Shown here: piece by piece, positions 1 to 64,000 of the stretch
Numbering within the stretch: position 1 is the stretch's first letter
Layout: each line of letters begins with the position of its first letter
NCBI RefSeq assembly: GCF_000092645.1
Contig: NC_014165.1
Location: 2,046,001-2,110,000 of the forward strand
Reading direction: 5' to 3'
DNA length: 64,000 nt
From: Thermobispora bispora DSM 43833
GTDB taxonomy: Bacteria > Actinomycetota > Actinomycetes > Streptosporangiales > Streptosporangiaceae
Position numbers and translations under genes: made by a program
Notes under the pieces: generated by a model
Seen by the model: only the letters and a program-made list of their open reading frames with translations
Databases searched by the model: none
What the model was told of the DNA's origin: nothing

Positions 1-228
1 CAGGGGACCCTGCCGAAGGGGATGAGCGAGGCCACCATGGAGGCGGTGGCGCGGGTGCTCCGCGACTACCCGGCGGGCATGTCGGCCCAGGCGGTCGCGG
101 CCGCGATCGGCGTGTCCCGGGTGACCGCGCGCCGTTACCTGGAGCACCTCGTCGAGAACGGGATCGCCCGCCGGGTGCCGCAGTACGGCGGGCCGGGCCG
201 CCCGGAGCTGATCTACCGGCTCGGCTGA
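1..228 (+). CDS. C-terminal part of a CitB/DcuR-type two-component response regulator (5' end outside window)
   Basis: The reading frame is open from base 1 and ends at the TGA before base 229, so only the last 75 residues are present. They start QGTLPKGMSEAT and contain a helix-turn-helix with SAQAVAAAIGVSRVTARRYL followed by YGGPGRPELIYRLG. This tail is characteristic of response regulators of the CitB/DcuR/DpiA group, which pair with sensor kinases for C4-dicarboxylates or citrate. The receiver domain lies upstream of the window. The convergent gene at 291-1592 is a carboxylate-type MHS transporter, so the pair plausibly forms a sensing and uptake unit (inference). Family assignment is firm; the ligand is unknown. 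Confidence 0.85.
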   Translation, partial: QGTLPKGMSEATMEAVARVLRDYPAGMSAQAVAAAIGVSRVTARRYLEHLVENGIARRVPQYGGPGRPELIYRLG

Positions 229-290
229 CCGCCCCTTGGCCCGTAGCCCTCGGCGGCACGCGGCCCCGGCGGCCCCGTCGGACAGGGGCG

Positions 291-1592
291 TCAGCGGAGC
301 GGCTGGTCCTTGGTCTCCCGCAGCGCGAACACGTAGACCAGCGTGGAGACCAGCGCGAGCGCCGACATGTACCAGGGGAACAGCCCGGGGTTGCCGGCGT
401 CCTTCATGGCCGTGCCGATGAACGGCGCGGTCCCGCCGAAGATCGCCACGGTGAGCGAGTACGGCAGCCCCGCGCCCGCCGCGCGCACCCGGGTGGGGAA
501 CAGCTCGGCGTTGACCGCGGCCGAGATCGAGGTGAAGCAGCCGAGGAACACCATGCCGGTGCACTGGATGACCAGCAGGCTGGCGAAGGAGTCGGTCAGC
601 AGGCCGAGCAGCGGCACGGGCAGCAGCGTGAAGGCCACCCCGAAGGTGATCAGCATCGGCTTGCGGCCGACGCGGTCGGAGAGCATGCCGAGCACGGGCT
701 GGAGCACCATGAAGAACAGCAGGGCGATGGTGCCCACGGTGAGCGCCGTCCCGGGGTCGAAGCCGGCGTTCTGCTGCGCGTACGTGGGCAGGAACGTCGT
801 CCACGTGTAGTAGGCCACGGTGCCCGCCACCGTGATGCCGACGATCAGCGCGGACTGCGCCGGGTACCGGACGAGGAACTCGAACATCCTCGGCTTCTCG
901 GCCCGGCCCTGGCGGATCTCCTCGGCGAGCGTGGTGGTCTCGTCGGCGCCCCGGCGGATCCACAGGCCGACCAGGCCGAGCAGCGCGCCGACCAGGAACG
1001 GCACCCGCCACCCCCAGGCGTGCATGGCGTCCTCGGGCAGGAGGGCGGCGAGCGCGGCGGCCAGGCCGGAGGCGAGGAGCTGGCCGAGGGTGGTGCTCAC
1101 GTACTGGAAGCTGGAGAACAGGCCGCGGCGCCCTGGCGGGGCCGACTCCACGAGGAAGGTGGTCGCCGCGGCGAACTCGCCTCCCACCGACAGGCCCTGG
1201 ATCAGCCTCGCCGCGGTGAGGGTGATCGGGGCGAGCACGCCCACGGCGGCGTAGGTCGGGGTGACCCCGAGCAGCAGCGAGCCGCCGCTCATCAGGGCGA
1301 TGGTGAACGTCATGGCCGCGCGGCGGCCGAACCGGTCCGCGAACACGCCGACCAGCAGCCCGCCGAGCGGGCGCATGAAGAACCCCACGGCGAAGACCGC
1401 GAAGGAGCTGAGCACCGGCACCAGCGGGTCGTCGCTCGCGGGGAAGATCTGCCCGGCGAAGTACACCGTCAGGAACGAGTAGGTGTACCAGTCGAACCAT
1501 TCGACGATGTTGCCGATGTTCGCCGCGACCAGCTGGCGTGCCCGGCTGCGCGGGACGCCGATCGGTGAGCGATCACGGGTGGGCGCCGTCAC
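291..1592 (-). CDS. MHS-family MFS transporter (metabolite:H+ symporter, KgtP/CitA-like)
   Basis: A 433-residue integral membrane protein with about 12 hydrophobic segments. The N-terminus has the MHS signature NIVEWFDWYTYSFL, followed by a first cytoplasmic loop with GVFADRFGRR and the motif RLIQGLSVGGEFAAA near residues 130-145. A second half-signature, LSDRVGRKPML, is near residue 310. MHS proteins import dicarboxylates, tricarboxylates, proline/betaine or shikimate with protons; the exact substrate cannot be read here. The GTG start is chosen because AAGGAG lies at the right distance upstream (complement of about 1598-1605). The gene converges on a CitB/DcuR-type regulator, favouring an organic acid substrate. 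Confidence 0.88.
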   Translation of the reverse strand: MTAPTRDRSPIGVPRSRARQLVAANIGNIVEWFDWYTYSFLTVYFAGQIFPASDDPLVPVLSSFAVFAVGFFMRPLGGLLVGVFADRFGRRAAMTFTIALMSGGSLLLGVTPTYAAVGVLAPITLTAARLIQGLSVGGEFAAATTFLVESAPPGRRGLFSSFQYVSTTLGQLLASGLAAALAALLPEDAMHAWGWRVPFLVGALLGLVGLWIRRGADETTTLAEEIRQGRAEKPRMFEFLVRYPAQSALIVGITVAGTVAYYTWTTFLPTYAQQNAGFDPGTALTVGTIALLFFMVLQPVLGMLSDRVGRKPMLITFGVAFTLLPVPLLGLLTDSFASLLVIQCTGMVFLGCFTSISAAVNAELFPTRVRAAGAGLPYSLTVAIFGGTAPFIGTAMKDAGNPGLFPWYMSALALVSTLVYVFALRETKDQPLR

Positions 1593-1745
1593 TCGGGCTC
1601 CTTCCGGTCAGGGGGCATGCGGTTGCGCCTGGCGGTCGGCGCGGGCCGGGCGGTGGGACGGCCGCCGTGGCCGGCCCGGCGGGGCGGCGGCGCCGGCGGT
1701 GCGGGCCGCCGTACGCCGCGGGGAGCGGTGCGGGGCGTGGGCGCT

Positions 1746-2432
1746 TCATGTGCGGTCGCGCACCAGCCCGTGCCGCATGGCGATCACGGCCGCCTGGGTC
1801 CGGTTGGGGCAGTTCAGCTTGAGCAGGATGTTGCCCACCAGGCGCTTGGCGCCGTGCACCGAGATGTAGAGGCGCTGGGCGATCTCCTTGTTGCTCAGCC
1901 CGTCGGCGAGCAGCTGCAGGGCCTCCCGCTCCCGGGCGGACAGCTCCACGTACCGGGGATGGGTGCCCCTGCGCAGCATGCGGTCGGCGGAGTCGAACAG
2001 CTCCGCGACGATCTGCGACGGCATCGGCGTCTCGCTGCGCGCGACCCGGATCAGGGCGTCCTCCAGCACGTGCCGGTTGAGCTCGCGCTGGAGGATGAAA
2101 CCATCGGGGCGGAGGGACAGGAGTTTTTCGATGTCCTTTGCGGTGACGTCGTCGACGAAGGCGAGGACGCGGACGTTCGCGGCCCGTGCGGCGGGCACGA
2201 CGCGCTGCGCGGTATCCCACTCGGCGTAGGAGACGATGACGATTCCGACAGAGCGGAGGACCGCCGCGTCGAAATCGGCGCCGGCCGGGATTTCCTGCAC
2301 CCGGCGGACCGTGTCGAGGTCGTTCAGCGCAGCCCGGAGCCCGTAGCGCAGGATCTCGTTCTCGCAGGCGATGCCCACGTCGAGCGGGATGACCAGAGGG
2401 TTGACCGTTGTACTGTTGCTCGGCCCTTCCAC
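1746..2432 (-). CDS. LuxR-type regulator with a degenerate (pseudo-)receiver domain
   Basis: A 228-residue protein. Residues about 160-220 form a clear LuxR/NarL helix-turn-helix (LSAREREALQLLADGLSNKEIAQRLYIS). Residues about 18-130 have the length and hydrophobic strand pattern of a receiver domain. The acidic pair is replaced by CEN, and the strand that should end in the phospho-accepting Asp reads VIVSYAEW, so phosphorylation by a histidine kinase is unlikely. The GTG start follows GGGAGGGG. The first 60 bp are tandemly repeated just upstream (see 2375-2503). No target gene is evident; neighbours on the same strand are an MHS transporter and, beyond an AT-rich gap, an envelope glycosylation operon. 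Confidence 0.8.
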   Translation of the reverse strand: MEGPSNSTTVNPLVIPLDVGIACENEILRYGLRAALNDLDTVRRVQEIPAGADFDAAVLRSVGIVIVSYAEWDTAQRVVPAARAANVRVLAFVDDVTAKDIEKLLSLRPDGFILQRELNRHVLEDALIRVARSETPMPSQIVAELFDSADRMLRRGTHPRYVELSAREREALQLLADGLSNKEIAQRLYISVHGAKRLVGNILLKLNCPNRTQAAVIAMRHGLVRDRT

Positions 2433-2503
2433 GCGTCCCCTCCCACGTCAAGGGTCATAACCAGAGGATCAACCGTTGGAGTGCTGCTCGGCCCGGGCAC
2501 GCT
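2375..2503. repeat. Imperfect tandem duplication of the regulator's 5' end (period 67 bp)
   Basis: Bases 2375-2436 (first codons of the LuxR-type gene) and 2442-2503 align over about 60 bp with roughly 75-80% identity. Both contain CCCACGTC, GACCAGAGG or a variant, and GCTCGGCCC in the same order. The period is 67 bp, not a multiple of three, so the upstream copy is out of frame. The upstream copy sits in the leader and promoter region of the gene. Confidence 0.8.
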
Positions 2504-2865
2504 TCCCCCGATGGTTGGTAACCCCAACTACCGACTGGACATTATTGATGAAACATTCCAGTTAAGCAAATATCTGGTCAACTATCGCTTAACCACATAA
2601 TCCAGGGCATAGATGGCCCCCTTGGGATTTTCAAGCTGGTTTACGGTCTGTCAAGCCGTTTTTCGGCACGCGGCGAATCTGGAATTTATTCCACCGTTTC
2701 CCGGGGCCGGAAATCGGCTTTCCACACCCGTGACGGCCGCGGTCGCCGGCCCCGGCGAGAGAGGCGTTCACCGGGAGGCCGGGGCCCGTACCCGGGCCCC
2801 GGCCACCGGCTCGCGCGGGGGAGCGGCGCCCCGCCCCGAGGACCGGGCGCCCGCGCCGGGCCCCG
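2433..2865. other. AT-rich intergenic region with inverted repeat
   Basis: This stretch holds no convincing gene. Bases about 2520-2690 are much more AT-rich than the surroundings. An inverted repeat GTTAAGC (2561-2567) and GCTTAAC (2587-2593) is spaced by 19 bp. It is the likely promoter/operator region of the leftward LuxR-type gene. The remaining 2700-2865 is GC-rich sequence after the end of the glycosyltransferase gene. Confidence 0.6.
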
Positions 2866-4044
2866 TCAGGCCGCCTCCTCCCGCCCGGCCAACGCCGGCG
2901 GCGCCCCCGGGCCGGATCGGGCGCCCGGACGTGCCCCGAGCGAGCGGAACAGCCGCTCATAGGAGTCCAGGCAGGCCTCCAGGCTGAACAGGGACCGCGC
3001 CGCCGCGGCACCGGCCGCCCGCTCCTCCGCGGAAAGGCCGCGCAGCTCCCGGATCGCCCGCAGGATCGCGCCCGGGTCCCGGGGCGGGATCACCCGGCCG
3101 AAACCGGTGGCCACCACCGGGAACCGGCCGCCCGGGATGTCGGTCGTGATCGACGGGATGCCCGCCATCATCGCCTCCGCCTGCACGATCCCGAACGACT
3201 CCGAGATCGAAGGGAGGGCGAACACGTCGATCGAGGCGTAGAAGTCCCGCATCTGCCCGTCGTTCAGCAGGCCGAGCAGCCGCACCCGCGCGTCGTCGCC
3301 GATCGCCCGCCGGACCCGCGCGATGTCGCTGCCCCCGGCCACGTTCACGTAGTCGCCCGCCAGCAGCAGCCGGGCGTCCGGCTCCGGCAGCCGCCGGAAC
3401 GCCTCGATCAGGTACACCAGCCCCTTCTCGGCCGCGATCCGCCCGGCGAAGCCGACGTGCAGCCCACCGGTCTCCCGGTACGACGGGCTGCCGCCCGCCC
3501 GGTCGTAACACGGCGCCGGGATGGCGTGCACGTTCGCCCGGCGCAGGGTCGGCCACAGCCGCGAGTACCGGGCCTGATCGTCGCTGTTCACCACCACCGC
3601 GGCCGAGTTGCGCATGGACATGCGCGCCGAGGCGTCCACCGCGCCGATCACCACCGGGCTGATCAGGCTCCGGCGCAGCCACAGGTCGATGTGGTACGTC
3701 GTCACCACCGGGGTCGGCGCGCACATCCGGGCGATCGGCCCCGCCTCCAGCATCGGGATGTGCAGGTTCGCCACCGCGGACATCCGGGCCACCCGGGCGG
3801 CGACGAACGGCAGCGACGGGCTGACCGGCCCCCGGCTGATCGTCGTCACCACCGGGCAGCGGAAGATCTCCACACCCGCCCGGCGCTCCCGCAACGGCAG
3901 GGACTTCAGGTGCTGCGACGCCACCACCGCCACCCGCCAGCCCCGCCCCGCCAGGCCCTCGGCGATCGCCCGCGCCGACTCGGTCAGCCCGCTGACGTAC
4001 GGGGAGTAGTAGTTGAGGATCACGGCGAGATCGAACTCAGGCAT
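2866..4044 (-). CDS. GT4-type glycosyltransferase
   Basis: A 392-residue retaining glycosyltransferase of the GT-B fold. The N-terminal domain begins MPEFDLAVILNYYSPYVSG, typical of the acceptor-side Rossmann fold. The C-terminal domain has GRIAAEKGLVYLIEAF near residue 210 and the nucleotide-sugar signature SISESFGIVQAEAMMAGIP near 300, with the usual E-x7-E pair. I chose the ATG at 4044 rather than upstream possibilities because GGGGG precedes it and homologues start here. It is the last gene of the leftward operon beginning at 7614, after the UbiA-type gene with a 166 bp gap. It probably adds a sugar to a lipid-linked glycan at the inner membrane face; donor and acceptor are unknown. Confidence 0.85.
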   Translation of the reverse strand: MPEFDLAVILNYYSPYVSGLTESARAIAEGLAGRGWRVAVVASQHLKSLPLRERRAGVEIFRCPVVTTISRGPVSPSLPFVAARVARMSAVANLHIPMLEAGPIARMCAPTPVVTTYHIDLWLRRSLISPVVIGAVDASARMSMRNSAAVVVNSDDQARYSRLWPTLRRANVHAIPAPCYDRAGGSPSYRETGGLHVGFAGRIAAEKGLVYLIEAFRRLPEPDARLLLAGDYVNVAGGSDIARVRRAIGDDARVRLLGLLNDGQMRDFYASIDVFALPSISESFGIVQAEAMMAGIPSITTDIPGGRFPVVATGFGRVIPPRDPGAILRAIRELRGLSAEERAAGAAAARSLFSLEACLDSYERLFRSLGARPGARSGPGAPPALAGREEAA

Positions 4045-4210
4045 GAAACGCCCCCATATCTCGTGATTGGTCGTCTTCTCCGGAACCAGGGCCGCGCAGC
4101 CCCGCCCGCACAGGCATCCCGGCCGCGCCCCCGACCCGGCCCGCCGACCGGCGATCGACGCCGCTCCGGCGCGGTACGGCACGCCTCACCCCGGCCGGGC
4201 CGGGGCCACG

Positions 4211-5149
4211 TCACCACCCCGACAGCAGATCGAGCCCGGCCAGCACCGCGGCCAGCCCGGCCGCGAGCACCGCAGTCACCACGATCACCCGGTCGCGCAG
4301 CAACGCCCGGGCCGGGTCACCGCCCACCCCGCGCACCGCCAGGAGCTGCATGTACCGGAACAGGCCGAACACCCCCAGCGGCGCCAGGGACAGCAGCGCG
4401 GCACCGCGGGGCGACACCGCGGCCGTGTCCTGGCTCAGGAACAGCAGGAACACCACCGCGGTCAGCCCCGCGCACACCGTGATCATCTGGTCGACCAGGC
4501 CCGGCGAATACCCCGCCAGCGACGGCCGATGCGCCGCCCCCGCCTCGTCCAGCTCCCGGCGCCGCTTCCCCAAGATCAAGGTCAGGCAGAGGAAGAACAC
4601 GCACAGCAGCAGCCAGGGGGACGGCACCGCCTCCACCGCCAGGAACCCCGCGACGATCCGCGCCTCGAACCCGAGCACCACCACGAACAAATCGACCAGC
4701 GGCACGTGCTTCAGCCAGGCGCTGTACAGCACGTTCAGCAGCAGGTAACCCCCGACCGGCCACGCCAGCCGCGGCGACACCACCGCGACCGTGACCGCGA
4801 GCACCGCCAGCAGCCCCACCCCGACGGCCACCGCCGCCCGCACGGACACCCGGCCCGCCGCGATCGGCCGGTGCCGCTTGACCGGGTGGCGCCGGTCCCG
4901 CTCCCGGTCCGCGATGTCGTTGCCCACGTACACCACGGACGACGCCAGGATGAACACCGCCACCGCGGCGGCCAGCCGGCCCAGCGCCGGCGGCGACCAC
5001 GCCGCCGGGTCCACCAGCGCGAGCGGCACCACCAGCAGGCTCTTCACCCACTGGTGCGGCCGCAGCAGCGCCAGCAGGTCACGGGGCGACCCCCGCTGCC
5101 CGGGCACGGGCCGCGCGGCCGCCGGCAGATCCAGGGAAGTGCCGGACAC
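4211..5149 (-). CDS. UbiA-family prenyltransferase, decaprenyl-phosphate phosphoribosyltransferase-like
   Basis: A 312-residue membrane protein with about eight to nine hydrophobic segments. Near residue 30 it reads LRPHQWVKSLLV. The first aspartate-rich motif, around residues 77-97, reads NDIADRERDRRHPVK then RHRPIA, the form seen in decaprenyl-phosphate 5-phosphoribosyltransferases (Rv3806c type) rather than in quinone prenyltransferases. The second polar loop reads LGKRRRELDEAG. Known members transfer phosphoribose from PRPP to a polyprenyl phosphate, the entry to lipid-linked pentose donors. The GTG start follows GGTGGGAGG, 15 bp after the epimerase gene. The operon setting suggests a polyprenyl-linked pentose or aminopentose for envelope glycans (inference). 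Confidence 0.82.
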   Translation of the reverse strand: MSGTSLDLPAAARPVPGQRGSPRDLLALLRPHQWVKSLLVVPLALVDPAAWSPPALGRLAAAVAVFILASSVVYVGNDIADRERDRRHPVKRHRPIAAGRVSVRAAVAVGVGLLAVLAVTVAVVSPRLAWPVGGYLLLNVLYSAWLKHVPLVDLFVVVLGFEARIVAGFLAVEAVPSPWLLLCVFFLCLTLILGKRRRELDEAGAAHRPSLAGYSPGLVDQMITVCAGLTAVVFLLFLSQDTAAVSPRGAALLSLAPLGVFGLFRYMQLLAVRGVGGDPARALLRDRVIVVTAVLAAGLAAVLAGLDLLSGW

Positions 5150-5164
5150 CCTCCCACCTCCGGG

Positions 5165-6214
5165 TCAGAAGAACACCTTCGAGAGGGCCAGCACGCCCTG
5201 CTTCCACGGCTCGCTGCTCGTCCGGCCGGCGCCCCGCCCGGCCGCCGACCCGCGGTTGCGCCGCCACCACTCGAACGTGGCGAGGATGGCGTCCCGGTTG
5301 GACTGCCTGGGGGAGAACCTCAGCCGCTCCCGCGCCTTGTCGATGCTCACGTACGAGTCGTAGAGCAGCTTGTACACCAGCCGGCCGTACACCGGGGAGA
5401 GCTTCAAGCGCTCCAGCAGCCGCAGCACGCTCACCGCCGGCCGGGCCGGGATCGACACCACCCGCTTGCCGTGCCCGGCCGCGTCCAGCACGGCCTGGAA
5501 GTCCTCCCGCAGCGTGCCGAACTCCGCCGCGCCCACGTTGTACGTGTCACAGGCCACCTCGTCCGGCGCCCGGAGCATGGTCACGACCGCGTCGACCAGG
5601 TCGTCCAGCCCGAGCATCTGGATGCGCACGTCGCCCCGGCCCAGCACCGGGAAGTTGCGCCCCTCCTCGGCCCACTCGAACAGCATCGAGAACAGCCCCA
5701 TCCGGCCCGGGCCGAGGAACGTCTTCGGCCGCAGCACGCCCACGCACATCCCATCGGCGCGGAACCGCTCGACCAGCTCCTCCGCCTCCGCCTTCGCCGC
5801 GCTGTAGGTGTCCACCGGCTCCCTGGGGTGCTCCTCGGTCGGCACCGTCCGCGGCAGGCCGTACACCGCGGTGGAGGACACGTGCACCACCCGGGCCACC
5901 CCGGCGGCCCGCGCCGCCCGCAGCACCGAGCCCGTGCCCGCGACGATGATCGAGCGGATCTGCTCGGCCGGGTAGCTCGGCAGCGCCGAGGCGCAGTGCA
6001 CCACCGCGTCCGCACCGGCGAACGCCTCCGTCATCGCGGCCGTGTCCCGGATGTCGGCCACCCGCCCGGTCAGGCCGGGCGCGGGCGGCAGCTCCCGCAC
6101 GTCCACCCCGCACACCCGGTGGCCGTCCCGCAGCAGCCGCGCCACCAGGTTCGAACCGAGAATCCCCGCCGCGCCGGTCACCACGATCCGCGCGGGCGCC
6201 CCTCCCGTCACCAC
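5165..6214 (-). CDS. NAD(P)-dependent sugar epimerase/dehydratase (extended SDR)
   Basis: A 349-residue extended short-chain dehydrogenase. The dinucleotide-binding motif TGAAGILGSNL is at residues about 13-23. VVHCASALP follows the fourth strand, and the catalytic set is SS..VYG with YSAAK near residue 140. A C-terminal substrate domain follows. These enzymes act on nucleotide sugars or other keto/hydroxy substrates. The gene overlaps the end of the aminotransferase gene by 7 bp, implying translational coupling. The start is uncertain: GTG at 6214 is annotated, but a GTG a few codons downstream (before VTGAAG) is possible. Confidence 0.82.
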   Translation of the reverse strand: MVTGGAPARIVVTGAAGILGSNLVARLLRDGHRVCGVDVRELPPAPGLTGRVADIRDTAAMTEAFAGADAVVHCASALPSYPAEQIRSIIVAGTGSVLRAARAAGVARVVHVSSTAVYGLPRTVPTEEHPREPVDTYSAAKAEAEELVERFRADGMCVGVLRPKTFLGPGRMGLFSMLFEWAEEGRNFPVLGRGDVRIQMLGLDDLVDAVVTMLRAPDEVACDTYNVGAAEFGTLREDFQAVLDAAGHGKRVVSIPARPAVSVLRLLERLKLSPVYGRLVYKLLYDSYVSIDKARERLRFSPRQSNRDAILATFEWWRRNRGSAAGRGAGRTSSEPWKQGVLALSKVFF

Positions 6215-7614
6215 AGCGAGCTCACCCGCTCACGGATGAACCGGGTCAGCAGGCGGGGCATGCCCTGCGCGAGCACCGCGTCCAGCGCGTCCAGCACCCG
6301 CTCCATCTCCTCCGGCTCGGCGACCAGCGGCGGGCCGATCACCATCGGGCTGCGCCCGTTCAGCGTGTAGTAGGCGTAGATGTCGTGGTCGCGGTAGAGC
6401 GCGTCGATCACCGCGCAGGCCACCAGCTTCGGCCGGAGCTGCGGATCCCGCAGCGGCGACAGCTTGCCGGCCAGGTCGAGCAGCCGGGGACCGCCGGAGA
6501 GGAACACCCCCCACAGCGCGCCGCACCCGCGCACGTCCGCGATCTCATCCGGGTACTTCTTCTGCAGCCGCTCCAGCCCTGGCCCCAGCACCCGCTCCAG
6601 GGCCCGCGCCCGCGCCGGGTAGTCGTCCTCGATGGCGATGTTGATCGCCTCGATCGCGGTCGCCGTCTCCTCGCCGAACCCGTAGTACGTGGTGCTGGTG
6701 CTCTGCACCATCGCGTCGGCCAGGTTGTCGTACGCCTTCCGGAAGATCGGCTCCCGGGCGATGTACGCCGAGATGGACGACTTGCCGCCACCGAACGACT
6801 TCGACGTGGTCAGCACGTCCGGCACCAGGCCGGGGTAGCGCATGAAGTAGAACAGGCTCCCGGTCTTGCCCCACCCCGTGTAGATCTCGTCGAAGATCAG
6901 GACGATGTCCTCTTCGGTGCACAGCTCCCGCACGCCCCGGAGGAACTCCTCCGAGCACCACTGCATCGTCGACGCGCTGAACGGCTCGACGATCAGCGCG
7001 TACACGTCCTTCCGGTGCGCGCGCACCGCCGCGCGCACCGAGTCCAGGTCGTCGTAGCGGAAGGTGACGATCCCCGGGATCGTCGGGTAGGAGAAGCGGT
7101 GCTGCGCGCTCCCGGTGAGCCCGCCGGACCCCAGGAGCTTGCCGTGGAAGCTGATGTCCGCCCGCAGGATCGTGTTCCGCCGGCCGCCGTGGTACTTGTA
7201 CGCCAGCTTGACCGCGTTCTCGACCGCCTCCGCCCCCGAGTTGGGGAGGAACGACCGCGTCAGGTCACCCGGCAGCACCTGGGCGAGGTTGTGCCCGAGA
7301 GCCGCCAGGTAGGGGGAGAAGTACGTCTTGTGCACCTCCATCCGGCGCCGCTCCTGGAACCGCATGCGCGCCGCCAGGATGCGCGGGTGGTTGTGGCCGT
7401 GGTTGAGCACGCCGACGCCACCGGTGATGTCGAGCACCTTGCGCCCGTCCCGCAGGTACAGGTACGCCCCCTCGGCGTGGTCGACCAGCTCCCAGCCGAA
7501 GCCGAACGACGTCATGAGCGTCACCTGGCTGCGGTTGATGTACCGCCGGTACATCTCGTGGACCTGGCCGACGTCGAGCTCCTCGGCCTGCTGCACGGAC
7601 AAGAGTTCGGGCAT
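6208..7614 (-). CDS. Class III PLP-dependent aminotransferase
   Basis: A 468-residue fold-type I enzyme. Visible landmarks are NSGAEAVENAVKLAYKYHG near residue 125, the PLP-binding aspartate in IFDEIYTGWGKTG near 240, and the Schiff-base lysine in TTSKSFGGGKSS near 270. The length matches acetylornithine/4-aminobutyrate/glutamate-semialdehyde aminotransferase relatives, but the substrate cannot be assigned. The ATG is preceded by AGAGGAG. It is the first gene of the leftward operon (aminotransferase, epimerase, UbiA type, GT4). A structured leader candidate lies 144 bp upstream (7758-7924). In this context it could aminate a sugar or small precursor for a surface glycolipid (inference). Confidence 0.85.
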   Translation of the reverse strand: MPELLSVQQAEELDVGQVHEMYRRYINRSQVTLMTSFGFGWELVDHAEGAYLYLRDGRKVLDITGGVGVLNHGHNHPRILAARMRFQERRRMEVHKTYFSPYLAALGHNLAQVLPGDLTRSFLPNSGAEAVENAVKLAYKYHGGRRNTILRADISFHGKLLGSGGLTGSAQHRFSYPTIPGIVTFRYDDLDSVRAAVRAHRKDVYALIVEPFSASTMQWCSEEFLRGVRELCTEEDIVLIFDEIYTGWGKTGSLFYFMRYPGLVPDVLTTSKSFGGGKSSISAYIAREPIFRKAYDNLADAMVQSTSTTYYGFGEETATAIEAINIAIEDDYPARARALERVLGPGLERLQKKYPDEIADVRGCGALWGVFLSGGPRLLDLAGKLSPLRDPQLRPKLVACAVIDALYRDHDIYAYYTLNGRSPMVIGPPLVAEPEEMERVLDALDAVLAQGMPRLLTRFIRERVSSLW

Positions 7615-7757
7615 GTGGGCTCCTCTCGTGTCGTGCCGTCCCGGCCCCGGCCGTCCCGGGGCGCCGGGGTGGTACGGCCATGCGAGGCGATCCGCCGGGA
7701 TCGACCGGCCGTTCCGGCCGCGGGCCCGCCCGGCGGAGCGCGGGGTGCCCTGGCGCA

Positions 7758-7924
7758 GCGCCCGCCCGGCCGCGAATGGCCAGGTCAGCGCGGGTCACGC
7801 CGTCCTCCGGGCACCCGCCTCAGGATCACCGACGGGTACGGCGGCGCGACAGCCGCTGAAGATCGCTCTATCGAGCGGTGCCGTGGGCTACGGCGAGCCG
7901 CCCGGACGGGCTGCCCATCCGGTC
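7758..7924 (-). ncRNA. Candidate structured leader RNA, copy 1
   Basis: About 165 bp align at roughly 85% identity with 12262-12427, including an identical 49 bp core (7820-7868). Four successive hairpins are present: 7902-7910 with 7914-7922 (9 bp), 7880-7884 with 7890-7894, 7864-7868 with 7873-7877 (loop TATC), and 7841-7845 with 7852-7856. All stems are kept in the second copy while loops differ. The 9 bp stem has one difference that is a G-U pair on the minus strand but a C-A mismatch on the plus strand, so minus-strand transcription fits better. It lies upstream of the aminotransferase operon. A paired DNA operator array is the alternative. Confidence 0.55.
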
Positions 7925-8073
7925 ACTTGACACGGCCCGGACGCGGGCGTTTCCGCGGGCCGCGGGCTGCGGACCCGCGTGGGGAGAGCGGAGACGTGAG
8001 CTTCATCTGCCGGCCCGCGCGCGGCCGGCCGCCGGCGGGACCGGTTCCGGGCCGGTGCGCGGGTCCGGATAAC

Positions 8074-8107
8074 GGAAAAGCCCCGCTGGAGCGACTCCAG
8101 CGAGGCT
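8074..8107 (-). terminator. Rho-independent terminator of the flippase operon
   Basis: Read leftward, an 8 bp perfect stem (8084-8091 with 8095-8102, loop CGA), extended by AGCC/GGCT across one mismatch, is followed by TTTT at 8079-8076. It lies 310 bp after the stop of the flippase gene and separates that operon from the aminotransferase operon. Confidence 0.75.
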
Positions 8108-8416
8108 CTCTCACCGAACGGACGAGGGCTTGCTTCCGGGCACCGGCGAAGCCCGGCTGACCAAGCGGGACCGGGCCGGAGCAGGACCGGCATGTGTTGC
8201 GGTCCTGCGCAAGGCACGGCACGGGGAACGGCACCCGGCAACGCCCACCGGCGGCCGCGCGGTGCCGACACGTCACCGGACCGGCCCATGGTGGGCTCCC
8301 GGCAAACAGGCCACCACCTCGGCCCGCCGGGCCACGGGGCCACCATTCCCCGGGCCGGGGAGGCGTGGCCGTACCGCAGCGATGCCGTGGGCGACCGCCG
8401 ATCGGGAGTCAGCGTG

Positions 8417-9748
8417 TCAGCCGCGCGCCTGCTCGGGCGCCCGCGCCCGGTGCCCGGCGCCGGCCATCGCGCGCCGGATCACCGCCAGGAACCACCACAC
8501 CAGGGCGATGTTGAGGACCGCGAACGCGGCGATCATGCCGGGGACGCCGCCCGCCACGGCACCGGCGGCCTGTACGGCCAGGCCGGGCAGGAACGCCACC
8601 GCCAGCGCGGCCCGGGCCGGGGCCAGGCCGAGCGACGGCTGCACGGTGAGCACGCAGAACAGCACGATCACCAGCGCGTGCGCGGCACAGCCGGCGGCGG
8701 CGAGCACCGCCCACCCCGGCACCAGCCGGTCGAGCGCCCCGGCAGCGGCCAAACCCACCACGACCAGCGCGAAGGCCCCCAGCCCGGCCAGGCCGAGGAA
8801 CCACGGGGCGTACCGCAGCACCACCCGGCCGCCCGCCGACGATCGACCTTTGGCGAGCGCGGCGATCAGCAACGAGGCGAGCGAGTCGGTGAACAGGATG
8901 CCGATCACCCGGCGGCAGCTCCCTATATATAAGGCGTAGAGCCCGACCGCGGCCGGGCCGCTCGCCCGCATCAGCAGGATCACGTCGAACCCGAAGAGCA
9001 GGGTGAGCAACGACTGGCCCGTGCTGTACACCCACCCCTCACGCAGCAACGTCCGGGCGAGCCCACCGTCCCAGCCGAAAACCCGTCCCCCTCGAGCCGG
9101 AGGTCCGGCCGATGCACCCCCGAGCGCCCGGCGCAGCCCGGCGAGCATGAGCACCGCGCACGCGGCGTTGGCGACGGTGAGCAGGGCCGCGTACCGGGCC
9201 GCGTCCCCGCGCCTGGCGGCCAGGAGGGCGGCCACCGCGACCAGGTACCCCCCGGCGCAGCCCAGCCGCAGCCCGGAGGCGAGCACCTGGCGGCCGCGGA
9301 TCCGCAGCAGCGACTCGGCCAGGGTCATGACCGTGGCCGAGACCCCGAGCCCGGCCGCGCACCCCAGCCCGTCCGCGGCGGCGACCGGAAGCACGCCCCG
9401 GGCCAGTGTCAGCAGCCCAGCGAACGCGGCCGACGTCAGCAGGCACGCCGCGGCGACCACGGCCAGCGCGGTCCCGGCCACCACCCCGGCGTCTGCCCGG
9501 GCGGCCATCGCCCGGCTGGCGTTGACGTGCACCCCCCACAGCATCGGGATGCCGAGGATCACGCCGACCGCCTGCAGGGTCACCAGCGTCCCGAACGCGT
9601 CGAACCCGTCGAACCGGGCGATCGCCAGGCTCGCGACCGTCATGAGCACACTCGCGGCCGCGGACATCAGCGCCGGGGACCAGGAGCGGACCTTGGCGCC
9701 GAGGCCGCCGGCGCGGGCGAGGCCCGCCGGTGGGCCGGTCCGGCTCAC
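8417..9748 (-). CDS. Polysaccharide/lipid-linked oligosaccharide flippase (MOP superfamily, Wzx-like)
   Basis: A 443-residue protein almost entirely made of hydrophobic segments (about 12 to 14), with short charged loops such as LLREGWVYSTGQSLLTLLFGFDVILL near residue 240. The arrangement matches O-antigen/teichoic-acid type flippases of the MOP superfamily, which move undecaprenyl-linked sugars across the membrane. The GTG start at 9748 overlaps the stop of the upstream glycosyltransferase as GTGA, so translation is coupled. The frame is also open far upstream, but that part is out of register with the real glycosyltransferase gene. The substrate is presumably the product of the neighbouring glycosyltransferases. 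Confidence 0.75.
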   Translation of the reverse strand: MSRTGPPAGLARAGGLGAKVRSWSPALMSAAASVLMTVASLAIARFDGFDAFGTLVTLQAVGVILGIPMLWGVHVNASRAMAARADAGVVAGTALAVVAAACLLTSAAFAGLLTLARGVLPVAAADGLGCAAGLGVSATVMTLAESLLRIRGRQVLASGLRLGCAGGYLVAVAALLAARRGDAARYAALLTVANAACAVLMLAGLRRALGGASAGPPARGGRVFGWDGGLARTLLREGWVYSTGQSLLTLLFGFDVILLMRASGPAAVGLYALYIGSCRRVIGILFTDSLASLLIAALAKGRSSAGGRVVLRYAPWFLGLAGLGAFALVVVGLAAAGALDRLVPGWAVLAAAGCAAHALVIVLFCVLTVQPSLGLAPARAALAVAFLPGLAVQAAGAVAGGVPGMIAAFAVLNIALVWWFLAVIRRAMAGAGHRARAPEQARG

Positions 9749-11043
9749 CGGCCGACCGCCTCGCCGTACGCCTTCAGCGTGCGGGCGGCCGCCGCCTCCC
9801 AGGAGTGGTGCTCGCGGACGTACCGGCGGGCCCGGGCGCCCAGCTCCGGATCGTCGTCGCTCACCGCCCGGGCCAGCGCGGCCGCCAGCTCGCCGGGATC
9901 CATGGTCGCGATGCGCAGGCACGCCCCCTCGGCGCCGCCGACCACGCCCTCGTCGAATCCCGGCCCGACCACCGTGCGCGCGCCCAGCGCCATCGCCTCC
10001 AGGGCGACGAAGCCGAACGGCTCGTACGCCGACGGGAACGCGCACGCGTCGGCCGCCACCAGGTGGTCCCGCAGCTCGTCCGTGTCCAGGAACCGGCAGA
10101 GCAGGTGCACCCGCTCGCCCAGCCCCAGCCCGGCCACCTGCTCGCGCAGCCGGTCGTTCAGCGACAGGTCCGGCCATCCGGTGCCCGCGGCCACCGCGGC
10201 GACGTCCAGGCCGTCGTCCACCAGCCGCTTGACCGCGTCGATCAGCTCGGCCACCCCCTTGTGCGGGGCGTACCGGCCCGCGAACACGATCAGCCGCCGC
10301 CCGTCCGGGATCCCGTACATCGACCGGATCTTGTCCCGGATGACGGCGCGTTCCGCGTCGTCCGGGCAGGCCATCCGCCACGCCTTCCCGGCGCCGTGCG
10401 AGACCACCACCACATCGCCGCGGCCGGCCAGGTGCGGGACCGCGGCCACGGTGCCGTACGACGGAACCATGATCAGCCGGGCCCGCCGGCTCAGCGCCCG
10501 GTTCAGCGCGCGCCCGAGCAGCGCGACCAGGCCCCGGCTCCCGGCGCCGAGGAAGGTCTCGGCCGAGTGGACGTGGTAGCAGACCGGGATCCGCAGCAGC
10601 ATGGCGCAGGCCAGCCCGGCCGGCGCGCACATCCAGTCGTGCACCGCGACCAGATCGACCCGCGCCCGGGCGTGCAACCGCCAGGCGTACCAGACGCCCG
10701 CGAGGTTGAGCCGGGCGAACTCGGCCACCATGCCGAGGAACCAGCGGGGCCGCGCCGCGCGCGCCCAGGGCCGGGTGGCGAGCACCCGGCGCACGGTCAC
10801 CGCCCCGTACCGCGACACCCGGGGCAGGTGGCGGTGCCGGGACGTGCCGACCAGATGGACATCGGCGTTCTGGGACGCCATGGCGCCGAGCAGCCCTTCG
10901 AGGTACGTGCCGATCCCGCCGTACGGGTCGGGCGGGGCGTCGGGGGAGACCATGACGACCCGCAGGCCGCCCGGCTCATGGGCACGCCCCCGGCGCGGCC
11001 GCCGGGCGTCACCGTCACCGTGAATTCGTCGGGGCTTGCGCAC
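9745..11043 (-). CDS. GT4-type glycosyltransferase
   Basis: A GT-B glycosyltransferase of up to 432 residues. The N-terminal domain begins VVMVSPDAPPDPYGGIGTYL with the glycine-rich acceptor loop. VFAGRYAPHKGVAELIDAV near residue 245 opens the C-terminal domain, and SAYEPFGFVALEAMALGA near 340 is the donor-sugar signature with the E-x7-E pair. The annotated GTG start overlaps the preceding EEP gene by 29 bp. The first 28 residues are basic and unconserved-looking, and an internal ATG before VSPDAPP is an alternative start. It is the middle gene of the operon EEP, GT4, flippase, so it likely builds the lipid-linked glycan exported by the flippase. Confidence 0.84.
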   Translation of the reverse strand: MRKPRRIHGDGDARRPRRGRAHEPGGLRVVMVSPDAPPDPYGGIGTYLEGLLGAMASQNADVHLVGTSRHRHLPRVSRYGAVTVRRVLATRPWARAARPRWFLGMVAEFARLNLAGVWYAWRLHARARVDLVAVHDWMCAPAGLACAMLLRIPVCYHVHSAETFLGAGSRGLVALLGRALNRALSRRARLIMVPSYGTVAAVPHLAGRGDVVVVSHGAGKAWRMACPDDAERAVIRDKIRSMYGIPDGRRLIVFAGRYAPHKGVAELIDAVKRLVDDGLDVAAVAAGTGWPDLSLNDRLREQVAGLGLGERVHLLCRFLDTDELRDHLVAADACAFPSAYEPFGFVALEAMALGARTVVGPGFDEGVVGGAEGACLRIATMDPGELAAALARAVSDDDPELGARARRYVREHHSWEAAAARTLKAYGEAVGR

Positions 11044-12223
11044 GATGCGTCCCTTCCGTCGTGTGGGGTGTGGCGGAGTGCGCGGCGGGCGCCTCGTCGG
11101 CGACGGCGATGCGGAACTCCTGGGCCTGGTGGTCGGAGTACGGCGCGCCGCCGGTGAAGCGGTAACCGGAGACGGTCAGGCCCGGGCTGGTGAACAGCCA
11201 GTCGAGGCGCCACACCCGGGGGAACGGGTACTCGGAGACCGGCCACGAGGCGACGGGCAGCACGGAGCCCGCCGGGGTGTGCAGCCGGGTGCCCCCGCCG
11301 AGCGGGGCGACCTCCATCCAGGCGGAGTTGAAGTCGCCGGCCACCACGACCGGGTTGCGGTTGGCGGCCAGGTCCGCGCGGAGCTTGCTCAGCTCACCGT
11401 TGCGCCACGCCCACCGCTCCGCGAGCTCCCGGTAGAACCGGCCGCTCAACGGGTCATCGCCGATCCGGAACGGCACCGGCAGGTGCACGTTGTAGAAGGA
11501 GACCGTGCGCCCGCCCACCCGGATGTCGGTGCGCTGGGCCTTGCCGCCCTTCCAATACCAGTCCGCTCCCGTCTCCGGGACCGCGTGGTCCGCGGCGACG
11601 ACCGGCAGCCGGGTGAGGGTGAGCAGCTCGCCCTGGACGAGGACCCGGTAGCCGGGGAACTCCGCGCGCAACCGGGCCGAGTCGTCGATCCGGACCGGCC
11701 GGTCGCCGTCCCAGTACAGGTACTCCTGCAGGAGGTAGACGTCCGCGTCCTGGTGGCGCAAGAACGCATAGAACGCGTCCTTGTCGTCGGACATGTCCCA
11801 GTAGTTGGTGTTCCAGGCGAAGACCTTGATCGTCGTCCCCGCCGGGCCACCGGCGGTGGGCGTCGCCGTCCACCCGCGGCCGAAACCGGCCAGGTATGCC
11901 CCGGCCAGCAGCAGGACGACCAGGACCACGGAGAGCCGGCGCCGGACCGGCCTGGCGAGCGGCGTGACGACGAGCAGCAGCAGCGGCACCGCCACCATGG
12001 TCAGCGGCGGCGCGACCTCGAAGATCAGCCACGGCCACCAGCGGTCCACGAGCAGGACGTGCAGGACGAGCACGATCGCCCAGACCGCAGTGGCCGCCAC
12101 CACGAGCCGGGTCCCCAGGCACCAGCGGCGCCTCACCGGTCCGGGCCGCTGCTCATCCTGAGCCGTGCCGTCGCGGGTCGCGAGCGGTGATGCTCCGTCC
12201 TCCGTTGCTTGTGTCGTGGTCAT
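11015..12223 (-). CDS. Membrane-anchored endonuclease/exonuclease/phosphatase (EEP) family protein
   Basis: A 402-residue protein. Three hydrophobic segments lie at residues about 38-110, followed by an extracytoplasmic EEP domain. Landmarks are KVFAWNTNYWD, LLQEY (metal-binding Glu), NVHLPVPF, VVAGDFNSAWM (Asp/Asn pair) and a C-terminal SDHQ. Family members cut phosphodiester or phosphomonoester bonds in nucleic acids or lipids. With three membrane spans and an outside domain it more likely acts on a phospholipid or glycolipid phosphate than on DNA (inference). The ATG follows GGGAG. It heads the operon with GT4 and flippase, and a second copy of the leader candidate lies immediately upstream. 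Confidence 0.82.
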   Translation of the reverse strand: MTTTQATEDGASPLATRDGTAQDEQRPGPVRRRWCLGTRLVVAATAVWAIVLVLHVLLVDRWWPWLIFEVAPPLTMVAVPLLLLVVTPLARPVRRRLSVVLVVLLLAGAYLAGFGRGWTATPTAGGPAGTTIKVFAWNTNYWDMSDDKDAFYAFLRHQDADVYLLQEYLYWDGDRPVRIDDSARLRAEFPGYRVLVQGELLTLTRLPVVAADHAVPETGADWYWKGGKAQRTDIRVGGRTVSFYNVHLPVPFRIGDDPLSGRFYRELAERWAWRNGELSKLRADLAANRNPVVVAGDFNSAWMEVAPLGGGTRLHTPAGSVLPVASWPVSEYPFPRVWRLDWLFTSPGLTVSGYRFTGGAPYSDHQAQEFRIAVADEAPAAHSATPHTTEGTHRAQAPTNSR

Positions 12224-13590
12224 GTCAGGCGGCTCCCACAGGGCTCCGTCGCGCCGGTCCCGCGCCCGCCCGGCGCCGAACGGCCAGGTCAGCGCGGGTG
12301 CGCTCTCTTCCGGGCACGTGCTTCAGGATCACCGACGGGTACGGCGGCGCGACAGCCGCTGAAGATCGCTCCATGGAGCGGTGCCGTGGGGCACGGCGGA
12401 CCGCCCGGATGGGCAGCCCATCCGGTTCGCACAGATGTTCGAATTCGGGCCGGAGTGTGGGGGAGACGTCAGGGGAGCGGCGGATGCGCGCGTCCCGCCG
12501 TGGCGCGGGGAGAACCGGCCCCGTCTCGCCGCCTCGGCCGGTGCCAGGGACGGCCGGCCCGGCACGGGGCCGGCCGGGAGCCGGTCCGGATCCGGCGGCG
12601 CACCGCGACACGCCCGGCACGCCCGCGCACGGTCCCGCCGGCACGCGGGCGACGCGGGCATGGCTCGGCCCGGCGGGACGTCGACCGGCCTCGACGCCGT
12701 ACGTCAGCGCATGCCATGGGAACCACCGGCCGGCCCGCGAGGCTGTGCCGAGCACACGGCGGAGGCACGGCGGACGCCGGAAGCTCGGCGAGGAGGACGG
12801 GCGTGGAAAGGCGGCACTTCACGGTGCGCCGGGGCTCAGGGCTCTCCATGCTGTCGAGGTAAGGCCTGGTACGGATCGCGGAGCGGCCCGGGCCGAGGGG
12901 AGGGACGGGCACCGGCCTCAGGACTCAACTTGACATAATGTTCGTTATCGAGCATCAGTGAGAAGTGGTCTCCGTGGCCTTGAAAGGGCTCTGGGTGCGC
13001 TGTGCGCGCACTGGGACGGCGTACGGCGAAGGCGCGCGGCGGTGTGACCGCCGCGCGCAGGCCGGGACCGCGGGCCGGCGCGACGACGGATGCGCAGCCG
13101 GGACCGTTTACGTGAACGCCGTGTCGATCACGAAGCCGATCACGAAACCGATGTGTTCGGGGAGCCTGCGTTGCGACCGGCACGCGAAACCGGCTCGCGG
13201 TGCTCCCGCCGAACACCGCGCAGGGCTCCGCGTACGGCGCATCGAACTTGGCAGGCGAAGTCCTTTGTCGTGATCAGGCATGCCCGCTGTGCGCCATCGT
13301 GCCGGCCGCACGGCCGGCGCCGATCGCCGGTACGGCGGCGTGACGGCGTCGCGGCCGCGGGCCGAACACCGTCGGCGAACACCCGCCCGAGCCGGATACC
13401 CGGCCGCGTGCGTGATCTCGATACCGGCCGATCGTTATCGATCTTCATCCCATGATCATCAGTACCGCGTCCGGCTCCGAGTGCCCGCGCCGGAGAGGCT
13501 CTGCTGGACGCGGTGCAGTGCTCGCGCAGGGCATGACCCTGCATTTCTGTCGCAAGTCAACAAAATCCAGCTATGACCAGAAAAGAACAG
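12224..13590. other. Gene-poor region
   Basis: Bases 12262-12427 hold the second leader copy. Bases 12430-12925 are GC-rich with open frames in several directions, none showing recognisable protein features. At 12930 TTGACA is followed by the palindrome TCGTTATCGA (12942-12951), which recurs at 13432-13441. A 12 bp tandem repeat (GATCACGAAGCC, then GATCACGAAACC) is at 13126-13149. From 13440 the sequence becomes AT-rich towards the dyad upstream of the recombinase gene. No gene could be supported. Confidence 0.5.
12262..12427 (-). ncRNA. Candidate structured leader RNA, copy 2
   Basis: Diverged copy of 7758-7924 with the same four hairpins: 12405-12413 with 12417-12425 (perfect 9 bp, loop of 3), 12383-12388 with 12392-12397, 12367-12371 with 12376-12380 (loop CATG instead of TATC), and 12344-12348 with 12355-12359. 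The 49 bp identical core is 12323-12371. It ends 39 bp before the EEP start codon, so it would form the 5' leader of the EEP-GT4-flippase mRNA. No known riboswitch family is recognised. Confidence 0.55.
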
Positions 13591-13653
13591 CTATACCGAA
13601 CAGAAGACTCATTCTGTTCGGTATAGGGCTACTTCTGTTCAGCACAGGGCTAC
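13591..13653. promoter_or_regulatory. 15 bp perfect dyad plus 21 bp direct repeats upstream of the recombinase gene
   Basis: CTATACCGAACAGAA (13591-13605) and its exact reverse complement (13612-13626) flank a 6 bp loop. TTCTGTTC-n5-AGGGCTAC then occurs twice in direct tandem (13612-13632 and 13633-13653). GAACAG/CTGTTC occurs four times: 13585-13590, 13599-13604, 13614-13619 and 13635-13640. The block is AT-rich in a GC-rich genome and ends about 50 bp before the recombinase start. It may be a recombination core with arm sites or an autoregulatory operator. Confidence 0.75.
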
Positions 13654-13701
13654 GTTCGTTCCGCCTCGTGCGGCCCTCCCTGCCCCGGTACGGTAAAGAT
13701 C

Positions 13702-14796
13702 ATGATCCCCCCGCAGGTGATCCGGTTGACCGTGCAGGAGGCAGCCGACCGGTACATCGAATTGGTCCGGGCCAAGGCCGTGACCGGAACCCTGTCCCCC
13801 GCCACCGCCGAGGTGTACGCCCGGGACGTCGCCACGTTCGCCCGCCTCGCCGGCCCTGACCGGGTGCTCGACGACCTGACCGGTGAGGACGTGGACGCGG
13901 TACTGCTCGCTTTCGCCCGCAAACCGGACGAGCGCCGCAAGAACCCCTCCTCCCCCGGCCGGCCGGACGAGGGCCGGCAGAGCCCGGCGTCACAGCTCAG
14001 GTTCCGCCGGTCGATCTCGGGGCTGTTCCAGCACGCGGTGTCGGCGGGCTGGGTGCAGATGAACCCCATGGAGGTGTCGTCGGTGATGCCCCGGGAGCGG
14101 GGCGGGTTGCCGCCGAAGCGGCGGGCGCTCACCCGGGAGCAGGCCGAGGGCCTGATCGCGGCGGCCCGTTCGGCCGCCGCCTCCCCCGACTCGGCCACCT
14201 CGAAGCGGAAGGACCAGCGGACCGAGGTGCGCGACGCGCTCATCGTGCTCCTGCTCACCACCGTGGGACCCCGGGTGTCGGAGCTGGTCCGGGCCAACGT
14301 CGAGGACTTCTACACCAACAACGGGATCCGGTACTGGCGGATCTTCGGCAAGGGCGGCAAGACCCGGGACGTGCCGCTCCCCCGCGAGGTCGCCGAGGCG
14401 CTCGACGCGTACCTCGCCGTCCGCAAGGGCGGGGACGAGAAGGCGCTGCTGCTGTCGTGGCGCGGCCGGAGGCTGGCCCGGGGTGACGTCCAGGCGGTGA
14501 TCGACCGGGTGCTGCGGCGGGTGGAGCCGGAGCGCCGGCGCAGCGTGACCCCGCACGGGCTGCGGCACACGACCGCGACGCACCTGCTTGCCGACGGCAC
14601 GGACATGGACGCGGTGCGCCGGGTGCTGGGCCACGGTGACCTGTCGACGCTCGGCCGTTACCGGGACGAGCTGCCCGGCGAGCTGGAGGCGGCGATGCGC
14701 GTCCACCCCCTGCTGCGCGGCACGCCCCCAGCTGGGACCGGGAACGGCGAGCGGCCGGCCCGGCAGGCGGACCCGGCATCCGAGCCGGCCGGGTGA
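13702..14796 (+). CDS. Tyrosine recombinase/integrase
   Basis: A 364-residue site-specific recombinase. Residues about 10-130 form the SAM-like core-binding domain. The catalytic domain shows Arg191 in VGPRVSEL, a beta-hairpin lysine in GKGGKTRDVPL (about 217-220), His285 and Arg288 in PHGLRHTTATHLL, His311 in LGHGDL and the putative nucleophile Tyr320 in GRYRDE. The set is complete, so an active enzyme is expected. The ATG lies 7-9 nt after a TACGGT hexamer, suggesting a leaderless transcript. There is no excisionase, phage gene or tRNA nearby. The dyad and repeats just upstream may be its binding site. Confidence 0.88.
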   Translation: MIPPQVIRLTVQEAADRYIELVRAKAVTGTLSPATAEVYARDVATFARLAGPDRVLDDLTGEDVDAVLLAFARKPDERRKNPSSPGRPDEGRQSPASQLRFRRSISGLFQHAVSAGWVQMNPMEVSSVMPRERGGLPPKRRALTREQAEGLIAAARSAAASPDSATSKRKDQRTEVRDALIVLLLTTVGPRVSELVRANVEDFYTNNGIRYWRIFGKGGKTRDVPLPREVAEALDAYLAVRKGGDEKALLLSWRGRRLARGDVQAVIDRVLRRVEPERRRSVTPHGLRHTTATHLLADGTDMDAVRRVLGHGDLSTLGRYRDELPGELEAAMRVHPLLRGTPPAGTGNGERPARQADPASEPAG

Positions 14797-14927
14797 CACC
14801 CGCCCGGGTGCCGTACCCCGCCGAAACCCGGCCGCCGGGTCCCGGCCCAGGCGGCGCTCCGGCCGAGCGGGGCCGCCCGGGGCGGGCCCGTGCCGGACCG
14901 GCCGCGCCCAGGCATACGATCGGTGCC

Positions 14928-15656
14928 ATGAAGGTGGCCGTACTGTCGGGGGCCGGGATCTCCACCGCGTCCGGTATCCCGGATTTCCGGGGGCCGAACG
15001 GCCTATGGCGGAAGTTCCCGGATTACGAGAAGCTCGTCACCTACGACTACTACATGAGCGACCCTGAGATCCGGCGCCGCTCATGGCTGTTCCGCAGTGA
15101 GAACCCGGCCTGGACCGCGGAGCCGAACGCGGGCCACCGTGCGCTCGTCGACCTCGCCAACGCCGGCGTGGACGTGTGGATCATCACCCAGAACGTGGAC
15201 CGCCTCCACCAGCGGGCCGGGTCGCCTCCGGATCGGGTGCTCGAGCTGCACGGCAACATGTTCGAGACGGTGTGCACCCAGTGCGGCGCCCGCTCGACGA
15301 CCCGTGAGGCGATCGACCGGGTGCACGCCGGGGAGAGCGACCCCAGGTGCCGGAAGTGCGGCGGGATCCTGAAGACCGCCACCGTGATGTTCGGGGAGTT
15401 CCTCGACCAGCACGTCCTGGAGCAGGCGGTCAAGGTGTCCCGGGAGTGCGACGTGTTCATCGCGGTGGGCACCTCGCTCCAGGTGCACCCCGCCGCGTCG
15501 CTGGTGCAGTACGCCGTCGCCTCCGGCGCCCGGCTGATCATCGTGAACGCCGAGCCCACGCCCTACGACGACCTGGCCGACGAGGTGATCCGCGAGCCGA
15601 TCAGTGAGGCCCTCCCCCGGCTGGTCGCCCGCCTCACCTCAGGCGAGCGGAGCTAG
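14928..15656 (+). CDS. cobB: NAD-dependent protein deacylase, Sir2 family
   Basis: A 242-residue sirtuin of bacterial length. Motifs in order are GAGISTASGIPDFRG (residues 7-21), TQNVDRLHQRAG, LHGN with the catalytic His, two Cys pairs for structural zinc (CTQC and CRKC), VMFGE, GTSLQVHPAA and IVNAEPTPYD. It would remove acetyl or other acyl groups from lysines using NAD. The start is the ATG in GCCATGAAGGTGGCC, 12 nt after TACGAT; upstream in-frame sequence is not protein-like. It follows the recombinase gene in the same direction after 131 bp and is followed by a strong hairpin. The symbol denotes family only. Confidence 0.9.
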   Translation: MKVAVLSGAGISTASGIPDFRGPNGLWRKFPDYEKLVTYDYYMSDPEIRRRSWLFRSENPAWTAEPNAGHRALVDLANAGVDVWIITQNVDRLHQRAGSPPDRVLELHGNMFETVCTQCGARSTTREAIDRVHAGESDPRCRKCGGILKTATVMFGEFLDQHVLEQAVKVSRECDVFIAVGTSLQVHPAASLVQYAVASGARLIIVNAEPTPYDDLADEVIREPISEALPRLVARLTSGERS

Positions 15657-15682
15657 CCGTACGGCCCGGCGGGCCGTACGGC
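15656..15682 (+). terminator. Strong hairpin after the sirtuin gene
   Basis: GCCGTACGGCCC (15656-15667) and its exact reverse complement (15671-15682) form a 12 bp stem with a 3 nt loop starting at the last base of the stop codon. No T-tract follows, so it may be a GC-hairpin terminator typical of actinomycetes. Confidence 0.6.
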
Positions 15683-15904
15683 GCGGCGGCACCCCATGAG
15701 CCGCCGGGCGATAGGCGGTTGCCAGGCCCTTGCGGGGTTCCCGTCGCCGGTCGCAGGCCCCGCCGTACCGCGGACGCCACCGCGAGCCGATCGGGGGCCG
15801 GCGGCCCGAGGAAGACCGCGCCGGGAGATCACGCCGTCCGCCGACCGGCCGTGCCCTCTCCCGGCCGCGCCGCCGGCGCGCCATGGGCGCGGGCGCGGGA
15901 TCGC

Positions 15905-16696
15905 TCAGTCGTCGAACAGGTCGTGCCCGCCCGGCTGCGGGAATCGCGCCGCGGCCACCGGGCGCCGCGCGAACCCGATCCGCTCGTAGACCCGGATGGC
16001 CGCCGCGTTCCAGTCGTCCACCATGAGCGAGGCCCGGCCGTACGTGGCGAGCAGCTCCTCGACCACGAACCGGCAGATCCGCTCCCCCAGCCCGCGGCCC
16101 CGGGCCGGTACGGCCGTCGCCACGCCGGCGAGCAGGCCGACGGTGGGCGCCGACCAGGCGTCGGCGGCGACGGCGAGCAGCTCCCCCGTGGTGCTCCGGA
16201 TGCCGGCCCAGCGCCGCACGCCGGGGATGCCGGGCACGGCGTAGGACTCGGGGCTGGCCTCCTTGAGCAGCAGGTCGACCTGCGGGTCGTCCTCCGGCCG
16301 CAGCCAGGCCGGTGGCTCGACGCCGTCCGATCGGTCTCCCGGGCCGCGCCCCGGCGCCGGTGGGGTGAGCTCGCGCAGGGTCATCCAGGAGAAGTGGTGC
16401 GGCTTGTCCAGCTCCGGGATCGCGTGGGCGACGGCGTCGATGAGCTCGGCGTCGCCGAACGGGCGGAACCTCCGCCCGACCTCGGCGAGCGCGTGCCGGA
16501 CGAGCGGCACGGCGTGCTCGGGCCGGCCGGCCACCGCCAGCCGGTGGCGGCGGGAGGCGTGCGGGCTCGCCACGGCGACGGCGTCCCGGTGGGCCCACGC
16601 CCGGATGCCCGGCTTCATCCCCTGGGCGGCCCACATGATCAGATCGTCGTCGCCGCAGGCGTCCGTGACCTGGTCGATGCTGGTCAGCTCACGCAT
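15905..16696 (-). CDS. GNAT-family N-acetyltransferase
   Basis: A 263-residue protein whose C-terminal third is a GNAT fold. Motif A reads GVATAVPARGRGLGERICRFVVEEL (acetyl-CoA pyrophosphate loop RGRGLG near residue 205), and motif B reads DDWNAAAIRVYERIGF near 240. The N-terminal 120 residues are a second, less conserved half as in tandem-GNAT proteins (YAWAHRD-like, here IRAWAHRDAVAVAS). The substrate is unknown. The ATG follows CAGATT by a few bases, suggesting a leaderless transcript. It stands alone between the sirtuin (convergent) and purB. Confidence 0.8.
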   Translation of the reverse strand: MRELTSIDQVTDACGDDDLIMWAAQGMKPGIRAWAHRDAVAVASPHASRRHRLAVAGRPEHAVPLVRHALAEVGRRFRPFGDAELIDAVAHAIPELDKPHHFSWMTLRELTPPAPGRGPGDRSDGVEPPAWLRPEDDPQVDLLLKEASPESYAVPGIPGVRRWAGIRSTTGELLAVAADAWSAPTVGLLAGVATAVPARGRGLGERICRFVVEELLATYGRASLMVDDWNAAAIRVYERIGFARRPVAAARFPQPGGHDLFDD

Positions 16697-16763
16697 GATC
16701 GAATCTGGGGGTCAACGGTGGCACAGGATATCGGGCGCCCGTTTCATCCTCCGGGCCCGGTGA

Positions 16764-18191
16764 TCAGAGGATGGCGCCCGGGACGTAGGCGGCGGCCTCG
16801 GGGTACCGGGCGGTGATCCGCTCGATCCGGCCGACCACCTCGGCCACCTGGGCGGACGCGGCGCCGGTGAACGAGATCCGGTCGGCGAGCAGGGCGTCGA
16901 GCTCGGACCGGCCGAGCGGGAACCGCGGGTCGGCGGCGAGCCGGTCCAGCAGATCGTTGCCCGTGCCCTCGGTGCGCATGGCGAGCGCGGCGGCCACCGC
17001 GTGCTCCTTGATGATCTCGTGCGCGGTCTCCCGGCCGACGCCGGCCCGGACCGCGGCCATGAGCATCTTCGTGGTGGCGAGGAACGGCAGGTAGCGGGCG
17101 AGCTCGGCCTCGATGACTGCGGGGAACGCGCCGAACTCGTCGAGCACGGTGAGCATGGTCTCGCACAGGCCGTCGAAGGCGAAGAACGCGTCGGGCAGGG
17201 CGACCCGGCGGACCACCGAGCAGGACACGTCCCCCTCGTTCCACTGCGCCCCGGCGAGCTCCCCGGCCATGTGGGCGTAGCCGCGCAGGATGACGGTGAG
17301 GCCGTTGACGCGCTCGCACGACCGGGTGTTCATCTTGTGCGGCATGGCCGACGACCCGACCTGGCCCTCCTTGAAGCCCTCGGTGACCAGCTCGTGGCCG
17401 GCCATGAGCCGGATCGTCGTGGCGAGCGACGACGGGGCGGCGGCGAGCTGGACCAGCGTGGTGAGCACGTCGTAGTCGAGCGAGCGCGGGTACACCTGCC
17501 CCACGCTGGTGAACCGCCGGGAGAAGCCGAGGTGCGCGGCGATCCGGTCCTCAAGCTCGGCGAGCCGCGGCTCGGAGCCGAGCAGGTCGAGCATGTCCTG
17601 GGCGGTCCCGACCGGGCCCTTGATCCCGCGCAGCGGGTAGCGCTCCAGCAGGTTCTCCAGCCGCTCGAACGCGACCAGGAGCTCGTCGGCCGCGGTGGCG
17701 AACCGCTTGCCGAGGGTGGTCGCCTGGGCGGCGACGTTGTGCGACCGCCCGGCCATCACGGTCCCGCTGTGCTCGGCGGCGAGCCGGCCGAGCCGGGCCA
17801 GCATGGCGACCACCCGGTCGCGGACGTGCAGCAGGCTCTCGCGGATCTGGAGCTGCTCGACGTTCTCGGTGAGGTCGCGCGAGGTCATGCCCTTGTGGAT
17901 GTGCTCGTGCCCGGCGAGCGCGTTGAACTCCTCGATCCGCGCCTTCACGTCGTGCCGGGTGACCCGCTCGCGCGCGGCGATGGAGGCGAGGTCGACCTGC
18001 TCGACCACCTTCTCGTAGTCGGCGATCACCTGCCCGGGCACGTCGACCCCGAGGTCGGCCTGGGCTTTGAGCACGGCCAGCCACAGTCTGCGCTCCAGCA
18101 CCACCTTGTGCTCCGGGGACCACAGGCGGGCGAGCTCGGGCGAGGCGTAACGGGTGGCGAGAACGTTCGGGATCGACGGCTTGTCACTCAC
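16764..18191 (-). CDS. purB: Adenylosuccinate lyase
   Basis: A 475-residue member of the fumarase/aspartase superfamily. It cleaves SAICAR to AICAR and adenylosuccinate to AMP in purine synthesis. The signature GSSAMPHKMN is at residues 279-288. HEHIHKGMTSRDLTEN near 95-110 and AGRSHNVAAQATTLG near 147-161 supply active-site residues. Length and motifs are normal for the long actinobacterial form. The start GTG follows TAGACT by about 8 nt. It is monocistronic, between a GNAT gene and the intergenic region upstream. Confidence 0.95.
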   Translation of the reverse strand: MSDKPSIPNVLATRYASPELARLWSPEHKVVLERRLWLAVLKAQADLGVDVPGQVIADYEKVVEQVDLASIAARERVTRHDVKARIEEFNALAGHEHIHKGMTSRDLTENVEQLQIRESLLHVRDRVVAMLARLGRLAAEHSGTVMAGRSHNVAAQATTLGKRFATAADELLVAFERLENLLERYPLRGIKGPVGTAQDMLDLLGSEPRLAELEDRIAAHLGFSRRFTSVGQVYPRSLDYDVLTTLVQLAAAPSSLATTIRLMAGHELVTEGFKEGQVGSSAMPHKMNTRSCERVNGLTVILRGYAHMAGELAGAQWNEGDVSCSVVRRVALPDAFFAFDGLCETMLTVLDEFGAFPAVIEAELARYLPFLATTKMLMAAVRAGVGRETAHEIIKEHAVAAALAMRTEGTGNDLLDRLAADPRFPLGRSELDALLADRISFTGAASAQVAEVVGRIERITARYPEAAAYVPGAIL

Positions 18192-18548
18192 GGTGGCTCA
18201 GTCTATGTGGCGATCTGTGCGGATCTGCGGAGCGGCCGGGGCGTCGCGGGGTGGTGGCGTCTCCCGGTGGCCGGCGCCCGGCCGCGCGACCGATGCCCGC
18301 CACCGGCCGCCTCGGCCGAACCGCCAGCACGCGGCGGCGGTCTCCGGGCCGCGTCGTGGTGCCGCCCGCCGCGTCCCCGCCCGGTCCGGGCGACGGCGGC
18401 GGGCGGCCGGGCCGGGACGAAGGGCCGCCGGCTCGACGATGCCGTGGGCCCGGGGGTTCGGGTCGCCCGGAAACGGGTGGGCCCGCCCACCGGGCGGCGC
18501 GGCCGGGGTGGCCGCTCGGCCGCCGGGGCGGGCGGGCCCACGCCAGGC
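18192..18548. other. Intergenic region with large hairpin
   Basis: Purine biosynthesis gene promoter at the left edge, then GC-rich sequence without a supported gene. At the right edge is a long hairpin, 18477-18541, just past the stop of the RND gene. Confidence 0.6.
18477..18541 (-). terminator. Hairpin downstream of the RND exporter gene
   Basis: GTGGGCCCGCCC (18477-18488) pairs perfectly with 18530-18541. The intervening 41 bp can form an inner GC stem. It begins 8 bp after the stop codon of the leftward RND gene. There is no T-tract. Confidence 0.6.
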
Positions 18549-21500
18549 TCACTTGGCCGGGGTGAGGGCCTCCTTGTCGTAGACCTTCACCGAGTCGTCG
18601 TCCGCCTTCTCGGGCTTCGGCGTACGGCGCATGCGCTCCTTGGTCCGCTCGACCATCGTGTAGAGGGTGGGCACGAGCACGAGGGTCAGCAGCGTGGAGG
18701 AGACCAGCCCGCCGATCACGACGATCGCCAGCGGCCGGGAGATGAAGCCGCCGGAGCCGGTCACGCCGAGCGCCATCGGGGTGAGCGCGCAGATCGTCGC
18801 GACCGCGGTCATGAGGATCGGCCGCAGGCGGCGCCGCCCGCCCTCGATGACCGCATCGACGATGCCCATGCCCTGAGCCCGGTACTGGTTGATCAGGTCG
18901 ATCAGCACGATCGCGTTGGTCACGACGATGCCGATCAGCATGAGCATGCCGATCAGCGCCGGCACGCCGAGCGCGGTGTCGGTGGCGAGCAGCAGGCCGA
19001 TGGCGCCGGTCCCGGCGAACGGGATGGAGACCAGCAGGATGAGCGGCTGGATCAGGCTGCGGAACGTCGCGACCATGATCGAGTACACGATGATGACCGC
19101 GAGCGCCATGGCCAGGAGCAGGTCGGCGAAGGCCTTCTCCATGTCGGCGCTGGCCCCGCCGATCTCCCAGGTGACGCCCTCGGGCAGCTTGAGCGACTCG
19201 AGCTTGTCCGTCACCTTCGCGGTGACCTCGCCCAGGTTGCCGGCGTCGGCGATCCCGCTGACCGTCGCGGTCCGCTCCCCGTCCTGACGGGTCACCCGGG
19301 TCGGGCCGTCGACCACGGCCACGTCGGCGACGTCGCTCAGCTTGACCATGCCGGACGCGGTGGGCAGGGCGAGGTTCCGCACCTCGGTGACGCTGGCCGG
19401 GGCGTCGCCCATGCGGAGCACGATGTCGGTGGGGCGGCCGTCCCCGTCGATGGAACCGATCGGGGTCCCGCGGAAGGCCTGGGCGACGAGCTGGCCGATC
19501 GCCGCCTCGCTCAGCCCGCGCGCCGCCGCCTTCGCCCGGTCGACCTGCACCTCGACGCGCGGCGCGCTCTCCTCCAGGTTCGACGTCACATCGCGCATGC
19601 CCTCGACCTCGGCCATGGCGTCGCGGACGGTCGTGGCCGCGGTGCGCAGCGCGTCGGCGTCGGCGCCCTTGAGGATCACCTCGATCCGGTCGCTGTTGAA
19701 CCCGCCGTGGCTCAGGCCGACGGTGACCTCCCCGATGTCCGGCACCTTCGCCAGCCGGTCCCGGAGCTCCTGCTCGATCGCGGGCGTGTCCGCGCCCTCG
19801 GCGAGCGTGATCGAGTACGTGGCCTGATCGGAACCGCCGCCCAGCCCGGCGAGCATGTCGCCGCCGCCCACCGTCACCTGGTAGGCCTCGATCCCGGGAA
19901 CCGAGCGGAGCACGTCCTCCACCTTCTTGGCGGCCTCATCGGTGACCGCGAGGTCGGTGCCCGCCGGCATGCGCTGGGTGATCTGAGTGGTGTTGTTCCC
20001 CGTGGAGTCGAGGAAGTTCGTCTTCAGCGCCGGGGTCAGCGCCATCGTCCCGGCGAACACGACCAGGCCGATGACCACCGTGGTGAGCCTCCGCCGGGTG
20101 GCGAACCGCAGGACGGGGATGTAGGCGCGCTGCAGCGGGTTCTGCAGCTCCCGGCGCTCCGCGTCCTCCCGTACGGCCTCCGCCTCCTGCGGGCTGAACC
20201 GCGGCGTCTTCAGGAACCAGTAGGCGAGCACGGGGATCACCGTGAGCGAGACCAGCAGCGACGCGAGCAGCGCCACGGTCACGGTGATCGCGAACTGGCT
20301 GAAGAGCTGGCCGACGATCCCGCCGACGAACGCGATCGGCAGGAAGACGGCGACCGTGGTCAGCGTGGAGGACGTCACAGCGCCGGCGACCTCCCGGACC
20401 GCGGTCAGGATGGCCTGCCGCTTCTCCTCACCGTAGGAGAGGTGCCGCTTGATGTTCTCGAGCACGACGATCGAGTCGTCGACGACCCGCCCGATCGCGA
20501 TCGTCAGCCCGCCGAGGGTGAGGATGTTGAGCGAGTAGTCGCGGGCCCACAGCGCGATCAGCGCGATCACCACCGACAGCGGGATCGACACCGCGGTGAC
20601 CAGCGTCGACCGCACCGAGAGCAGGAAGACCAGGATCACCACGACGGCGAAGACCAGCCCGAGCAGGCCCTCGGTGGTGAGGTCCTTGATCGAGTGCTCG
20701 ACGTACGGAGCCTGGTCGAAGACGATGGTCAGCTCCGCGGCGTCCCCCAGATCACGGGTGAGCCCGGGCAGCAGCTCCCGCACCTCGTGGGAGATCTGGA
20801 CGGCGTTGCCGTCCGGGCGCATGGTGATCGCCACACCGAGCGTGGGCTGGCCGTTCGTGCGGGTGAACGAGGTGGCGGGAGCCTCCTTCACCTCGATCGT
20901 GGCGACGTCCCCGAGCTTGACCGGCTTGACCGCCCGCGCCTTGGCCGCGGCCGCCCGCGCGGCGTCGCCGCCCGCCGTGGCCCCCGTGCTCCCGGCGGAC
21001 TGCGCACCGGGCATGAGGTACAGGTTCTTGAGGTCGTCCACGGTGCGGATGCGCTCACCGGTCTGCACGGTCAGCGCCTTGCCGTCCTTGGTGAACGAGC
21101 CGGCGGGAATCGTCACCCCGTTGGCCCGGAGCAGCTCGGGGATGGCGGTCGGCGAAAGGCCGAGCATCGCCATCTTCATCAGGTTCGGCGTGATGACGAC
21201 CTGGCGCTCCCGGGCCCCGGTCACCGAGACGTCGCGGACGCCCTCGATCGCCCGGAGCTTCGGGACCATGATCCGCTCGATCTTGCCCAGCATGGCCTGC
21301 TGATCGCCAGCCTCGGCCACGGCGATGACGAGCACCGGGATGTCGTCGGTGCTCCCGGCGATGATCTGCGGATCGACCCCCGAGGGGAGCTGGGCTTTGA
21401 TCCGGTTGACCGCCTGCTGCATCGACGCGACCGCGTCATCGATGTCGGTGCCGTAGTCGAAGGCGACCTGGATCTGCGCCAGACCCTCTTTGGAGGTCGA

Positions 21501-21746
21501 GGTGATCTCGGTCACACCCGAGATCCCCTTGAACGCGCTCTCCAGAGGCTCGGTCACCTGCTCTTCAACGATCTCCGGAGCCGCACCCGGGTACCCGGCC
21601 ACCGCGAACGCGGCGGGCAGCTCGAGCGAGGGGAAGAGCTGCTGCTTCAGGGAGGGGATCGCGAAGGCGCCGAGCACCCCCAGCGCCAGCGATATCAGCA
21701 GCACCAAAGAGCGATTGGCAAGGCTCAGCCTGGCCAGGGGATTCAT
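18549..21746 (-). CDS. RND-family efflux transporter (HAE1/AcrB-like, SwrC type)
   Basis: A 1065-residue RND pump. A first transmembrane helix (residues 12-30) is followed by a large extracytoplasmic loop. A TM2-TM6 block carries the proton-relay pair in IGRVVDDSIVVLEN (about residue 424). A second loop and a mirrored C-terminal TM block end with LIGMLMLIGIVVTNAIVLID. The length and the absence of an adaptor or outer-membrane gene match Gram-positive SwrC/YerP-like exporters of surfactants or hydrophobic drugs. A low-complexity Ala/Thr/Gly-rich insertion (about 252-272) is unusual. The ATG is preceded by AAGGAG and, further up, TAGGGT. Substrate unknown. Confidence 0.9.
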   Translation of the reverse strand: MNPLARLSLANRSLVLLISLALGVLGAFAIPSLKQQLFPSLELPAAFAVAGYPGAAPEIVEEQVTEPLESAFKGISGVTEITSTSKEGLAQIQVAFDYGTDIDDAVASMQQAVNRIKAQLPSGVDPQIIAGSTDDIPVLVIAVAEAGDQQAMLGKIERIMVPKLRAIEGVRDVSVTGARERQVVITPNLMKMAMLGLSPTAIPELLRANGVTIPAGSFTKDGKALTVQTGERIRTVDDLKNLYLMPGAQSAGSTGATAGGDAARAAAAKARAVKPVKLGDVATIEVKEAPATSFTRTNGQPTLGVAITMRPDGNAVQISHEVRELLPGLTRDLGDAAELTIVFDQAPYVEHSIKDLTTEGLLGLVFAVVVILVFLLSVRSTLVTAVSIPLSVVIALIALWARDYSLNILTLGGLTIAIGRVVDDSIVVLENIKRHLSYGEEKRQAILTAVREVAGAVTSSTLTTVAVFLPIAFVGGIVGQLFSQFAITVTVALLASLLVSLTVIPVLAYWFLKTPRFSPQEAEAVREDAERRELQNPLQRAYIPVLRFATRRRLTTVVIGLVVFAGTMALTPALKTNFLDSTGNNTTQITQRMPAGTDLAVTDEAAKKVEDVLRSVPGIEAYQVTVGGGDMLAGLGGGSDQATYSITLAEGADTPAIEQELRDRLAKVPDIGEVTVGLSHGGFNSDRIEVILKGADADALRTAATTVRDAMAEVEGMRDVTSNLEESAPRVEVQVDRAKAAARGLSEAAIGQLVAQAFRGTPIGSIDGDGRPTDIVLRMGDAPASVTEVRNLALPTASGMVKLSDVADVAVVDGPTRVTRQDGERTATVSGIADAGNLGEVTAKVTDKLESLKLPEGVTWEIGGASADMEKAFADLLLAMALAVIIVYSIMVATFRSLIQPLILLVSIPFAGTGAIGLLLATDTALGVPALIGMLMLIGIVVTNAIVLIDLINQYRAQGMGIVDAVIEGGRRRLRPILMTAVATICALTPMALGVTGSGGFISRPLAIVVIGGLVSSTLLTLVLVPTLYTMVERTKERMRRTPKPEKADDDSVKVYDKEALTPAK

Positions 21747-22396
21747 CCACCAGCTCCTTGAATCGAATTCGGGGAACGGCCCAAACCCTAACCGACCAGA
21801 TCGCCGCGCTCGTAATCGGACTGTAAGCGCAACGAACGGCCGCGCGTGCGGGGTTTCGAGCGTTCCATCGGCGGCACATGGCCCGGCTCCCGGGTGTGCT
21901 GGAGGCCCGGCCCGGTGACGAGCCCGGCACCGGGCCGGGCCGGCGCCCGGAGCGCCCGAAGGTCGCGACGGTACGGGTGCGCGCGCCGGCCGCGATCGGT
22001 CCGTGAACGAGCGCCGGCTCGCACGGGCACCGGCCCGCTACGGCGCCGCCGGACATGCTCTCCGGCGCCCGGCAACGGGCTCCGGGGTCTCCGCGGACCC
22101 GACCCGGTGAGCCGTGCCGTGCCGGCACGGCCGCCCGGTACCACGGGCTGCGATGAGACGCCGGGCCGTGCTCGGTGTCGCCCGGCGGGCGAAAGACGGC
22201 GCCGCCGCCCGGCTCGGGACGCTCACGGGGCTGAGCCCTGGGCGCGGACCCGCATCACCGGCAAAGGCGGGCATCACCGGGCCGGCCGGCATGACCGGTC
22301 CTCGTGCACGTCCGTTCGTGGAACCACCGCTCGGTGGCACCCCTGGCACGCCCGTTCCTGGGAGCCGCCGCTCGGCGGAATTCGTTCAGCGGGCCT
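21747..22396. other. Intergenic region with promoter and hairpin repeats
   Basis: The left end is the RND promoter region (TAGGGT near 21786-21791 on the complement). The middle is GC-rich without a supported gene. The right end carries the hairpin-bearing direct repeat at 22306-22380 beyond the stop of the split-barrel gene. Confidence 0.5.
22306..22380. repeat. Two 35 bp direct repeats, each with a small hairpin
   Basis: Copies 22306-22340 and 22346-22380 (period 40 bp) share GCACG-YCCGTTC-STGG. Each ends in a hairpin with the same GCTC loop: CCACC/GGTGG in the first, CCGCC/GGCGG in the second. The stem changes are compensatory (A-T to G-C), which hints that the stem matters. The location is just downstream of the leftward flavoprotein gene, so a terminator role is plausible. 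Confidence 0.6.
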
Positions 22397-22861
22397 TCAC
22401 TTACGGCGCACCACGCGGTGGCCGGAGCCTTCGCGCCACGACTCGATCACGAGCTGTTCCGTGTCGTAGTCCACGTAGGTGAGCACGGCCTCGGTGACGT
22501 CGACCCGGAACAGGTGGAAGTTCTGTCCGTGCGGGCCGCCGAACCGCTCCTTGAGCACCGGGTCGGTCACCTCCACCGCCCGTCCGGCGATCTTGGCGTC
22601 CCCGGGGTGCTCCATGCGCTCGTCCGAGGCGCTGTGGATCGCGACCCGTGGATCGCGCAGCAGATCACGGGCCTTGACCGATCCGGGCATCGACCCCAGC
22701 CACACCTCCCCGTCCGTGAACTCCACCTCCGTGCCACTGATCCTGGGCGAGCCGTCCTTGCGGAGGGTGGCCATCGTCTTGTGCTTACTGCGCCCCATGG
22801 CCGCGCGGATGTGCGCGGCGAGCTCGGGGACCTCGTGCTCGATCTCCTGCCAGGTGGCCAT
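22397..22861 (-). CDS. Pyridoxamine 5'-phosphate oxidase-like split-barrel protein
   Basis: A 154-residue FMN/F420-type split-barrel protein. Typical segments are HKTMATLRKDGSPRISGTEVEF (residues about 30-51), GEVWLGSMPGSVKARDLLRDPRVAIHS (54-80) and VEVTDPVLKERF. In actinobacteria these proteins often bind F420 or flavin and reduce or sense small molecules; the substrate is unknown. I place the start at the ATG before ATWQEIE; an ATG three codons upstream is possible. It lies alone on the minus strand, diverging from the EamA transporter gene. Confidence 0.8.
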   Translation of the reverse strand: MATWQEIEHEVPELAAHIRAAMGRSKHKTMATLRKDGSPRISGTEVEFTDGEVWLGSMPGSVKARDLLRDPRVAIHSASDERMEHPGDAKIAGRAVEVTDPVLKERFGGPHGQNFHLFRVDVTEAVLTYVDYDTEQLVIESWREGSGHRVVRRK

Positions 22862-23423
22862 GGGCGCCATGATGCCCACGGCCACCGACAGAATCCGGTC
22901 CGGTGCTCGCGGCGCTGATCTGGCGGCGCCCGGTTCCCGGCGTGTGCGGCCACCACCCGGCGGATACCCGGTGTCCGGATGCCGCGCCCGGTCACCGCTC
23001 CCCCAGGGGCGCCGGTGCGGGCACCTGCGGAAGGCGGCCCGGCGTGCCGTACGCTCCGCCCTCCGGCTCGGCGGCGGGTCGAGGGCCGCGCGAGACCACC
23101 GGTCACCGGCCCCGGTCCGAGGCGGGCGCACGCCCTCGTGCCGCCACCGCGCCGGTGCCCGCCGGCTCACCACCGCCGCCGCCACGTCGGGCGATCACTC
23201 TCGCCGATGCCCGGATCCGCGCCGGACCGCAGGTTCCGGGCACTCCGTACCGCACGGCCCGGCATGGCTCCCCTGCGCGGGCCGGACGTGCGGCGTTCCG
23301 GAACACGTCGCCACGTGCCGGCCTCCGGCACGACCCGGTGGAACGGTGGACTTCCTGGGGACGCTGTGCCGTACGTCACATGTGGTACGGCCGGGAATGT
23401 GCAGCCTACTGAACTACGTTTGC
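22862..23423. other. Intergenic region between divergent genes
   Basis: GC-rich sequence with no supported gene up to about 23340, then an AT-rich promoter zone. GCCGTAC and GTACGGC (around 23368-23392) flank CACATGTG, forming a palindromic site. The flavoprotein and EamA promoters must lie here. Confidence 0.5.
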
Positions 23424-23436
23424 AGTCTAATAGACT
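23424..23436. promoter_or_regulatory. Palindromic operator candidate
   Basis: AGTCTA-A-TAGACT is a perfect 6+1+6 palindrome 46 bp before the EamA gene start, in the AT-rich promoter zone. It has the form of a TetR/GntR/MarR-type operator, but no regulator gene is adjacent. Confidence 0.5.
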
Positions 23437-23472
23437 ACCATTGAGTGTACTTTCGTTCAATGTGTTGTACTA

Positions 23473-23479
23473 AGGAGGG
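23473..23479 (+). promoter_or_regulatory. Near-perfect ribosome binding site that fixes the GTG start
   Basis: AAGGAGG ends three bases before GTG at 23482 and supports the GTG as the start of the EamA transporter. Confidence 0.85.
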
Positions 23480-23481
23480 CT

Positions 23482-24318
23482 GTGACAGCGATCGTCTTAG
23501 CGACCACCTGCGCCATGGTCTACGGCGCCGCGGACTTCTTCGGCGGGCTCGCCACCAAGCGTTCCCGGGTGCACGCCGTCGTGGTGGTGTCGCAGCTCGC
23601 CGGGCTCGCCTTCGTCCTCGCGCTGATGCCGCTGCTGCCCGGTGAGCCCGAGCCGGCCGCGCTGCTGTGGGGCATGCTCGCCGGGCTGGCCGGCGGCGGC
23701 GGGCTGCTGCTGTTCTACCGGGCGCTGGCGACCGGAACCATGTCGGTGGTCGCCCCCATCACCGCGACGGTCTCGGCCGGCCTGCCGGTGCTGTTCGGCC
23801 TCGCCATGGGCGAGCGGCCCGGGGGGTTGGCCCTCGCGGGGATCGGGATGGCCATCATCGCCGTACTGCTGGTCAGCACGGCGCCGTCGCAGGGACCCGC
23901 CGATCGCCGGTTCGGCGCGCTCGCCGCATCGGTGATCTCCGGGGCCGGCTTCGGCGCGTTCTTCATCCTGATCGGGAACGCGCCCGAAGGCACCGGGCTG
24001 TGGCCGCTGCTCGGCGCCAGGATCGCCTCGATCGCCACGGTCGCCGCCCTCGCCCTCCTGTCCGGACGCGACCTGCGGCCCGGCCGGGGCGCGCTGCGCG
24101 CCATCCTGGTCGCCGGCGTGCTCGACATGGCCGCCAACGTACTGTACCTGTTCGCCGTGCAGCGCGGCATGCTCAGCCTGGTCGCCGTCATCGTCTCGCT
24201 CTACCCGGCCAGCACGCTGCTGCTCGCCCGGCACGTGCTCGGGGAGCGGCTCAACCCCGTGCAGATCGCCGGCGTGGGCTTCGCCCTCGGCGCGGTCACG
24301 CTGATCGCGGCGGCGTGA
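23482..24318 (+). CDS. EamA/DMT-superfamily exporter
   Basis: A 278-residue protein with ten hydrophobic helices in two EamA repeats. The first begins TCAMVYGAADFFGG and includes GLLLFYRALATGTMSVVAPITA. The second includes GVLDMAANVLYLFAVQRGMLSLVAVIVSLYPASTLLLARHVLGE, the usual end-of-repeat signature. Family members export metabolites or amino acids. An AAGGAGG site and a palindromic operator precede it, so it is probably induced by a ligand-binding regulator. It forms the first of three nearby exporters on this strand (EamA, LysE, MFS), though gaps of several hundred bases argue against a single operon. Confidence 0.87.
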   Translation: MTAIVLATTCAMVYGAADFFGGLATKRSRVHAVVVVSQLAGLAFVLALMPLLPGEPEPAALLWGMLAGLAGGGGLLLFYRALATGTMSVVAPITATVSAGLPVLFGLAMGERPGGLALAGIGMAIIAVLLVSTAPSQGPADRRFGALAASVISGAGFGAFFILIGNAPEGTGLWPLLGARIASIATVAALALLSGRDLRPGRGALRAILVAGVLDMAANVLYLFAVQRGMLSLVAVIVSLYPASTLLLARHVLGERLNPVQIAGVGFALGAVTLIAAA

Positions 24319-25007
24319 CCGGAGCCGGGCCCCGGCACGCGCACCCGGCCGGGGTGACCGCCATCCCCGATGCGGCGCTCCCCTGACCGCGCGGTACGGC
24401 ACCGCCGGCGCCGGCCGGTCGGGCCCGAGTCCCGGACGCGGGCACCGGCCGAGCTCACGATCCACCGCGGGGACATCCCGCAGCCCGAGCCCCGGGCGCA
24501 GGGCACCGGCACGGCGTCCCACCTCCACCGCGGCTCGCAGGAGCGCCTCAGGATCACCGCCCGCGGCCGTGGCGGCCGGACCGTCCGGGTCGTGGCCGTG
24601 GCCCAGATCCGGTGATGCGGCCGCCGCCCGGATCACCGTGACGGCCGCACCGTCGCGGGTGAGCCCGGCGGCGAGCCCGGTGCCGGTGCGCTCCGCCTCA
24701 CCTGTGATCGCAGAGCAGACCGGCGGCCGTGCCGGGCCCTGAGCGTGCGCCGCGCCCACGGTACGGCGCGAAGCAGATCAGTCCCGACGTGATGGACCAC
24801 CAGGAAGGGGTGACCATTGGCCCTGTTCCCCGCACCATTGCGACGGCAGGGTGAGCCCATGACCCACATCGCCCGTACCTCGACGGCCGACACCGCGGCC
24901 TGGGCCGGGACCGCGCGGCCCGGCCAGGAGCCGCTCCCCACGCGCCCGGCGGCCGTGGCCGGGCGGGAGGCGCCGGCGGGCCACCGTGTCCGGCGAGGAG
25001 GCGCGGC
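24319..25007. other. Intergenic region, possible decayed minus-strand coding remnant
   Basis: No complete gene. On the minus strand, 24440-24720 has coding-like composition and starts ITGEAERTGTGLAAGLTRDG, weakly resembling the dinucleotide-binding start of a short-chain dehydrogenase. It lacks a start codon and later SDR motifs. A short plus-strand frame (24859-25011, 50 codons) overlaps the LysE start as GTGA but has no recognisable features. Confidence 0.35.
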
Positions 25008-25616
25008 GTGAGCATCTCCTTCCTCATGACCACGCTCATCGTGGTCGCCACCCCCGGAACCGGCGTGCTCTACACGCTCTCCGCGGCGTTCTCCCAGGGC
25101 CGCAAGGCGAGCGTGATCGCCGCGCTCGGATGCACGCTCGGCAGCGTCCCGCACATGCTGGCAACGCTCACCGGCCTGGCGGCCGTGCTCCACGCGAGCG
25201 CACTGGCGTTCCAGGTCGTGAAGTACCTCGGCGTGGCCTTCCTCCTGTACCTCGCGTGGACGACGCTCCGGAAGGAGAACGCGATCCCGGTGACCGCCCG
25301 CCGGAGCGCACCGGTCTCCCCCATGCGGACGATCACCACGGCCGTGCTGATCAACCTGCTCAACCCGAAGCTCACCCTGTTCTTCCTCGCGTTCCTGCCG
25401 CAGTTCGTGAGCCCGGGCGAGCCGAATCCCGTGCTGCGCATGCTCGAGCTGAGCGCCGTCTTCATGCTGGTGTCCCTCGTGGTGTTCACGGCGTACGGCG
25501 TGTTCGCCACGGCGGTGCGCGACCGGGTGATCTCCCGGCCCCGCGTGATGGCCTGGCTGCGCCGGATCTTCGCCGGATCTTTCATCGCGCTCAGCGCCGA
25601 TCTCGCGCTGAAGTGA
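25008..25616 (+). CDS. LysE/RhtB-family amino acid exporter
   Basis: A 202-residue protein with six hydrophobic segments. The diagnostic TPGTGVLYTLSAAFSQGRKAS is at residues 15-35. The central lysine/arginine loop is followed by LINLLNPKLTLFFLAFLPQFV near 118-138, the second family hallmark. It exports amino acids or homoserine-type compounds. The GTG start follows GAGGAGG. A GT-rich repeat element begins 17 bp after the stop. Confidence 0.88.
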   Translation: MSISFLMTTLIVVATPGTGVLYTLSAAFSQGRKASVIAALGCTLGSVPHMLATLTGLAAVLHASALAFQVVKYLGVAFLLYLAWTTLRKENAIPVTARRSAPVSPMRTITTAVLINLLNPKLTLFFLAFLPQFVSPGEPNPVLRMLELSAVFMLVSLVVFTAYGVFATAVRDRVISRPRVMAWLRRIFAGSFIALSADLALK

Positions 25617-26101
25617 CCGGCCGATCGGGTGGCGTGGTTGGTGATTTAAGACGTTTTGTGGATGTTTGTTGGTGGTTGTTGGGGGTGTGACACCAAACCC
25701 GCGGCCTTTACAACGTAGATTCACTTGCGCTCCGCACTGAAAACACGTTCGAATGAACGTGTGAACCATGACGAGAGACCGCGGGCCATCCCGCACCCGC
25801 TCCGCATCCACGGCGGCGTGCCCGTGGCCGGCGGCATCCCCCGGAAGACCGTCCTGGCCGGGCGGGTCGCGATCCCCGGCCGCCACGTGCTCGCCGGAGA
25901 GCCCGGCGGGCACCACCGCCCCCCCTCCCGGACGGTCCCCGATCTCGGCCGGGCCGGCGCCGTGGTCCCCGGCGACGGCATGTCCCGCGGCCGGCCCGGC
26001 ACGCGCACCGCCTCCGGTATCACCGTCCCGGCCCTCGCCCGGCGCCCCCGGGCCCGATGATCCCGCCATCCCGATCGACCGCCCCCTTTGGAGCCACCCG
26101 C
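25617..26101. other. Intergenic region with GT-rich repeat element
   Basis: Bases 25633-25722 carry a GT-rich element ending in an AT-rich 19-mer shared with 59063-59081. ACACGTTCGAATGAACGTGT near 25741-25760 (AACACGTTCGAATGAACGTG) is a near-perfect palindrome. The remaining 25765-26101 is GC-rich leader sequence of the MFS gene without a supported gene. Confidence 0.55.
25633..25722. repeat. GT-rich dispersed repeat element, copy 1
   Basis: Starts CGTGGTTGGTGA, continues with about 50 bp almost free of C on this strand, and ends with GCCTTTACAACGTAGATTC (25704-25722). The copy at 58987-59081 has the same order: CGTGGTCGGTGA, GT-rich middle, identical 19-mer. Element lengths are 90 and 95 bp. 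Confidence 0.7.
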
Positions 26102-27313
26102 ATGCCCTCCCCCACCCTGCTGCGCGAACGCACCGCCGTCTACGGGCTCTTCCTCCTCTCCGGGCTCTCCATCGGCGCCTGGACCGCGCGCATCCCGGCG
26201 ATCAAAGCGGATCTGCGCCTCACCGAGGGCGAGCTGAGCCTCGCCCTGCTCGGCATCGCCGCCGGTGCGATCGCCGGCATGCAGTTCGTCGGCCGGCTCG
26301 TCGACCGGTACGGCAGCCGCCGCACCCTGATCCCGGTGGCGATCGTGCTGGCGTTGGTCCTGGTGCCGCCCGCCTACGCCCCCAACCTGCCGGCGCTCGC
26401 CCTGGCGCTGTTCCTGTTCGGCATGGCCAATGGCGTGTACGACGTGGCGGTGAACGCGAACGCCGTGGTCGTCGAACGCGCGTACCGCAGGCCGATCATG
26501 TCCTCGTTCCACGCGGTGTTCAGCCTCGGCGGGTTCGCGGGGGCGGCGATCGGCGGGCTGTTCGCCGAGGCGGGGGCGAGCCCGCGGGTGACGTTCGTCA
26601 CGGTCAGCGCCGGGCTCCTCGTCCTCGCCGTGCTCTGCGTCCGCTGGCTCATCCGCGACGACCCCGAGGAGGGGCGGGACTCCGGATCGGACCGCGCCGC
26701 CACGGGCGGCCGGGGCCGGCGGCGCCTCGGCGGCGGCGTGATCCTGCTCGGCGTGCTCGGGTTCTGCTGCCTGCTCGGGGAGGGCGCGGCGGCCGACTGG
26801 AGCTCGGTCTACCTCCGCGACACCCTCGGCTCCTCCCCCGGGTTCGCCGCCGCCGGGTACGCGGCGTTCTCGATCACGATGACCGCCGGGCGCTTCGCCG
26901 GGGACCGGCTCGCCGCCCGGTTCGGCCCGGTCGCGCTCGTCCGCGGCTGCGGGCTGCTGGCCGGCGGCGGGCTCGCGCTCGGCATCCTCGTGGGGACGCC
27001 GGTGGCCGGGGTGATCGGGTTCGGCCTGTTCGGGGCCGGGCTGTCGTGCACCGTCCCCCAGATCTTCTCGGTCGCCGGGCACAGCGACCCCGGCCGTTCC
27101 GGGCGGTCGCTCGCGGTCGTCGCCAGCCTCTCCTACATCGGTTTCCTCGCCGGCCCGGTGATCATCGGGGGCATCGCCGAGCTCACGGCGCTCTCCACCG
27201 CCCTGCTGGTCCCGGCCGTGCTCGCGCTCTTCGTCGCCGTCACCGCCCGCGCGCTGCGCGCCACCGGACCGGCCGGTGAGCTCCCGGACGCGGCGCCCAG
27301 CCGTACGGCATAG
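26102..27313 (+). CDS. MFS transporter (YbjJ-like)
   Basis: A 403-residue major facilitator with 12 predicted helices. Near the N-terminus GLSIGAWTARIPAIKADLRL and, around residue 70, GRLVDRYGSRR form the motif-A loop. NGVYDVAVNANAVVVE in helix 4 and DRLAARFGPVALVRG in the second half match the YbjJ-type group found in many actinomycetes. Substrate unknown. The ATG at 26102 is chosen because GGAG lies 9 bp upstream; an in-frame ATG at 26057 would add 15 non-conserved residues. It converges on the TauE gene with a perfect palindrome between them. Confidence 0.85.
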   Translation: MPSPTLLRERTAVYGLFLLSGLSIGAWTARIPAIKADLRLTEGELSLALLGIAAGAIAGMQFVGRLVDRYGSRRTLIPVAIVLALVLVPPAYAPNLPALALALFLFGMANGVYDVAVNANAVVVERAYRRPIMSSFHAVFSLGGFAGAAIGGLFAEAGASPRVTFVTVSAGLLVLAVLCVRWLIRDDPEEGRDSGSDRAATGGRGRRRLGGGVILLGVLGFCCLLGEGAAADWSSVYLRDTLGSSPGFAAAGYAAFSITMTAGRFAGDRLAARFGPVALVRGCGLLAGGGLALGILVGTPVAGVIGFGLFGAGLSCTVPQIFSVAGHSDPGRSGRSLAVVASLSYIGFLAGPVIIGGIAELTALSTALLVPAVLALFVAVTARALRATGPAGELPDAAPSRTA

Positions 27314-27368
27314 CCGGGTCCGGCGCCACCGCCCGGCCGAACCCGTGGCCGCACGCGGGATGCGGGTG

Positions 27369-27396
27369 GCGGTCCGCCGGCCGGCCGGCGGACCGC
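27369..27396. terminator. 28 bp perfect palindrome between convergent genes
   Basis: GCGGTCCGCCGGCC is followed directly by its reverse complement. It lies 55 bp after the MFS stop and 7 bp after the TauE stop, so it can terminate transcription from both sides. Confidence 0.75.
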
Positions 27397-27403
27397 GCGC
27401 GGG

Positions 27404-28168
27404 TCAGCCGGCGAACTGGTCGTAGCCGAGCCGGGCCACCAGGGCGGCGACCACGCACAGCATGATCACCCGGACGAACCCGGCCCCGCGGCGGAGCGCC
27501 ATCCGCGCCCCGAGCTGGGCTCCGGCGATGTTGCACACGGCCATGGCGAGCCCGAGGGGCCACAGCACGTGCCCTTGCGCGCCGAAGACGAGCAGCGCCC
27601 CGAGGTTGGTGCCGACGTTGATGACCTTGGCCGTCGCCGAGGCGCGCACGAAGTCCATGCCGAGGATCGCGGCGAACGCGATGATCAGGAAGGTGCCGGT
27701 CCCCGGCCCGAGAATGCCGTCGTAGAAGGCGATCGCCATGCCGGCGACGGCCACGGCCGCGGCCACCCGGCGGGCGGTGCGCAGGTGCGGGTGGGGCAGC
27801 CGGCCGAGCGACGGCCGCAGGGTCACGAACGCCGCCACCCCGAGCAGCGCGGCCAGGACCAGCGGCCGGAGCAGGTCCGGGTCGAGCATGGCCGCCGACG
27901 CCGCGCCCAGCCCGGCGAAGGCCACGGCGAGCAGCCCGGCCGGCACGGCGACCCCGCGGTCGAGCTTGATCCGCCGCGCGTAGGTCACGGCGGCCGAGGC
28001 CGTGCCGAAGATCGCGGCCGACTTGTTCGTCGCGAGCGCCTGCACCGGGGTGAGGCCCGCGAGGAGCAGCACGGGGAGCTGCAGCAGCCCGCCCCCGCCG
28101 ACGACGGCGTCCACCCAGCCCGCGGCGAGCGCGGCCGCCAGCAGCAGGATCAGCTCGCCGGCCTCCAC
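27404..28168 (-). CDS. TauE/SafE-family anion exporter
   Basis: A 254-residue protein with about eight hydrophobic segments. The family hallmark AGWVDAVVGGGGLLQLPVLLLAG is at residues 16-38, and TNKSAAIFGTASAAVTYAR follows. The second repeat has FYDGILGPGTGTFLIIAF near 148-165 and ATAKVINVGTNLGALLVF. Members move sulfite, sulfoacetate, taurine-derived or other organosulfur anions across the membrane. It is monocistronic; the neighbouring upstream gene is a membrane pseudokinase read in the same direction with a 75 bp gap. Confidence 0.88.
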   Translation of the reverse strand: MEAGELILLLAAALAAGWVDAVVGGGGLLQLPVLLLAGLTPVQALATNKSAAIFGTASAAVTYARRIKLDRGVAVPAGLLAVAFAGLGAASAAMLDPDLLRPLVLAALLGVAAFVTLRPSLGRLPHPHLRTARRVAAAVAVAGMAIAFYDGILGPGTGTFLIIAFAAILGMDFVRASATAKVINVGTNLGALLVFGAQGHVLWPLGLAMAVCNIAGAQLGARMALRRGAGFVRVIMLCVVAALVARLGYDQFAG

Positions 28169-28243
28169 CTGGCACGCCCCTCCCTCGCGATCGACCGCCC
28201 CGAGATTACCGGCATCCCGGGTGGCGCCGGCCGGCCGCGGCGG

Positions 28244-29005
28244 TCAGATCGGCGCGCCCTCCTCCTCGGACTCCCCGGGCACCGGGGTGGGGCTCGCCGA
28301 GCCGTCCTGCGACGGGCTGGGGCTGGGGGACCGCTCTCCCGGCTCGGGGCTCGCCGGCTGGGGCGGCGGGGTCGGCACGAAGTTCGTGGCGGGCAGCGGC
28401 CGGGGCGGTGGCGGCTCGCCGTCGGTGCGGAACATGAGCCACAGCAGCAGGATGAGCACGGCCACGAGCGCGGTGAGCAGCGCGGAGGCGAGGAGCACGG
28501 CCCGCTGGGTCGCGACCGGGGGCGGCGGCGGGGGCGGCGGCGCCGGCAGGGCGGGCAGCGGGTGGCCGGTCCAGTAGGGCACGAAGTCGGGCCCGGTCCG
28601 CTCCCCGGTCAGCATGCCCGACACCACCACCTGCTCGAGGAACCGCTCGGCCCCGGGTTCGCCGGGCAGGTACGGCACGGCCACCCAGGGCGCGTCGCCG
28701 TCGTCCATCGCGAGGATCTCGGGGCAGGCGGCGGCCGGACGGCCGCGGAGCCGGCCGGCGAGCGCGGTGCCCCAGCCCAGCGGCCCGCCGCGCTGGATCC
28801 GGGCCGCCTCCCGCAGCGCGGCGACGAACCGGCCCCGGGCCGCCGGGTCGCGCGCGGCACCGGTGTTGAGCACGGCCACGGCGACCTCCCGGCCGTCGGG
28901 CGCCTCCCCCAGGTAGACCAGGCCGGCCGGCTCGGACCGGAGCCGTGCCCGCAGTACGAACGGCCCCAGGCGGGGCGGGTCGCCGTACTGCAAGGGTGTG
29001 AGCAT
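28244..29005 (-). CDS. Membrane protein with truncated Ser/Thr pseudokinase domain
   Basis: A 253-residue protein. Residues 1-45 copy the start of actinobacterial PknB-type kinases (YGDPPRLGPFVLRARLRSEPAGLVYLGEAPDGREVAVAVL). The glycine loop is poor and the ATP-binding lysine of VAVKVL is Val. No HRD, DFG or APE motif follows. A proline run near residue 160 leads to one transmembrane helix (about 168-192) and a Pro/Ser-rich outside tail. The protein therefore cannot be an active kinase; it may be a structural or sensing relic. I chose ATG 29005 by alignment with kinase starts. It diverges from the moxR operon, separated by about 100 bp. Confidence 0.7.
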   Translation of the reverse strand: MLTPLQYGDPPRLGPFVLRARLRSEPAGLVYLGEAPDGREVAVAVLNTGAARDPAARGRFVAALREAARIQRGGPLGWGTALAGRLRGRPAAACPEILAMDDGDAPWVAVPYLPGEPGAERFLEQVVVSGMLTGERTGPDFVPYWTGHPLPALPAPPPPPPPPVATQRAVLLASALLTALVAVLILLLWLMFRTDGEPPPPRPLPATNFVPTPPPQPASPEPGERSPSPSPSQDGSASPTPVPGESEEEGAPI

Positions 29006-29109
29006 GCCCCTCATCAAAACACAACGTCACCGCCGGTGTCGGCACCTGTGCCGGTGGGCAAATCGGAGAGAAGTGGATTCTCCCGCAGAGTCACGATTGA
29101 ATAACGCGC

Positions 29110-30150
29110 ATGACCGTTGCCGATGAACCCGGTGAGCCCGGGCTGGAGGACGCGCGCTGCGCGCGGGCCCAGACGCCCGACACGCACCTGCTGCGCGAGG
29201 TGCTGGCCGAGGTCCGGCGGGTGATCGTGGGCCAGGAGCACATGGTCGAGCGGCTCCTGGTGGCGCTGCTCGCCCGCGGCCACTGCCTGCTGGAAGGGGT
29301 GCCGGGGGTGGCCAAGACCCTCGCCGCGTCGACCCTGGCGACGGTGGTGGGCGGGACGTTCGCCCGCGTGCAGTTCACCCCCGACCTGGTGCCGAGCGAC
29401 ATCGTCGGCACCCGCGTCTTCTACCCGAGCTCCGAGCGGTTCGACATCGAGCTCGGCCCGGTCTTCGTCAACTTCCTGCTCGCGGACGAGATCAACCGCG
29501 CCCCGGCGAAGGTGCAGTCGGCGCTGCTGGAGGTGATGGCGGAGCGGCAGGTCACGCTCGCCGGGCGGACGTTCCCGCTGCCGCGCCCGTTCATCGTGCT
29601 CGCCACGCAGAACCCGATCGAGTCCGAGGGGGTGTACCCGCTGCCCGAGGTGCAGCGGGACCGGTTCCTGTTCAAGGTGCGGGTGGACCACCCCACCGCC
29701 GAGGAGGAGCTGGAGATCCTGCAGCGGATGAGCGTCCGGCCGCCGGTGCCCCGGCGGGTGCTCGACCCGGAGCGGCTGCTGCGGCTGCAGGAGATGGCCG
29801 ACCAGGTGTCGGTCCACCGGCTCGTCGCCGACTACGTGGTGCGGCTGGTCATGGCGACGCGCCGGCCTGCCGAGTTCGGCATGCCCGACCTGGAGGACGT
29901 GATCGAGATCGGGGTGAGCCCGCGGGCGACGCTCGGCCTGATCGCCGCGGGGCGGGCCCTCGCGCTGCTGCGGGGCCGTGACTATCTGCTCCCCGACGAC
30001 GTGCGGGACGTGGCGGTCGACGTGATGGCCCACCGGCTGATGCTCACCTTCGACGCGCTCGCCGACGATGTCGACCCCGCGGCCGTGGTGCACCGGATCC
30101 TGCAGGCCGTACCGCCCCCGCTGGCGGTGTGGAACCAGGACGCGCGGTGA
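29110..30150 (+). CDS. moxR: MoxR-family AAA+ ATPase
   Basis: A 346-residue AAA+ protein. Walker [10 protein letters not shown] is at residues 62-70, Walker [11 protein letters not shown] at 123-132 and sensor 1 ATQNPIE near 175. The C-terminal helical lid contains [29 protein letters not shown]. MoxR proteins act as chaperones that mature or regulate partners carrying a VWA domain; the partner set (DUF58 and VWA proteins) is encoded immediately downstream with 4 bp overlaps. The ATG lies in an AT-richer zone shared with the divergent pseudokinase gene. Confidence 0.93.
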
Positions 30151-31103
30151 GGCCGGCGGAGGGCCGGGTGGGGCCGCTCACCCGGGAGCGGACGCCGGAG
30201 CGGGCGCTGCGACGGCTGGAGCTCACCGTGCTCCGCCGGCTCGACGGGCTGCTGCACGGCCGCCACCAAGGGCTGATCCCGGGACCGGGGAGCGAACCCG
30301 GGGACGTGCGGGTGTACGTGCCGGGCGAGGACGACGTGCGCCGGATGGACTGGGCGGTGACCGCGCGCACCTCCGAGCCGCACGTCCGCGACCTCATCGC
30401 CGACCGGGAGCTGGAGACCTGGGCGCTGGTGGACCTCACCGCGAGCATGGACTTCGGCACCGCCGAGCTCGCCAAGCGCGACCTGGTGATCGCCGCGGTG
30501 GGCGCGCTCGGCATCCTCACGGCCCGGGTCGGCGACCGCTTCGGCGCGTACGTGCTGTACGGCGGGGCGGTCCACCGCTACGCGGCGCGGCCGGGCCGGG
30601 CCGCGCTCTACGGGCTGCTCCACTCGCTGATGTCCGTGCCGCCGTCGGGCGGGACGGCCGAGCTCGGCCCGGCGATCGACATGCTCTCCGCCGCGCACCC
30701 CCGGCGCGGCCTGCGGGTGATCGTCTCGGATTTCCTCGAGCCGCCCGGGGCGTGGGAGCGGCCGCTGCGCCGGCTGAGCGCCCGGCAGCAGGTGCTCGCC
30801 GTGGAGGTGATCGACCCGCGCGAGCTGGAGCTGCCCGACGTGGGCCTGGTGACGTTCACCGACCCGGAGACCGGCCGGTCCCGGGACGTGCGGCTGACCC
30901 GGCGGCTGCGCGCGGCGTACGCGGAGGCGGCGGCCGCGCAGCGGGAGGCGAACCGGGCGGCGCTGCGCCGAGCCGGCGCCGGGCACCTGGTGCTGCGGAC
31001 CGATCGGGACTGGGTGGCCGACATCGCGCGGTTCGTGCTGCGGCAGCGGCGCGCCTCGCACGTGCTGCGCCGCTCGGCCGCCGCGAGGGGGGTGGCGGGA
31101 TGA
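30147..31103 (+). CDS. DUF58 domain protein
   Basis: A 318-residue protein. The DUF58 hallmark [32 protein letters not shown] is at about 52-83. A VWA-like half follows, with DLTASMDFG (degenerate MIDAS) near 100 and VSDFLEPPG near 195. The start overlaps the moxR stop as GTGA and the end overlaps the VWA gene as ATGA, so the three are translationally coupled. This trio is the standard MoxR-DUF58-VWA arrangement, linked in other bacteria to envelope stress or protein maturation; its exact role here is unknown. Confidence 0.9.
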
Positions 31104-32047
31104 CCTTTCTCTCACCCGGGTGGCTCTGGCTGTTCGTCCCGCTCGCGCTGCTGTGCGCCGCCTACGTGGCGGCCCAGTTCGCGCGCCGCCGCTACACCGT
31201 GCGGTTCACCAACCTGGCGCTGCTGTCGCTGGTCGCGCCGGAGCGCCCGGAGTGGCGGCGGCACGTCCCGGCCGCGCTCTTCCTGGTGATGATGAGCCTG
31301 CTGATCGTGGGGGCCGCCCGGCCGGCCGGGGAGGTGCGGGTGCCCCGAGACCGGGCGACGATCATCATCGCGGTGGACGTGTCGCTGTCGATGGAGGCCC
31401 GGGACGTGGCGCCGAACCGGCTCATCGCGGCGAAGGAGGCCGCCCAGCAGTTCGTGCGGGACCTCCCCGAGCGGTTCAACGTCGGGGTGGTGGCCTTCGC
31501 CCGGACGGCGGCGGTGGTCATCTCCCCCACCACCGATCACGCGGCGGTGACCAACGCGATCGCGGGGCTGACCACCCGCCCCGGCACCTCGATCGGGGAG
31601 GCGGTGTTCAACGCGCTCGACTCGATCCGGTCGTTCGACCGGGAGGCGGCCACCGACCCGCCGCCGGCCGCGATCGTGCTCCTCTCCGACGGGGACAACA
31701 CCTCGGGCCGCCCGGTGAGCGAGGCGATCGAGGCGGCGGCGAACGCCAAGGTGCCGGTCTCGACGATCGCGTACGGCACGCCGGACGGGTACGTGATGAT
31801 CGACAACCGGCCGGTGCAGGTCCCGGTGAACAAGGCCGCGCTGCAGGAGCTGTCGGAGGGCACGGGCGGCCGGGCGTACACCGCCGAGTCCGCGAGCGAG
31901 CTGCGCGAGGTTTACCAGCAGATCGGCACCTCCCTGGGCTACACGATCGAGCACCAGGAGATCACCCAGCGGTTCGTGCTCGCCGCGTGCGTGGCCGGGC
32001 TGCTCCTCGCCGTGTCGGCCCTGGCCTTCGGCACCCGCCTCCCCTGA
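31100..32047 (+). CDS. Membrane-anchored VWA domain protein (BatA-like)
   Basis: A 315-residue protein. Two hydrophobic segments (about 6-25 and 55-74) precede a VWA domain and one more lies at the C-terminus (about 291-310). The metal site is complete: DVSLS at 93-97, a Thr in TTRPGTS, and Asp in [10 protein letters not shown]. Aerotolerance-type BatA proteins have this layout. It is the last member of the moxR operon. The following 114 bp hold DnaA-box-like sequences and the promoter of the next gene. Confidence 0.9.
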
Positions 32048-32049
32048 CC

Positions 32050-32122
32050 TGTGGACATGCGCCGCCTGGCGCGGCCTTGTGGACGCGTGCCGGCCGTACG
32101 GTTTCCACAGGACCGTGGACGG
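32050..32122. promoter_or_regulatory. Cluster of DnaA-box-like nonamers
   Basis: Four sites resemble the actinobacterial box TTGTCCACA or its complement: TGTGGACAT (32050, 8 of 9 to the complement), TGTGGACGC (32078), GTTTCCACA (32101) and CGTGGACGG (32114). They lie in the gap between the VWA and methyltransferase genes. No replication gene is near, so origin function is unlikely. Titration or regulation by DnaA, or chance, are the options. Confidence 0.35.
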
Positions 32123-32161
32123 GGTCACCGGCCCGCGCCGCGCGTTGGTACGTTTGGGCGC

Positions 32162-32773
32162 GTGGCCCACTACTTCGAGGAGCACCCGCAGGCGGCGAGC
32201 CGGCCCGGGACGGTCACCCTCGTCCTGCCCGACCTGCACCTGCGGCTGGAGACCGACCGGGGGATGTTCTCCCCCGGCCGGATCGATCCGGGCACCCGGG
32301 TGCTGCTGGAGACCGCCCCGCCCCCGCCGCCCGAGGGGAACCTGCTCGACCTCGGCTGCGGGTACGGGTCGATCGCGTTGACGCTGGCCATGCGGGCGCC
32401 GGGTGCGACGGTGTGGGCCGTCGATGTGAATCGCCGGTCGCTGGAGCTGTGTGCGCGGAACGCCCAACGCGCCTGCCTTTACAATGTAAGGACAATGCAT
32501 GCCGATGAGATGCCGGGCGACGTCCGGTTCACCGGCATCTGGTCCAACCCGCCGATCCGGATCGGCAAGGCGGCCCTGCACGCGCTGCTCACCCGGTGGC
32601 TGGACCAGCTCACCCCGGATGGGGTGGCCTACCTCGTCGTGCAGCGGCACCTCGGCGCGGACTCGCTGCACCGCTGGCTGAACGACCAGGGCTGGGCCAC
32701 GACGCGGCTCGCCTCGCGCACCGGCTACCGGGTGCTGCGGGTGGCCGCCCGGGAGGGAGGAGGGGATCGATGA
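32162..32773 (+). CDS. Class I SAM-dependent methyltransferase, RsmC-like
   Basis: A 203-residue methyltransferase. LLDLGCGYGSIALTLA (residues about 60-75) is the SAM-binding loop, AVDVNRRSLELCARNA follows, and the catalytic IWSNPPIRIGK near 125 is the NPP(I/F/Y) motif of RsmC/RsmD enzymes that methylate guanine N2 in 16S rRNA. The start is the GTG at 32162, 8 nt after TACGTT, a leaderless pattern; upstream in-frame sequence is promoter. Codons around 32475-32510 (LYNVRTMH) are oddly AT-rich. The stop overlaps the next methyltransferase as ATGA. Confidence 0.85.
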   Translation: MAHYFEEHPQAASRPGTVTLVLPDLHLRLETDRGMFSPGRIDPGTRVLLETAPPPPPEGNLLDLGCGYGSIALTLAMRAPGATVWAVDVNRRSLELCARNAQRACLYNVRTMHADEMPGDVRFTGIWSNPPIRIGKAALHALLTRWLDQLTPDGVAYLVVQRHLGADSLHRWLNDQGWATTRLASRTGYRVLRVAAREGGGDR

Positions 32774-33324
32774 AGACCGCCCCGGCGCGCCGGCAGCTTC
32801 GGCCCACCGACGTCAAGCGGCTCAACCGCTCCTGGCGCTGCCGTACCCACAACCGCCTCGGGCTGATCCTCGAGTCGGTGACCGGCCCGTTCAACGTCGG
32901 GTCGGTGTTCCGCACCGCGGCCGCGTTCGGGGTGGCGGCCATCCGCCTGGCCGGGAACGCGACGCCGCCCACCCACCCCAAGGCCCAGAAGACCGCCCTG
33001 GGCACGGACCGGCTCGTCGAGTGGCACGCGCCGGTGCCGGTCACCCAGGCGATCGCGGCGATGCGGGAGGACGGGTACCGGATCGTCGCGGTCGAGATCA
33101 CCGGCGACGCCGTGCCGATCTACGAGGCCGACCTCGACGGGGACGTCTGCCTGCTGCTCGGCGCGGAGGAGCACGGCGTCTCCCCCGCCGCGCTCGAGGC
33201 GGCCGACTCCGTGGTCTACATCCCGCAGGTCGGCCGGGTCGGCTCGGTCAACGTGGCGGTCGCCGCCGCGATCGCGATGGCCGAGGCGAGGCGTCAGGAA
33301 TGGCGGTCATTGGACCACCCGTGA
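32770..33324 (+). CDS. SpoU/TrmH-family RNA 2'-O-methyltransferase
   Basis: A 184-residue SPOUT enzyme. Motif 1 reads NVGSVFRTAAAFG (residues 44-56), motif 2 LLLGAEEHGVS near 126-136, and motif 3 IPQVGRVGSVNVAVAAAIAM near 150-169; together they form the trefoil knot and SAM pocket. Such enzymes methylate ribose 2'-OH in tRNA or rRNA. It overlaps the upstream RsmC-like gene by 4 bp, making an RNA modification pair. Motif 3 reads GRVGSVNV where many relatives have GxxxSLNVS. Confidence 0.88.
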   Translation: MKTAPARRQLRPTDVKRLNRSWRCRTHNRLGLILESVTGPFNVGSVFRTAAAFGVAAIRLAGNATPPTHPKAQKTALGTDRLVEWHAPVPVTQAIAAMREDGYRIVAVEITGDAVPIYEADLDGDVCLLLGAEEHGVSPAALEAADSVVYIPQVGRVGSVNVAVAAAIAMAEARRQEWRSLDHP

Positions 33325-33337
33325 CCCAAATGTTCAC

Positions 33338-33384
33338 TTGATCGCATTCCCGCTTGATGCGGGAATCGGCATACTCTCACCTCG
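33338..33384 (+). promoter_or_regulatory. Promoter/hairpin region of the GDPD gene
   Basis: ATTCCCGC (33346-33353) and GCGGGAAT (33359-33366) form an 8 bp stem with loop TTGAT. TACTCT at 33372-33377 is followed 7 bases later by the GTG start, a leaderless layout. The hairpin could terminate the preceding transcript. Confidence 0.5.
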
Positions 33385-34199
33385 TGCATCGCCGTTTCGC
33401 GTTCCTCGATCATCCCGGGCCGATCGCCTTCGCCCACCGGGGTGGCGCGGCGGAGGGCCACGAGAACACCATGAGCGCGTTCGAGCGGGCCATCAAGCTC
33501 GGCTACTCCTACCTGGAGACCGACGCCCACGCGACCGCGGACGGGGTTCTCCTCGCCTTCCACGACCACACCCTCGACCGGGTCACCGACCGGACCGGCC
33601 GGATCGCCGAGCTCCCCTACCGGGAGGTGCGCAAGGCCCGGATCGGCGGCAAGCACGAGATCCCGTTGATCGAGGACCTGCTCGGCACCTGGCCGGACGT
33701 CCGGTTCAACATCGACGTCAAGGAGAGCTGGGCGATCCTGCCCCTCGCCCGGGCGATCCAGCGCACCCGCGCGCACGACCGGGTCTGCATCTGCTCGTTC
33801 TCCGACCGGCGGCTGGAGCAGGCGCGCAAGGCCGTGGGGCGGGAGATCTGCACCGCGCTCGGCCCGCGCGGGGTCCTCGCGCTGCGCGCCGCCTCCTTGG
33901 GGAACGGGTACGGCAGGCTGCTCGCCGGGCTCGCCCGCCAGGGCATCCCCTGCGCCCAGGTGCCCGCCGGGTTCCGTGGCTTCCCGATCATCACGCGGTC
34001 CTTCATCCGCACGGCCCACGCCCTCGGCATGCAGGTGCACGCCTGGACCGTCGACGACCCCGCGACCATGGAGCGGCTGCTCGACCTGGGGGTCGACGGC
34101 ATCATGACCGACAACATCACCGGCCTGCGCGAACTGCTCCGGGCACGCGGGCAGTGGCACGCCGGGGAACGGCAGGGCACCCGTAAGGCGAGCGCCTGA
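33384..34199 (+). CDS. Glycerophosphodiester phosphodiesterase
   Basis: A 271-residue TIM-barrel enzyme that hydrolyses glycerophosphodiesters to glycerol 3-phosphate and an alcohol. Near the N-terminus IAFAHRGGAAEGHENTMSAF supplies the catalytic His/Arg. LETDAHATADGVLLAFHDHTLDRVTDRTG supplies the metal-binding Glu/Asp and second His. VRFNIDVKE and VHAWTVDDPATMERLLDLGVDGIMTDN near the end complete the family set. No signal peptide, so cytoplasmic. I chose GTG 33384 over an in-frame upstream ATG because of the TACTCT hexamer. It forms an operon with the UMF1 transporter 15 bp downstream. Confidence 0.9.
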   Translation: MHRRFAFLDHPGPIAFAHRGGAAEGHENTMSAFERAIKLGYSYLETDAHATADGVLLAFHDHTLDRVTDRTGRIAELPYREVRKARIGGKHEIPLIEDLLGTWPDVRFNIDVKESWAILPLARAIQRTRAHDRVCICSFSDRRLEQARKAVGREICTALGPRGVLALRAASLGNGYGRLLAGLARQGIPCAQVPAGFRGFPIITRSFIRTAHALGMQVHAWTVDDPATMERLLDLGVDGIMTDNITGLRELLRARGQWHAGERQGTRKASA

Positions 34200-34214
34200 T
34201 AGGAGAACGCGCCA

Positions 34215-35561
34215 ATGACCACCCCCCGGGTCAGCGACGAGGAGCTCACCTACGACCGCCGCGAGCAGCGCGGCTGGTACTGGTACGACTGGGCGGACTC
34301 GGCGTTCAGCACGACCGTCCTCACCGTCTTTCTCGGGCCGTACCTCACCGCGGTGGCGACCACCGCCGCCGGCGGGGCGGACGGCTTCGTCTCCTTCCTC
34401 GGGCTGGAGCTGCGGCCGAAGGCGTACTTCACCACCATGGTCACGATCTCGGTGCTGCTCCAGATCGTGATCATGCCGATCATCGGCGCCCTCGCCGACC
34501 ACACCGGCCGCAAACGCGGGCTGCTCGGCGTCCTCGCCTACTTAGGGGCGTTCGCCACCATCGGGTTCTACTTCGTCTCCGGCGACCGCTACCTGCTCGG
34601 GGGCGTGCTCTTCCTCGTCGCCAACGTCGCGTTCGGGGCGGCCCGGGTCGTCTACGACGCCTTCCTGCCGCAGATCGCCGCTCCGGACGACCGCGACGCC
34701 GTCTCCAGCCGGGGGTGGGGGTTCGGCTACCTCGGCGGCGGCCTGCTCCTCGCGCTCAACCTCGCCCTCTACCTGAGCGGCCAGGTCGACGAAGGGCTCG
34801 CGGTCCGGATCAGCCTCTCCTCGGCCGGCCTGTGGTGGGCGCTGTTCACGATCCTGCCCATGCTCCGGCTCCGCGACCGCCGGCCCGACGGCGGGTACCC
34901 CACCGCCGCGCAGGCCATCGGAGGGAGCCTGCGCCAGCTCGGCCGTACCATCGCCGAGCTGCGCCGCTTCCCGCGGACCCTGCTCTTCCTCGCCGCCTAC
35001 CTCGTCTACAACGACGGCATCCAGACGATCATCAGCTTCTCCGCCACCTACGCCGAGCACGAACTCGGCCTGGGCAAGAGCACGCAGATCTCCGCGATCC
35101 TCATGGTGCAGTTCGTCGCGTTCTTCGGCGCGCTCGCCCTCGGGTGGCTCGCCGCCCGGCTGGGGACGAAGCGCACCGTGCTGGCGAGCCTCGTGATCTG
35201 GATCGCGGTGGTGAGCTCCGCCTACTTCCTGCAGGCGGGCGCGGCCATCCAGTTCTACGTGCTCGCGTTCTTCATCGCCCTCGTGCTCGGCGGCACCCAG
35301 GCGCTCTCCCGGTCGCTGTACTCCCTCGTCATCCCGAAGGGCAAGGAGGCCGAGTACTTCAGCCTCTACCAGATCAGCGACAAGGGATCGGCCTTCCTCG
35401 GCTCGCTCGTGCTCACCCTCGCCCTGCAGCTCACGGACAGCTACCGCCTGGCCATCCTGTCGCTCATCGTGTTCTTCGCGCTCGGGTTCGTGCTGCTCCT
35501 CGCCCTCAACATGCCCCGGGCCATCCGCGAGGCCGGCAACGAGGTCCCCGAGCACATCTGA
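34215..35561 (+). CDS. UMF1-type MFS transporter (Atg22-like)
   Basis: A 448-residue transporter with about 11 to 12 helices. The N-terminal QRGWYWYDWADSAFSTTVLTVFLGPYLT is diagnostic of UMF1/Atg22-like proteins. ALADHTGRKRG is the motif-A loop, and LVYNDGIQTIISFSATYAEHELGLGKSTQ lies in the second half. Yeast Atg22 exports amino acids from vacuoles; bacterial substrates are unknown. AGGAGA precedes the ATG. It is 15 bp after the GDPD gene, so the product could handle compounds released from lipid turnover (inference). Confidence 0.88.
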   Translation: MTTPRVSDEELTYDRREQRGWYWYDWADSAFSTTVLTVFLGPYLTAVATTAAGGADGFVSFLGLELRPKAYFTTMVTISVLLQIVIMPIIGALADHTGRKRGLLGVLAYLGAFATIGFYFVSGDRYLLGGVLFLVANVAFGAARVVYDAFLPQIAAPDDRDAVSSRGWGFGYLGGGLLLALNLALYLSGQVDEGLAVRISLSSAGLWWALFTILPMLRLRDRRPDGGYPTAAQAIGGSLRQLGRTIAELRRFPRTLLFLAAYLVYNDGIQTIISFSATYAEHELGLGKSTQISAILMVQFVAFFGALALGWLAARLGTKRTVLASLVIWIAVVSSAYFLQAGAAIQFYVLAFFIALVLGGTQALSRSLYSLVIPKGKEAEYFSLYQISDKGSAFLGSLVLTLALQLTDSYRLAILSLIVFFALGFVLLLALNMPRAIREAGNEVPEHI

Positions 35562-35913
35562 GCGGCCCGTTCCGGTGCGCCGCGCTGGTGGCGGGTGCGC
35601 CGGCGGCCGGGCCCGGGCCGGGTTCGGCGGGCGGCCCCGGTGGCCTGCCCGCTGCTTCGCCGGGATGACCTCACGAGCACTTGCGCGGTGGAGCCGGGCC
35701 GCCCGGTCTGCGCATCCGGGCGGAGGGGTGCGCCGCCGCGCCGGCGGCCGCGCTCGCCGCACCGGACTCACGGTGGCGGAGGGTGCGGGCCCACGGGCCG
35801 ATGCGGGCGGATGGGCGGGGTGCGCGGGGCGTTCCGGGGTGCGCGGGGCGTTCCGCGGCCCGGCGGACGCGGCCAGGGGGCCTGGCGGACGCGGCCCGGG
35901 GAGACCCGCCCGC
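35562..35913. other. Intergenic region between convergent genes, with tandem repeats
   Basis: No gene is supported. Two exact 19 bp repeats (35817-35835, 35836-35854) are followed by two copies of a 21 bp GGCGGACGCGGCC-type unit (about 35860-35902). GCCAGG-GGG-CCTGGC (35872-35886) can form a short hairpin and may serve as a terminator for either convergent gene. Confidence 0.6.
35817..35902. repeat. Two adjacent short tandem repeats
   Basis: GGGGTGCGCGGGGCGTTCC is repeated exactly twice (period 19), then GGCGGACGCGGCC occurs twice at a period of about 21 bp. Confidence 0.8.
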
Positions 35914-37137
35914 TCACGCCGGGACGCGCTCGAACACCGCGGCGAGCCCCTGGCCTCCGCCGATGCACATGGTCTCCAGCCCGTACCGGGCCTCCCGCCG
36001 CTGCATCTCCCGCGCCAGCGTGGTGAGGATGCGCGCCCCGGTCGCCCCGATCGGGTGGCCCAGGGAGATCCCGGACCCGTTGACGTTGATCCGCTCGTGG
36101 TCCGCCTCACCGAGACCGAGCTCCCGGAGGCAGGCGATCACCTGGACGGCGAACGCCTCGTTCAGCTCGATGAGGTCCATGTCGGCGAGGGACAGCCCGG
36201 CGCGCTCGAGCGCGGCGCGGGTCGCGGGCACCGGGCCGATGCCCATGGTCTCCGGCGCCACGCCCGCCCGGGCGAACGAGACCAGCCGCACCAGCGGGCG
36301 CAGGCCGAGCCGTTCGGCCGTGCCGTACGTGGTGACGAGGCAGGCGGCCGCGGCGTCGTTCTGCCCGCTCGCGTTCCCCGCGGTGACCGTCGCCTCCGGG
36401 TCGACGTCGATCATGATGGGGCGCAGCCGGGCCAGCTTCTCCAGCGTGGTGTCCGGCCGGGGGTGCTCGTCGGTGGTGACGACCGTCTCGCCCTTGCGGG
36501 TGCGCACGGTGACCGGGACGATCTCCTCGTCGAACAGCCCGGCGGCCATCGCCCGGCAGGCGCGCTGGTGGGACCGGAGCGCGAGCGCGTCCTGCTCCTC
36601 GCGGGAGATCCCGTACGCCCGGCGCAGGTTCTCGGCCGTCTCGATCATGCCGCCGGGGATCGGGTGGTGCACGCCGCCGGCGGTGACCCGGCCGCGGGCG
36701 AGGGAGTCGTGGAGCTGGAGGCTCGGCGAGGTGATCCCCCACCTGCCCTCGTGCGTGTAGTACGGGGCGGCGCTCATCACCTCCACGCCGCCCGCGATCA
36801 CGATCGAGCTGAACCCGGCCTTGATCTGCATGGCCGCGTCGAGCACTGCCTGAAGCCCGGAGCCGCAGCGGCGGTCGATCTGCACCCCGCCCACCGTCTC
36901 CGGCAGGCCCGCGTCCAGCGCGGCGACCCGGCCGATGGCGGGCGCCTCCGAGCTGGGGTAGCCGTGGCCGAGGATCACCTCGTCGACCGCGTCCGGGGAG
37001 ATGCCGGTGCGCTTGACCACCTCGGCGATCACCAGCGCGGCGAGCTGGGCCGGGCGCATGGTCGCGAACACGCCACCGAACCGCCCGATGGGCGTGCGCA
37101 GCGGCTCACAAATCACGATGTCGGACTTATTAGGCAT
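35914..37137 (-). CDS. Acetyl-CoA C-acyltransferase (thiolase)
   Basis: A 407-residue thiolase. The acyl-accepting Cys91 is in DRRCGSGLQAV. NEAFA near 315, the catalytic His in SGISLGHPIGATGARI near 355 and the second Cys in MCIGGGQGLA near 390 are all present. It could act in fatty acid or amino acid breakdown, or as acetoacetyl-CoA thiolase in synthesis. It stands downstream of a LysR gene read in the same direction; an acyl-CoA dehydrogenase is divergent from that LysR gene. Sequence modules in front of thiolase recur in front of the LysR gene, suggesting common control. Confidence 0.92.
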   Translation of the reverse strand: MPNKSDIVICEPLRTPIGRFGGVFATMRPAQLAALVIAEVVKRTGISPDAVDEVILGHGYPSSEAPAIGRVAALDAGLPETVGGVQIDRRCGSGLQAVLDAAMQIKAGFSSIVIAGGVEVMSAAPYYTHEGRWGITSPSLQLHDSLARGRVTAGGVHHPIPGGMIETAENLRRAYGISREEQDALALRSHQRACRAMAAGLFDEEIVPVTVRTRKGETVVTTDEHPRPDTTLEKLARLRPIMIDVDPEATVTAGNASGQNDAAAACLVTTYGTAERLGLRPLVRLVSFARAGVAPETMGIGPVPATRAALERAGLSLADMDLIELNEAFAVQVIACLRELGLGEADHERINVNGSGISLGHPIGATGARILTTLAREMQRREARYGLETMCIGGGQGLAAVFERVPA

Positions 37138-37186
37138 GTGATCCTTTCGTCAGGCCATACGGACAAGGCCGACCATGCCACCGGGC

Positions 37187-37206
37187 GACTTATGGCGTCC
37201 AATACC
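37187..37206 (-). promoter_or_regulatory. LysR-type regulator binding site candidate before thiolase
   Basis: Read leftward, GGTATTGGAC (37206-37197) and CCATAAGTC (37195-37187) lie one base apart, 50-69 bp before the thiolase start. Both words recur at 38174-38182 and 38208-38217. Confidence 0.5.
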
Positions 37207-37237
37207 TATTCGACATCAGATCAAGACCGGAACCGAA

Positions 37238-38143
37238 TCAATCGGTGGCCGGTCGCGGGGTCGGCAGGGCCTGCTCCGCGACCGCCAGCACGGCCCGCAG
37301 CGCGGCAGAGGGGTTATCGGACCGCCACGCCAGCGCCGCCTGGAGCCGGATGCCCGGACCGGCGAGCCGGCGGTAGACCAGGCCGGTCTGCTGGACGTGC
37401 AGGCACGAGGAGAGCGTGAGCGTCACCCCGACCCCGGCGGCCACCAGCGCGAGGATCGTGTAGGAGTCCGGCGCCTCCTGCACGATCCGCGGGTGGAACC
37501 CCGCGTTCACGCACGCCTTCACCGTGGCGTCGCGCAGGCTCGAGCCGGCGTTCGCCGGGAAGCTGACGAACGGCTCACCCGCGAGATCGGCGAGGTCGAT
37601 CCGGTCGCACCCGGCGAGCGGGTGGTCGGCGGGCAGCGCGCAGACGAGCTCCTCCTCGCCGATCACTCTGGTCTCGATCCCGGGCGTGGTGACCGGCAGG
37701 CGGACGAACCCCAGGTCGAGGCTGCCCTCCGCGACCTTCGCCAGGGCGACGTTGGCGTAGGTCTGCCCGAGCAGCACGAGCTCGATCCCCGGGTGCGCGG
37801 CCCGCACCGCCCGGGTGAGCAGCGGCAGGGTGTTGTGGCTCGACGCGCCGGCGAACCCGATCGTGACGCGCCCGTACTCGCCCCGCCCGGCCGCCCGGGC
37901 CGCGCGCGCCGCGAGGTCGAGGTCCTCCAGCACCTTGCGCGCCGGCCCGAGGAACGCCTCGCCCGCGCTGGTGAGCCGCACCGAGCGGGTGTTGCGCTCG
38001 AAGAGCTGGACGCCGAGCTCCCGTTCCAGCTGGCGGATCTGCTGGCTCAGCGGCGGCTGGGCCATCTGCAGGCGCCGCGCCGCCCGGCCGAAGTGCAGCT
38101 CCTCGGCCACCGCGACGAACGCGGTGAGATGGCGGATCTCCAT
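37238..38143 (-). CDS. LysR-type transcriptional regulator
   Basis: A 301-residue LTTR. The N-terminal winged helix-turn-helix reads LTAFVAVAEELHFGRAARRLQMAQPPLSQQIRQLERELGVQLFERNTRSVRLT, close to the CatR/BenM group consensus. The effector domain starts near residue 90 (VTIGFAGASSH). The ATG at 38143 is chosen by alignment; longer in-frame starts run through the promoter. It lies between thiolase (same strand, 100 bp downstream) and a divergent acyl-CoA dehydrogenase. Repeated words in both flanking promoters suggest it regulates both. The ligand is probably an acyl or aromatic acid derivative (inference). Confidence 0.9.
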   Translation of the reverse strand: MEIRHLTAFVAVAEELHFGRAARRLQMAQPPLSQQIRQLERELGVQLFERNTRSVRLTSAGEAFLGPARKVLEDLDLAARAARAAGRGEYGRVTIGFAGASSHNTLPLLTRAVRAAHPGIELVLLGQTYANVALAKVAEGSLDLGFVRLPVTTPGIETRVIGEEELVCALPADHPLAGCDRIDLADLAGEPFVSFPANAGSSLRDATVKACVNAGFHPRIVQEAPDSYTILALVAAGVGVTLTLSSCLHVQQTGLVYRRLAGPGIRLQAALAWRSDNPSAALRAVLAVAEQALPTPRPATD

Positions 38144-38173
38144 CGCTGCTCCCGTCCACACCCACCCGGGAAT

Positions 38174-38217
38174 CCATAAGTCCTCGATCTTAATTCGATC
38201 CCGATTCGGTATTGGAC
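38174..38217. promoter_or_regulatory. LysR-type regulator binding region candidate upstream of lysR and acyl-CoA dehydrogenase
   Basis: CCATAAGTC (38174-38182) and GGTATTGGAC (38208-38217) are the same two words found before thiolase, here separated by 25 bp of AT-rich sequence. The segment is the left part of the roughly 350 bp divergent promoter region (38144-38493). The rest of that region is GC-rich and lacks a gene. Confidence 0.5.
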
Positions 38218-38493
38218 AGCAATCAATGGTCCCTGGCACCGTGGACCGGATCCCCCCATTCGCCGATCTTCCGGAGGAGCACGACCATGGGTGCGATCCC
38301 GCCACGGCGCCCACGCCCCACCCGCCCGGCGCCGCGTCCCCCGGCCCGCAGGAGCGCCCACCCCGCCCGCTGAGCGCCGCACCGGTCCCCTCGCGGGGAC
38401 CCACGGCGTGCCTGACGACCGACGCCGGTGCCGCGGCACGCCCGGCCCGGCCGCTGCGTGAGATCACCGTCCACGACCAAGGGAGACCAGCCG

Positions 38494-39654
38494 ATGCTCT
38501 CGAACGACTTCGGGCTCACCGAGACCCAGCGCGGCTTCAGGCGGTTGGCCGCCGAGTTCGTCGACAAAGAGATCATCCCCCACGCCCGGGAGTGGGACCG
38601 GCGCGAGCAGGTGGACCGGGCGATCGTCAAACGCCTCGGCGAGCTCGGCTTCCTCGGCCTCACCCTGCCCGAGGAGTACGGGGGTGTCGAGGCGGACATG
38701 CTCTCGTACGTGCTCGTCACCGAGGAGCTCGGCCGGGGCGACTCCGCGGTGCGGGGGATCGTCTCCGTCACCCTCGGGCTGGTGGCCAAGACGATCGCCG
38801 CGCACGGCACCGAGGAGCAGAAGCGGGAGTGGCTGCCCCGCCTGACCAGCGGTGAGGCGCTCGGGTGCTTCGCCCTCACCGAGCCGGGGACCGGGTCGGA
38901 CGCCGCCTCCGTCTCCACCCGCGCGGTCCGGGACGGCGGCGACTGGGTGATCAACGGCGCGAAGATGTTCATCACCAACGGCACCTGGGCCGACCTCGCG
39001 CTCACCTTCGCCCGCACCAGCGAGAAGGGGATCACCGCGTTCCTGGTGCCGACCGACACGCCGGGCTTCCGCACCACCGAGATCCACGGCAAGCTCGGGC
39101 TGCGCGGCCAGGCCACGGCCGAGCTCACCTTCGACGAGGTGCGCGTCCCGGACTCCGCCCGGCTCGGCGAGGTGGACCGCGGGCTCGGCATCGCGCTCGG
39201 CACGCTCTCCCGGGGCCGGATCTCCGTGGCCGCGGGCGCGGTAGGCCTCGCCCAGGGCGCGCTCGACGCCGCGGTGCGGTACGCCACCGAGCGGACGCAG
39301 TTCGGCCGGCCGATCGCGTCGTTCCAGCTCGTGCAGGAGCTGCTCGCCGACTCCGCCGCCGAGATCAAGGCGGCGCGCGCCCTCACCCATCAGGTCGCGC
39401 GGATGGTGGACGCCGGCGCCACGCCCAAGGAGTACGCCACGGACGCCTCGATCGCCAAGTACTTCGCCAGTGAGATGGCGGTGCGCGTCGCCAACAACTG
39501 CCTCCAGGTCTTCGGCGGCTACGGGTACATCGACGAGTACCCGGCCGGGAAGTACCTCAGGGACGCGCGGGTGCTCACCCTCTACGAGGGCACCAGCCAG
39601 ATCCAGAAGCTGATCATCGGCCGTGATCTCACCGGGGTGAACGCGCTCACCTGA
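38494..39654 (+). CDS. Acyl-CoA dehydrogenase
   Basis: A 386-residue flavoenzyme. CFALTEPGTGSDAASVSTRA near residue 128-147 and the following beta domain bind FAD. RTQFGRPIASFQLVQELLAD near 270 and QVFGGYGYIDEYPAGKYLRDARVLTLYEGTSQIQ near 340-373 are signature segments, the latter with the catalytic Glu. It oxidises an acyl-CoA at C2-C3. AGGGAG precedes the ATG; an in-frame upstream frame is not protein-like. Divergent from lysR, with thiolase beyond it, so a small beta-oxidation regulon is likely. The second acyl-CoA dehydrogenase at 49649-50794 is a related paralogue. Confidence 0.92.
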   Translation: MLSNDFGLTETQRGFRRLAAEFVDKEIIPHAREWDRREQVDRAIVKRLGELGFLGLTLPEEYGGVEADMLSYVLVTEELGRGDSAVRGIVSVTLGLVAKTIAAHGTEEQKREWLPRLTSGEALGCFALTEPGTGSDAASVSTRAVRDGGDWVINGAKMFITNGTWADLALTFARTSEKGITAFLVPTDTPGFRTTEIHGKLGLRGQATAELTFDEVRVPDSARLGEVDRGLGIALGTLSRGRISVAAGAVGLAQGALDAAVRYATERTQFGRPIASFQLVQELLADSAAEIKAARALTHQVARMVDAGATPKEYATDASIAKYFASEMAVRVANNCLQVFGGYGYIDEYPAGKYLRDARVLTLYEGTSQIQKLIIGRDLTGVNALT

Positions 39655-39828
39655 GCACGCGGCCTCCCGGTCGCCGGAATCCCCGCCCCGGCCCGCGTTT
39701 CATCGGCATCGGACACCGATCGATGGGATTGGATCACGCCTTCCCTGGGAATCGAGAGACGGTGGCAGGCGTTGAACGCGGTGGCGACATACCCCTCTAC
39801 GCGCGGGGACCTCAGGAGGCTTGAGAAC

Positions 39829-40173
39829 ATGGGCGAGCGTGCACTTCGCGGTACCCGGCTCGGTGCGACCAGCTACGAGAACGACCGGAACACCGACCTG
39901 GCGCCGCGCCAGGAGGTGGAGTACACGTGCCCGAAGGGCCATCGGACGGTCGTGCCGTTCGCCGCGGAGGCCGAGGTTCCGGCCACCTGGGAGTGCCGGC
40001 GCTGCGGTGGTACCGGGGTCCGCGCGGACGCCGAGTTGCCCCCGCCGAAGAAGACCAAGCCGCAGCGGACTCACTGGGACATGCTGCTCGAACGGCGCAC
40101 CATCGAGGAGCTGGAAGAGGTGCTCAATGAGCGTCTCGCCATCCTCAGGGAGCAGCGCCGGAAGAGCGCGTAG
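39829..40173 (+). CDS. rbpA: RNA polymerase-binding protein RbpA
   Basis: A 114-residue actinobacterial transcription factor that binds RNA polymerase and the principal sigma factor and stabilises open complexes. The N-terminal tail MGERALRGTRLGATSYE, the core YTCPKGHRTVVPFAAEAEVPATWECRRCG (Cys/His pattern) and the C-terminal sigma-interaction helix HWDMLLERRTIEELEEVLNERLAILR are all present. The ATG is fixed by AGGAGG at 39814-39819. A textbook terminator follows about 105 bp downstream. Present in all actinobacteria and a strong taxonomic marker. Confidence 0.97.
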   Translation: MGERALRGTRLGATSYENDRNTDLAPRQEVEYTCPKGHRTVVPFAAEAEVPATWECRRCGGTGVRADAELPPPKKTKPQRTHWDMLLERRTIEELEEVLNERLAILREQRRKSA

Positions 40174-40600
40174 CCCGTACGCCAGGGTCCCATGCGGGTC
40201 CGACGGCCGGCGGCCGGGCAGTGTGGCGGACCGGCACAGGCCAGGGTGAGGACCGGGCGGTCAACGCGTATCAGCCGAAACGTCCCCGGTGGCCGTGACC
40301 ACCGGGGACGTTTTTCATGACACCGAAGTCCCTTTTCATGACGCCGGCGTCCTTCGGGGACGCTCGTGCCGTCGGCTTCCTGTGATGGAGCGGGTTCGCC
40401 GTGAGGCGCTCGCGACGCCGCCCACGCGGCTCCGCGCACCCGAGCCGGCGCCGCATTCCCGGCCGGCCCGCCCGGCCTCATTCCTTCCGGCCCGCTCGCC
40501 GCCGGTGCCGCCCCGGCCCAGGCGGGCGTCCGCGTACCCGGCGACGGGAACGCCGCCACCGGCACGACCCGCGGCGTGCGATACCGGCCGGAACCCCGCG
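40174..40600. other. Intergenic region with rbpA terminator
   Basis: The terminator at 40278-40315 lies between convergent rbpA and fxsA. A partial repeat of TTTTTCATGA / TTTTCATGAC with CACCGAAGTC / GCCGGCGTC occurs at 40311-40350. No gene supported. Confidence 0.6.
40278..40315 (+). terminator. Rho-independent terminator of rbpA
   Basis: AAACGTCCCCGGTGG (40278-40292) pairs perfectly over 15 bp with 40299-40313 around loop CCGTGA, and the sequence runs into TTTTT. It is the most canonical terminator in the window and, because the stem starts with AAA, could also work leftward. Confidence 0.92.
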
Positions 40601-41113
40601 TCAGCGGTCCGGGGATCCGGGGTCGTCCTCGATCACCGTGCCCGGCACGACCCTGCGCGGCCGCCCACCGGGCCACGCGGGGTCACCGGCCGCGGGCCCG
40701 GCGCCCGGGAAGATCGGGCCGCCGAGCGGCGGGCCGTACGCCCGGCGCGCCAGCCGCCGGGTGAAGAACCAGGTCAGCCACTGCCGCGCGATCGGCCGGG
40801 TCACGGGCAGGATCATGAAGTACCCGACGATGTCGGTGAGCAGGCCCGGGGCGAGCAGCAGGGTGCCGCCGGCGACGATCAGCGCGCCGTCGGCCAGCTC
40901 ACGGTCTGGCATGCGCCCGGATCGGATGGCGTTCTGCAGGGCCGTCCACGCCCGCCTTCCCTCGCGGCGTACCAGCCAGGCGCCGAGGACGCTGCCGGCG
41001 ATCAGCAGGCCGATGGTCGGCCATCCGCCGATCACCTGGCCGAGCCGGATGAGGAACCAGATCTCCAGTACCGGGACGACGAGGAAGGCGAGCAACAGCC
41101 AGACGCGCAGCAT
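40601..41113 (-). CDS. fxsA: FxsA-family membrane protein
   Basis: A 170-residue protein. The N-terminal LRVWLLLAFLVVPVLEIWFLIRLGQVIGGWPTIGLLIAGSVLGAWLVRREG carries the FxsA signature, with helices near 3-20 and 25-45. A third hydrophobic region (ADGALIVAGGTLLLAPGLLTDIVGYFMILP) is near 80-110. E. coli FxsA suppresses F exclusion of phage T7; the normal role is unknown. ATG 41113 is preferred over a TTG four codons earlier. It converges on rbpA. Confidence 0.85.
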   Translation of the reverse strand: MLRVWLLLAFLVVPVLEIWFLIRLGQVIGGWPTIGLLIAGSVLGAWLVRREGRRAWTALQNAIRSGRMPDRELADGALIVAGGTLLLAPGLLTDIVGYFMILPVTRPIARQWLTWFFTRRLARRAYGPPLGGPIFPGAGPAAGDPAWPGGRPRRVVPGTVIEDDPGSPDR

Positions 41114-41206
41114 GTCGGATCTCAATCACGGGAGGGCGGACCGGACCACCGGGCCCAAGCCGGGCCCGTTATGGACAACGTACCCGCCGCCGTTCCCGGT
41201 TCCGGG

Positions 41207-41953
41207 CTAACGCCGCTTGCCGCGCAGCCGGGCGGGGAGACCGCGCACGCCCCACGCGGTCACCCGCCACAGGGCCTCCATCACGATGTCCCGGCTCATC
41301 TTGCTCGAGCCGATGGTGCGGTCGACGAACGTGATGGGGACCTCGGTCACCCGGAGGCCGCTCCGCACGGTGCGGAGCGTGAGGTCCACCTGGAAGCAGT
41401 AGCCCTGGGACTGGACGTCGTCCAGGCCGATCTTCTCCAGCGTCGCCGCCCGGTACGCCCGGAAGCCGGCCGTCGAGTCGCGCACCGGGAGGCCGAGCAT
41501 GAATCGCACGTAGGTGTTGGCGCCGCGGGAGAGCAGCTCGCGCGAGAGCGGCCAGTTCACCACCTTGCCGCCCGGCACCCACCGGGAGCCGATCGCGAGG
41601 TCGGCGCCGTTCGCCACCGCGTCGAGCAGCTTGGGCAGCTCCTCCGGCCGGTGGGATCCGTCGGCGTCCATCTCCACGAGGACGTCGAAGCCCTCGGCGA
41701 GGCCCCAGCGGAAGCCCGCGATGTACGCGGCGCCGAGCCCTTGCTTGCCCGGGCGGTGGAGCACGTGGATGTGGTCGTCCTGGGCGGCGAGCTCGTCCGC
41801 GATCTCACCCGTGCCGTCCGGGCTGTTGTCATCGGCGACGAGCAGGTGGGCCTCGGGTACCGCCGCACGCAGCCGACGAGCGATCATCGGTAGGTTGTCG
41901 CGCTCGTTGTACGTCGGAACGATCACGAGCACCCGCCCGAGACTCCGTTCCAT
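41207..41953 (-). CDS. ppm1: Polyprenol monophosphomannose synthase (GT2)
   Basis: A 248-residue GT2 enzyme. [14 protein letters not shown] (residues 8-21), [16 protein letters not shown] and [18 protein letters not shown] near 88-105 (DxD metal site) are followed by [10 protein letters not shown]. The sequence strongly resembles the catalytic domain of mycobacterial Ppm1, which makes polyprenyl-phosphate-mannose for lipoglycans and protein mannosylation. AGGAAG precedes the ATG. The stop of lnt and the start of this gene overlap in TGATG, so the two are coupled. In M. tuberculosis the equivalent domains are fused in one protein; here they are separate genes. Confidence 0.92.
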
Positions 41954-43506
41954 CAGTTCTTCCTCCGTGCCCTGTAGCCCGCCGACGCCGTGGCACCGGC
42001 TCCCATCAGTATCAGAACCCACTCGGGCAGCGCACCCACCCTCGTGGCCAGCGTCGTCGCCGTACGCACCGGGACCTGCACGACGTTCACCGCGGAGACG
42101 AGCTCTCCGGTCCGCCACAGCACCCGCCCGTCGGGGTGCACGTACGCGGAGATCCCCGTGGTCGCGGCCGTGACCACGGCCCGGTTGTGCTCGACGGCCC
42201 GCAGCTGGGACATGGCCAGCTGCTGCGGCGGCAGCACGGTGAGCGCGTAGGTGGCGTTGTTGGTCTGCACCACCAACGGGCTACCGCCGGCGTTCACCGT
42301 GTCGCGGACCACGCCGTCGAACGCTACCTCGTAGCATTCCACCGTCCCCACCGTCACCGGGCCCATTGGCAGTGCGCCGGGCGTGTCGCCGGCGATCGAC
42401 TGCCTCCCGACGAGCCGGGCACGGGACGAGATCGCGAGCATCAGGTCCTGCAGCGGCGTGTACTCGCCGAAGGGGACCAGTTTCCGCTTGTCGTAATAGG
42501 CCCCGGGTCCGGTGACCGGATCCCATACCAGCCCGCGGGTCGCCCGGTGCTCGGTCCCGATGTTCACCACGGCGCCGACGAGGATCGGCACGCCGACGTC
42601 CTTCGCCGCCTCGTCGATCAGCCGCCGGGCGAACTCGTTGCGGTAGGGGTCGATGTCGGTGGAGTTCTCCGGCCAGACCACCAGGTCCGGGCGCGGCAGC
42701 CTGCCGGCGCGCACCTCCTGCGCCAGCCGGTGCGTGGCATCGGCGTGGTTGCGCAGCACGACGGCCGGCTCGTCGCCGAGGAAGTTCATCCCCCGGCCGG
42801 GCACGTTTCCCTGAACGACACCGATCCGCACGGTCCTGCCTTCGTCGACGGGCCGGGGCACCAGTAGACCCATCACCGGTACGGCTATCGCGGCGGCGAG
42901 CGTTCCGGCAATGGCCCCATCCCATCGTCGCCGGGTTGCCAGCCGGATGACCAGAGCAGATAGCAGGGTTCCGGTCAAAGCAACCATGAAAGTTACAAAC
43001 GGCGCACCGGCCAGGGCCGCGAACTGGGTGTAGGGGGATTCGCCCTGGCTGAACGCGAGGCGCACCCACGGGAAGCCGCCGAACGGGATCCGGCCGCGCA
43101 GCCACTCCTGCACGACCCACAGGCAGGCCACCCACACCGGCCAGCGGCGCAGCCGCGTCACCAGCGCCACGGCGATCGACTGAGCCAGCCAGAACAGGCC
43201 CTCCACGGCCGCGACGACGAACCAGACGTCGTTCCCGATCGGGCGCAGCCAGGAGAGCGCCGGGATGAGAAAGGCGAGGGCCCCGCCGTACCCGATCCAG
43301 GCCGCCCGGCGCGGCCGGGCGCCGTACAGCGCGACGGTGAGCAGGGCGACGCCGATGGGGGCGCAGAACCACCACCCGGTGGGCGGGAAGGCGAAGAACA
43401 GCAGCAGGCCGCCGGCCGCGGAGACGGCGACACGGCCCAGTGCGCCGGGGATCCGCTTCGCAACGGCCACCGGAGCGGGCGGCGCGGCCGTCGCATTCAC
43501 TGCCAC
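41953..43506 (-). CDS. lnt: Apolipoprotein N-acyltransferase
   Basis: A 517-residue protein with about seven membrane helices before a nitrilase-like domain. The catalytic triad is complete: Glu280 in WPENSTD, Lys340 in [14 protein letters not shown] and Cys391 in VECYEVAF. It N-acylates the lipid-modified cysteine of lipoproteins. The GTG start before AVNATAAPP is preferred because AAGGAGAG lies just upstream; the in-frame extension (58 residues) is Pro/Arg-rich. Translationally coupled to ppm1. The lipoproteins encoded next (44.4-46.3 kb) would be substrates in principle. Confidence 0.93.
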
Positions 43507-44395
43507 GGGACTGATCTCTCCTTGTGAGTCTGCCGGTGCCGGCACACCCGGACCGCCGCGCGCGGGCGGGCCACGGGGGTGCCGGGCGGATGCCACTCTA
43601 CGGCCGGTACGGCTCTCGCCCACGCCGGCCTGCGCGGACGGCTCCGCGGCCGTGGGGGGCGTGCCCGTGCGGGAGCTCACCCGGATGCGGTGGCATCCGT
43701 CTCAGGAGCCGTGAGAAGGGGGGCCCGGACGGCCCTTCGGACCGGATCCGTCCCGCGGGCGGCGAGCTCGGGGCTCCGTTGTCTACTGGGTATCCGGACC
43801 CCTCCCGGGTCCAACCCCCGCCGGTTGGGCACCCCGTTCCGGCGGACCACCGGGCTGCGCCTGGCAGTGCGCACGGAGTCACTCTCCGTCACGGACGCAG
43901 GCCCCGGCGACGCCAGGAAACGGCCAACCGGTCAGTCCCGTGCTGGACTGCGCAGCAAACTACCGAGCTCAGCTCAGATGTCAACCATGCCCCGATCACG
44001 AGAAATACCAAGTTCCTGCAGCTCCTACAGGCTTCGCGAGCCGCCACAGGGGTGCCCGTCCCGGCGAAACCGAAAAATCATGCGATCAATCGTTATGAGC
44101 ATGCGATCAGGGCGCGGCGCTTTGGCCGGTGAACCACCGGCAGCGCTCCAGAGGCCTCCCGAGCCAAGTGAAGACATGGGCAGGGTCAGCACGACCTAGA
44201 GGCGGCCTCTCCCCCTGGCCATGTGATCTTGCCGTTGTGTGCCGGCTCTGCGCGCATGTGAACTGATCATGATCAAGCGTGCTGAGCCGCCAGGCGCGCA
44301 CCCGGCCGCAGCCGGCGACCGACCCAGCACCGTTCCAGGCCATCATGCGAGCGCGGTGACATGCCTCTTGGCCAGGAGTCCGGCTCTCTTGATCC
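43507..44395. other. Gene-free region
   Basis: No gene is supported. The first 250 bp are GC-rich lnt leader. Bases 43940-44400 are clearly less GC-rich, like the lipoprotein genes that follow, and contain short open frames in both directions without recognisable features. Composition suggests it belongs to the same acquired segment. Confidence 0.45.
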
Positions 44396-44914
44396 TCAAT
44401 GTGCGACACGAACGTCGAGTTCGGAGGACGGGGAAGGCTCAGGTGTCCCATGAGGCCAAATACAAGGGGACGTCGCCCCGATGCCAAGGACGTCGCCGGC
44501 CGTCCAGGACAGAGAGAGGATGAAACCATCAGGCCGGGAACGCGCGGCGATATTCATTCCGTCTTTGGAAATCCCTTCGATGACGTGTCCCTGTTGTTGC
44601 CAATGACGTCTCACCTTTTGGGAAATTTCAAGCAGTTTCGTCTTATCCCTGGGGATACCACGCAGCCAATAGGCTCGGCTGATGTATATGCGGCCGTCCC
44701 AGTCATCCCCGACGAACCCGATACAGCGGTAAGGGGTCAGGGTGGTTGGGTCGACGTCAAGCCGCGGCCTCGGCTCGATGATGGCGACCGTATCGTTGAT
44801 CAGCTCCTCCACACGGGCGAGCGCCTCGTCTTTTGTCATGGTCGGCTCCACACGTCCTCCCGTGCAGCCTGCGGTCATGACCGTTAAAGCGATCACGGCG
44901 ATAATGCGAAGCAT
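44396..44914 (-). CDS. Lipoprotein, paralogue 1 of 3
   Basis: A 172-residue predicted lipoprotein. The signal MLRIIAVIALTVMTAGC ends in a lipobox with Cys17. The mature part begins near EPTMTKDEALARVEELIND and has two conserved Cys (CIGF near residue 64; CIWP near 151). Bases 44661-44781 are identical to 45441-45561 of paralogue 2, although the ends of the two genes differ. The 20 or so bases before the ATG match the 3' end of the hydrolase gene (…CAGCCGGGGGATGA), a duplication scar. The family is unknown to me. Probable immunity-like partner of the hydrolase at 46291-48087 (inference). Confidence 0.75.
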   Translation of the reverse strand: MLRIIAVIALTVMTAGCTGGRVEPTMTKDEALARVEELINDTVAIIEPRPRLDVDPTTLTPYRCIGFVGDDWDGRIYISRAYWLRGIPRDKTKLLEISQKVRRHWQQQGHVIEGISKDGMNIAARSRPDGFILSLSWTAGDVLGIGATSPCIWPHGTPEPSPSSELDVRVAH

Positions 44915-45193
44915 TCATCCCCCGGCTGGTTGCTATTGGCTCTGGCGCTAGGTCGTCTTAGCTGATTCTCATTCCCCAGCAAAGGCCGCGCCGATGGTGC
45001 AGTTTCTCGGTATATGTGAGGGGTGCAGTGACGGCACCGGAGATAACCCCCGCGACAGGTCCGCAGTGTGGCGCTGAAGCGCCATGAAAAGTTGTGTCCT
45101 TGCGCTACCAGTGTGAAATGCCGAGTGGCAGCCACACACTGGATGTGCCGTACCCGGCAGACCAAGCGGGTGATGGATATATGTAGAGGTTAT
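44915..45193. other. Spacer between lipoprotein paralogues 1 and 2
   Basis: Moderate GC. The first 24 bp (44911-44938) copy the hydrolase 3' end and lipoprotein start junction at 46287-46311. The remainder shows no gene; it includes TTATATGT-type AT-rich sequence near 45175-45200. Confidence 0.5.
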
Positions 45194-45694
45194 CTAGGGG
45201 TTGGAGGAAGGGTTGGGCTCAGGAGTTCCGTTGGGCCAGATGCAAGGGGAGGAAACCTCGATGCCGAGGACGTCACCGGCCGTCCTGGATAGCGCGAGGA
45301 CGAAGTCACCGGGCATGGAACGCGCTGCGATGTTTATGCCGTCTTTCGATGTTCCTTCGATCCGATAGCCACGCTGCTCCCAATGAAGCCTTACCCGCCT
45401 AGCGATATCCGCGAGTTTATCTTTGTCTCTAGGGATACCGCGCAGCCAATAGGCTCGGCTGATGTATATGCGGCCGTCCCAGTCATCCCCGACGAACCCG
45501 ATACAGCGGTAAGGGGTCAGGGTGGTTGGGTCGACGTCAAGCCGCGGCCTCGGCTCGATGACGGCAACCGTGTCGTTGATCAGCTCTTCTACACGGGCGA
45601 GCGCCTCGTCTTTTGTCATGGTCGGCTCGATTTGTCCTGCAGTGCAGCTAGTGGTCACTGCGACAAGCATGGCGATCAGGATGATTGAGCACAC
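45194..45694 (-). CDS. Lipoprotein, paralogue 2 of 3
   Basis: A 166-residue predicted lipoprotein. Starting at GTG 45694 gives MCSIILIAMLVAVTTSC, a signal of exactly the same 17-residue length as the paralogues, ending in a lipobox Cys. Longer in-frame starts run into hydrolase-derived sequence. The mature part is nearly identical to paralogue 1 from TMTKDEAL to IPRDK and diverges later (RRVRLHWEQRGYRIEG). The start codon lies at the edge of a hydrolase gene fragment (45690-45772), so the gene was brought next to it by deletion. Function inferred as for paralogue 1. Confidence 0.75.
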   Translation of the reverse strand: MCSIILIAMLVAVTTSCTAGQIEPTMTKDEALARVEELINDTVAVIEPRPRLDVDPTTLTPYRCIGFVGDDWDGRIYISRAYWLRGIPRDKDKLADIARRVRLHWEQRGYRIEGTSKDGINIAARSMPGDFVLALSRTAGDVLGIEVSSPCIWPNGTPEPNPSSNP

Positions 45695-45772
45695 CAGGGC
45701 TGCCAGGGAAGATGAGCTGGTCTGCGAAGTCGCGCGGGTGAAGCTTGGCGGCCAGCCCAGTGAGCGTTGATC
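45690..45772 (-). pseudogene. Vestige of the DUF1023-type hydrolase gene
   Basis: Bases 45690-45772 align at about 85% with 46612-46694, which encode residues 465-491 around the nucleophile elbow of the intact hydrolase. Translated in that frame the vestige reads GSTLTGLAAKLHPRDFADQL then IFPGSPGV, against the intact GSTLTGLAAKLRPHDFADQL then IFLGSPGV. No other part of the gene is left here. It lies between lipoproteins 3 and 2, exactly where a duplicated hydrolase would have been. Confidence 0.85.
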
Positions 45773-45786
45773 CGCTCGCCCCATGG

Positions 45787-46290
45787 TCACGGTTCGCCCG
45801 GATCAGGCGACCGGCTCGGCTCCGGCGTCCCGTTCGGCCAGATGCAATGAGAGGTCGCCCCGATCATGAGAACGTCACCAGCCGTCCACGACAGGGAAAG
45901 AATGAAGTCATCGGGCCTGGAACGCGCGGCGATATTCAGTCCATTCTTGGACACTCCTTCGATAACGTGGCCCTGCTGTTCCCAGTACACCCTCACTTGC
46001 TGCGCGACTTCCGCGATTTTGTCTTTGGGAATGCCACGCAAATAGTATGCACGAGCGATGTAGATACGGTCATCGAGACCTTGGCCGGGAGGCCGTATAC
46101 AGGGATAGAGCTTCAAAGTAGTTGGATCGACATCAAGCCGAGGCTTCGGGTCAATATTGGCGACCGTGTCATTGATCAGCTCTTCTACACGGGCGAGCGC
46201 CTCGTCTTTGGTAATGGTCGGCTCCATATGCCCTCGCATGCAGCCTGCAGTCATAACCATTAAAGCGATCACGACGACACTGCGAAGCAT
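45787..46290 (-). CDS. Lipoprotein, paralogue 3 of 3 (adjacent to the intact hydrolase)
   Basis: A 167-residue predicted lipoprotein. The signal MLRSVVVIALMVMTAGC has its lipobox Cys at 17. The mature part begins EPTITKDEALARVEELINDTVANIDPKP and keeps the two Cys (CIRPP, CIWP). It is the most diverged of the three in the middle (PPGQGLDDRIYIARAYYLRG). Its ATG directly follows the TGA of the hydrolase gene (TGAATG), with GGGGGATGA serving as ribosome site, so hydrolase and lipoprotein are co-translated. This tight pairing is the main reason to regard the lipoprotein as the hydrolase's cognate partner. Confidence 0.78.
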   Translation of the reverse strand: MLRSVVVIALMVMTAGCMRGHMEPTITKDEALARVEELINDTVANIDPKPRLDVDPTTLKLYPCIRPPGQGLDDRIYIARAYYLRGIPKDKIAEVAQQVRVYWEQQGHVIEGVSKNGLNIAARSRPDDFILSLSWTAGDVLMIGATSHCIWPNGTPEPSRSPDPGEP

Positions 46291-48087
46291 TCATCCCCCG
46301 GCTGGTTGCTGCAAGAGTATAGGAAAAGGATTCATAGTCGGATCGAGTTGAGGAAATGGGATCAGCTGATCATACTGGCCGTTGACTAGAAAAGCTAGAT
46401 TCCGTATAGATGGCGATCCGCGATCCCAGTAGCTGGAATGAGCCTTGAGGGAGTAAGGAAGAATGCTGGCCGGTCGCACGTAAAAGTTCTTAGCACCGAA
46501 TTTCGTGCTGCTGGGGTCAGCACCGTACACCCCGAGGTCTGCTACCGGGTCATCCGGCGCCTCCCCGACCCACACCGACTTCACTCCCAATTCACTGACA
46601 TGCCGGGCACCCACACCAGGGCTGCCAAGGAAGATGAGCTGGTCGGCGAAATCATGCGGGCGGAGCTTGGCGGCCAGCCCGGTGAGCGTTGAACCGTAGC
46701 TGTGCCCGATTACCGTCAGCCGGGCGTCCGTGGCGGGCTGGTGAGCGGCGCGCAGGCCGTCGATGAAACTCGCCAGCGCGGGCGCACCCTTCTCGGCCGC
46801 GCCAAGGTTGGCCGGGCTGCGATCACTGCTGAAGATCGATCCCCATTGCGGCGCCTCATATCCGAGCCAAGCAATAGAAGCGATCTGAGCATCTGGAGCA
46901 GACGCCCACGCATGCTCCCACAACACCGCTGCGCGCTCGGCGTCGCCATCGATCCCTTCTAGGGTGGTACCGGTGCCCGGTACGGACACCACGATCGAGG
47001 TGGCCCGGTCGGGGTTACCGAAGGAGATGGCGGCCTTCCCCGGGCCGGAAGGGTCGAACAGCAGCAACAGGGCCGGTGGGCGGCCGTCTCGCCCGCCGAG
47101 GGCCAGGGCGCGTTCCACGGCGGTGATCTGGCGCAACCGCCCTTCCAGTTCTTTGACCCGGGCTTCCGCCGCCTGGGCGCTTTGGCGCAGCCGGGCCAGC
47201 TCGGCGGTGACGGCCTGTTTCTCCTGGGCCAGATAGGCGCGATTTGCCTGATCGCGCACCATGGCGGGAAGACCGTCCAACCGGCCGAGGAGATGCGGGG
47301 CGCCGGTGAGCAACCGCTGCCGTTCGGCGGCGCCGAGGGACTGCCACCAGGCGTTCACCCGGGCCGCCAGCTGACGATCCGCGCCCGTTCGCTGCAGCTC
47401 CACCAACCGCTGCAGCGCCACCACATCCCCGGTAGCGGCGGCATCCAGCAGCGCGCCCACCCCGTGCCGGTCGGGGGCATATCCGCCGAACAGCCCGAAC
47501 CCGGTCATCACCGGGGTGGTCAACCCACCGGGGCAGTCCCGCTGGATCAGCTCCAACCGCCGGCGCAGGCCGGGCACCTGCTCGTGCGCCCACACCCCCA
47601 CCCCGGAGATCTGATGCCCCGGGGCGGCCGGCAGGCCCGACGCGCGTAGTTCGGCCCCGACCCGGGCCCCGGCATGCCGCAGCTCCTGCCCCGCCCGCTC
47701 CAACCCCGCAATCAACCGCTGCATCGCCGGGATGTCCATCCCCGCAAACCCCGACGGCGCAGGGGATACCACCGCGGCCGGAGTGGCGAACGTGGGGACC
47801 GCCGGGCGGCGCCCGCCCTGGCGGTGGATCTGCTCGGCGATCTGAGCGGCCGCCTCCTGGAAGGCGGCCTGCACCCGGGCCCGCCGCACCCGCAGCTCCT
47901 CGGCGAAAACCGGTGCCCCGCCGCCCACCCACGCCTTGGCGATCAGGCACCGGTACGGGGAATCCAGCACCCCCGCGTACTCCCGGCCCAGCCGTACCAC
48001 CCGGGTGAAAGCCAGCTCCAATTCGGTTGCCGTATCCGCCGCCACGGGCCAGCAGATTCTCACACCACGCCAACCACCGGCAATCAC
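46291..48087 (-). CDS. WXG-like / DUF1023-type alpha/beta hydrolase, putative exported effector
   Basis: A 598-residue protein. Residues 1-95 form helices with AWVGGGAPVFAEEL (W53-V-G55), like WXG100-type secretion domains. A second helical region spans 115-190. Residues 245-285 (NAWWQSLGAAERQRLLTGAP, then GRLDGLPAMVRDQANR) are typical of the lead-in to DUF1023 hydrolases. A coiled coil lies at 284-325. The hydrolase domain has nucleophile Ser463 in GHSYGS, the segment GEAPDDPVADLG, and a likely His in KAHSSYWD (550). No signal peptide is seen. A lipoprotein gene follows immediately, with two more copies beyond. Effector or lipid-active enzyme is inferred. The GTG start lacks a clear ribosome site. 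Confidence 0.8.
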   Translation of the reverse strand: MIAGGWRGVRICWPVAADTATELELAFTRVVRLGREYAGVLDSPYRCLIAKAWVGGGAPVFAEELRVRRARVQAAFQEAAAQIAEQIHRQGGRRPAVPTFATPAAVVSPAPSGFAGMDIPAMQRLIAGLERAGQELRHAGARVGAELRASGLPAAPGHQISGVGVWAHEQVPGLRRRLELIQRDCPGGLTTPVMTGFGLFGGYAPDRHGVGALLDAAATGDVVALQRLVELQRTGADRQLAARVNAWWQSLGAAERQRLLTGAPHLLGRLDGLPAMVRDQANRAYLAQEKQAVTAELARLRQSAQAAEARVKELEGRLRQITAVERALALGGRDGRPPALLLLFDPSGPGKAAISFGNPDRATSIVVSVPGTGTTLEGIDGDAERAAVLWEHAWASAPDAQIASIAWLGYEAPQWGSIFSSDRSPANLGAAEKGAPALASFIDGLRAAHQPATDARLTVIGHSYGSTLTGLAAKLRPHDFADQLIFLGSPGVGARHVSELGVKSVWVGEAPDDPVADLGVYGADPSSTKFGAKNFYVRPASILPYSLKAHSSYWDRGSPSIRNLAFLVNGQYDQLIPFPQLDPTMNPFPILLQQPAGG

Positions 48088-48947
48088 AACTCAAGAAAAC
48101 GAATAAGAACACCGATTGCTACGCAACAGACGTCCTGCAACGACCCCCTACGCGGTTTACACGGAAAGCGCTCAATTCCGTACCATGAAGTGGAGATTGC
48201 GAAAATCTCACGGAAGGGAAGCGCCCGGACGAGGACGCGAGAGCCGCTGGGTGGAGTGAGCAGGTCGCATGGTACGTGCGCATGCCGGTGCCCGAACCTC
48301 AGGACTCGGCTCTACCAGCACCTTCGTGCATGACGACGACGCCGAGCACCGAGTGGGAAGCCGGCTGCACCGACAGAAGGGGAAAGGCGTCCGGCGTCCG
48401 GATATCTCAGTGAAGGCGTGCACGGCCCTGACCGGGTCCGCAACGCACATGCGGCGAAACGCCGCACCCATAGCCTCACCGGCGCCAGGCTCCACGGGCC
48501 GGCACACAATACGGACAATCAGCGAAGGACACCGGCTACGCGCCCTGACGGGGCACCAGAACCGCTAGGAAAGCCGCTAGCGTACTGGTACACAAATTCA
48601 GAAATATCCAACAACTTAGGCCATTAAGACGAGTAGCGGTCCGCGGCAATACCAGCACAATCCAAACCGCCGATGCGCCGTGACGGCACTGTGCGAGATT
48701 CACCGGTCAAGCACGGCCGGGCCACCGGAGACCGTGCACCGTCCGCACGTCTTGATCGGGATGAGCATCGCCAACGGGGCACTGCATCGGCGGTCGACAC
48801 CTCCGGCCGGGGAAGCCGGCGCTATCTCTACCCCGCCGACCGCGGATCGAGCCGGTCGCACGTCCGACGCGGCCGCCACGGGCGGCCTCTCCCTGCATGA
48901 GAACAAGGCAGGTTCAGCGCACACGCCAGGAGCGCGGACGGGCTCGC
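48088..48947. other. Gene-free region upstream of the hydrolase
   Basis: No gene is supported. The first 130 bp are AT-richer and must contain the hydrolase promoter; GAGATT and AATCTC near 48203-48220 form a small inverted repeat. Around 48560-48640 there is another AT-rich patch. Open frames exist on both strands but none looks like a protein family I know. Confidence 0.45.
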
Positions 48948-49430
48948 TCAGCCCGCCGCGTCGTCGCCCTCGGCCGGCGGTTCATCGATCGGGATGGCCG
49001 GTGGACGGTGCTCGTAGGGGGTGCTGAGCACCACGATGGTGCGCGTGCTCACATTGGCGGCCGCCCGGATCTGCTGGAGCAGCTCCTCCAGGGCGAGCGG
49101 GGAGGGCACGCGCACCTTGAGGATGTAGCTCTCGTCCCCCGCCACGCTGTGGCAGGCCTCGATCTGGGCGAGGTGCCGCAGCCGTTCCGGTGCGTCGTCG
49201 GGGGCGGCCGGGTCGATCGGCTTGATCGAGATGAAGGCGGTGAGCGGGAGACCGATCGCGTCGTAGTCGATCAGCGCGGTGTACCCGCGGATGACGCCGC
49301 GTTTCTCCAGCCGCCGCACCCGCTGGTGCACCGCGGAGACGGACAGCCCGGTTCGCTTGGCCAGATCGGTGAAGCTCATCCGCCCGTCCGCCGCGAGCAG
49401 CGCCACGATCCGGCGATCGATCTCTTCCAT
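48948..49430 (-). CDS. Lrp/AsnC-family transcriptional regulator
   Basis: A 160-residue regulator. The N-terminal helix-turn-helix reads EEIDRRIVALLAADGRMSFTDLAKRTGLSVSAVHQRVRRLEKRGVIRGYTALID. The C-terminal RAM/effector domain contains CHSVAGDESYILKVRVPSPLALEELLQQI. Family members sense amino acids. The ATG at 49430 is chosen by family alignment. It lies 218 bp downstream of an acyl-CoA dehydrogenase gene on the same strand, so control of branched-chain or lysine catabolism is plausible but unproved. Confidence 0.9.
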   Translation of the reverse strand: MEEIDRRIVALLAADGRMSFTDLAKRTGLSVSAVHQRVRRLEKRGVIRGYTALIDYDAIGLPLTAFISIKPIDPAAPDDAPERLRHLAQIEACHSVAGDESYILKVRVPSPLALEELLQQIRAAANVSTRTIVVLSTPYEHRPPAIPIDEPPAEGDDAAG

Positions 49431-49648
49431 CCCTGAAAAGGTAGCGGTGCCGCGGCCCTCGCGCCGAGAGGGGGTCACGGCCTCCTTCCCCCGCATTCCA
49501 TCCGCCTCGCCAACCACGTCCGCGATTGCCTCCCCCGGCGCGCACCGGAAGCAGCGATCAACCAACAAAGATCAGGATATGGGCGACATGAGTGGTGTGC
49601 CGGGAAAACGATGATCTTCCCGGCCACCACTCCCAGTCATGTCACCGG

Positions 49649-50794
49649 TCAGCTCCTCGCGATCGCACGCCCGATGACGAGGCGCTGGATCTGGTTCGTG
49701 CCCTCGACGATCTGGAGGACCTTGGCCTCCCGCATGTACCGCTCGACCGGGAAGTCCTCCACGTAACCGTACCCGCCGAACACCTGCACCGCGTCGGTGG
49801 TGACCTTCATGCACATGTCGGTGGCGAAGAGCTTCGCCATCGCCGCCTGCGTGCCGTACGGCCGGCCGGCGTCCCGGAGCCGGGCCGCCTCCAGGTAGAG
49901 CGCCCGGGCCGCGGAGATCTGGGTCGCCATGTCGGCGAGCATGAACGAGATCCCCTGGAAGTCGGCGATGCGGGAGCCGAACTGCCGCCGCTCCTTGGCG
50001 TAGCGGGACGCGGCCTCGAAGGCCGCCTGGGCCACCCCGACCGCGCAGGCCGCGATGCCGAGCCGGCCGCCGTCCAGGGCCGCCATAGCGATCTTGAATC
50101 CCTCACCCTCGGCGCCCAGGAGGGCCTCCCGCCGCAGCCGCACCCCGTCGAACCGCACCTGGGCGGTCGGCGAGGAGCGCATGCCCATCTTGCGCTCGGG
50201 AGCGCCGAAGGAGAGCCCGTCCACGCCCGCCGGCACATGGAAGCAGGAGATGCCGCGCGCGCCCTCGTCCGAGGTGCGGGCCATCAGCGTGTAGAAGTCG
50301 GCCACCCCGCCGTGGGTGATCCACGCCTTCACGCCGTCGATCACGTAGCCGTCCTCGTCCGCGGCCGCGCGGGTGCGCAGCGCAGCGGCGTCGGAGCCGG
50401 AGTGCGGCTCGGAGAGGCAGTACGCGCCGAGCCACTCGCCGCCGAGCATCTTCGGCAGCAGCTCCTTGCGCTGCTCCTCGGTCCCGTACGCCGCCACGGG
50501 GAAGCAGGCGAGCGTGTGGACCGAGACCCCGAGGCCGACCGCGAGCCACGCCTTGGCGAGCTCCTCGACCACCCGCAGGTACACCTCGTACGGCTGGCCG
50601 CCCCCGCCGTACTCCTCGGGGTACGGCAGGCCGAGCAGCCCGGACGAGCCGAGCAGGAAGAACAGATCACGGGGGAAGCGCCCGGCCGACTCGTCGGCGG
50701 CGGCGCGCGGCGCGATCTCCTTGATGGCGAGATCACGGACGAGCCCGAGCAGGTCGCGTGCCTCAGGCGTGGGCAGAACCGGGTCAATGGTCAT
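49649..50794 (-). CDS. Acyl-CoA dehydrogenase
   Basis: A 381-residue acyl-CoA dehydrogenase. YCLSEPHSGSDAAALRTRA near 125-143, RRQFGSRIADFQGISFMLADMATQ near 265, and VQVFGGYGYVEDFPVERYMREAKVLQIVEGTNQIQRLVIGRAI at the C-terminus match the family, including the catalytic Glu. The closest style is short-chain/branched-chain or isobutyryl-type enzymes. The start is the ATG before TIDPVLPTP. The neighbouring Lrp gene suggests amino-acid-responsive control (inference). The upstream gap holds a 16 bp word shared with both leader RNA copies. Confidence 0.92.
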   Translation of the reverse strand: MTIDPVLPTPEARDLLGLVRDLAIKEIAPRAAADESAGRFPRDLFFLLGSSGLLGLPYPEEYGGGGQPYEVYLRVVEELAKAWLAVGLGVSVHTLACFPVAAYGTEEQRKELLPKMLGGEWLGAYCLSEPHSGSDAAALRTRAAADEDGYVIDGVKAWITHGGVADFYTLMARTSDEGARGISCFHVPAGVDGLSFGAPERKMGMRSSPTAQVRFDGVRLRREALLGAEGEGFKIAMAALDGGRLGIAACAVGVAQAAFEAASRYAKERRQFGSRIADFQGISFMLADMATQISAARALYLEAARLRDAGRPYGTQAAMAKLFATDMCMKVTTDAVQVFGGYGYVEDFPVERYMREAKVLQIVEGTNQIQRLVIGRAIARS

Positions 50795-51116
50795 CGAAAC
50801 GGATCTCCTCGACCATCCGAATTTCGGGCGGGGTTACCGACCCGTTTCGATTGTTACATCTCCCCGAATTCGCCCTTAATGCGGCATATGGTGATTCGCT
50901 AGGCCAGGTCAGCGCGGCGTCACGCCGGGAGGAGCGTGTCGCAGAGATCTGCGGCTGAGGCCGGAACGGCCCGATAACGGACGCCCTGGCCGGCCGGCGC
51001 GCCCGCGGCACGCGGCGCGCCCGGCCGGCGGAACAGGGTGCCGCCCCCGCCATACCCGTCCGGGAGTCCGGTCCGGCGGCGGCGCGCCCGGCCGGCGATC
51101 CGGCGCGTGGCCCGGG
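50795..51116. other. Intergenic region with shared 16-mer
   Basis: AT-richer promoter at 50800-50890, then GGCCAGGTCAGCGCGG at 50902-50917, identical to words at 7778-7793 and 12282-12297. The remainder is GC-rich without a gene. Confidence 0.5.
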
Positions 51117-52244
51117 TCAGACCACGACGAGCTCGCGCGTGGTGTGGTTCAGCCGCTCACCGGCCGTCTCGCCGCAGATCACGATGTCCTCGATCCGGGC
51201 GCCGTGCCGCCCCGGCAGGTAGATCCCGGGCTCCACCGAGAACGCGAAGCCGGGCTGCATCGGCTCGGTGTTCCCGGAGACGATGTACGGCTCCTCGTGC
51301 GTCTCGAGCCCGATGCCGTGGCCGGTGCGGTGGATGAAGTACTCGCCGTACCCCGCCTCGGCGATCACCTCGCGGGCGGCCGCGTCCACCGACTCACAGG
51401 TCACGCCGGGCCGTACGTGGGCGACCGCCGCCTCCTGGGCGCGCTTGAGCACCCCGTAGTAGGCGAGGAAGTCCGCCGGGGGTTCGCCCACGCAGTACAT
51501 CCGGGTGGAGTCGGAGCAGTACCCGCTCGGCATGGTGCCGCCGATGTCGATCACCACGGGCTCGCCGGGCTGGATCACCCGGTCGGACAGCTCATGGTGC
51601 GGGCTCGCGCCGTTCGGGCCGGAGCCGACGATCACGAAGTCCACCCGGGCGTGGCCGGACGCGATGATGGCGTCGGCGATGTCCCGGCCGACCTCGCGCT
51701 CGGTCCGCCCCGGCTTGAGCAGCTGCGGGATGAGCTCGTGCACGGAGTCGATCGCCGCGGCGGCCTCGGCCAGCGCGGCCTTCTCCGCGGGCGACTTGTG
51801 CATGCGCAGCTCGCGCAGCACGGACCCGGCGAGCACCTGCTCGGTGCCGGGCATCGCGGCGCGGAACCGCAGCGACTGCAGCGCCCACATGCGGTCGGCG
51901 ACGCCGACCCGCTCGACCTGGCCCAGCCGGCGCGCGACCAGCGCGTACGGGTCCTCGGTCTCCTCCCAGGCGACGAACTCGATGCCCAGGCGGGCGGCGG
52001 GCGACTGCTCGGCCGCCGGCAGCTCCAAGCGCGGCACCACCAGGAACGGCTCCCCCGCGGCCGGCACCACCAGGCAGGTGAGCCGTTCGAGCTGGAGCGC
52101 GTCGTAGCCGGTGACGTAGCGGAGATCGGGGCCGGGGGTGAGCAGCAGGGCGCCGAGCCCGGCGTTCGCCGTGGCCTCCCGGACCGCCGCGAGCCGGCTC
52201 ACCGGATACAGGTCTGAGAGTCGAGCAGAAGAGGTCGCTGTCAC
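51117..52244 (-). CDS. M24-family Xaa-Pro peptidase
   Basis: A 375-residue metallopeptidase. An N-terminal creatinase-like domain (residues 1-130) is followed by the pita-bread fold. Metal ligands are visible: Asp in VVIDIGGT, Asp in YCSDSTRMY, His in HRTGHGIGLETHEEP, Glu in SVEPGIYLPG and Glu in ARIEDIV. It cleaves the bond before proline in short peptides. I place the start at GTG 52244, 7 nt after TAGATT (leaderless). The longer in-frame extension covers the promoter and overlaps a secreted protein gene antisense. Its first codons and promoter are duplicated at 53924-54108. Confidence 0.92.
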   Translation of the reverse strand: MTATSSARLSDLYPVSRLAAVREATANAGLGALLLTPGPDLRYVTGYDALQLERLTCLVVPAAGEPFLVVPRLELPAAEQSPAARLGIEFVAWEETEDPYALVARRLGQVERVGVADRMWALQSLRFRAAMPGTEQVLAGSVLRELRMHKSPAEKAALAEAAAAIDSVHELIPQLLKPGRTEREVGRDIADAIIASGHARVDFVIVGSGPNGASPHHELSDRVIQPGEPVVIDIGGTMPSGYCSDSTRMYCVGEPPADFLAYYGVLKRAQEAAVAHVRPGVTCESVDAAAREVIAEAGYGEYFIHRTGHGIGLETHEEPYIVSGNTEPMQPGFAFSVEPGIYLPGRHGARIEDIVICGETAGERLNHTTRELVVV

Positions 52245-52452
52245 GGGACCCAATCTAGTGCCACCCCGCCGGGCCGCCGGACGGCGGCGATGCCAGGGAG
52301 CCGACCGCGCCGCAATTCCTAATACGGCCGGTACGTTTGCCCGATGCGGCCAGCCCTTTTCCCGATACGACCGAATAGGAACCAATGTCTTCCGCACCGG
52401 ATAGCAAGAAATCCTATTCCGTTGAGGTCGAATTCCAATAAGCTTCCGGTTA
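52212..52452. repeat. Copy A of the duplicated peptidase 5' end and intergenic region
   Basis: This segment (first codons of the peptidase, its promoter, and sequence up to near 52452) aligns in order with 53924-54108. Shared blocks include TCGCTGTCACGG, GTGCCACCCCGCC, GGCCGCC, CACCGGATAG and AAGAAAT. Identity is moderate with small gaps. The two copies have the same orientation, 1.7 kb apart. Confidence 0.75.
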
Positions 52453-52479
52453 GGCGCATCCCCGAGAGAAGGGAATCCC

Positions 52480-52983
52480 GTGATCACGATGTCCTCGCTC
52501 AGACGCCCGGTCACCGCCATGGCCCTGGCCTTAGGGCTTGCCGTGCCAGGACTCCTCGTCCAGCCCACTTCTACCGCTTGGGCCGCTCCCGCAAAGAAAG
52601 TCCGCTTGCGGGCAGTGAGCAAGATCGTTTTCGATGACACACGGAATGGAGTGGTCAAAACCACCCGAAAAGTCTGGGTTCCCAACGGTGGACAGCTCGG
52701 GGTCTATGGCCGCAACACCCGTTCGAAAAGTCTCATAAGCGCTTTCTACCTACGCTTTCGGGTGTACCGAGACGACGGTAAGGACGTAACCAATCAATTC
52801 TGGCGGCCGTCAATGACCACCCGCGACTACTTCCTTCGCGAAGGCGAGAAGGTGAACAAGCGCGTCGTCAACCGGAGCGGCAAGGGGCATTACTACTACA
52901 TTCGAGCCGAATGCCAGCTGAGAGTAGGACACCCCTACCTTCACCGCTGCCATGGGGTATTCGCAGTGAGCAGCTGGTATTGA
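52480..52983 (+). CDS. Small secreted protein of unknown function
   Basis: A 167-residue protein with a clear signal peptide (RR near residue 7, hydrophobic TAMALALGLAVPGLLV, cleavage probably after AWA near residue 35). The mature part is basic, beta-rich and ends AECQLRVGHPYLHRCHGVFAVSSWY, with two Cys that could form a disulfide. No domain is recognised. The gene is noticeably less GC-rich than its neighbours (for instance AAA, AAT and AGT codons), suggesting transfer. AAGGGA precedes the GTG start; an ATG four codons later is possible. It sits between duplicated peptidase promoter segments. Confidence 0.75.
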   Translation: MITMSSLRRPVTAMALALGLAVPGLLVQPTSTAWAAPAKKVRLRAVSKIVFDDTRNGVVKTTRKVWVPNGGQLGVYGRNTRSKSLISAFYLRFRVYRDDGKDVTNQFWRPSMTTRDYFLREGEKVNKRVVNRSGKGHYYYIRAECQLRVGHPYLHRCHGVFAVSSWY

Positions 52984-53868
52984 TAGCTACCCGACGTTCT
53001 GGGTCACAGGATTCCCCTGGTCGCCGAAGAGCCGGATCGGTGCCGACCACGACCAGGGGTCGCCGGCCATACTCCACCGAATGAAGAAAAGGTCCTCGAG
53101 CGGTGGAGTCACCGTTACCGCAATTTTGAAGCGATCGCAGCACCTACCGTGAAGGCCCGGAGCACTATGCCTGCATCCGGGCCTGTCTTATACACGCCCG
53201 GTCACCTGGTACGAATCCTTGTCGCATTCTGGTGGACGCCCAGGTCGATGCAGCAGCCCTGCCTTCCCCTGGGCGGTACCGGATCTCGGCATGAACCGGG
53301 AGTCCGGTGAATCCCAGACCGACCAGTGGCCGGCCGCACCATCACCCCGGACGTGCTTCTGGCCCCACCTGGCGCCTACGGTGGCATGCACGCAGAACCC
53401 ACCCGACCTGGCGCGGCCCTGCTCATGGCCCACGTGTGCCGAGATCGCCCAAGCCGACTTCCCCGGTTGGTGACCGCCCCGCTGGGCGGCACGGCGACCG
53501 GTTAGCCGACCACACCACCGCGCGCCGCGCCCGGGCATCGCCGAGCTACGCATGCTCCTGCTGACGACGGAGGAGAAACGTGATGAGCGCACCACACCCC
53601 TCGGAGCCCGGGGCCACGACGATGCGCCGCGAACCCCCCACCCGGCCGCGGCCGTGGACGTCACCGGCACGCAGCCGGCCAGATCACCGTCACGGCCTGC
53701 TCGCCCTCCGTTCAGATCGTTGACCCGTGAATCCCCCGCGGCGTCGCGCACACCCCGCAGGTCACCGACGGCGGCACAGGCCATCGCGGCGACATCGACG
53801 GCTGGAGAAACGGAGACCTCTTCGCCCGGACGATGCGCCCTGCCGGCTGAGCTACCGGACGCGGCCAC
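52984..53868. other. Gene-poor region with hairpins and tRNA-like fragment
   Basis: Two hairpins follow the secreted protein gene (53014-53059 and AGGCCCGG/CCGGGCCT at 53153-53184). Bases 53219-53580 have open frames without recognisable products. GGAGGAGAAACGTGATG near 53568-53585 is a good ribosome site and start, but only 46 codons follow (MSAPHPSEPGATTMRREPPT and on). Bases 53837-53860 resemble a tRNA D-arm on the minus strand. Confidence 0.45.
53014..53059 (+). terminator. Hairpin after the secreted protein gene
   Basis: CCCCTGGTCG (53014-53023) and CGACCAGGGG (53050-53059) form a perfect 10 bp stem with a 26 nt loop, starting 31 bp after the stop codon. A second hairpin at 53153-53184 is followed by GTCTTAT. 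Confidence 0.5.
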
Positions 53869-53916
53869 GGTGCGCCCCACCTGGTCGCTCAGCGGGTGCG
53901 CCCCACCTGGTCGCTC
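53869..53916. repeat. Two exact 22 bp direct repeats
   Basis: GGTGCGCCCCACCTGGTCGC plus TC occurs at 53869-53890 and 53895-53916, 4 bp apart. It directly abuts the truncated peptidase copy at 53924. Confidence 0.85.
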
Positions 53917-53923
53917 CGAGAGA

Positions 53924-54108
53924 GTCGGGCAGAGGCACTCGCTGTCACGGCACCGGCTCTGGGGTGCCACCCCGCCAGGCCGCCGTCCGGCCGCTGTGCC
54001 GGCGAGCCGGCCCGCCGCCCCGCGCACGCCGGCCCGGCAAAACAAAGTTTTTCCACCGGATAGAAGAAATTCAAACCCGAGGTGGCCGAATCCTGATACG
54101 CTCCGCGG
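53924..54108 (-). pseudogene. Truncated copy B of the peptidase start and its promoter
   Basis: On the minus strand a GTG near 53957 begins VTASASARLSRSDQ, against VTATSSARLSDLYP at the real peptidase start. Similarity ends after about ten codons, at the 22 bp direct repeats. Upstream the copy continues through the whole intergenic region to about 54108. It cannot encode a peptidase. Its right side now serves as upstream sequence of the PP2C gene. Confidence 0.75.
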
Positions 54109-54176
54109 TGAGACGGTCACGATTGGTCGATCGCCGTCCTCTTCCACCCCCCGACTGTGCCGAGAGCGAGTTCTCC

Positions 54177-55181
54177 ATGGCCGGCGTACCCGGTGGCCCT
54201 CAGCCACCTGTCTCCCCCGTAGACGACCACGGCCGGGAACGGCGGCCCGCCGTGGTCCTCCCGCAGTCCCTGTGCGTGCTGGAGCGGACCGCCGAGCTCT
54301 CGCTCGATGCCTTCGGGTCCCTCGACGGCCCAGGCCCGTTCACCGGCGCCCCGGCGCCCGGGCTCGGCCCGCCGTACCCGGGGGACCGGCCGGAGTACGG
54401 CGCGGCGTTCGCGGCGGCCCTGGCGGAGGAACGGCGGCTGATCACCGCGCTCCGTGAGGCGATCCTCCCCGGTCCCGGCGCCTCGGTCGACCTGCCGTCG
54501 GTGCGGATCGCGGTCCGCTACCTGCCCGCCGGGGAGGCGGCGCTGCTCGGGGGCGACTGGTACGAGCTCACCCCGCTCCCGGACGGGCGGATCTTCCTCG
54601 GCGTCGGGGACACCTCCGGCCACGGGGCGGCGGCGGTGGCGCGGATGGCCCAGCTCCGGCCGGCGCTGCTCGGGCTCGCCATGACCGGGGCGTCACCCGA
54701 GTCGCTGCTGGGCTGGCTCAACACCCTCGTCCTCACCAGGTTCCCCGAGACCACGGCGACCGTGGTCTGCGGCTACCTGGACGTGGCCAGGCTGCGCTTC
54801 ACCTGGGCGCAGGCGGGCCACCCCGCCCCGATCCTGGTCCGCCGCGGGGGCGCGCGCCGGATCGGGGCGCCGGAGGGGGTGATCCTCGGCGCCGTGCCGG
54901 ACCCGCGGTACCGGGTGCGGTGCACCGCGCTCGAGCCGGGTGACCTGCTGCTGATGTTCACCGACGGGCTGGTGGAGCGGCGCACCCGCGACATCGGCGC
55001 CGGGATGGGGCTCGCGGTCAAGGCGGCCCGTGCCGTGGCCGGCCAGCCCGACCTCGACGCCGGGCTCGACATGTTGATCGACGCGCTGGGCGGGCCGAAC
55101 CCCGAGGACGACGCCTGCCTGCTCGCCCTCCAGGTCGTGGACTGCGCCGAGCGGGGTGAACCGGCCCGCTATGCGGCGTGA
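54177..55181 (+). CDS. PP2C/SpoIIE-type serine/threonine phosphatase
   Basis: A 334-residue protein. Residues 1-95 are a low-complexity N-terminal part. The SpoIIE domain begins at AVRYLPAGEAALLGGDWYELTPLPDGRIFLGVGDTSGHGAAAVARMAQLR (about 118-167), where the aspartates in GGDWY and GDTSGHG bind metal. WAQAGHPAPILVRRGG, DLLLMFTDGLVERR and GGPNPEDDACLLAL follow, with the last aspartates closing the site. Such phosphatases usually act on anti-sigma antagonists in partner switching, but no kinase or sensor domain is attached. The start at ATG 54177 lacks a strong ribosome site. Confidence 0.88.
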   Translation: MAGVPGGPQPPVSPVDDHGRERRPAVVLPQSLCVLERTAELSLDAFGSLDGPGPFTGAPAPGLGPPYPGDRPEYGAAFAAALAEERRLITALREAILPGPGASVDLPSVRIAVRYLPAGEAALLGGDWYELTPLPDGRIFLGVGDTSGHGAAAVARMAQLRPALLGLAMTGASPESLLGWLNTLVLTRFPETTATVVCGYLDVARLRFTWAQAGHPAPILVRRGGARRIGAPEGVILGAVPDPRYRVRCTALEPGDLLLMFTDGLVERRTRDIGAGMGLAVKAARAVAGQPDLDAGLDMLIDALGGPNPEDDACLLALQVVDCAERGEPARYAA

Positions 55182-55209
55182 CCCCGGGGCGCCGCAGCAG
55201 AATGAACGG

Positions 55210-56115
55210 GTGCTGATGCTCCTGGACACCCCGTCCCTGTACTTCCGGGCCTTCCACGGGGTCCCCGAGTCGGTGACCGCCCCGGACGGCACGCCGGTCA
55301 ACGCGGTGCGCGGGCTGATCGACATGATCACCACCCTGGTACGGCGGCGCTCCCCGGCCGGGATCGCCGCGTGCATGGACGCCGACTGGCGCCCGGCGTT
55401 CCGGGTGGCCGTGCTCCCCGCGTACAAGGCGCACCGGGTCGCCGCGGACGGCGTCACCGAGCAGGTGCCGGAGGCGCTCACCGCGCAGCTCCCCGTCATC
55501 GAGCAGGTCCTGGACGCGGTCGGCATCGCCCGCATCGGCGTGCCCGGCTACGAGGCGGACGACGTGATCGGGACCCTCGCGGCCCGGGCCACCGGCGCCG
55601 TGGAGATCGTCACGGGGGATCGCGACCTGTTCCAGCTCGTCGACGACGCCAAGCCCTGCCGCGTCCTCTACACGGCGCGGGGCGTTCGCGCGCTCCAGGT
55701 GGTCGACGAGGCGTTCATCACCGCGCGGTACGGCATCCCCGGCCGGTCGTACGCGGACTTCGCGCTGCTCCGCGGCGACCCGAGCGACGGCCTCCCGGGG
55801 GTGCCGGGGATCGGTGAGCGGACCGCGGCCGCGCTGATCAGCACGTTCGGCACGCTCTCCGCCCTGCGCGCCGCGCTCGACGAGGGCGAGCCCGGCGCGA
55901 TCCCCGCGGCCGCGCGCGCCAAGCTGCTCGCCGCCCGCGAGTACCTGGACGCCGCCGAGGTGGTCGTGCGGGTGGCGGCCGACGCGCCCGTCCCTGACAC
56001 CGATCTCACCCTGCCGCGCGCGCCCCGTGACCCGGAGCTGCTGGTCACCCTGTCCGAGCGGTACGGCCTCGACGGCCCGCTGGGGCGGCTGCTCGACGCG
56101 CTCGGCGCCGGCTGA
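55210..56115 (+). CDS. 5'-3' exonuclease (PolA N-terminal domain family)
   Basis: A 301-residue FEN-type nuclease. It begins LMLLDTPSLYFRAFHG, with metal-binding Asp. VPGYEADDVIGTLAARA near 117-133, IVTGDRDLFQLVDD near 137-150 and YADFALLRGDPSDGLPGVPGIGERTAAALI near 180-210 provide the acidic cluster and the helix-hairpin-helix. It is the stand-alone version found in many actinomycetes beside full PolA, and processes flaps or RNA primers. The GTG at 55210 is chosen because alignable sequence starts there; an ATG 13 codons upstream is possible. Confidence 0.9.
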   Translation: MLMLLDTPSLYFRAFHGVPESVTAPDGTPVNAVRGLIDMITTLVRRRSPAGIAACMDADWRPAFRVAVLPAYKAHRVAADGVTEQVPEALTAQLPVIEQVLDAVGIARIGVPGYEADDVIGTLAARATGAVEIVTGDRDLFQLVDDAKPCRVLYTARGVRALQVVDEAFITARYGIPGRSYADFALLRGDPSDGLPGVPGIGERTAAALISTFGTLSALRAALDEGEPGAIPAAARAKLLAAREYLDAAEVVVRVAADAPVPDTDLTLPRAPRDPELLVTLSERYGLDGPLGRLLDALGAG

Positions 56116-56154
56116 GCCGGTACGGCCGGCCCGCCCGGGACGGGCCGGCTCAGC
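56111..56154. terminator. Bidirectional hairpin between exonuclease and helY
   Basis: GCTGAGCCGG (56111-56120) pairs with CCGGCTCAGC (56145-56154), with an inner GGCCCG/CGGGCC stem. It spans the exonuclease stop and ends 8 bp before the helY stop. Confidence 0.7.
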
Positions 56155-56161
56155 ACGCCGA

Positions 56162-58876
56162 TCAGCCCACCGAGGCGTAGGCGACGACGCCGCGGCGCAT
56201 GGCGTCCATCGCCTTGATCGCGTTCTGGCGCACGGTCCCGCCCTCGGGCGCCACCTCCTTGAGCTGGTCGAGCAGGTCGAGGATCTGCTTCACCCAGCGG
56301 ACGAAGTCGCCCGCGGCGAGGTCGGTCTCGGTGAGCACGTCCTCCAGGCCGCACCCCTTCGCCCACCGGTACGCCGCCCAGACGAAGCCCAGGTCGGGCT
56401 CCCTGGTGAACGACAGCCCGTGCTCCTGCTCGATCTCCTCGAGCTCACCCCACAGCCGGGTCATCTCGGCGAGCGCGTCCCGGACCGGGCCGGCGGGGAG
56501 CCTCGGGCGGCGGCCGTCGTCCGGCTGCCGTGACTCGTACACCAGCGAGGAGACGCACGCGGCGAGCTCGGCCGGGTCGAGCCGCTCCCAGATCCCGGCC
56601 CGCAGGCACTCGGCGGTGAGCAGGTCGAGCTCGGTGTAGAGCTTGGCGAGCCGCCACCCCTCGGAGGTGACCGTCTCGCCCTCCAGGTAGCCGAGCCGCT
56701 CCAGCACGCCGCAGACCCGGTCGAAGGTCCGCGCGATGACGTGGGAGCGCCCCTCGATGCGGCGGCGCAGGGCCTCGGTCTCCCGGAGCAGCTTGTAATA
56801 CCGTTCGGCCCACCGGGCGTGGTCCTCGCGCTCGGAGCAGCCGTGGCACGGGTGACGGCGCAGCTCCCGGCGGAGCCGGGTGATCTCCTCGTCCTCGGCC
56901 GCGTGGTCCCGCACCCGGGGCGGCTTGCCGAGGTCCCGGCCGCCGATCTTGGCGCGCAGGCTGGAGACGAGGTCGGCCCGGTCCTTCGCCGATCGGGCGT
57001 TGAAGTTCTTCGGGATCCGCACCCGCTCCACCGGCTCGACCGGCACGGCGAAGTCGGTCGGGGTCAGCCGCTTCACCTGCTTGTTGATGGTGAGGACGAG
57101 CGGGTTCGGCCCGCCCCCGCGGCCGTTGAACCCCGGATCGAGCACGACCGCCACCCCGGCCCGGCGCCCGCCGGGGACCCGGATCACGTCCCCGGGGCGC
57201 AGCGCCTCCAGGGAGCGGAGGGTCTGGGCGCGGCGGGCCATCCCCCGCTGCCGGGCCAGCTCGGCCTCCCGCTCCGACAGGCGCCGGCGGAACTCCGCGT
57301 ACTCCTGGAAGTCCCCGAGGTGGCAGGTCATCGCCTGCCGGTACCCCTCGAGGGCCTCCTCGGCCTTGCGCAGCTGCCGGGCGAGGCCGACCACCGCCCG
57401 GTCGGCCTGGAACTGGGCGAAGGAGTCCTCCAGGAGGAGCCGGGCGCGCTCCCGGCCGACCTGCCCGACGAGGTTGACCGCCATGTTGTACGACGGCTGG
57501 AAGCTGGACCGCAGCGGGTAGGTGCGGGTGCCGGCCAGCCGGGCGACGCCGATCGGGTCCATGCCCGGCTGCCAGATCACCACGGCGTGGCCCTCGACGT
57601 CGATGCCCCGCCGGCCCGCCCGGCCGATGAGCTGGGTGTACTCCCCCGGGGTGAGGTCGGCGTGGGTCTCGCCGTTCCACTTGTCGAGCTTCTCGATCAC
57701 GACCGAGCGGGCCGGCATGTTGATCCCGAGCGCGAGCGTCTCGGTCGCGAAGACCGCCTTCACCAGGCCCTTGGTGAACAGCTCCTCGACGATCTCCTTG
57801 AACGTGGGCAGCATGCCCGCGTGGTGGGCCGCGATGCCCCGTTCGAGGCACTCCCGCCACTCCAGGTAGCCGAGGACGGCGAGGTCCTCCTCGGGCAGGA
57901 ACGCGGTGCGCTCGTCGGCGATCCGCCGGATCTCCTCCCGCTCTTCGTCGGTGGTGAGGCGGATGCCCGCGTACCGGCACTGCATCACGGCCGCGTCGCA
58001 GCCCGCCCGGGAGAAGATGAACGTGATCGCGGGCAGGAGGCCCGCGGCGTCGAGCCTCTCGATCACCTCGGGCCGGCTCGGCGGCCGGAGCCGCCCCGGC
58101 CGGGCGTACCCGCGCTTGCCGCGGAGCTGGGCGCGCCGCGCCTCGTCCCGGGAGATCCGCAGCAGCGCGGGGTTGACCCGCTGGACGCCGTCGCGGCCGG
58201 TGACGAACAGGTCGTACAGGCGGTTGCCGACCAGCATGTGCTGCCAGAGCGGCACGGGGCGGTGCTCGTCGACGATCACCGTGGTGTCGCCCCGCACCTC
58301 GCCGAGCCACTCGCCGAACTCCTCGGCGTTGCTCACCGTGGCGGAGAGCGCGACCAGCCGGACCGACTCCGGCAGGTGGATGATCACCTCTTCCCAGACC
58401 GCGCCGCGGAACCGGTCCGCCAGGTAGTGGACCTCGTCCATGACCACGTACGCGAGGCCGGAGAGGGTGCTCGACCCGGCGTACAGCATGTTGCGGAGGA
58501 CCTCGGTGGTCATGACCACCACGGGGGCCTCGCCGTTGATGCTGTTGTCCCCGGTGAGCAGGCCGACCTTGGCCGCGCCGTACCTGCGGACGAGGTCGTT
58601 GTACTTCTGGTTGGAGAGCGCCTTGATCGGCGTGGTGTAGAAGCACTTGCGGCCCTGCCGCAGGGCGAGGTGGACGGCGAACTCCCCGACCACCGTCTTG
58701 CCCGATCCCGTCGGCGCGGCGACCAGAACGCCGTCCCCCGCCTCCAAGGCCCGGCACGCGTCGAGCTGGAACTCGTCGAACTCGAAGTCGTACAGGCCCC
58801 GGAACGACATGAGGGCGGGCCCCAACTCGGCCTGCTGCTGACGGAAGGCGGCATAGCGTTCCGCAGGCGTGCTCAT
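56162..58876 (-). CDS. helY: DEAD/DEAH-box RNA/DNA helicase HelY (Ski2/Mtr4-like)
   Basis: A 904-residue SF2 helicase. Motif I APTGSGKT is at residues 54-61, Ia TTPIKALSNQKY, motif II VMDEVHYL near 141-148, motif III ALSATVSN and motif VI QLIGRAGRRG near 415. The C-terminal DSHCT-type region (CRAGIWERLDPAELAACVSSLVYESR and beyond) is present. Related to Ski2/Mtr4; Rv2092c is the mycobacterial homologue. ATG 58876 follows TAGGGT by 8 nt. It lies in the conserved block with tatC, tatA, pafC and pafB. Confidence 0.94.
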   Translation of the reverse strand: MSTPAERYAAFRQQQAELGPALMSFRGLYDFEFDEFQLDACRALEAGDGVLVAAPTGSGKTVVGEFAVHLALRQGRKCFYTTPIKALSNQKYNDLVRRYGAAKVGLLTGDNSINGEAPVVVMTTEVLRNMLYAGSSTLSGLAYVVMDEVHYLADRFRGAVWEEVIIHLPESVRLVALSATVSNAEEFGEWLGEVRGDTTVIVDEHRPVPLWQHMLVGNRLYDLFVTGRDGVQRVNPALLRISRDEARRAQLRGKRGYARPGRLRPPSRPEVIERLDAAGLLPAITFIFSRAGCDAAVMQCRYAGIRLTTDEEREEIRRIADERTAFLPEEDLAVLGYLEWRECLERGIAAHHAGMLPTFKEIVEELFTKGLVKAVFATETLALGINMPARSVVIEKLDKWNGETHADLTPGEYTQLIGRAGRRGIDVEGHAVVIWQPGMDPIGVARLAGTRTYPLRSSFQPSYNMAVNLVGQVGRERARLLLEDSFAQFQADRAVVGLARQLRKAEEALEGYRQAMTCHLGDFQEYAEFRRRLSEREAELARQRGMARRAQTLRSLEALRPGDVIRVPGGRRAGVAVVLDPGFNGRGGGPNPLVLTINKQVKRLTPTDFAVPVEPVERVRIPKNFNARSAKDRADLVSSLRAKIGGRDLGKPPRVRDHAAEDEEITRLRRELRRHPCHGCSEREDHARWAERYYKLLRETEALRRRIEGRSHVIARTFDRVCGVLERLGYLEGETVTSEGWRLAKLYTELDLLTAECLRAGIWERLDPAELAACVSSLVYESRQPDDGRRPRLPAGPVRDALAEMTRLWGELEEIEQEHGLSFTREPDLGFVWAAYRWAKGCGLEDVLTETDLAAGDFVRWVKQILDLLDQLKEVAPEGGTVRQNAIKAMDAMRRGVVAYASVG

Positions 58877-58986
58877 GGCCCCCACCCTACCGACAACCGG
58901 TCACCCCGGCGGTCGCGGCGATCACCCGGCCGCGGGGCCGGCGCGGCCCGTACGGCCCGGCACCGCCCGTCCGACCGGCGGGGATT

Positions 58987-59081
58987 CGTGGTCGGTGAGG
59001 GTTGGGTGGTGGAGGTGTGTTGTTGTGTTTGTGACTGTGTGGATTCGGTGATACCGGCCGACGCCTTTACAACGTAGATTC
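58987..59081. repeat. GT-rich dispersed repeat element, copy 2
   Basis: Same order as 25633-25722: CGTGGTCGGTGA, about 50 bp nearly free of C on the plus strand, and the identical 19-mer GCCTTTACAACGTAGATTC (59063-59081). Here the 19-mer forms the last codons of the DAG-kinase-like gene (ESTL and stop on the minus strand). Confidence 0.7.
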
Positions 59082-59972
59082 CTTCGGGACGATCACGCGG
59101 ATCGCGGCCGGCTCCACCGCGCAGACCGCGGGAAGCGGACCCATGCGCTCCCCGTCGGCGTAGGCGACCACGTCGGGCGCCTCCACGGTGACCCGCGCGG
59201 CGCGCCGGATGGTGACCGCCGGGTGATCGACGTGGCTCCCCCGGTACACCCGGGGGAACGCCCGGAGGAACTCCGCCTTCGACACCGCGCCGAGGATGAG
59301 CAGGTCAAGCCGGCCGTCATCGGGCCGGGCGGCCGGGCAGACGCGCATGCCCGCCCCGTAGGACCGGGTGTTGGCGACCGCGACGAGCATCGCCTCCCGC
59401 TCGATCACCTCGCCGTCGTCGATGGTGATCCGGAACGGGATCGGGGTGAACGCGCGCAGCTCCTGCACCATGGCGACCAGGTACCGCGCCATGCCCTGCG
59501 GCCGGGTCATCCGGTTGGCCCGTTCGTTGACCCGGGAGTCGAACCCGCAGGCCACCACGCTGGCGAACCACTCCTCGCCGCCGGCCGTGCGGATCCGGCC
59601 CGCGTCGAACGCGCGGACCTCACCCCCGGTCACGACGTCGGCGGCGGCCAGCGGGGACCGGCGCGGGATGCCGAGCGCGTCGGCGATGTCGTTGCCGGTG
59701 CCCACGGGGATGATGCCGAGCGGCACACCGGTGCCGGCGACCGCCTGCACCGCGAGATGGACCATGCCGTCCCCGCCGAAGGCGACCAGCGCCCCGGGGC
59801 GCCGGGCGACGGCCTCGCGGGCGCGGGCCAGGGCGTCCGCGGCGGACTCTCCCGTGATCACGGATACCGGCCGACCGGTCTGCCGCAGGCGGTCGAGGAC
59901 CGGGGAGAGGAGCCGTACGGCACGGCCGGCGCGGGCGGCGGGGTTGACCAGGAGGACGAGTTCATCGGGCAC
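59067..59972 (-). CDS. Diacylglycerol kinase catalytic-domain protein (DagK/YegS-like)
   Basis: A 301-residue lipid kinase family member. VNPAARAG (residues 9-16), FGGDGMVHLAVQAV with GGDG at 66-69, and IIPVGTGNDIADAL at 87-100 form the nucleotide site. GFDSRVNERANRM follows, and DGRLDLLILG is near 235. It probably phosphorylates diacylglycerol or a related lipid. The GTG start lies 7 nt after TAGGTT, so it may be transcribed leaderlessly from its own promoter although it sits 33 bp behind tatC. The C-terminus PKESTL is encoded by AT-rich sequence shared with a repeat at 25.7 kb. Confidence 0.9.
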   Translation of the reverse strand: MPDELVLLVNPAARAGRAVRLLSPVLDRLRQTGRPVSVITGESAADALARAREAVARRPGALVAFGGDGMVHLAVQAVAGTGVPLGIIPVGTGNDIADALGIPRRSPLAAADVVTGGEVRAFDAGRIRTAGGEEWFASVVACGFDSRVNERANRMTRPQGMARYLVAMVQELRAFTPIPFRITIDDGEVIEREAMLVAVANTRSYGAGMRVCPAARPDDGRLDLLILGAVSKAEFLRAFPRVYRGSHVDHPAVTIRRAARVTVEAPDVVAYADGERMGPLPAVCAVEPAAIRVIVPKESTL

Positions 59973-60005
59973 ACCCGGAACCTAGCCGGGGTATGCCCCG
60001 CTCGG

Positions 60006-60857
60006 CTAGGGCTGCGCCTGCTCCCGGGTCTGGACCGGACCGTCGAGCTCCTCCTCCAGCGCGCGGGCGCGTTCGGCCTCCTCCCGGTCCCGCTTCTTGT
60101 CGCGGAAGTACATGATCACCTCGGCGAGGTAGAACAGCCCGACCATCGGCAACGCCAGGGCGAGCATGGTGAACGGGTCCTGGCTGGGGGTGGCCACGGC
60201 GGCGAACACGAACAGGAGGAAGATCACCATCCGCTGGTGCTTGGCCACGGTCCGGAACCGCAGCACGCCGATGATGTTGAGGAACACCATCAGCAGCGGC
60301 ATCAGGAACGAGATCCCGAAGACCAGCAGCATCAGCAGGACGAACCCGAGATACGCGTTGACGTCGATCAGCGGGATCGCGTTCTCCGGGACCAGCGACA
60401 GCAGCAGCGACAGGCCGCGGTCCATGGTGAAGTACGCCAGCGTGGCGCCCGCGCCGAACAGCGGGATGGCCAGGCCGAGGAAGGTGAGCGTGTAGCGCCG
60501 CTCGTTCTCGTAGAGGCCGGGGGTGACGAACGCCCAGATCTGGTAGAGCCAGACGGGCGAGCTCACCACCAGCCCGAAGATCGCCGCGACCTTGAGGTTG
60601 ACGATGAACCCGTCGAGGATCCCGTGGACGACCAGGCTGCAGGCGTTCCCATCGGTGATCTTGTACGCCTGGGGAAGCCGGCAGTACGGGCCGGTGATGA
60701 AGGACCAGACCGGGTCGAAGAAGACGAAGCCCACCGCCGTGGCGACGACCATCGCCGCGATGCTCTTGATGAGGCGGCTGCGCAGCTCACGGATGTGCTC
60801 CATGAGCGTCATCCGGCCGTCGTCGGGCTGGGTCCTCGACCGTTTCAGCAGCGCCAT
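60006..60857 (-). CDS. tatC: Sec-independent protein translocase subunit TatC
   Basis: A 283-residue protein with six helices. MTLMEHIRELRSRLIKS near the N-terminus is the conserved cytoplasmic segment (with the essential Glu) that binds twin-arginine signals. SSPVWLYQIWAFVTPGLYENERR (about 98-120) and FGISFLMPLLMVFLN are further hallmarks. The C-terminal tail is long and charged. It works with TatA to export folded proteins. Encoded 44 bp after tatA. Confidence 0.96.
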   Translation of the reverse strand: MALLKRSRTQPDDGRMTLMEHIRELRSRLIKSIAAMVVATAVGFVFFDPVWSFITGPYCRLPQAYKITDGNACSLVVHGILDGFIVNLKVAAIFGLVVSSPVWLYQIWAFVTPGLYENERRYTLTFLGLAIPLFGAGATLAYFTMDRGLSLLLSLVPENAIPLIDVNAYLGFVLLMLLVFGISFLMPLLMVFLNIIGVLRFRTVAKHQRMVIFLLFVFAAVATPSQDPFTMLALALPMVGLFYLAEVIMYFRDKKRDREEAERARALEEELDGPVQTREQAQP

Positions 60858-60901
60858 TCGGAGATCCTGATCGGGGAAGGGGGCGGCAGGCCCCGGACGG
60901 G

Positions 60902-61219
60902 TCAGCTAGGCCGCTGGTCCTTGTTCGCCTCGGTCGTGCCCGACGCCTCGACCGCGGCCCGGAGGCGCCGGTTCTCCTCCTCGAGCGCGCGCAGCCGCTC
61001 CTCGACCGAGGGGGTGGCGCCCGGAGGGAGGGCCTGTGCCTGCTGCTGAGCCTTCGCCGCCGGCTGCTCCTCTTCCTCGTTCAGCTTGGACGTCTCCTTC
61101 TTGAACAGGCGGAGGGACTGGCCCAGTGCCCTGGCGGTCTCCGGCAGCTTCTTGGAGCCGAAGAGCAGCACCAGGACGAGGAGGATCAGGAGCAGTTCCG
61201 GCACACCGATCTGTGACAT
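60902..61219 (-). CDS. tatA: Sec-independent protein translocase subunit TatA
   Basis: A 105-residue protein. One transmembrane helix (PELLLILLVLVLLFGSKKLPETARALGQSLRLFKKE, residues 8-43) carries the FG hinge and amphipathic helix of TatA, followed by an acidic, coiled tail. AAGGA precedes the ATG. A 12 bp palindrome, TGAGGTACCTCA (61240-61251), lies 20 bp upstream of the start and could be an operator. Confidence 0.95.
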   Translation of the reverse strand: MSQIGVPELLLILLVLVLLFGSKKLPETARALGQSLRLFKKETSKLNEEEEQPAAKAQQQAQALPPGATPSVEERLRALEEENRRLRAAVEASGTTEANKDQRPS

Positions 61220-61283
61220 GACGATTCCTTAACGACGGGTGAGGTACCTCATCACCGATCGTACGCGTTAACGGCCGTGGTAT

Positions 61284-61472
61284 TCACCCGCGCCCCACCC
61301 GGTCCGGATGGGCGCCGCCGGCCCGGCCGGCCGACCCGCCCTCCAGCCGGAGTCTCGCCCGGTGAAGCTCCCGGCCGAGATCCCGCGCGGCCGCCGCCAC
61401 CCGCAGGGTGAGCACCGCGAGCACGGCGAGCCCGGCGGTGCCGATGCCGGCGGCCACGAAGATCCATGTCAT
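61284..61472 (-). CDS. Small single-span membrane protein of unknown function
   Basis: A 62-residue protein: one N-terminal helix (WIFVAAGIGTAGLAVLAVLTL) then a basic tail (VAAAARDLGRELHRARLRLEGG). The ATG lies 6 nt after TAGCAT, an arrangement seen at many genuine genes here, which supports expression. Small membrane proteins in this position between pafC and tatA are common in actinomycetes. Function unknown. Confidence 0.6.
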   Translation of the reverse strand: MTWIFVAAGIGTAGLAVLAVLTLRVAAAARDLGRELHRARLRLEGGSAGRAGGAHPDRVGRG

Positions 61473-61868
61473 GCCGCAATGCTAACCGGCCTTGCGGCGC
61501 CCCGGCGCGGGCGCACGGATACGGGGAGGACGAGGCTCGAGCGCACGCCGGAGTGGCCTCCCCGGCGCGGGCGCGCACGGACACGGGCGTTCCCGGGCCT
61601 TCTCCCGCTCCCGGCGCAGCCTCCCCGGCGCGGGCGCACGGATCACGGGGGATCGGCTTCGGGGCGGCCCACGGGCTCCGGGAGGGCCCATGGCGGTCCC
61701 CGCGCGCCCCGGCGGTGACCGGGCACGCCGGCCGGCGCCGCCGGGTCACGGTGGCCGGGGAGCGCCGGCGCGGCACGCGCGGTGGTGCGGTGCCACGCCC
61801 GGCGCGAGACGAGGGCCCCAGGCCGGACGGCGGCCGCCCGGACCGGAATCGGCCGGACGGCCCCGATG
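61473..61868. other. Intergenic region with three spaced repeats
   Basis: Three copies of CCCCGGCGCGGGCGCACGGA-like sequence start at 61500, 61560 and 61623, separated by unrelated 30-35 bp. No cas genes or AT-balanced spacers are present, so this is not a CRISPR array. The rest (61690-61868) is GC-rich without a gene. Confidence 0.65.
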
Positions 61869-62867
61869 TCAGCCGCCGGCCGCGGGCTCGTAGTTGGCGA
61901 GCGCGGCCTTGGCCGCGGCGGCCACCTTGTCGGCGAGCGCGGCCGGGGAGAGCACCCGGCCGCGCTCCCCCAGCCGGAGCGCGAGCTGCACCACCCAGTC
62001 CTCGTCCCGGGCGCGCAGGGCGACCCGCAGCCGGCCGTCGCCGAGCTCGGTGACCTCCTCGCACGGGTAGTACTCGGCGGCCCAGCGCGCGTCCGGGCTG
62101 AGCTCGAGCTCGACCAGCGGGTGGTGCTCCGACGGCTGGAACACGCCCGCGGTGACGTCCATCGGCCGGGCCTCGGCCGGCGGTTCGGCCGGCACGTCGA
62201 GCACCTCCACCTCGACGATCCGGTCGATGCGGAACATCCGCATCGCCTCGGCCCGGTAGCACCAGCCCTCCAGGTAGTGCCGCCCGTCGACGACCACGAC
62301 CCGGATCGGGTCGACCTCGCGCGGGGTGATCTCGTCCCGGCCCGGGACGTAGTAGCGCAGCCGGAGCCGCCGCTTGGCGCGCACCGCCTCGGTGATGGTC
62401 CGGTGGGCGCCGGGCGCGGGCCCCATGTCGATCTGCACCTGGCTGCTCACCGCGGCCGCGCCCTCGGCCGCGGCCCGCTCGAGCTTGGCGGTCACCCGGG
62501 CGAGCACGTCGCGGCCCTGGAACTCGGGGAGCTCGCCGAGCATCCGCAGCGCGACCAGCAGGGCGCTCGCCTCGTCCACGCCGAGCCGCAGCGGCCGGGC
62601 GATGGTGTCGGCGTTGTCGATGAGGATCTCCCCGCCGTCCCAGGAGACGTCGATGAGGTCGCCCGGGGTGTGCCCGGGGAGGCCGCACATCCAGACGAGC
62701 TGCAGGTCGTCGATGAGCTGCTTCTCGGTCAGGCCGAACAGCCGCGCGACCTCGGAGACCTGCGCCCCGGGGTGGGACATCAGGTACGGCACGAGCGCGA
62801 GGAGCCGCGGTAACCGGTCGGAACTCACCCGTCCTCCCCCACTGCGGACGAACCCGGTGTCGCTCAT
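61869..62867 (-). CDS. pafC: WYL-domain transcriptional regulator PafC
   Basis: A 332-residue protein. The N-terminal winged helix (RLPRLLALVPYLMSHPGAQVSEVARLFGLTEKQLIDDLQLVWMCGLPG) is followed by the WYL domain with RLRYYVPGRDEITPREVDPIRVVVVDGRHYLEGWCYRAEAMRMFRIDRI and a WCX C-terminal part. PafB and PafC together activate DNA damage genes independently of LexA in mycobacteria. The ATG overlaps the pafB stop (ATGA). Confidence 0.93.
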   Translation of the reverse strand: MSDTGFVRSGGGRVSSDRLPRLLALVPYLMSHPGAQVSEVARLFGLTEKQLIDDLQLVWMCGLPGHTPGDLIDVSWDGGEILIDNADTIARPLRLGVDEASALLVALRMLGELPEFQGRDVLARVTAKLERAAAEGAAAVSSQVQIDMGPAPGAHRTITEAVRAKRRLRLRYYVPGRDEITPREVDPIRVVVVDGRHYLEGWCYRAEAMRMFRIDRIVEVEVLDVPAEPPAEARPMDVTAGVFQPSEHHPLVELELSPDARWAAEYYPCEEVTELGDGRLRVALRARDEDWVVQLALRLGERGRVLSPAALADKVAAAAKAALANYEPAAGG

Positions 62868-63805
62868 CGCAGCGCGCCCTTCAGCCGGCGGATGACCGCC
62901 TCGCGCGCGTCCGGTGGGTCGACGATCCGCGCGTTGGCCCCGAGGCCGGCGATCCACCCGGCGAACCACTCCGGGTCGGTGAACGTGACCTCGGCCTCAT
63001 CCCACCCGTCCGGTCCGCTGCGCACCGACCGCGCGGCGTGGCGCAGCCCGAGGCAGGTGCCCGGGCGGATGTGGACCCGCGCCACCCGCTCGGGCGGCTG
63101 CTCCTGGAAGCCGACCATCCCCCGCAGGTCCACGCCCTCGGGGACGGTGAACGCGCCGGGCCGCCCCACCGGGGTGACCTGCCCGGCGATCCGGCTCAGC
63201 CGGAACACCCGGGGCGCGCCGCGGTCGCGGTCGTGCCCAACGAGGTACCACTTGCCGCGGCGGCAGACCACGCCCCAGGGCTCCACCACCCGGGTGCGCA
63301 GCTCCCCGCTGCTGGCCGACCGGTAGCCGAACCGCACCACCCGCCGGTCCCGCACCGCCTCCCACAGGGCGGGGAAGGCGGGGTCCCGGGTGTCGACCCG
63401 CAGCTCCAGGGGGCCCTCGGCGAGGTCGGCGTCGATCCCGGCCGCGCGCAGCTTCAGCAGCGCGCCGCTCGCCGCGCCGGCGAGGCTCGCCCGCCGCCAC
63501 ACCTGGGCGGCGAGCCCGAGCACCGCGGCCTCGTCCGGCTCAAGGGTGATCTCCGGCAGCTCGTACGCCTCCCGGACGATCCGGTAGCCCGGTTCGTTCT
63601 CCCACGGGTCGCGGTGCACCTCGATGGGGATGCCGATCTCGCGCAGCTCGCTCTTGTCCCGCTCGAACATGCGCTGGAAGGCCTCGTCGTTGTCCCGGTC
63701 GTAGCCGGGCACGGCCTGCCTGATCTGCTCCGCGGTCAGCGGACGCCGGGTCGCCAGCAGGCAGATCACCAGGTTGAGCAGCCGCTCGGTCTTCCTGCGC
63801 GACAT
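62864..63805 (-). CDS. pafB: WYL-domain transcriptional regulator PafB
   Basis: A 313-residue protein. The N-terminal helix-turn-helix (KTERLLNLVICLLATRRPLTAEQIRQAVPGYDRDNDEAFQRMFERDKSELREIGIPI) is followed by the WYL domain (RFGYRSASSGELRTRVVEPWGVVCRRGKWYLVGHDRDRGAPRVFRLSRI). Partner of PafC. AGGGAGG precedes the ATG. Divergent from the DUF3866 gene with only 39 bp between, so the promoters overlap. Confidence 0.94.
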   Translation of the reverse strand: MSRRKTERLLNLVICLLATRRPLTAEQIRQAVPGYDRDNDEAFQRMFERDKSELREIGIPIEVHRDPWENEPGYRIVREAYELPEITLEPDEAAVLGLAAQVWRRASLAGAASGALLKLRAAGIDADLAEGPLELRVDTRDPAFPALWEAVRDRRVVRFGYRSASSGELRTRVVEPWGVVCRRGKWYLVGHDRDRGAPRVFRLSRIAGQVTPVGRPGAFTVPEGVDLRGMVGFQEQPPERVARVHIRPGTCLGLRHAARSVRSGPDGWDEAEVTFTDPEWFAGWIAGLGANARIVDPPDAREAVIRRLKGALR

Positions 63806-63844
63806 CGGGCCTCCCTTCCGACCGAGAACGCTACCCTTTTCCGC

Positions 63845-64000
63845 ATGATCAGATGGCGTAAGGGCCGGATCACCGCGGTCCGGCGGGAGTGGCCGGGCGC
63901 GATCGAGCTCGACGTCGAGCTCCCCGAGGGCGGGTGCCGGGCCCTCGCCTACCCCGCCCTGGTCGGGCGCCCGGAGCCGGGCGACACCGTGCTGCTCAAC
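63845..64000 (+). CDS. DUF3866 family protein (3' end outside window)
   Basis: The first 52 codons are present: MIRWRKGRITAVRREWPGAI, then ELDVELPEGGCRALAYPALV and GRPEPGDTVLLN. This matches the start of the DUF3866 family found beside pafB in actinobacteria. The ATG lies 8 nt after TACCCT, suggesting a leaderless transcript. Function unknown. Confidence 0.85.
   Translation, partial: MIRWRKGRITAVRREWPGAIELDVELPEGGCRALAYPALVGRPEPGDTVLLN

Follow-up and report, generated by a model that had tools for sequence, protein, structure and literature searches.

Why do two leftward operons of Thermobispora bispora, a thermophilic compost bacterium of biosafety level 1, each lie behind nearly the same block of intergenic DNA, and what could such a block do? 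The two blocks, c1 and c2, were found in the 64,000-nt stretch that was analysed as a whole (hereafter the window), and their position relative to the surrounding genes is given in Table 1.

Table 1 Features of the two blocks and their surroundings (positions within the window)
Feature	Position	Strand	Remarks
Leader copy 1 (c1)	7758-7923	-	143 nt upstream of aminotransferase start codon (7614); 89% identity to c2
Leader copy 2 (c2)	12262-12426	-	38 nt upstream of EEP start codon (12223)
49-nt core of c1	7820-7868	-	exact match in c2
49-nt core of c2	12323-12371	-	
Hairpin/palindrome A of c1	7902-7922	.	10-bp arms, 1-nt centre, one DNA-level mismatch (U-G in minus-strand RNA)
Palindrome A of c2	12405-12425	.	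10-bp arms, perfect
Predicted multibranch junction of c1	7840-7902	-	closing stem; hairpins B 7880-7894, C 7864-7877, D 7846-7856; RNAalifold consensus
Predicted multibranch junction of c2	12343-12405	-	hairpins B 12383-12397, C 12367-12380, D 12349-12359; RNAalifold consensus
Predicted 3' domain of c1	7757-7815	-	outer stem, hairpin E 7787-7801, hairpin F 7765-7784; differs from c1 minimum-energy fold
Predicted 3' domain of c2	12261-12318	-	outer stem, hairpin E 12291-12304, hairpin F 12269-12288; differs from c2 minimum-energy fold
Class-III aminotransferase	6208-7614	-	PF00202; first gene behind c1
NAD-dependent epimerase/dehydratase	5165-6214	-	PF01370
UbiA prenyltransferase	4211-5149	-	closest: decaprenyl-phosphate phosphoribosyltransferase, under NCBIfam cut-offs
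GT4 glycosyltransferase, first operon	2866-4182	-	
EEP-family (endonuclease/exonuclease/phosphatase) protein	11015-12223	-	PF03372; first gene behind c2
GT4 glycosyltransferase, second operon	9745-11043	-	
443-aa protein, candidate flippase	8417-9748	-	hydrophobic stretches by eye
Intrinsic-terminator-like hairpin, then TTTT	8079-8107	-	between second operon and c1; scan gave 8080-8092 stem part, longer stem by eye
LuxR-type gene	1746-2432		downstream of first operon
XerC/D-like tyrosine recombinase gene	13702-14796	rightward	1.3 kb from c2

Two copies of one block, each before an operon

In the minus-strand alignment, c1 and c2 differ by 18 substitutions and one 1-nt gap (BLAST: 89% identity, E 2.1e-55); the 167-column stretch used in the structure tests includes one additional mismatched column and so has 19 substitutions and one gap. 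An initial annotation of this DNA had reported two related copies with an exact 49-bp core, and the alignment confirms both points. BLAST and a model search of the 4,189,976-bp genome returned c1 and c2 as the only copies, the model giving beyond them weak matches at E 1.2 to 6.1. When the window was cut into 167-nt segments (n = 397), 10 had a second within-window match of at least 100 bits, two of them from c1 and c2 and eight from another repeat region, at 44.4-46.7 kb. At 40 bits or more, 46 of the 397 segments had a second match in the window, some of these being true paralogues, and a supposed third copy at 50902-50927 (a 25-nt match upstream of an acyl-CoA dehydrogenase gene) is therefore probably due to chance. 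It has 15 exact bases in common with both blocks, and an exact 14-mer inside it occurs at three genomic places only (c1, c2 and 50902-50927), with 17 places at up to one mismatch compared with 10 for the reversed control.

The block ends are abrupt and the flanks unrelated in sequence. No similarity was found between the flanks of c1 and c2 in 40-nt anchored comparisons at the two boundaries (500/500 and 407/500 shuffles scored equally high), and a GC-rich 43-nt patch farther upstream outscored most shuffles (11/500) in one of four local comparisons. The differences between the copies follow no codon pattern (hand count). Upstream open reading frames were rejected; by eye, the 1-nt gap and altered stop codons give the candidate frames different lengths in c1 and c2.

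Both blocks have the same orientation, and each precedes the leading gene of what looks like an operon. Family matches recovered aminotransferase-epimerase-UbiA-GT4 behind c1 and EEP-GT4 behind c2, as the annotation had placed them; the 443-aa protein that follows, a flippase in the annotation, has no match in Pfam, NCBIfam or PDB sequences and is at most a flippase candidate, and it is the family names that suggest an envelope pathway. Since c2 lies in a divergent gap, between the leftward EEP gene and the rightward recombinase gene with no convincing ORF between, it is not the 3'-end structure of any recognised gene. Were c1 transcribed on the plus strand, the RNA would continue into the second operon as antisense. 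A simple scan of both leaders found neither a sigma-70-type promoter match nor a U-tract attenuator, and in neither case does the interval from block to start codon contain a terminator-like site (Rho-dependent sites are outside the scan's coverage).

The direct repeats bracket exactly one apparent operon close to the XerC/D-like gene, and they might be recombination sites used by this enzyme to excise, insert or duplicate the EEP operon. We consider this very improbable: the recombinase gene lies outside 7758-12426, the genes between the repeats being those for EEP, GT4 and the 443-aa protein, the window contains no tRNA gene, the recombinase falls under the cut-off of all 11 matching NCBIfam models, integron integrases included, and several unlike hairpins across 166 nt do not make a simple att core. 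The blocks also do not look like a MITE or other dispersed repeat, with two genomic copies only and block ends that are not inverted repeats (by eye).

Predicted folds and the question of strand

The annotation had described hairpins whose stems are kept in both copies. This stands insofar as all 50 pairs of the minus-strand RNAalifold consensus are standard in c1 and c2 (four changed on one side, one on both), but the minimum-energy folds of c1 and c2 taken alone are unlike in the 3' half, and the predicted hairpin set is therefore model-dependent. The c1 minus-strand fold is stabler than 300/300 dinucleotide shuffles (z -3.0); that of c2 alone is unremarkable, 53/300 shuffles folding equally well. 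In both copies the hairpin F loop region includes UUCG, with no canonical closing pair (by eye). A conserved switch, in which the core would pair alternatively with the leader, was rejected as unsupported: an 11-nt complement of the core lies 22 nt before the start codon in c2 (3/300 shuffles, one of four comparisons), and the remaining three comparisons are at chance (c1, 165/300 and 277/300; c2 within the block, 200/300).

The stem of the longest hairpin indeed differs by a single change, U-A versus U-G, from which it had been argued that a minus-strand RNA is transcribed. This argument is valid only within the chosen minus-strand structure, and it fails because the same tests do equally well or better on the plus strand. 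Compared with randomised copies, the structure conservation index gave 9/300 for the minus strand, 6/300 for the minus strand from c2 and 5/300 for the plus strand; the consensus energy gave 17/300 and 0/300 for minus and 3/300 for plus, and the covariation term 244/300 and 208/300 for minus and 15/300 for plus. The broken pairs test yielded 0.084 and 0.016 (minus) and 0.017 and 0.016 (plus), and changes at unpaired sites 0.156 and 0.383 (minus) and 0.002 and 0.010 (plus). Covariation in the two-copy consensus stood at 264/500, and two sequences cannot show covariation. Pairing is preserved somewhat beyond chance on both strands, and the plus strand is favoured by several measures.

Structure preserved on both strands is what is expected if the inverted repeats matter as DNA, that is, if the blocks are promoter-proximal inverted-repeat arrays bound by regulators in double-stranded form and the hairpins are operators. 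An odd-centred 21-bp palindrome is typical of operators that bind a dimeric regulator, and palindrome A is such a repeat, perfect in c2 and with one mismatch in c1. Six other genomic places come within three mismatches of it, compared with two for the reversed control pattern, and downstream of the first operon there is a LuxR-type gene. However, the half-sites of the palindromes differ, so that no single regulator would bind them all; outside c1 and c2, palindrome A has no match with fewer than three mismatches; and the identical 49-nt core does not form a single palindrome and is longer than operators usually are. On balance, we regard control at the DNA level as somewhat unlikely.

Relatives and known leader systems

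No homologue of the block was recognised in 340 other genomes of the family, in 393 other genomes of the class (the two sets overlap), in the public collections tried or around 32 aminotransferase homologues, and searches of open-licence papers brought up nothing recognisable as this element. A relaxed pattern scan gave 13 loci, none of them bearing an actinobacterial title and one labelled just 'uncultured bacterium'. Three weak matches in other genomes (L107, L108 and L109; E 2.6e-7, 4.8e-6 and 8.1e-6 per genome) were set aside: L107 overlaps a hairpin and the 3' end of the long ORF that precedes it, L108 lies within overlapping ORFs and L109 within an ORF. Likewise set aside were a 30.5-bit match inside a long ORF resembling a transporter permease (L052) and three matches coding or gene-end in appearance by eye (L004, L005 and L007). 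The genome with L107 (G028) has an aminotransferase homologue, on a different contig.

At 9 of the 12 mapped loci of relatives, an EEP gene lies in the same cluster and on the same strand as the aminotransferase gene, and in one relative (G020, contig 574) an EEP homologue is also directly upstream of an aminotransferase homologue; 3 of the 12 loci have no EEP gene. In T. bispora, EEP heads the second operon behind c2, its own genes following, with the terminator-like hairpin before c1. A 'split' of EEP from the cluster is not certain, because of the adjoining genes in G020 and the three loci without EEP.

The lack of recognised homologues and the differing cluster arrangement both fit a passive origin, in which intergenic DNA was copied by segmental duplication or gene conversion as the cluster was rearranged, the copies being alike because they are young and having no common function. 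Structural conservation is only modest, and GC-rich DNA folds well regardless. Against this, the blocks have diverged by 11% and still end abruptly between unrelated flanks, so that the duplicated unit would have to be almost exactly the block, and both copies, equally oriented, directly precede a gene that opens an apparent operon. Such passive duplication is, in our judgement, quite unlikely.

Among known RNA families, the Rfam 15 covariance models gave no match above the gathering threshold in the window, and of the five sub-threshold matches in 7500-12800, none coincides with c1 or c2 on the minus strand. In Bacillus velezensis, a nearly identical RNA hairpin is reported in the 5' leaders of the dfn and mln operons, both controlled by LoaP, a NusG paralogue required together with leader terminators; the dfn element consists of a single small UNCG hairpin (PMC12691694). 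The likeness is that two operons of one bacterium have near-identical hairpin-bearing leaders, whereas T. bispora has one NusG-domain locus, no leader terminator by the simple scan and a 166-nt block instead of a small hairpin. LoaP/RfaH-type antitermination is unlikely, since the whole genome holds one PF02357 locus only (a paralogue too diverged for the PF02357 model would escape). The ops/JUMPstart element, a short common element of polysaccharide-operon leaders, works with RfaH; it differs in needing this NusG paralogue and in being far shorter. The EAR element of Bacillus eps operons is a structured exopolysaccharide leader RNA that acts without a NusG paralogue, but no Rfam family matches the T. 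bispora blocks on the minus strand. Orphan riboswitch candidates, such as those of computational surveys, also have a hairpin-junction leader before biosynthetic genes; unlike the present two copies in one genome, those are defined by cross-genome comparison.

Proposed shared control of two operons

The reading that we tentatively prefer, with somewhat less than even confidence, is that c1 and c2 are copies of one lineage-specific cis-regulatory leader giving two operons of one pathway common control. Shared control is best supported because there are two copies only, in the same orientation before the operons, and c2 lies in a divergent gap. Of the annotation's proposal of an undescribed cis-acting RNA or shared control element, the latter part thus holds up, while a minus-strand RNA is not established. 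The EEP gene may have split off, or been recruited anew, and a copy of the leader would then have been placed before it and retained because both operons need joint expression. Less surely, the element might act in the nascent minus-strand 5' UTR, which, with transcription beginning at the block edge, would measure ~203 nt in the case of c2 and ~309 nt in that of c1; its 5' hairpin and multibranch junction could alter elongation, stability or translation upon binding of a protein or a change of condition. In the models, the minus-strand pairing retained beyond randomised copies, the stable c1 fold and the fully standard consensus speak for a leader RNA, and the equal or better plus strand, the ordinary c2 fold and the differing folds of the copies speak against it; the absence of recognised homologues is unusual for a riboswitch and also counts against it, as do the missing sigma-70-type promoter match and U-tract attenuator in the scan.

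In its most specific form, which we hold to be unlikely, the leader would be a new 166-nt RNA class private to Thermobispora, composed of a 5' hairpin, a junction with an invariant 49-nt core and a variable 3' domain, and its duplication would keep two polyprenyl-linked glycan operons under one post-initiation control without a NusG paralogue.

The present evidence supports a shared element and not a mechanism. As a leader RNA, the element would exemplify co-regulation of two operons in one pathway through duplication of a control RNA, here in a high-GC thermophile, and to our knowledge few leader RNAs have been described in such organisms. As an operator array, it would point to a two-operon regulon. 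Under either reading, the two blocks would offer a simple two-reporter system.

Duplication and genomic setting of the block

The initial annotation had reported a duplicated hairpin-rich block, which is borne out by alignment, BLAST and an exact 49-nt core. On the minus strand the two copies, c1 and c2, differ by 18 substitutions and one single-base gap (89% identity, E 2.1e-55 by BLAST), with no codon pattern by hand count; the tests described below used a 167-column stretch, one mismatched column longer than the blocks. The similarity ends abruptly at the block edges. Anchored flanks of 40 nt showed no excess similarity (shuffles scored at least as high as observed in 500/500 cases upstream and 407/500 downstream). 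In one of four local comparisons, only 11/500 shuffles scored as high as a GC-rich 43-nt patch farther upstream.

Positions of the blocks and of other features in the window
Feature	Position	Strand	Remark
LuxR-type regulator gene (GerE domain)	1746-2432	as first operon	downstream of first operon
c1	7758-7923	minus	class-III aminotransferase start 143 nt downstream
Palindrome A (inverted repeat) in c1	7902-7922
Terminator-like hairpin with TTTT	8079-8107		between second operon and c1; part found by terminator scan
Core complement, 11 nt	12246-12256	minus	downstream of c2, 22 nt before EEP start codon
c2	12262-12426	minus	EEP-family gene 38 nt downstream
Palindrome A in c2	12405-12425
Terminator-like hairpin, 15 pairs	13591-13626		adjoins recombinase/Sir2 pair
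XerC/D-like tyrosine recombinase gene	13702-14796	plus
Recombinase gene, directly followed by Sir2-family gene	13702-15656	plus
Long direct repeats	44431-46696		244-nt and 215-nt families, each with three copies
25-nt match to c1	50902-50927	as c1	upstream of leftward acyl-CoA dehydrogenase gene

Judging from spacing, the genes behind each block probably form operons. Behind c1, the genes after the aminotransferase encode an epimerase, a UbiA-family protein (top NCBIfam models are decaprenyl-phosphate phosphoribosyltransferases, with scores under the cut-offs) and a GT4 glycosyltransferase. Behind c2, the EEP-family gene precedes genes for a GT4 glycosyltransferase and for a 443-aa protein; the latter had no match in Pfam, NCBIfam or PDB sequences, so that its label as a flippase is putative. 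c2 sits in a divergent gap of ~1.5 kb ahead of the recombinase gene, in which base composition indicated no convincing ORF.

In the whole genome of 4,189,976 bp, c1 and c2 are the only copies found by BLAST, the 25-nt match aside, and a covariance model built from both detected no third copy (next-best matches, E > 1). If it were a third, partial site, the 25-nt match would be of interest; it is probably due to chance, since equal-scoring matches are common (46/397 window segments). The long direct repeats are spaced by ~600-780 nt, share 68-91% identity with the reference copy and are accompanied by an 85-nt repeat pair (89%); TRF found no tandem array in that region, and no ORF of at least 200 aa lies wholly inside 44200-46290.

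Searches in other genomes

None of the searches that follow brought a recognised homologue. Rfam contained no family above threshold for c1 or c2. When 60 genomes (own included) were searched by BLAST with c1, four weak partial hits turned up outside the own genome; three of these resemble coding sequence or gene ends. With c2, the 345 genomes of the order contained three partial matches other than those in the own genome, of at most 67 query letters (per-genome E 2.6e-7, 4.8e-6 and 8.1e-6); these were read as chance similarity to GC-rich coding or gene-end DNA. Beyond the own genome, the covariance model yielded a single match among 341 family genomes, rejected as a homologue and lying within a long ORF, and nothing among 394 class genomes; both of these model searches, run on sets larger than 40 genomes, used stricter filters, and some genomes recur between the family, order and class sets. 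In public genome contigs one pattern gave zero loci and a relaxed one 13 (0/13 actinobacterial by title), one pattern gave zero loci in viral contigs, and the best E among plasmids and phages was 0.5, own-species records being possibly absent from all these collections.

Folding, strand and possible mechanisms

All 50 pairs of the minus-strand RNAalifold consensus can form as standard base pairs in c1 and in c2; between the copies, four pairs have one base changed and one pair has both. The shuffle control of RNAalifold (264/500) is uninformative with two sequences. Because the consensus had been picked from the same two sequences, it was set against artificial second copies in which the positions of the observed substitutions had been randomised (n = 300). 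The observed structure conservation index was reached by 9/300 copies on the minus strand, 6/300 on the minus strand starting from c2 and 5/300 on the plus strand, and the consensus energy by 17/300, 0/300 and 3/300, respectively. The covariation term, reached by 244/300, 208/300 and 15/300, favours the plus strand. Random placements broke as few pairs, by single-sequence pairing probabilities, in fractions of 0.084 and 0.016 (minus) and 0.017 and 0.016 (plus), and put changes at positions no less unpaired than the observed ones in fractions of 0.156 and 0.383 (minus) and 0.002 and 0.010 (plus). There is thus modest evidence that the inverted repeats are kept. Fold stability of the bare blocks gave z -3.0 (0/300) for c1 and -1.0 (53/300) for c2 on the minus strand, and -1.1 (42/300) and -1.4 (30/300) on the plus strand; longer minus-strand stretches gave z -1.8 (10/200) and -2.0 (4/200). 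The minimum-energy folds of c1 and c2 are unlike in the 3' half.

The initial annotation had read the hairpins as a minus-strand cis-acting RNA or shared control element. A shared control element is likely, while action as a minus-strand RNA is possible: nothing singles out that strand, the index and broken-pair tests being similar on the plus strand and the covariation and unpaired-site tests favouring the latter. On these last two grounds, leader readings were given less weight and control at the DNA level through the inverted repeats more, although we still consider the latter somewhat improbable. Palindrome A in c2, 21 bp long, is a perfect inverted repeat resembling an operator; outside the blocks, its closest matches in the genome have 3 mismatches, and there are six of these versus two for the reversed pattern.

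As for RNA, the known case most similar in working is that of the Bacillus velezensis dfn and mln leaders, which carry nearly the same small hairpin, recognised by LoaP (PMC12691694). The whole genome yielded a single NusG-domain locus, which makes it unlikely that a factor like LoaP or RfaH acts on c1 and c2. A simple scan revealed no U-tract attenuator in the leaders, so that an RNA, if it is one, would need another route, which might be Rho-dependent attenuation, translation, stability or an unknown antitermination. Behind c2, the core could pair with its complement before the start codon (3/300 shuffles; one of four comparisons); c1 lent such a switch no support. An undescribed leader RNA class private to Thermobispora, duplicated for post-initiation control without a NusG paralogue, seems unlikely.

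Aminotransferase loci in relatives

Aminotransferase homologues (E < 1e-150) occur in 40/341 family genomes, own included, at 42 places. Around 32 of the 41 non-own places the best E of the covariance model was 0.38; the remaining nine were covered by the whole-genome model search with stricter filters only. Twelve loci were mapped using the window's proteins, and nine have an EEP homologue on the strand of the aminotransferase gene (AMT). The order is AMT-Epim-EEP-GT4a (Epim, epimerase; GT4a, a GT4 glycosyltransferase) on contig 337 of relative G020, AMT-Epim-UbiA-EEP-GT4a in G363, and AMT-Epim-UbiA-GT4a, then EEP, in G358 and G208. EEP lies farther downstream on the aminotransferase strand in G250, G081, G033 and G028; G028 also carries a second EEP homologue in the opposite orientation. 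On contig 574 of G020, EEP immediately precedes the aminotransferase homologue. No EEP homologue was found in the stretch examined at the other three (G020 contig 74, G008 and G267). By eye, the G363 aminotransferase gene appears close behind another gene.

In T. bispora, EEP leads a separate gene set, behind c2. Inferred from this position, as against that at most mapped loci of relatives, a duplicated control element seems likelier than a passive repeat. Our best explanation, offered tentatively, is that c1 and c2 are a duplicated lineage-specific cis-regulatory leader, which would give the two operons common control.
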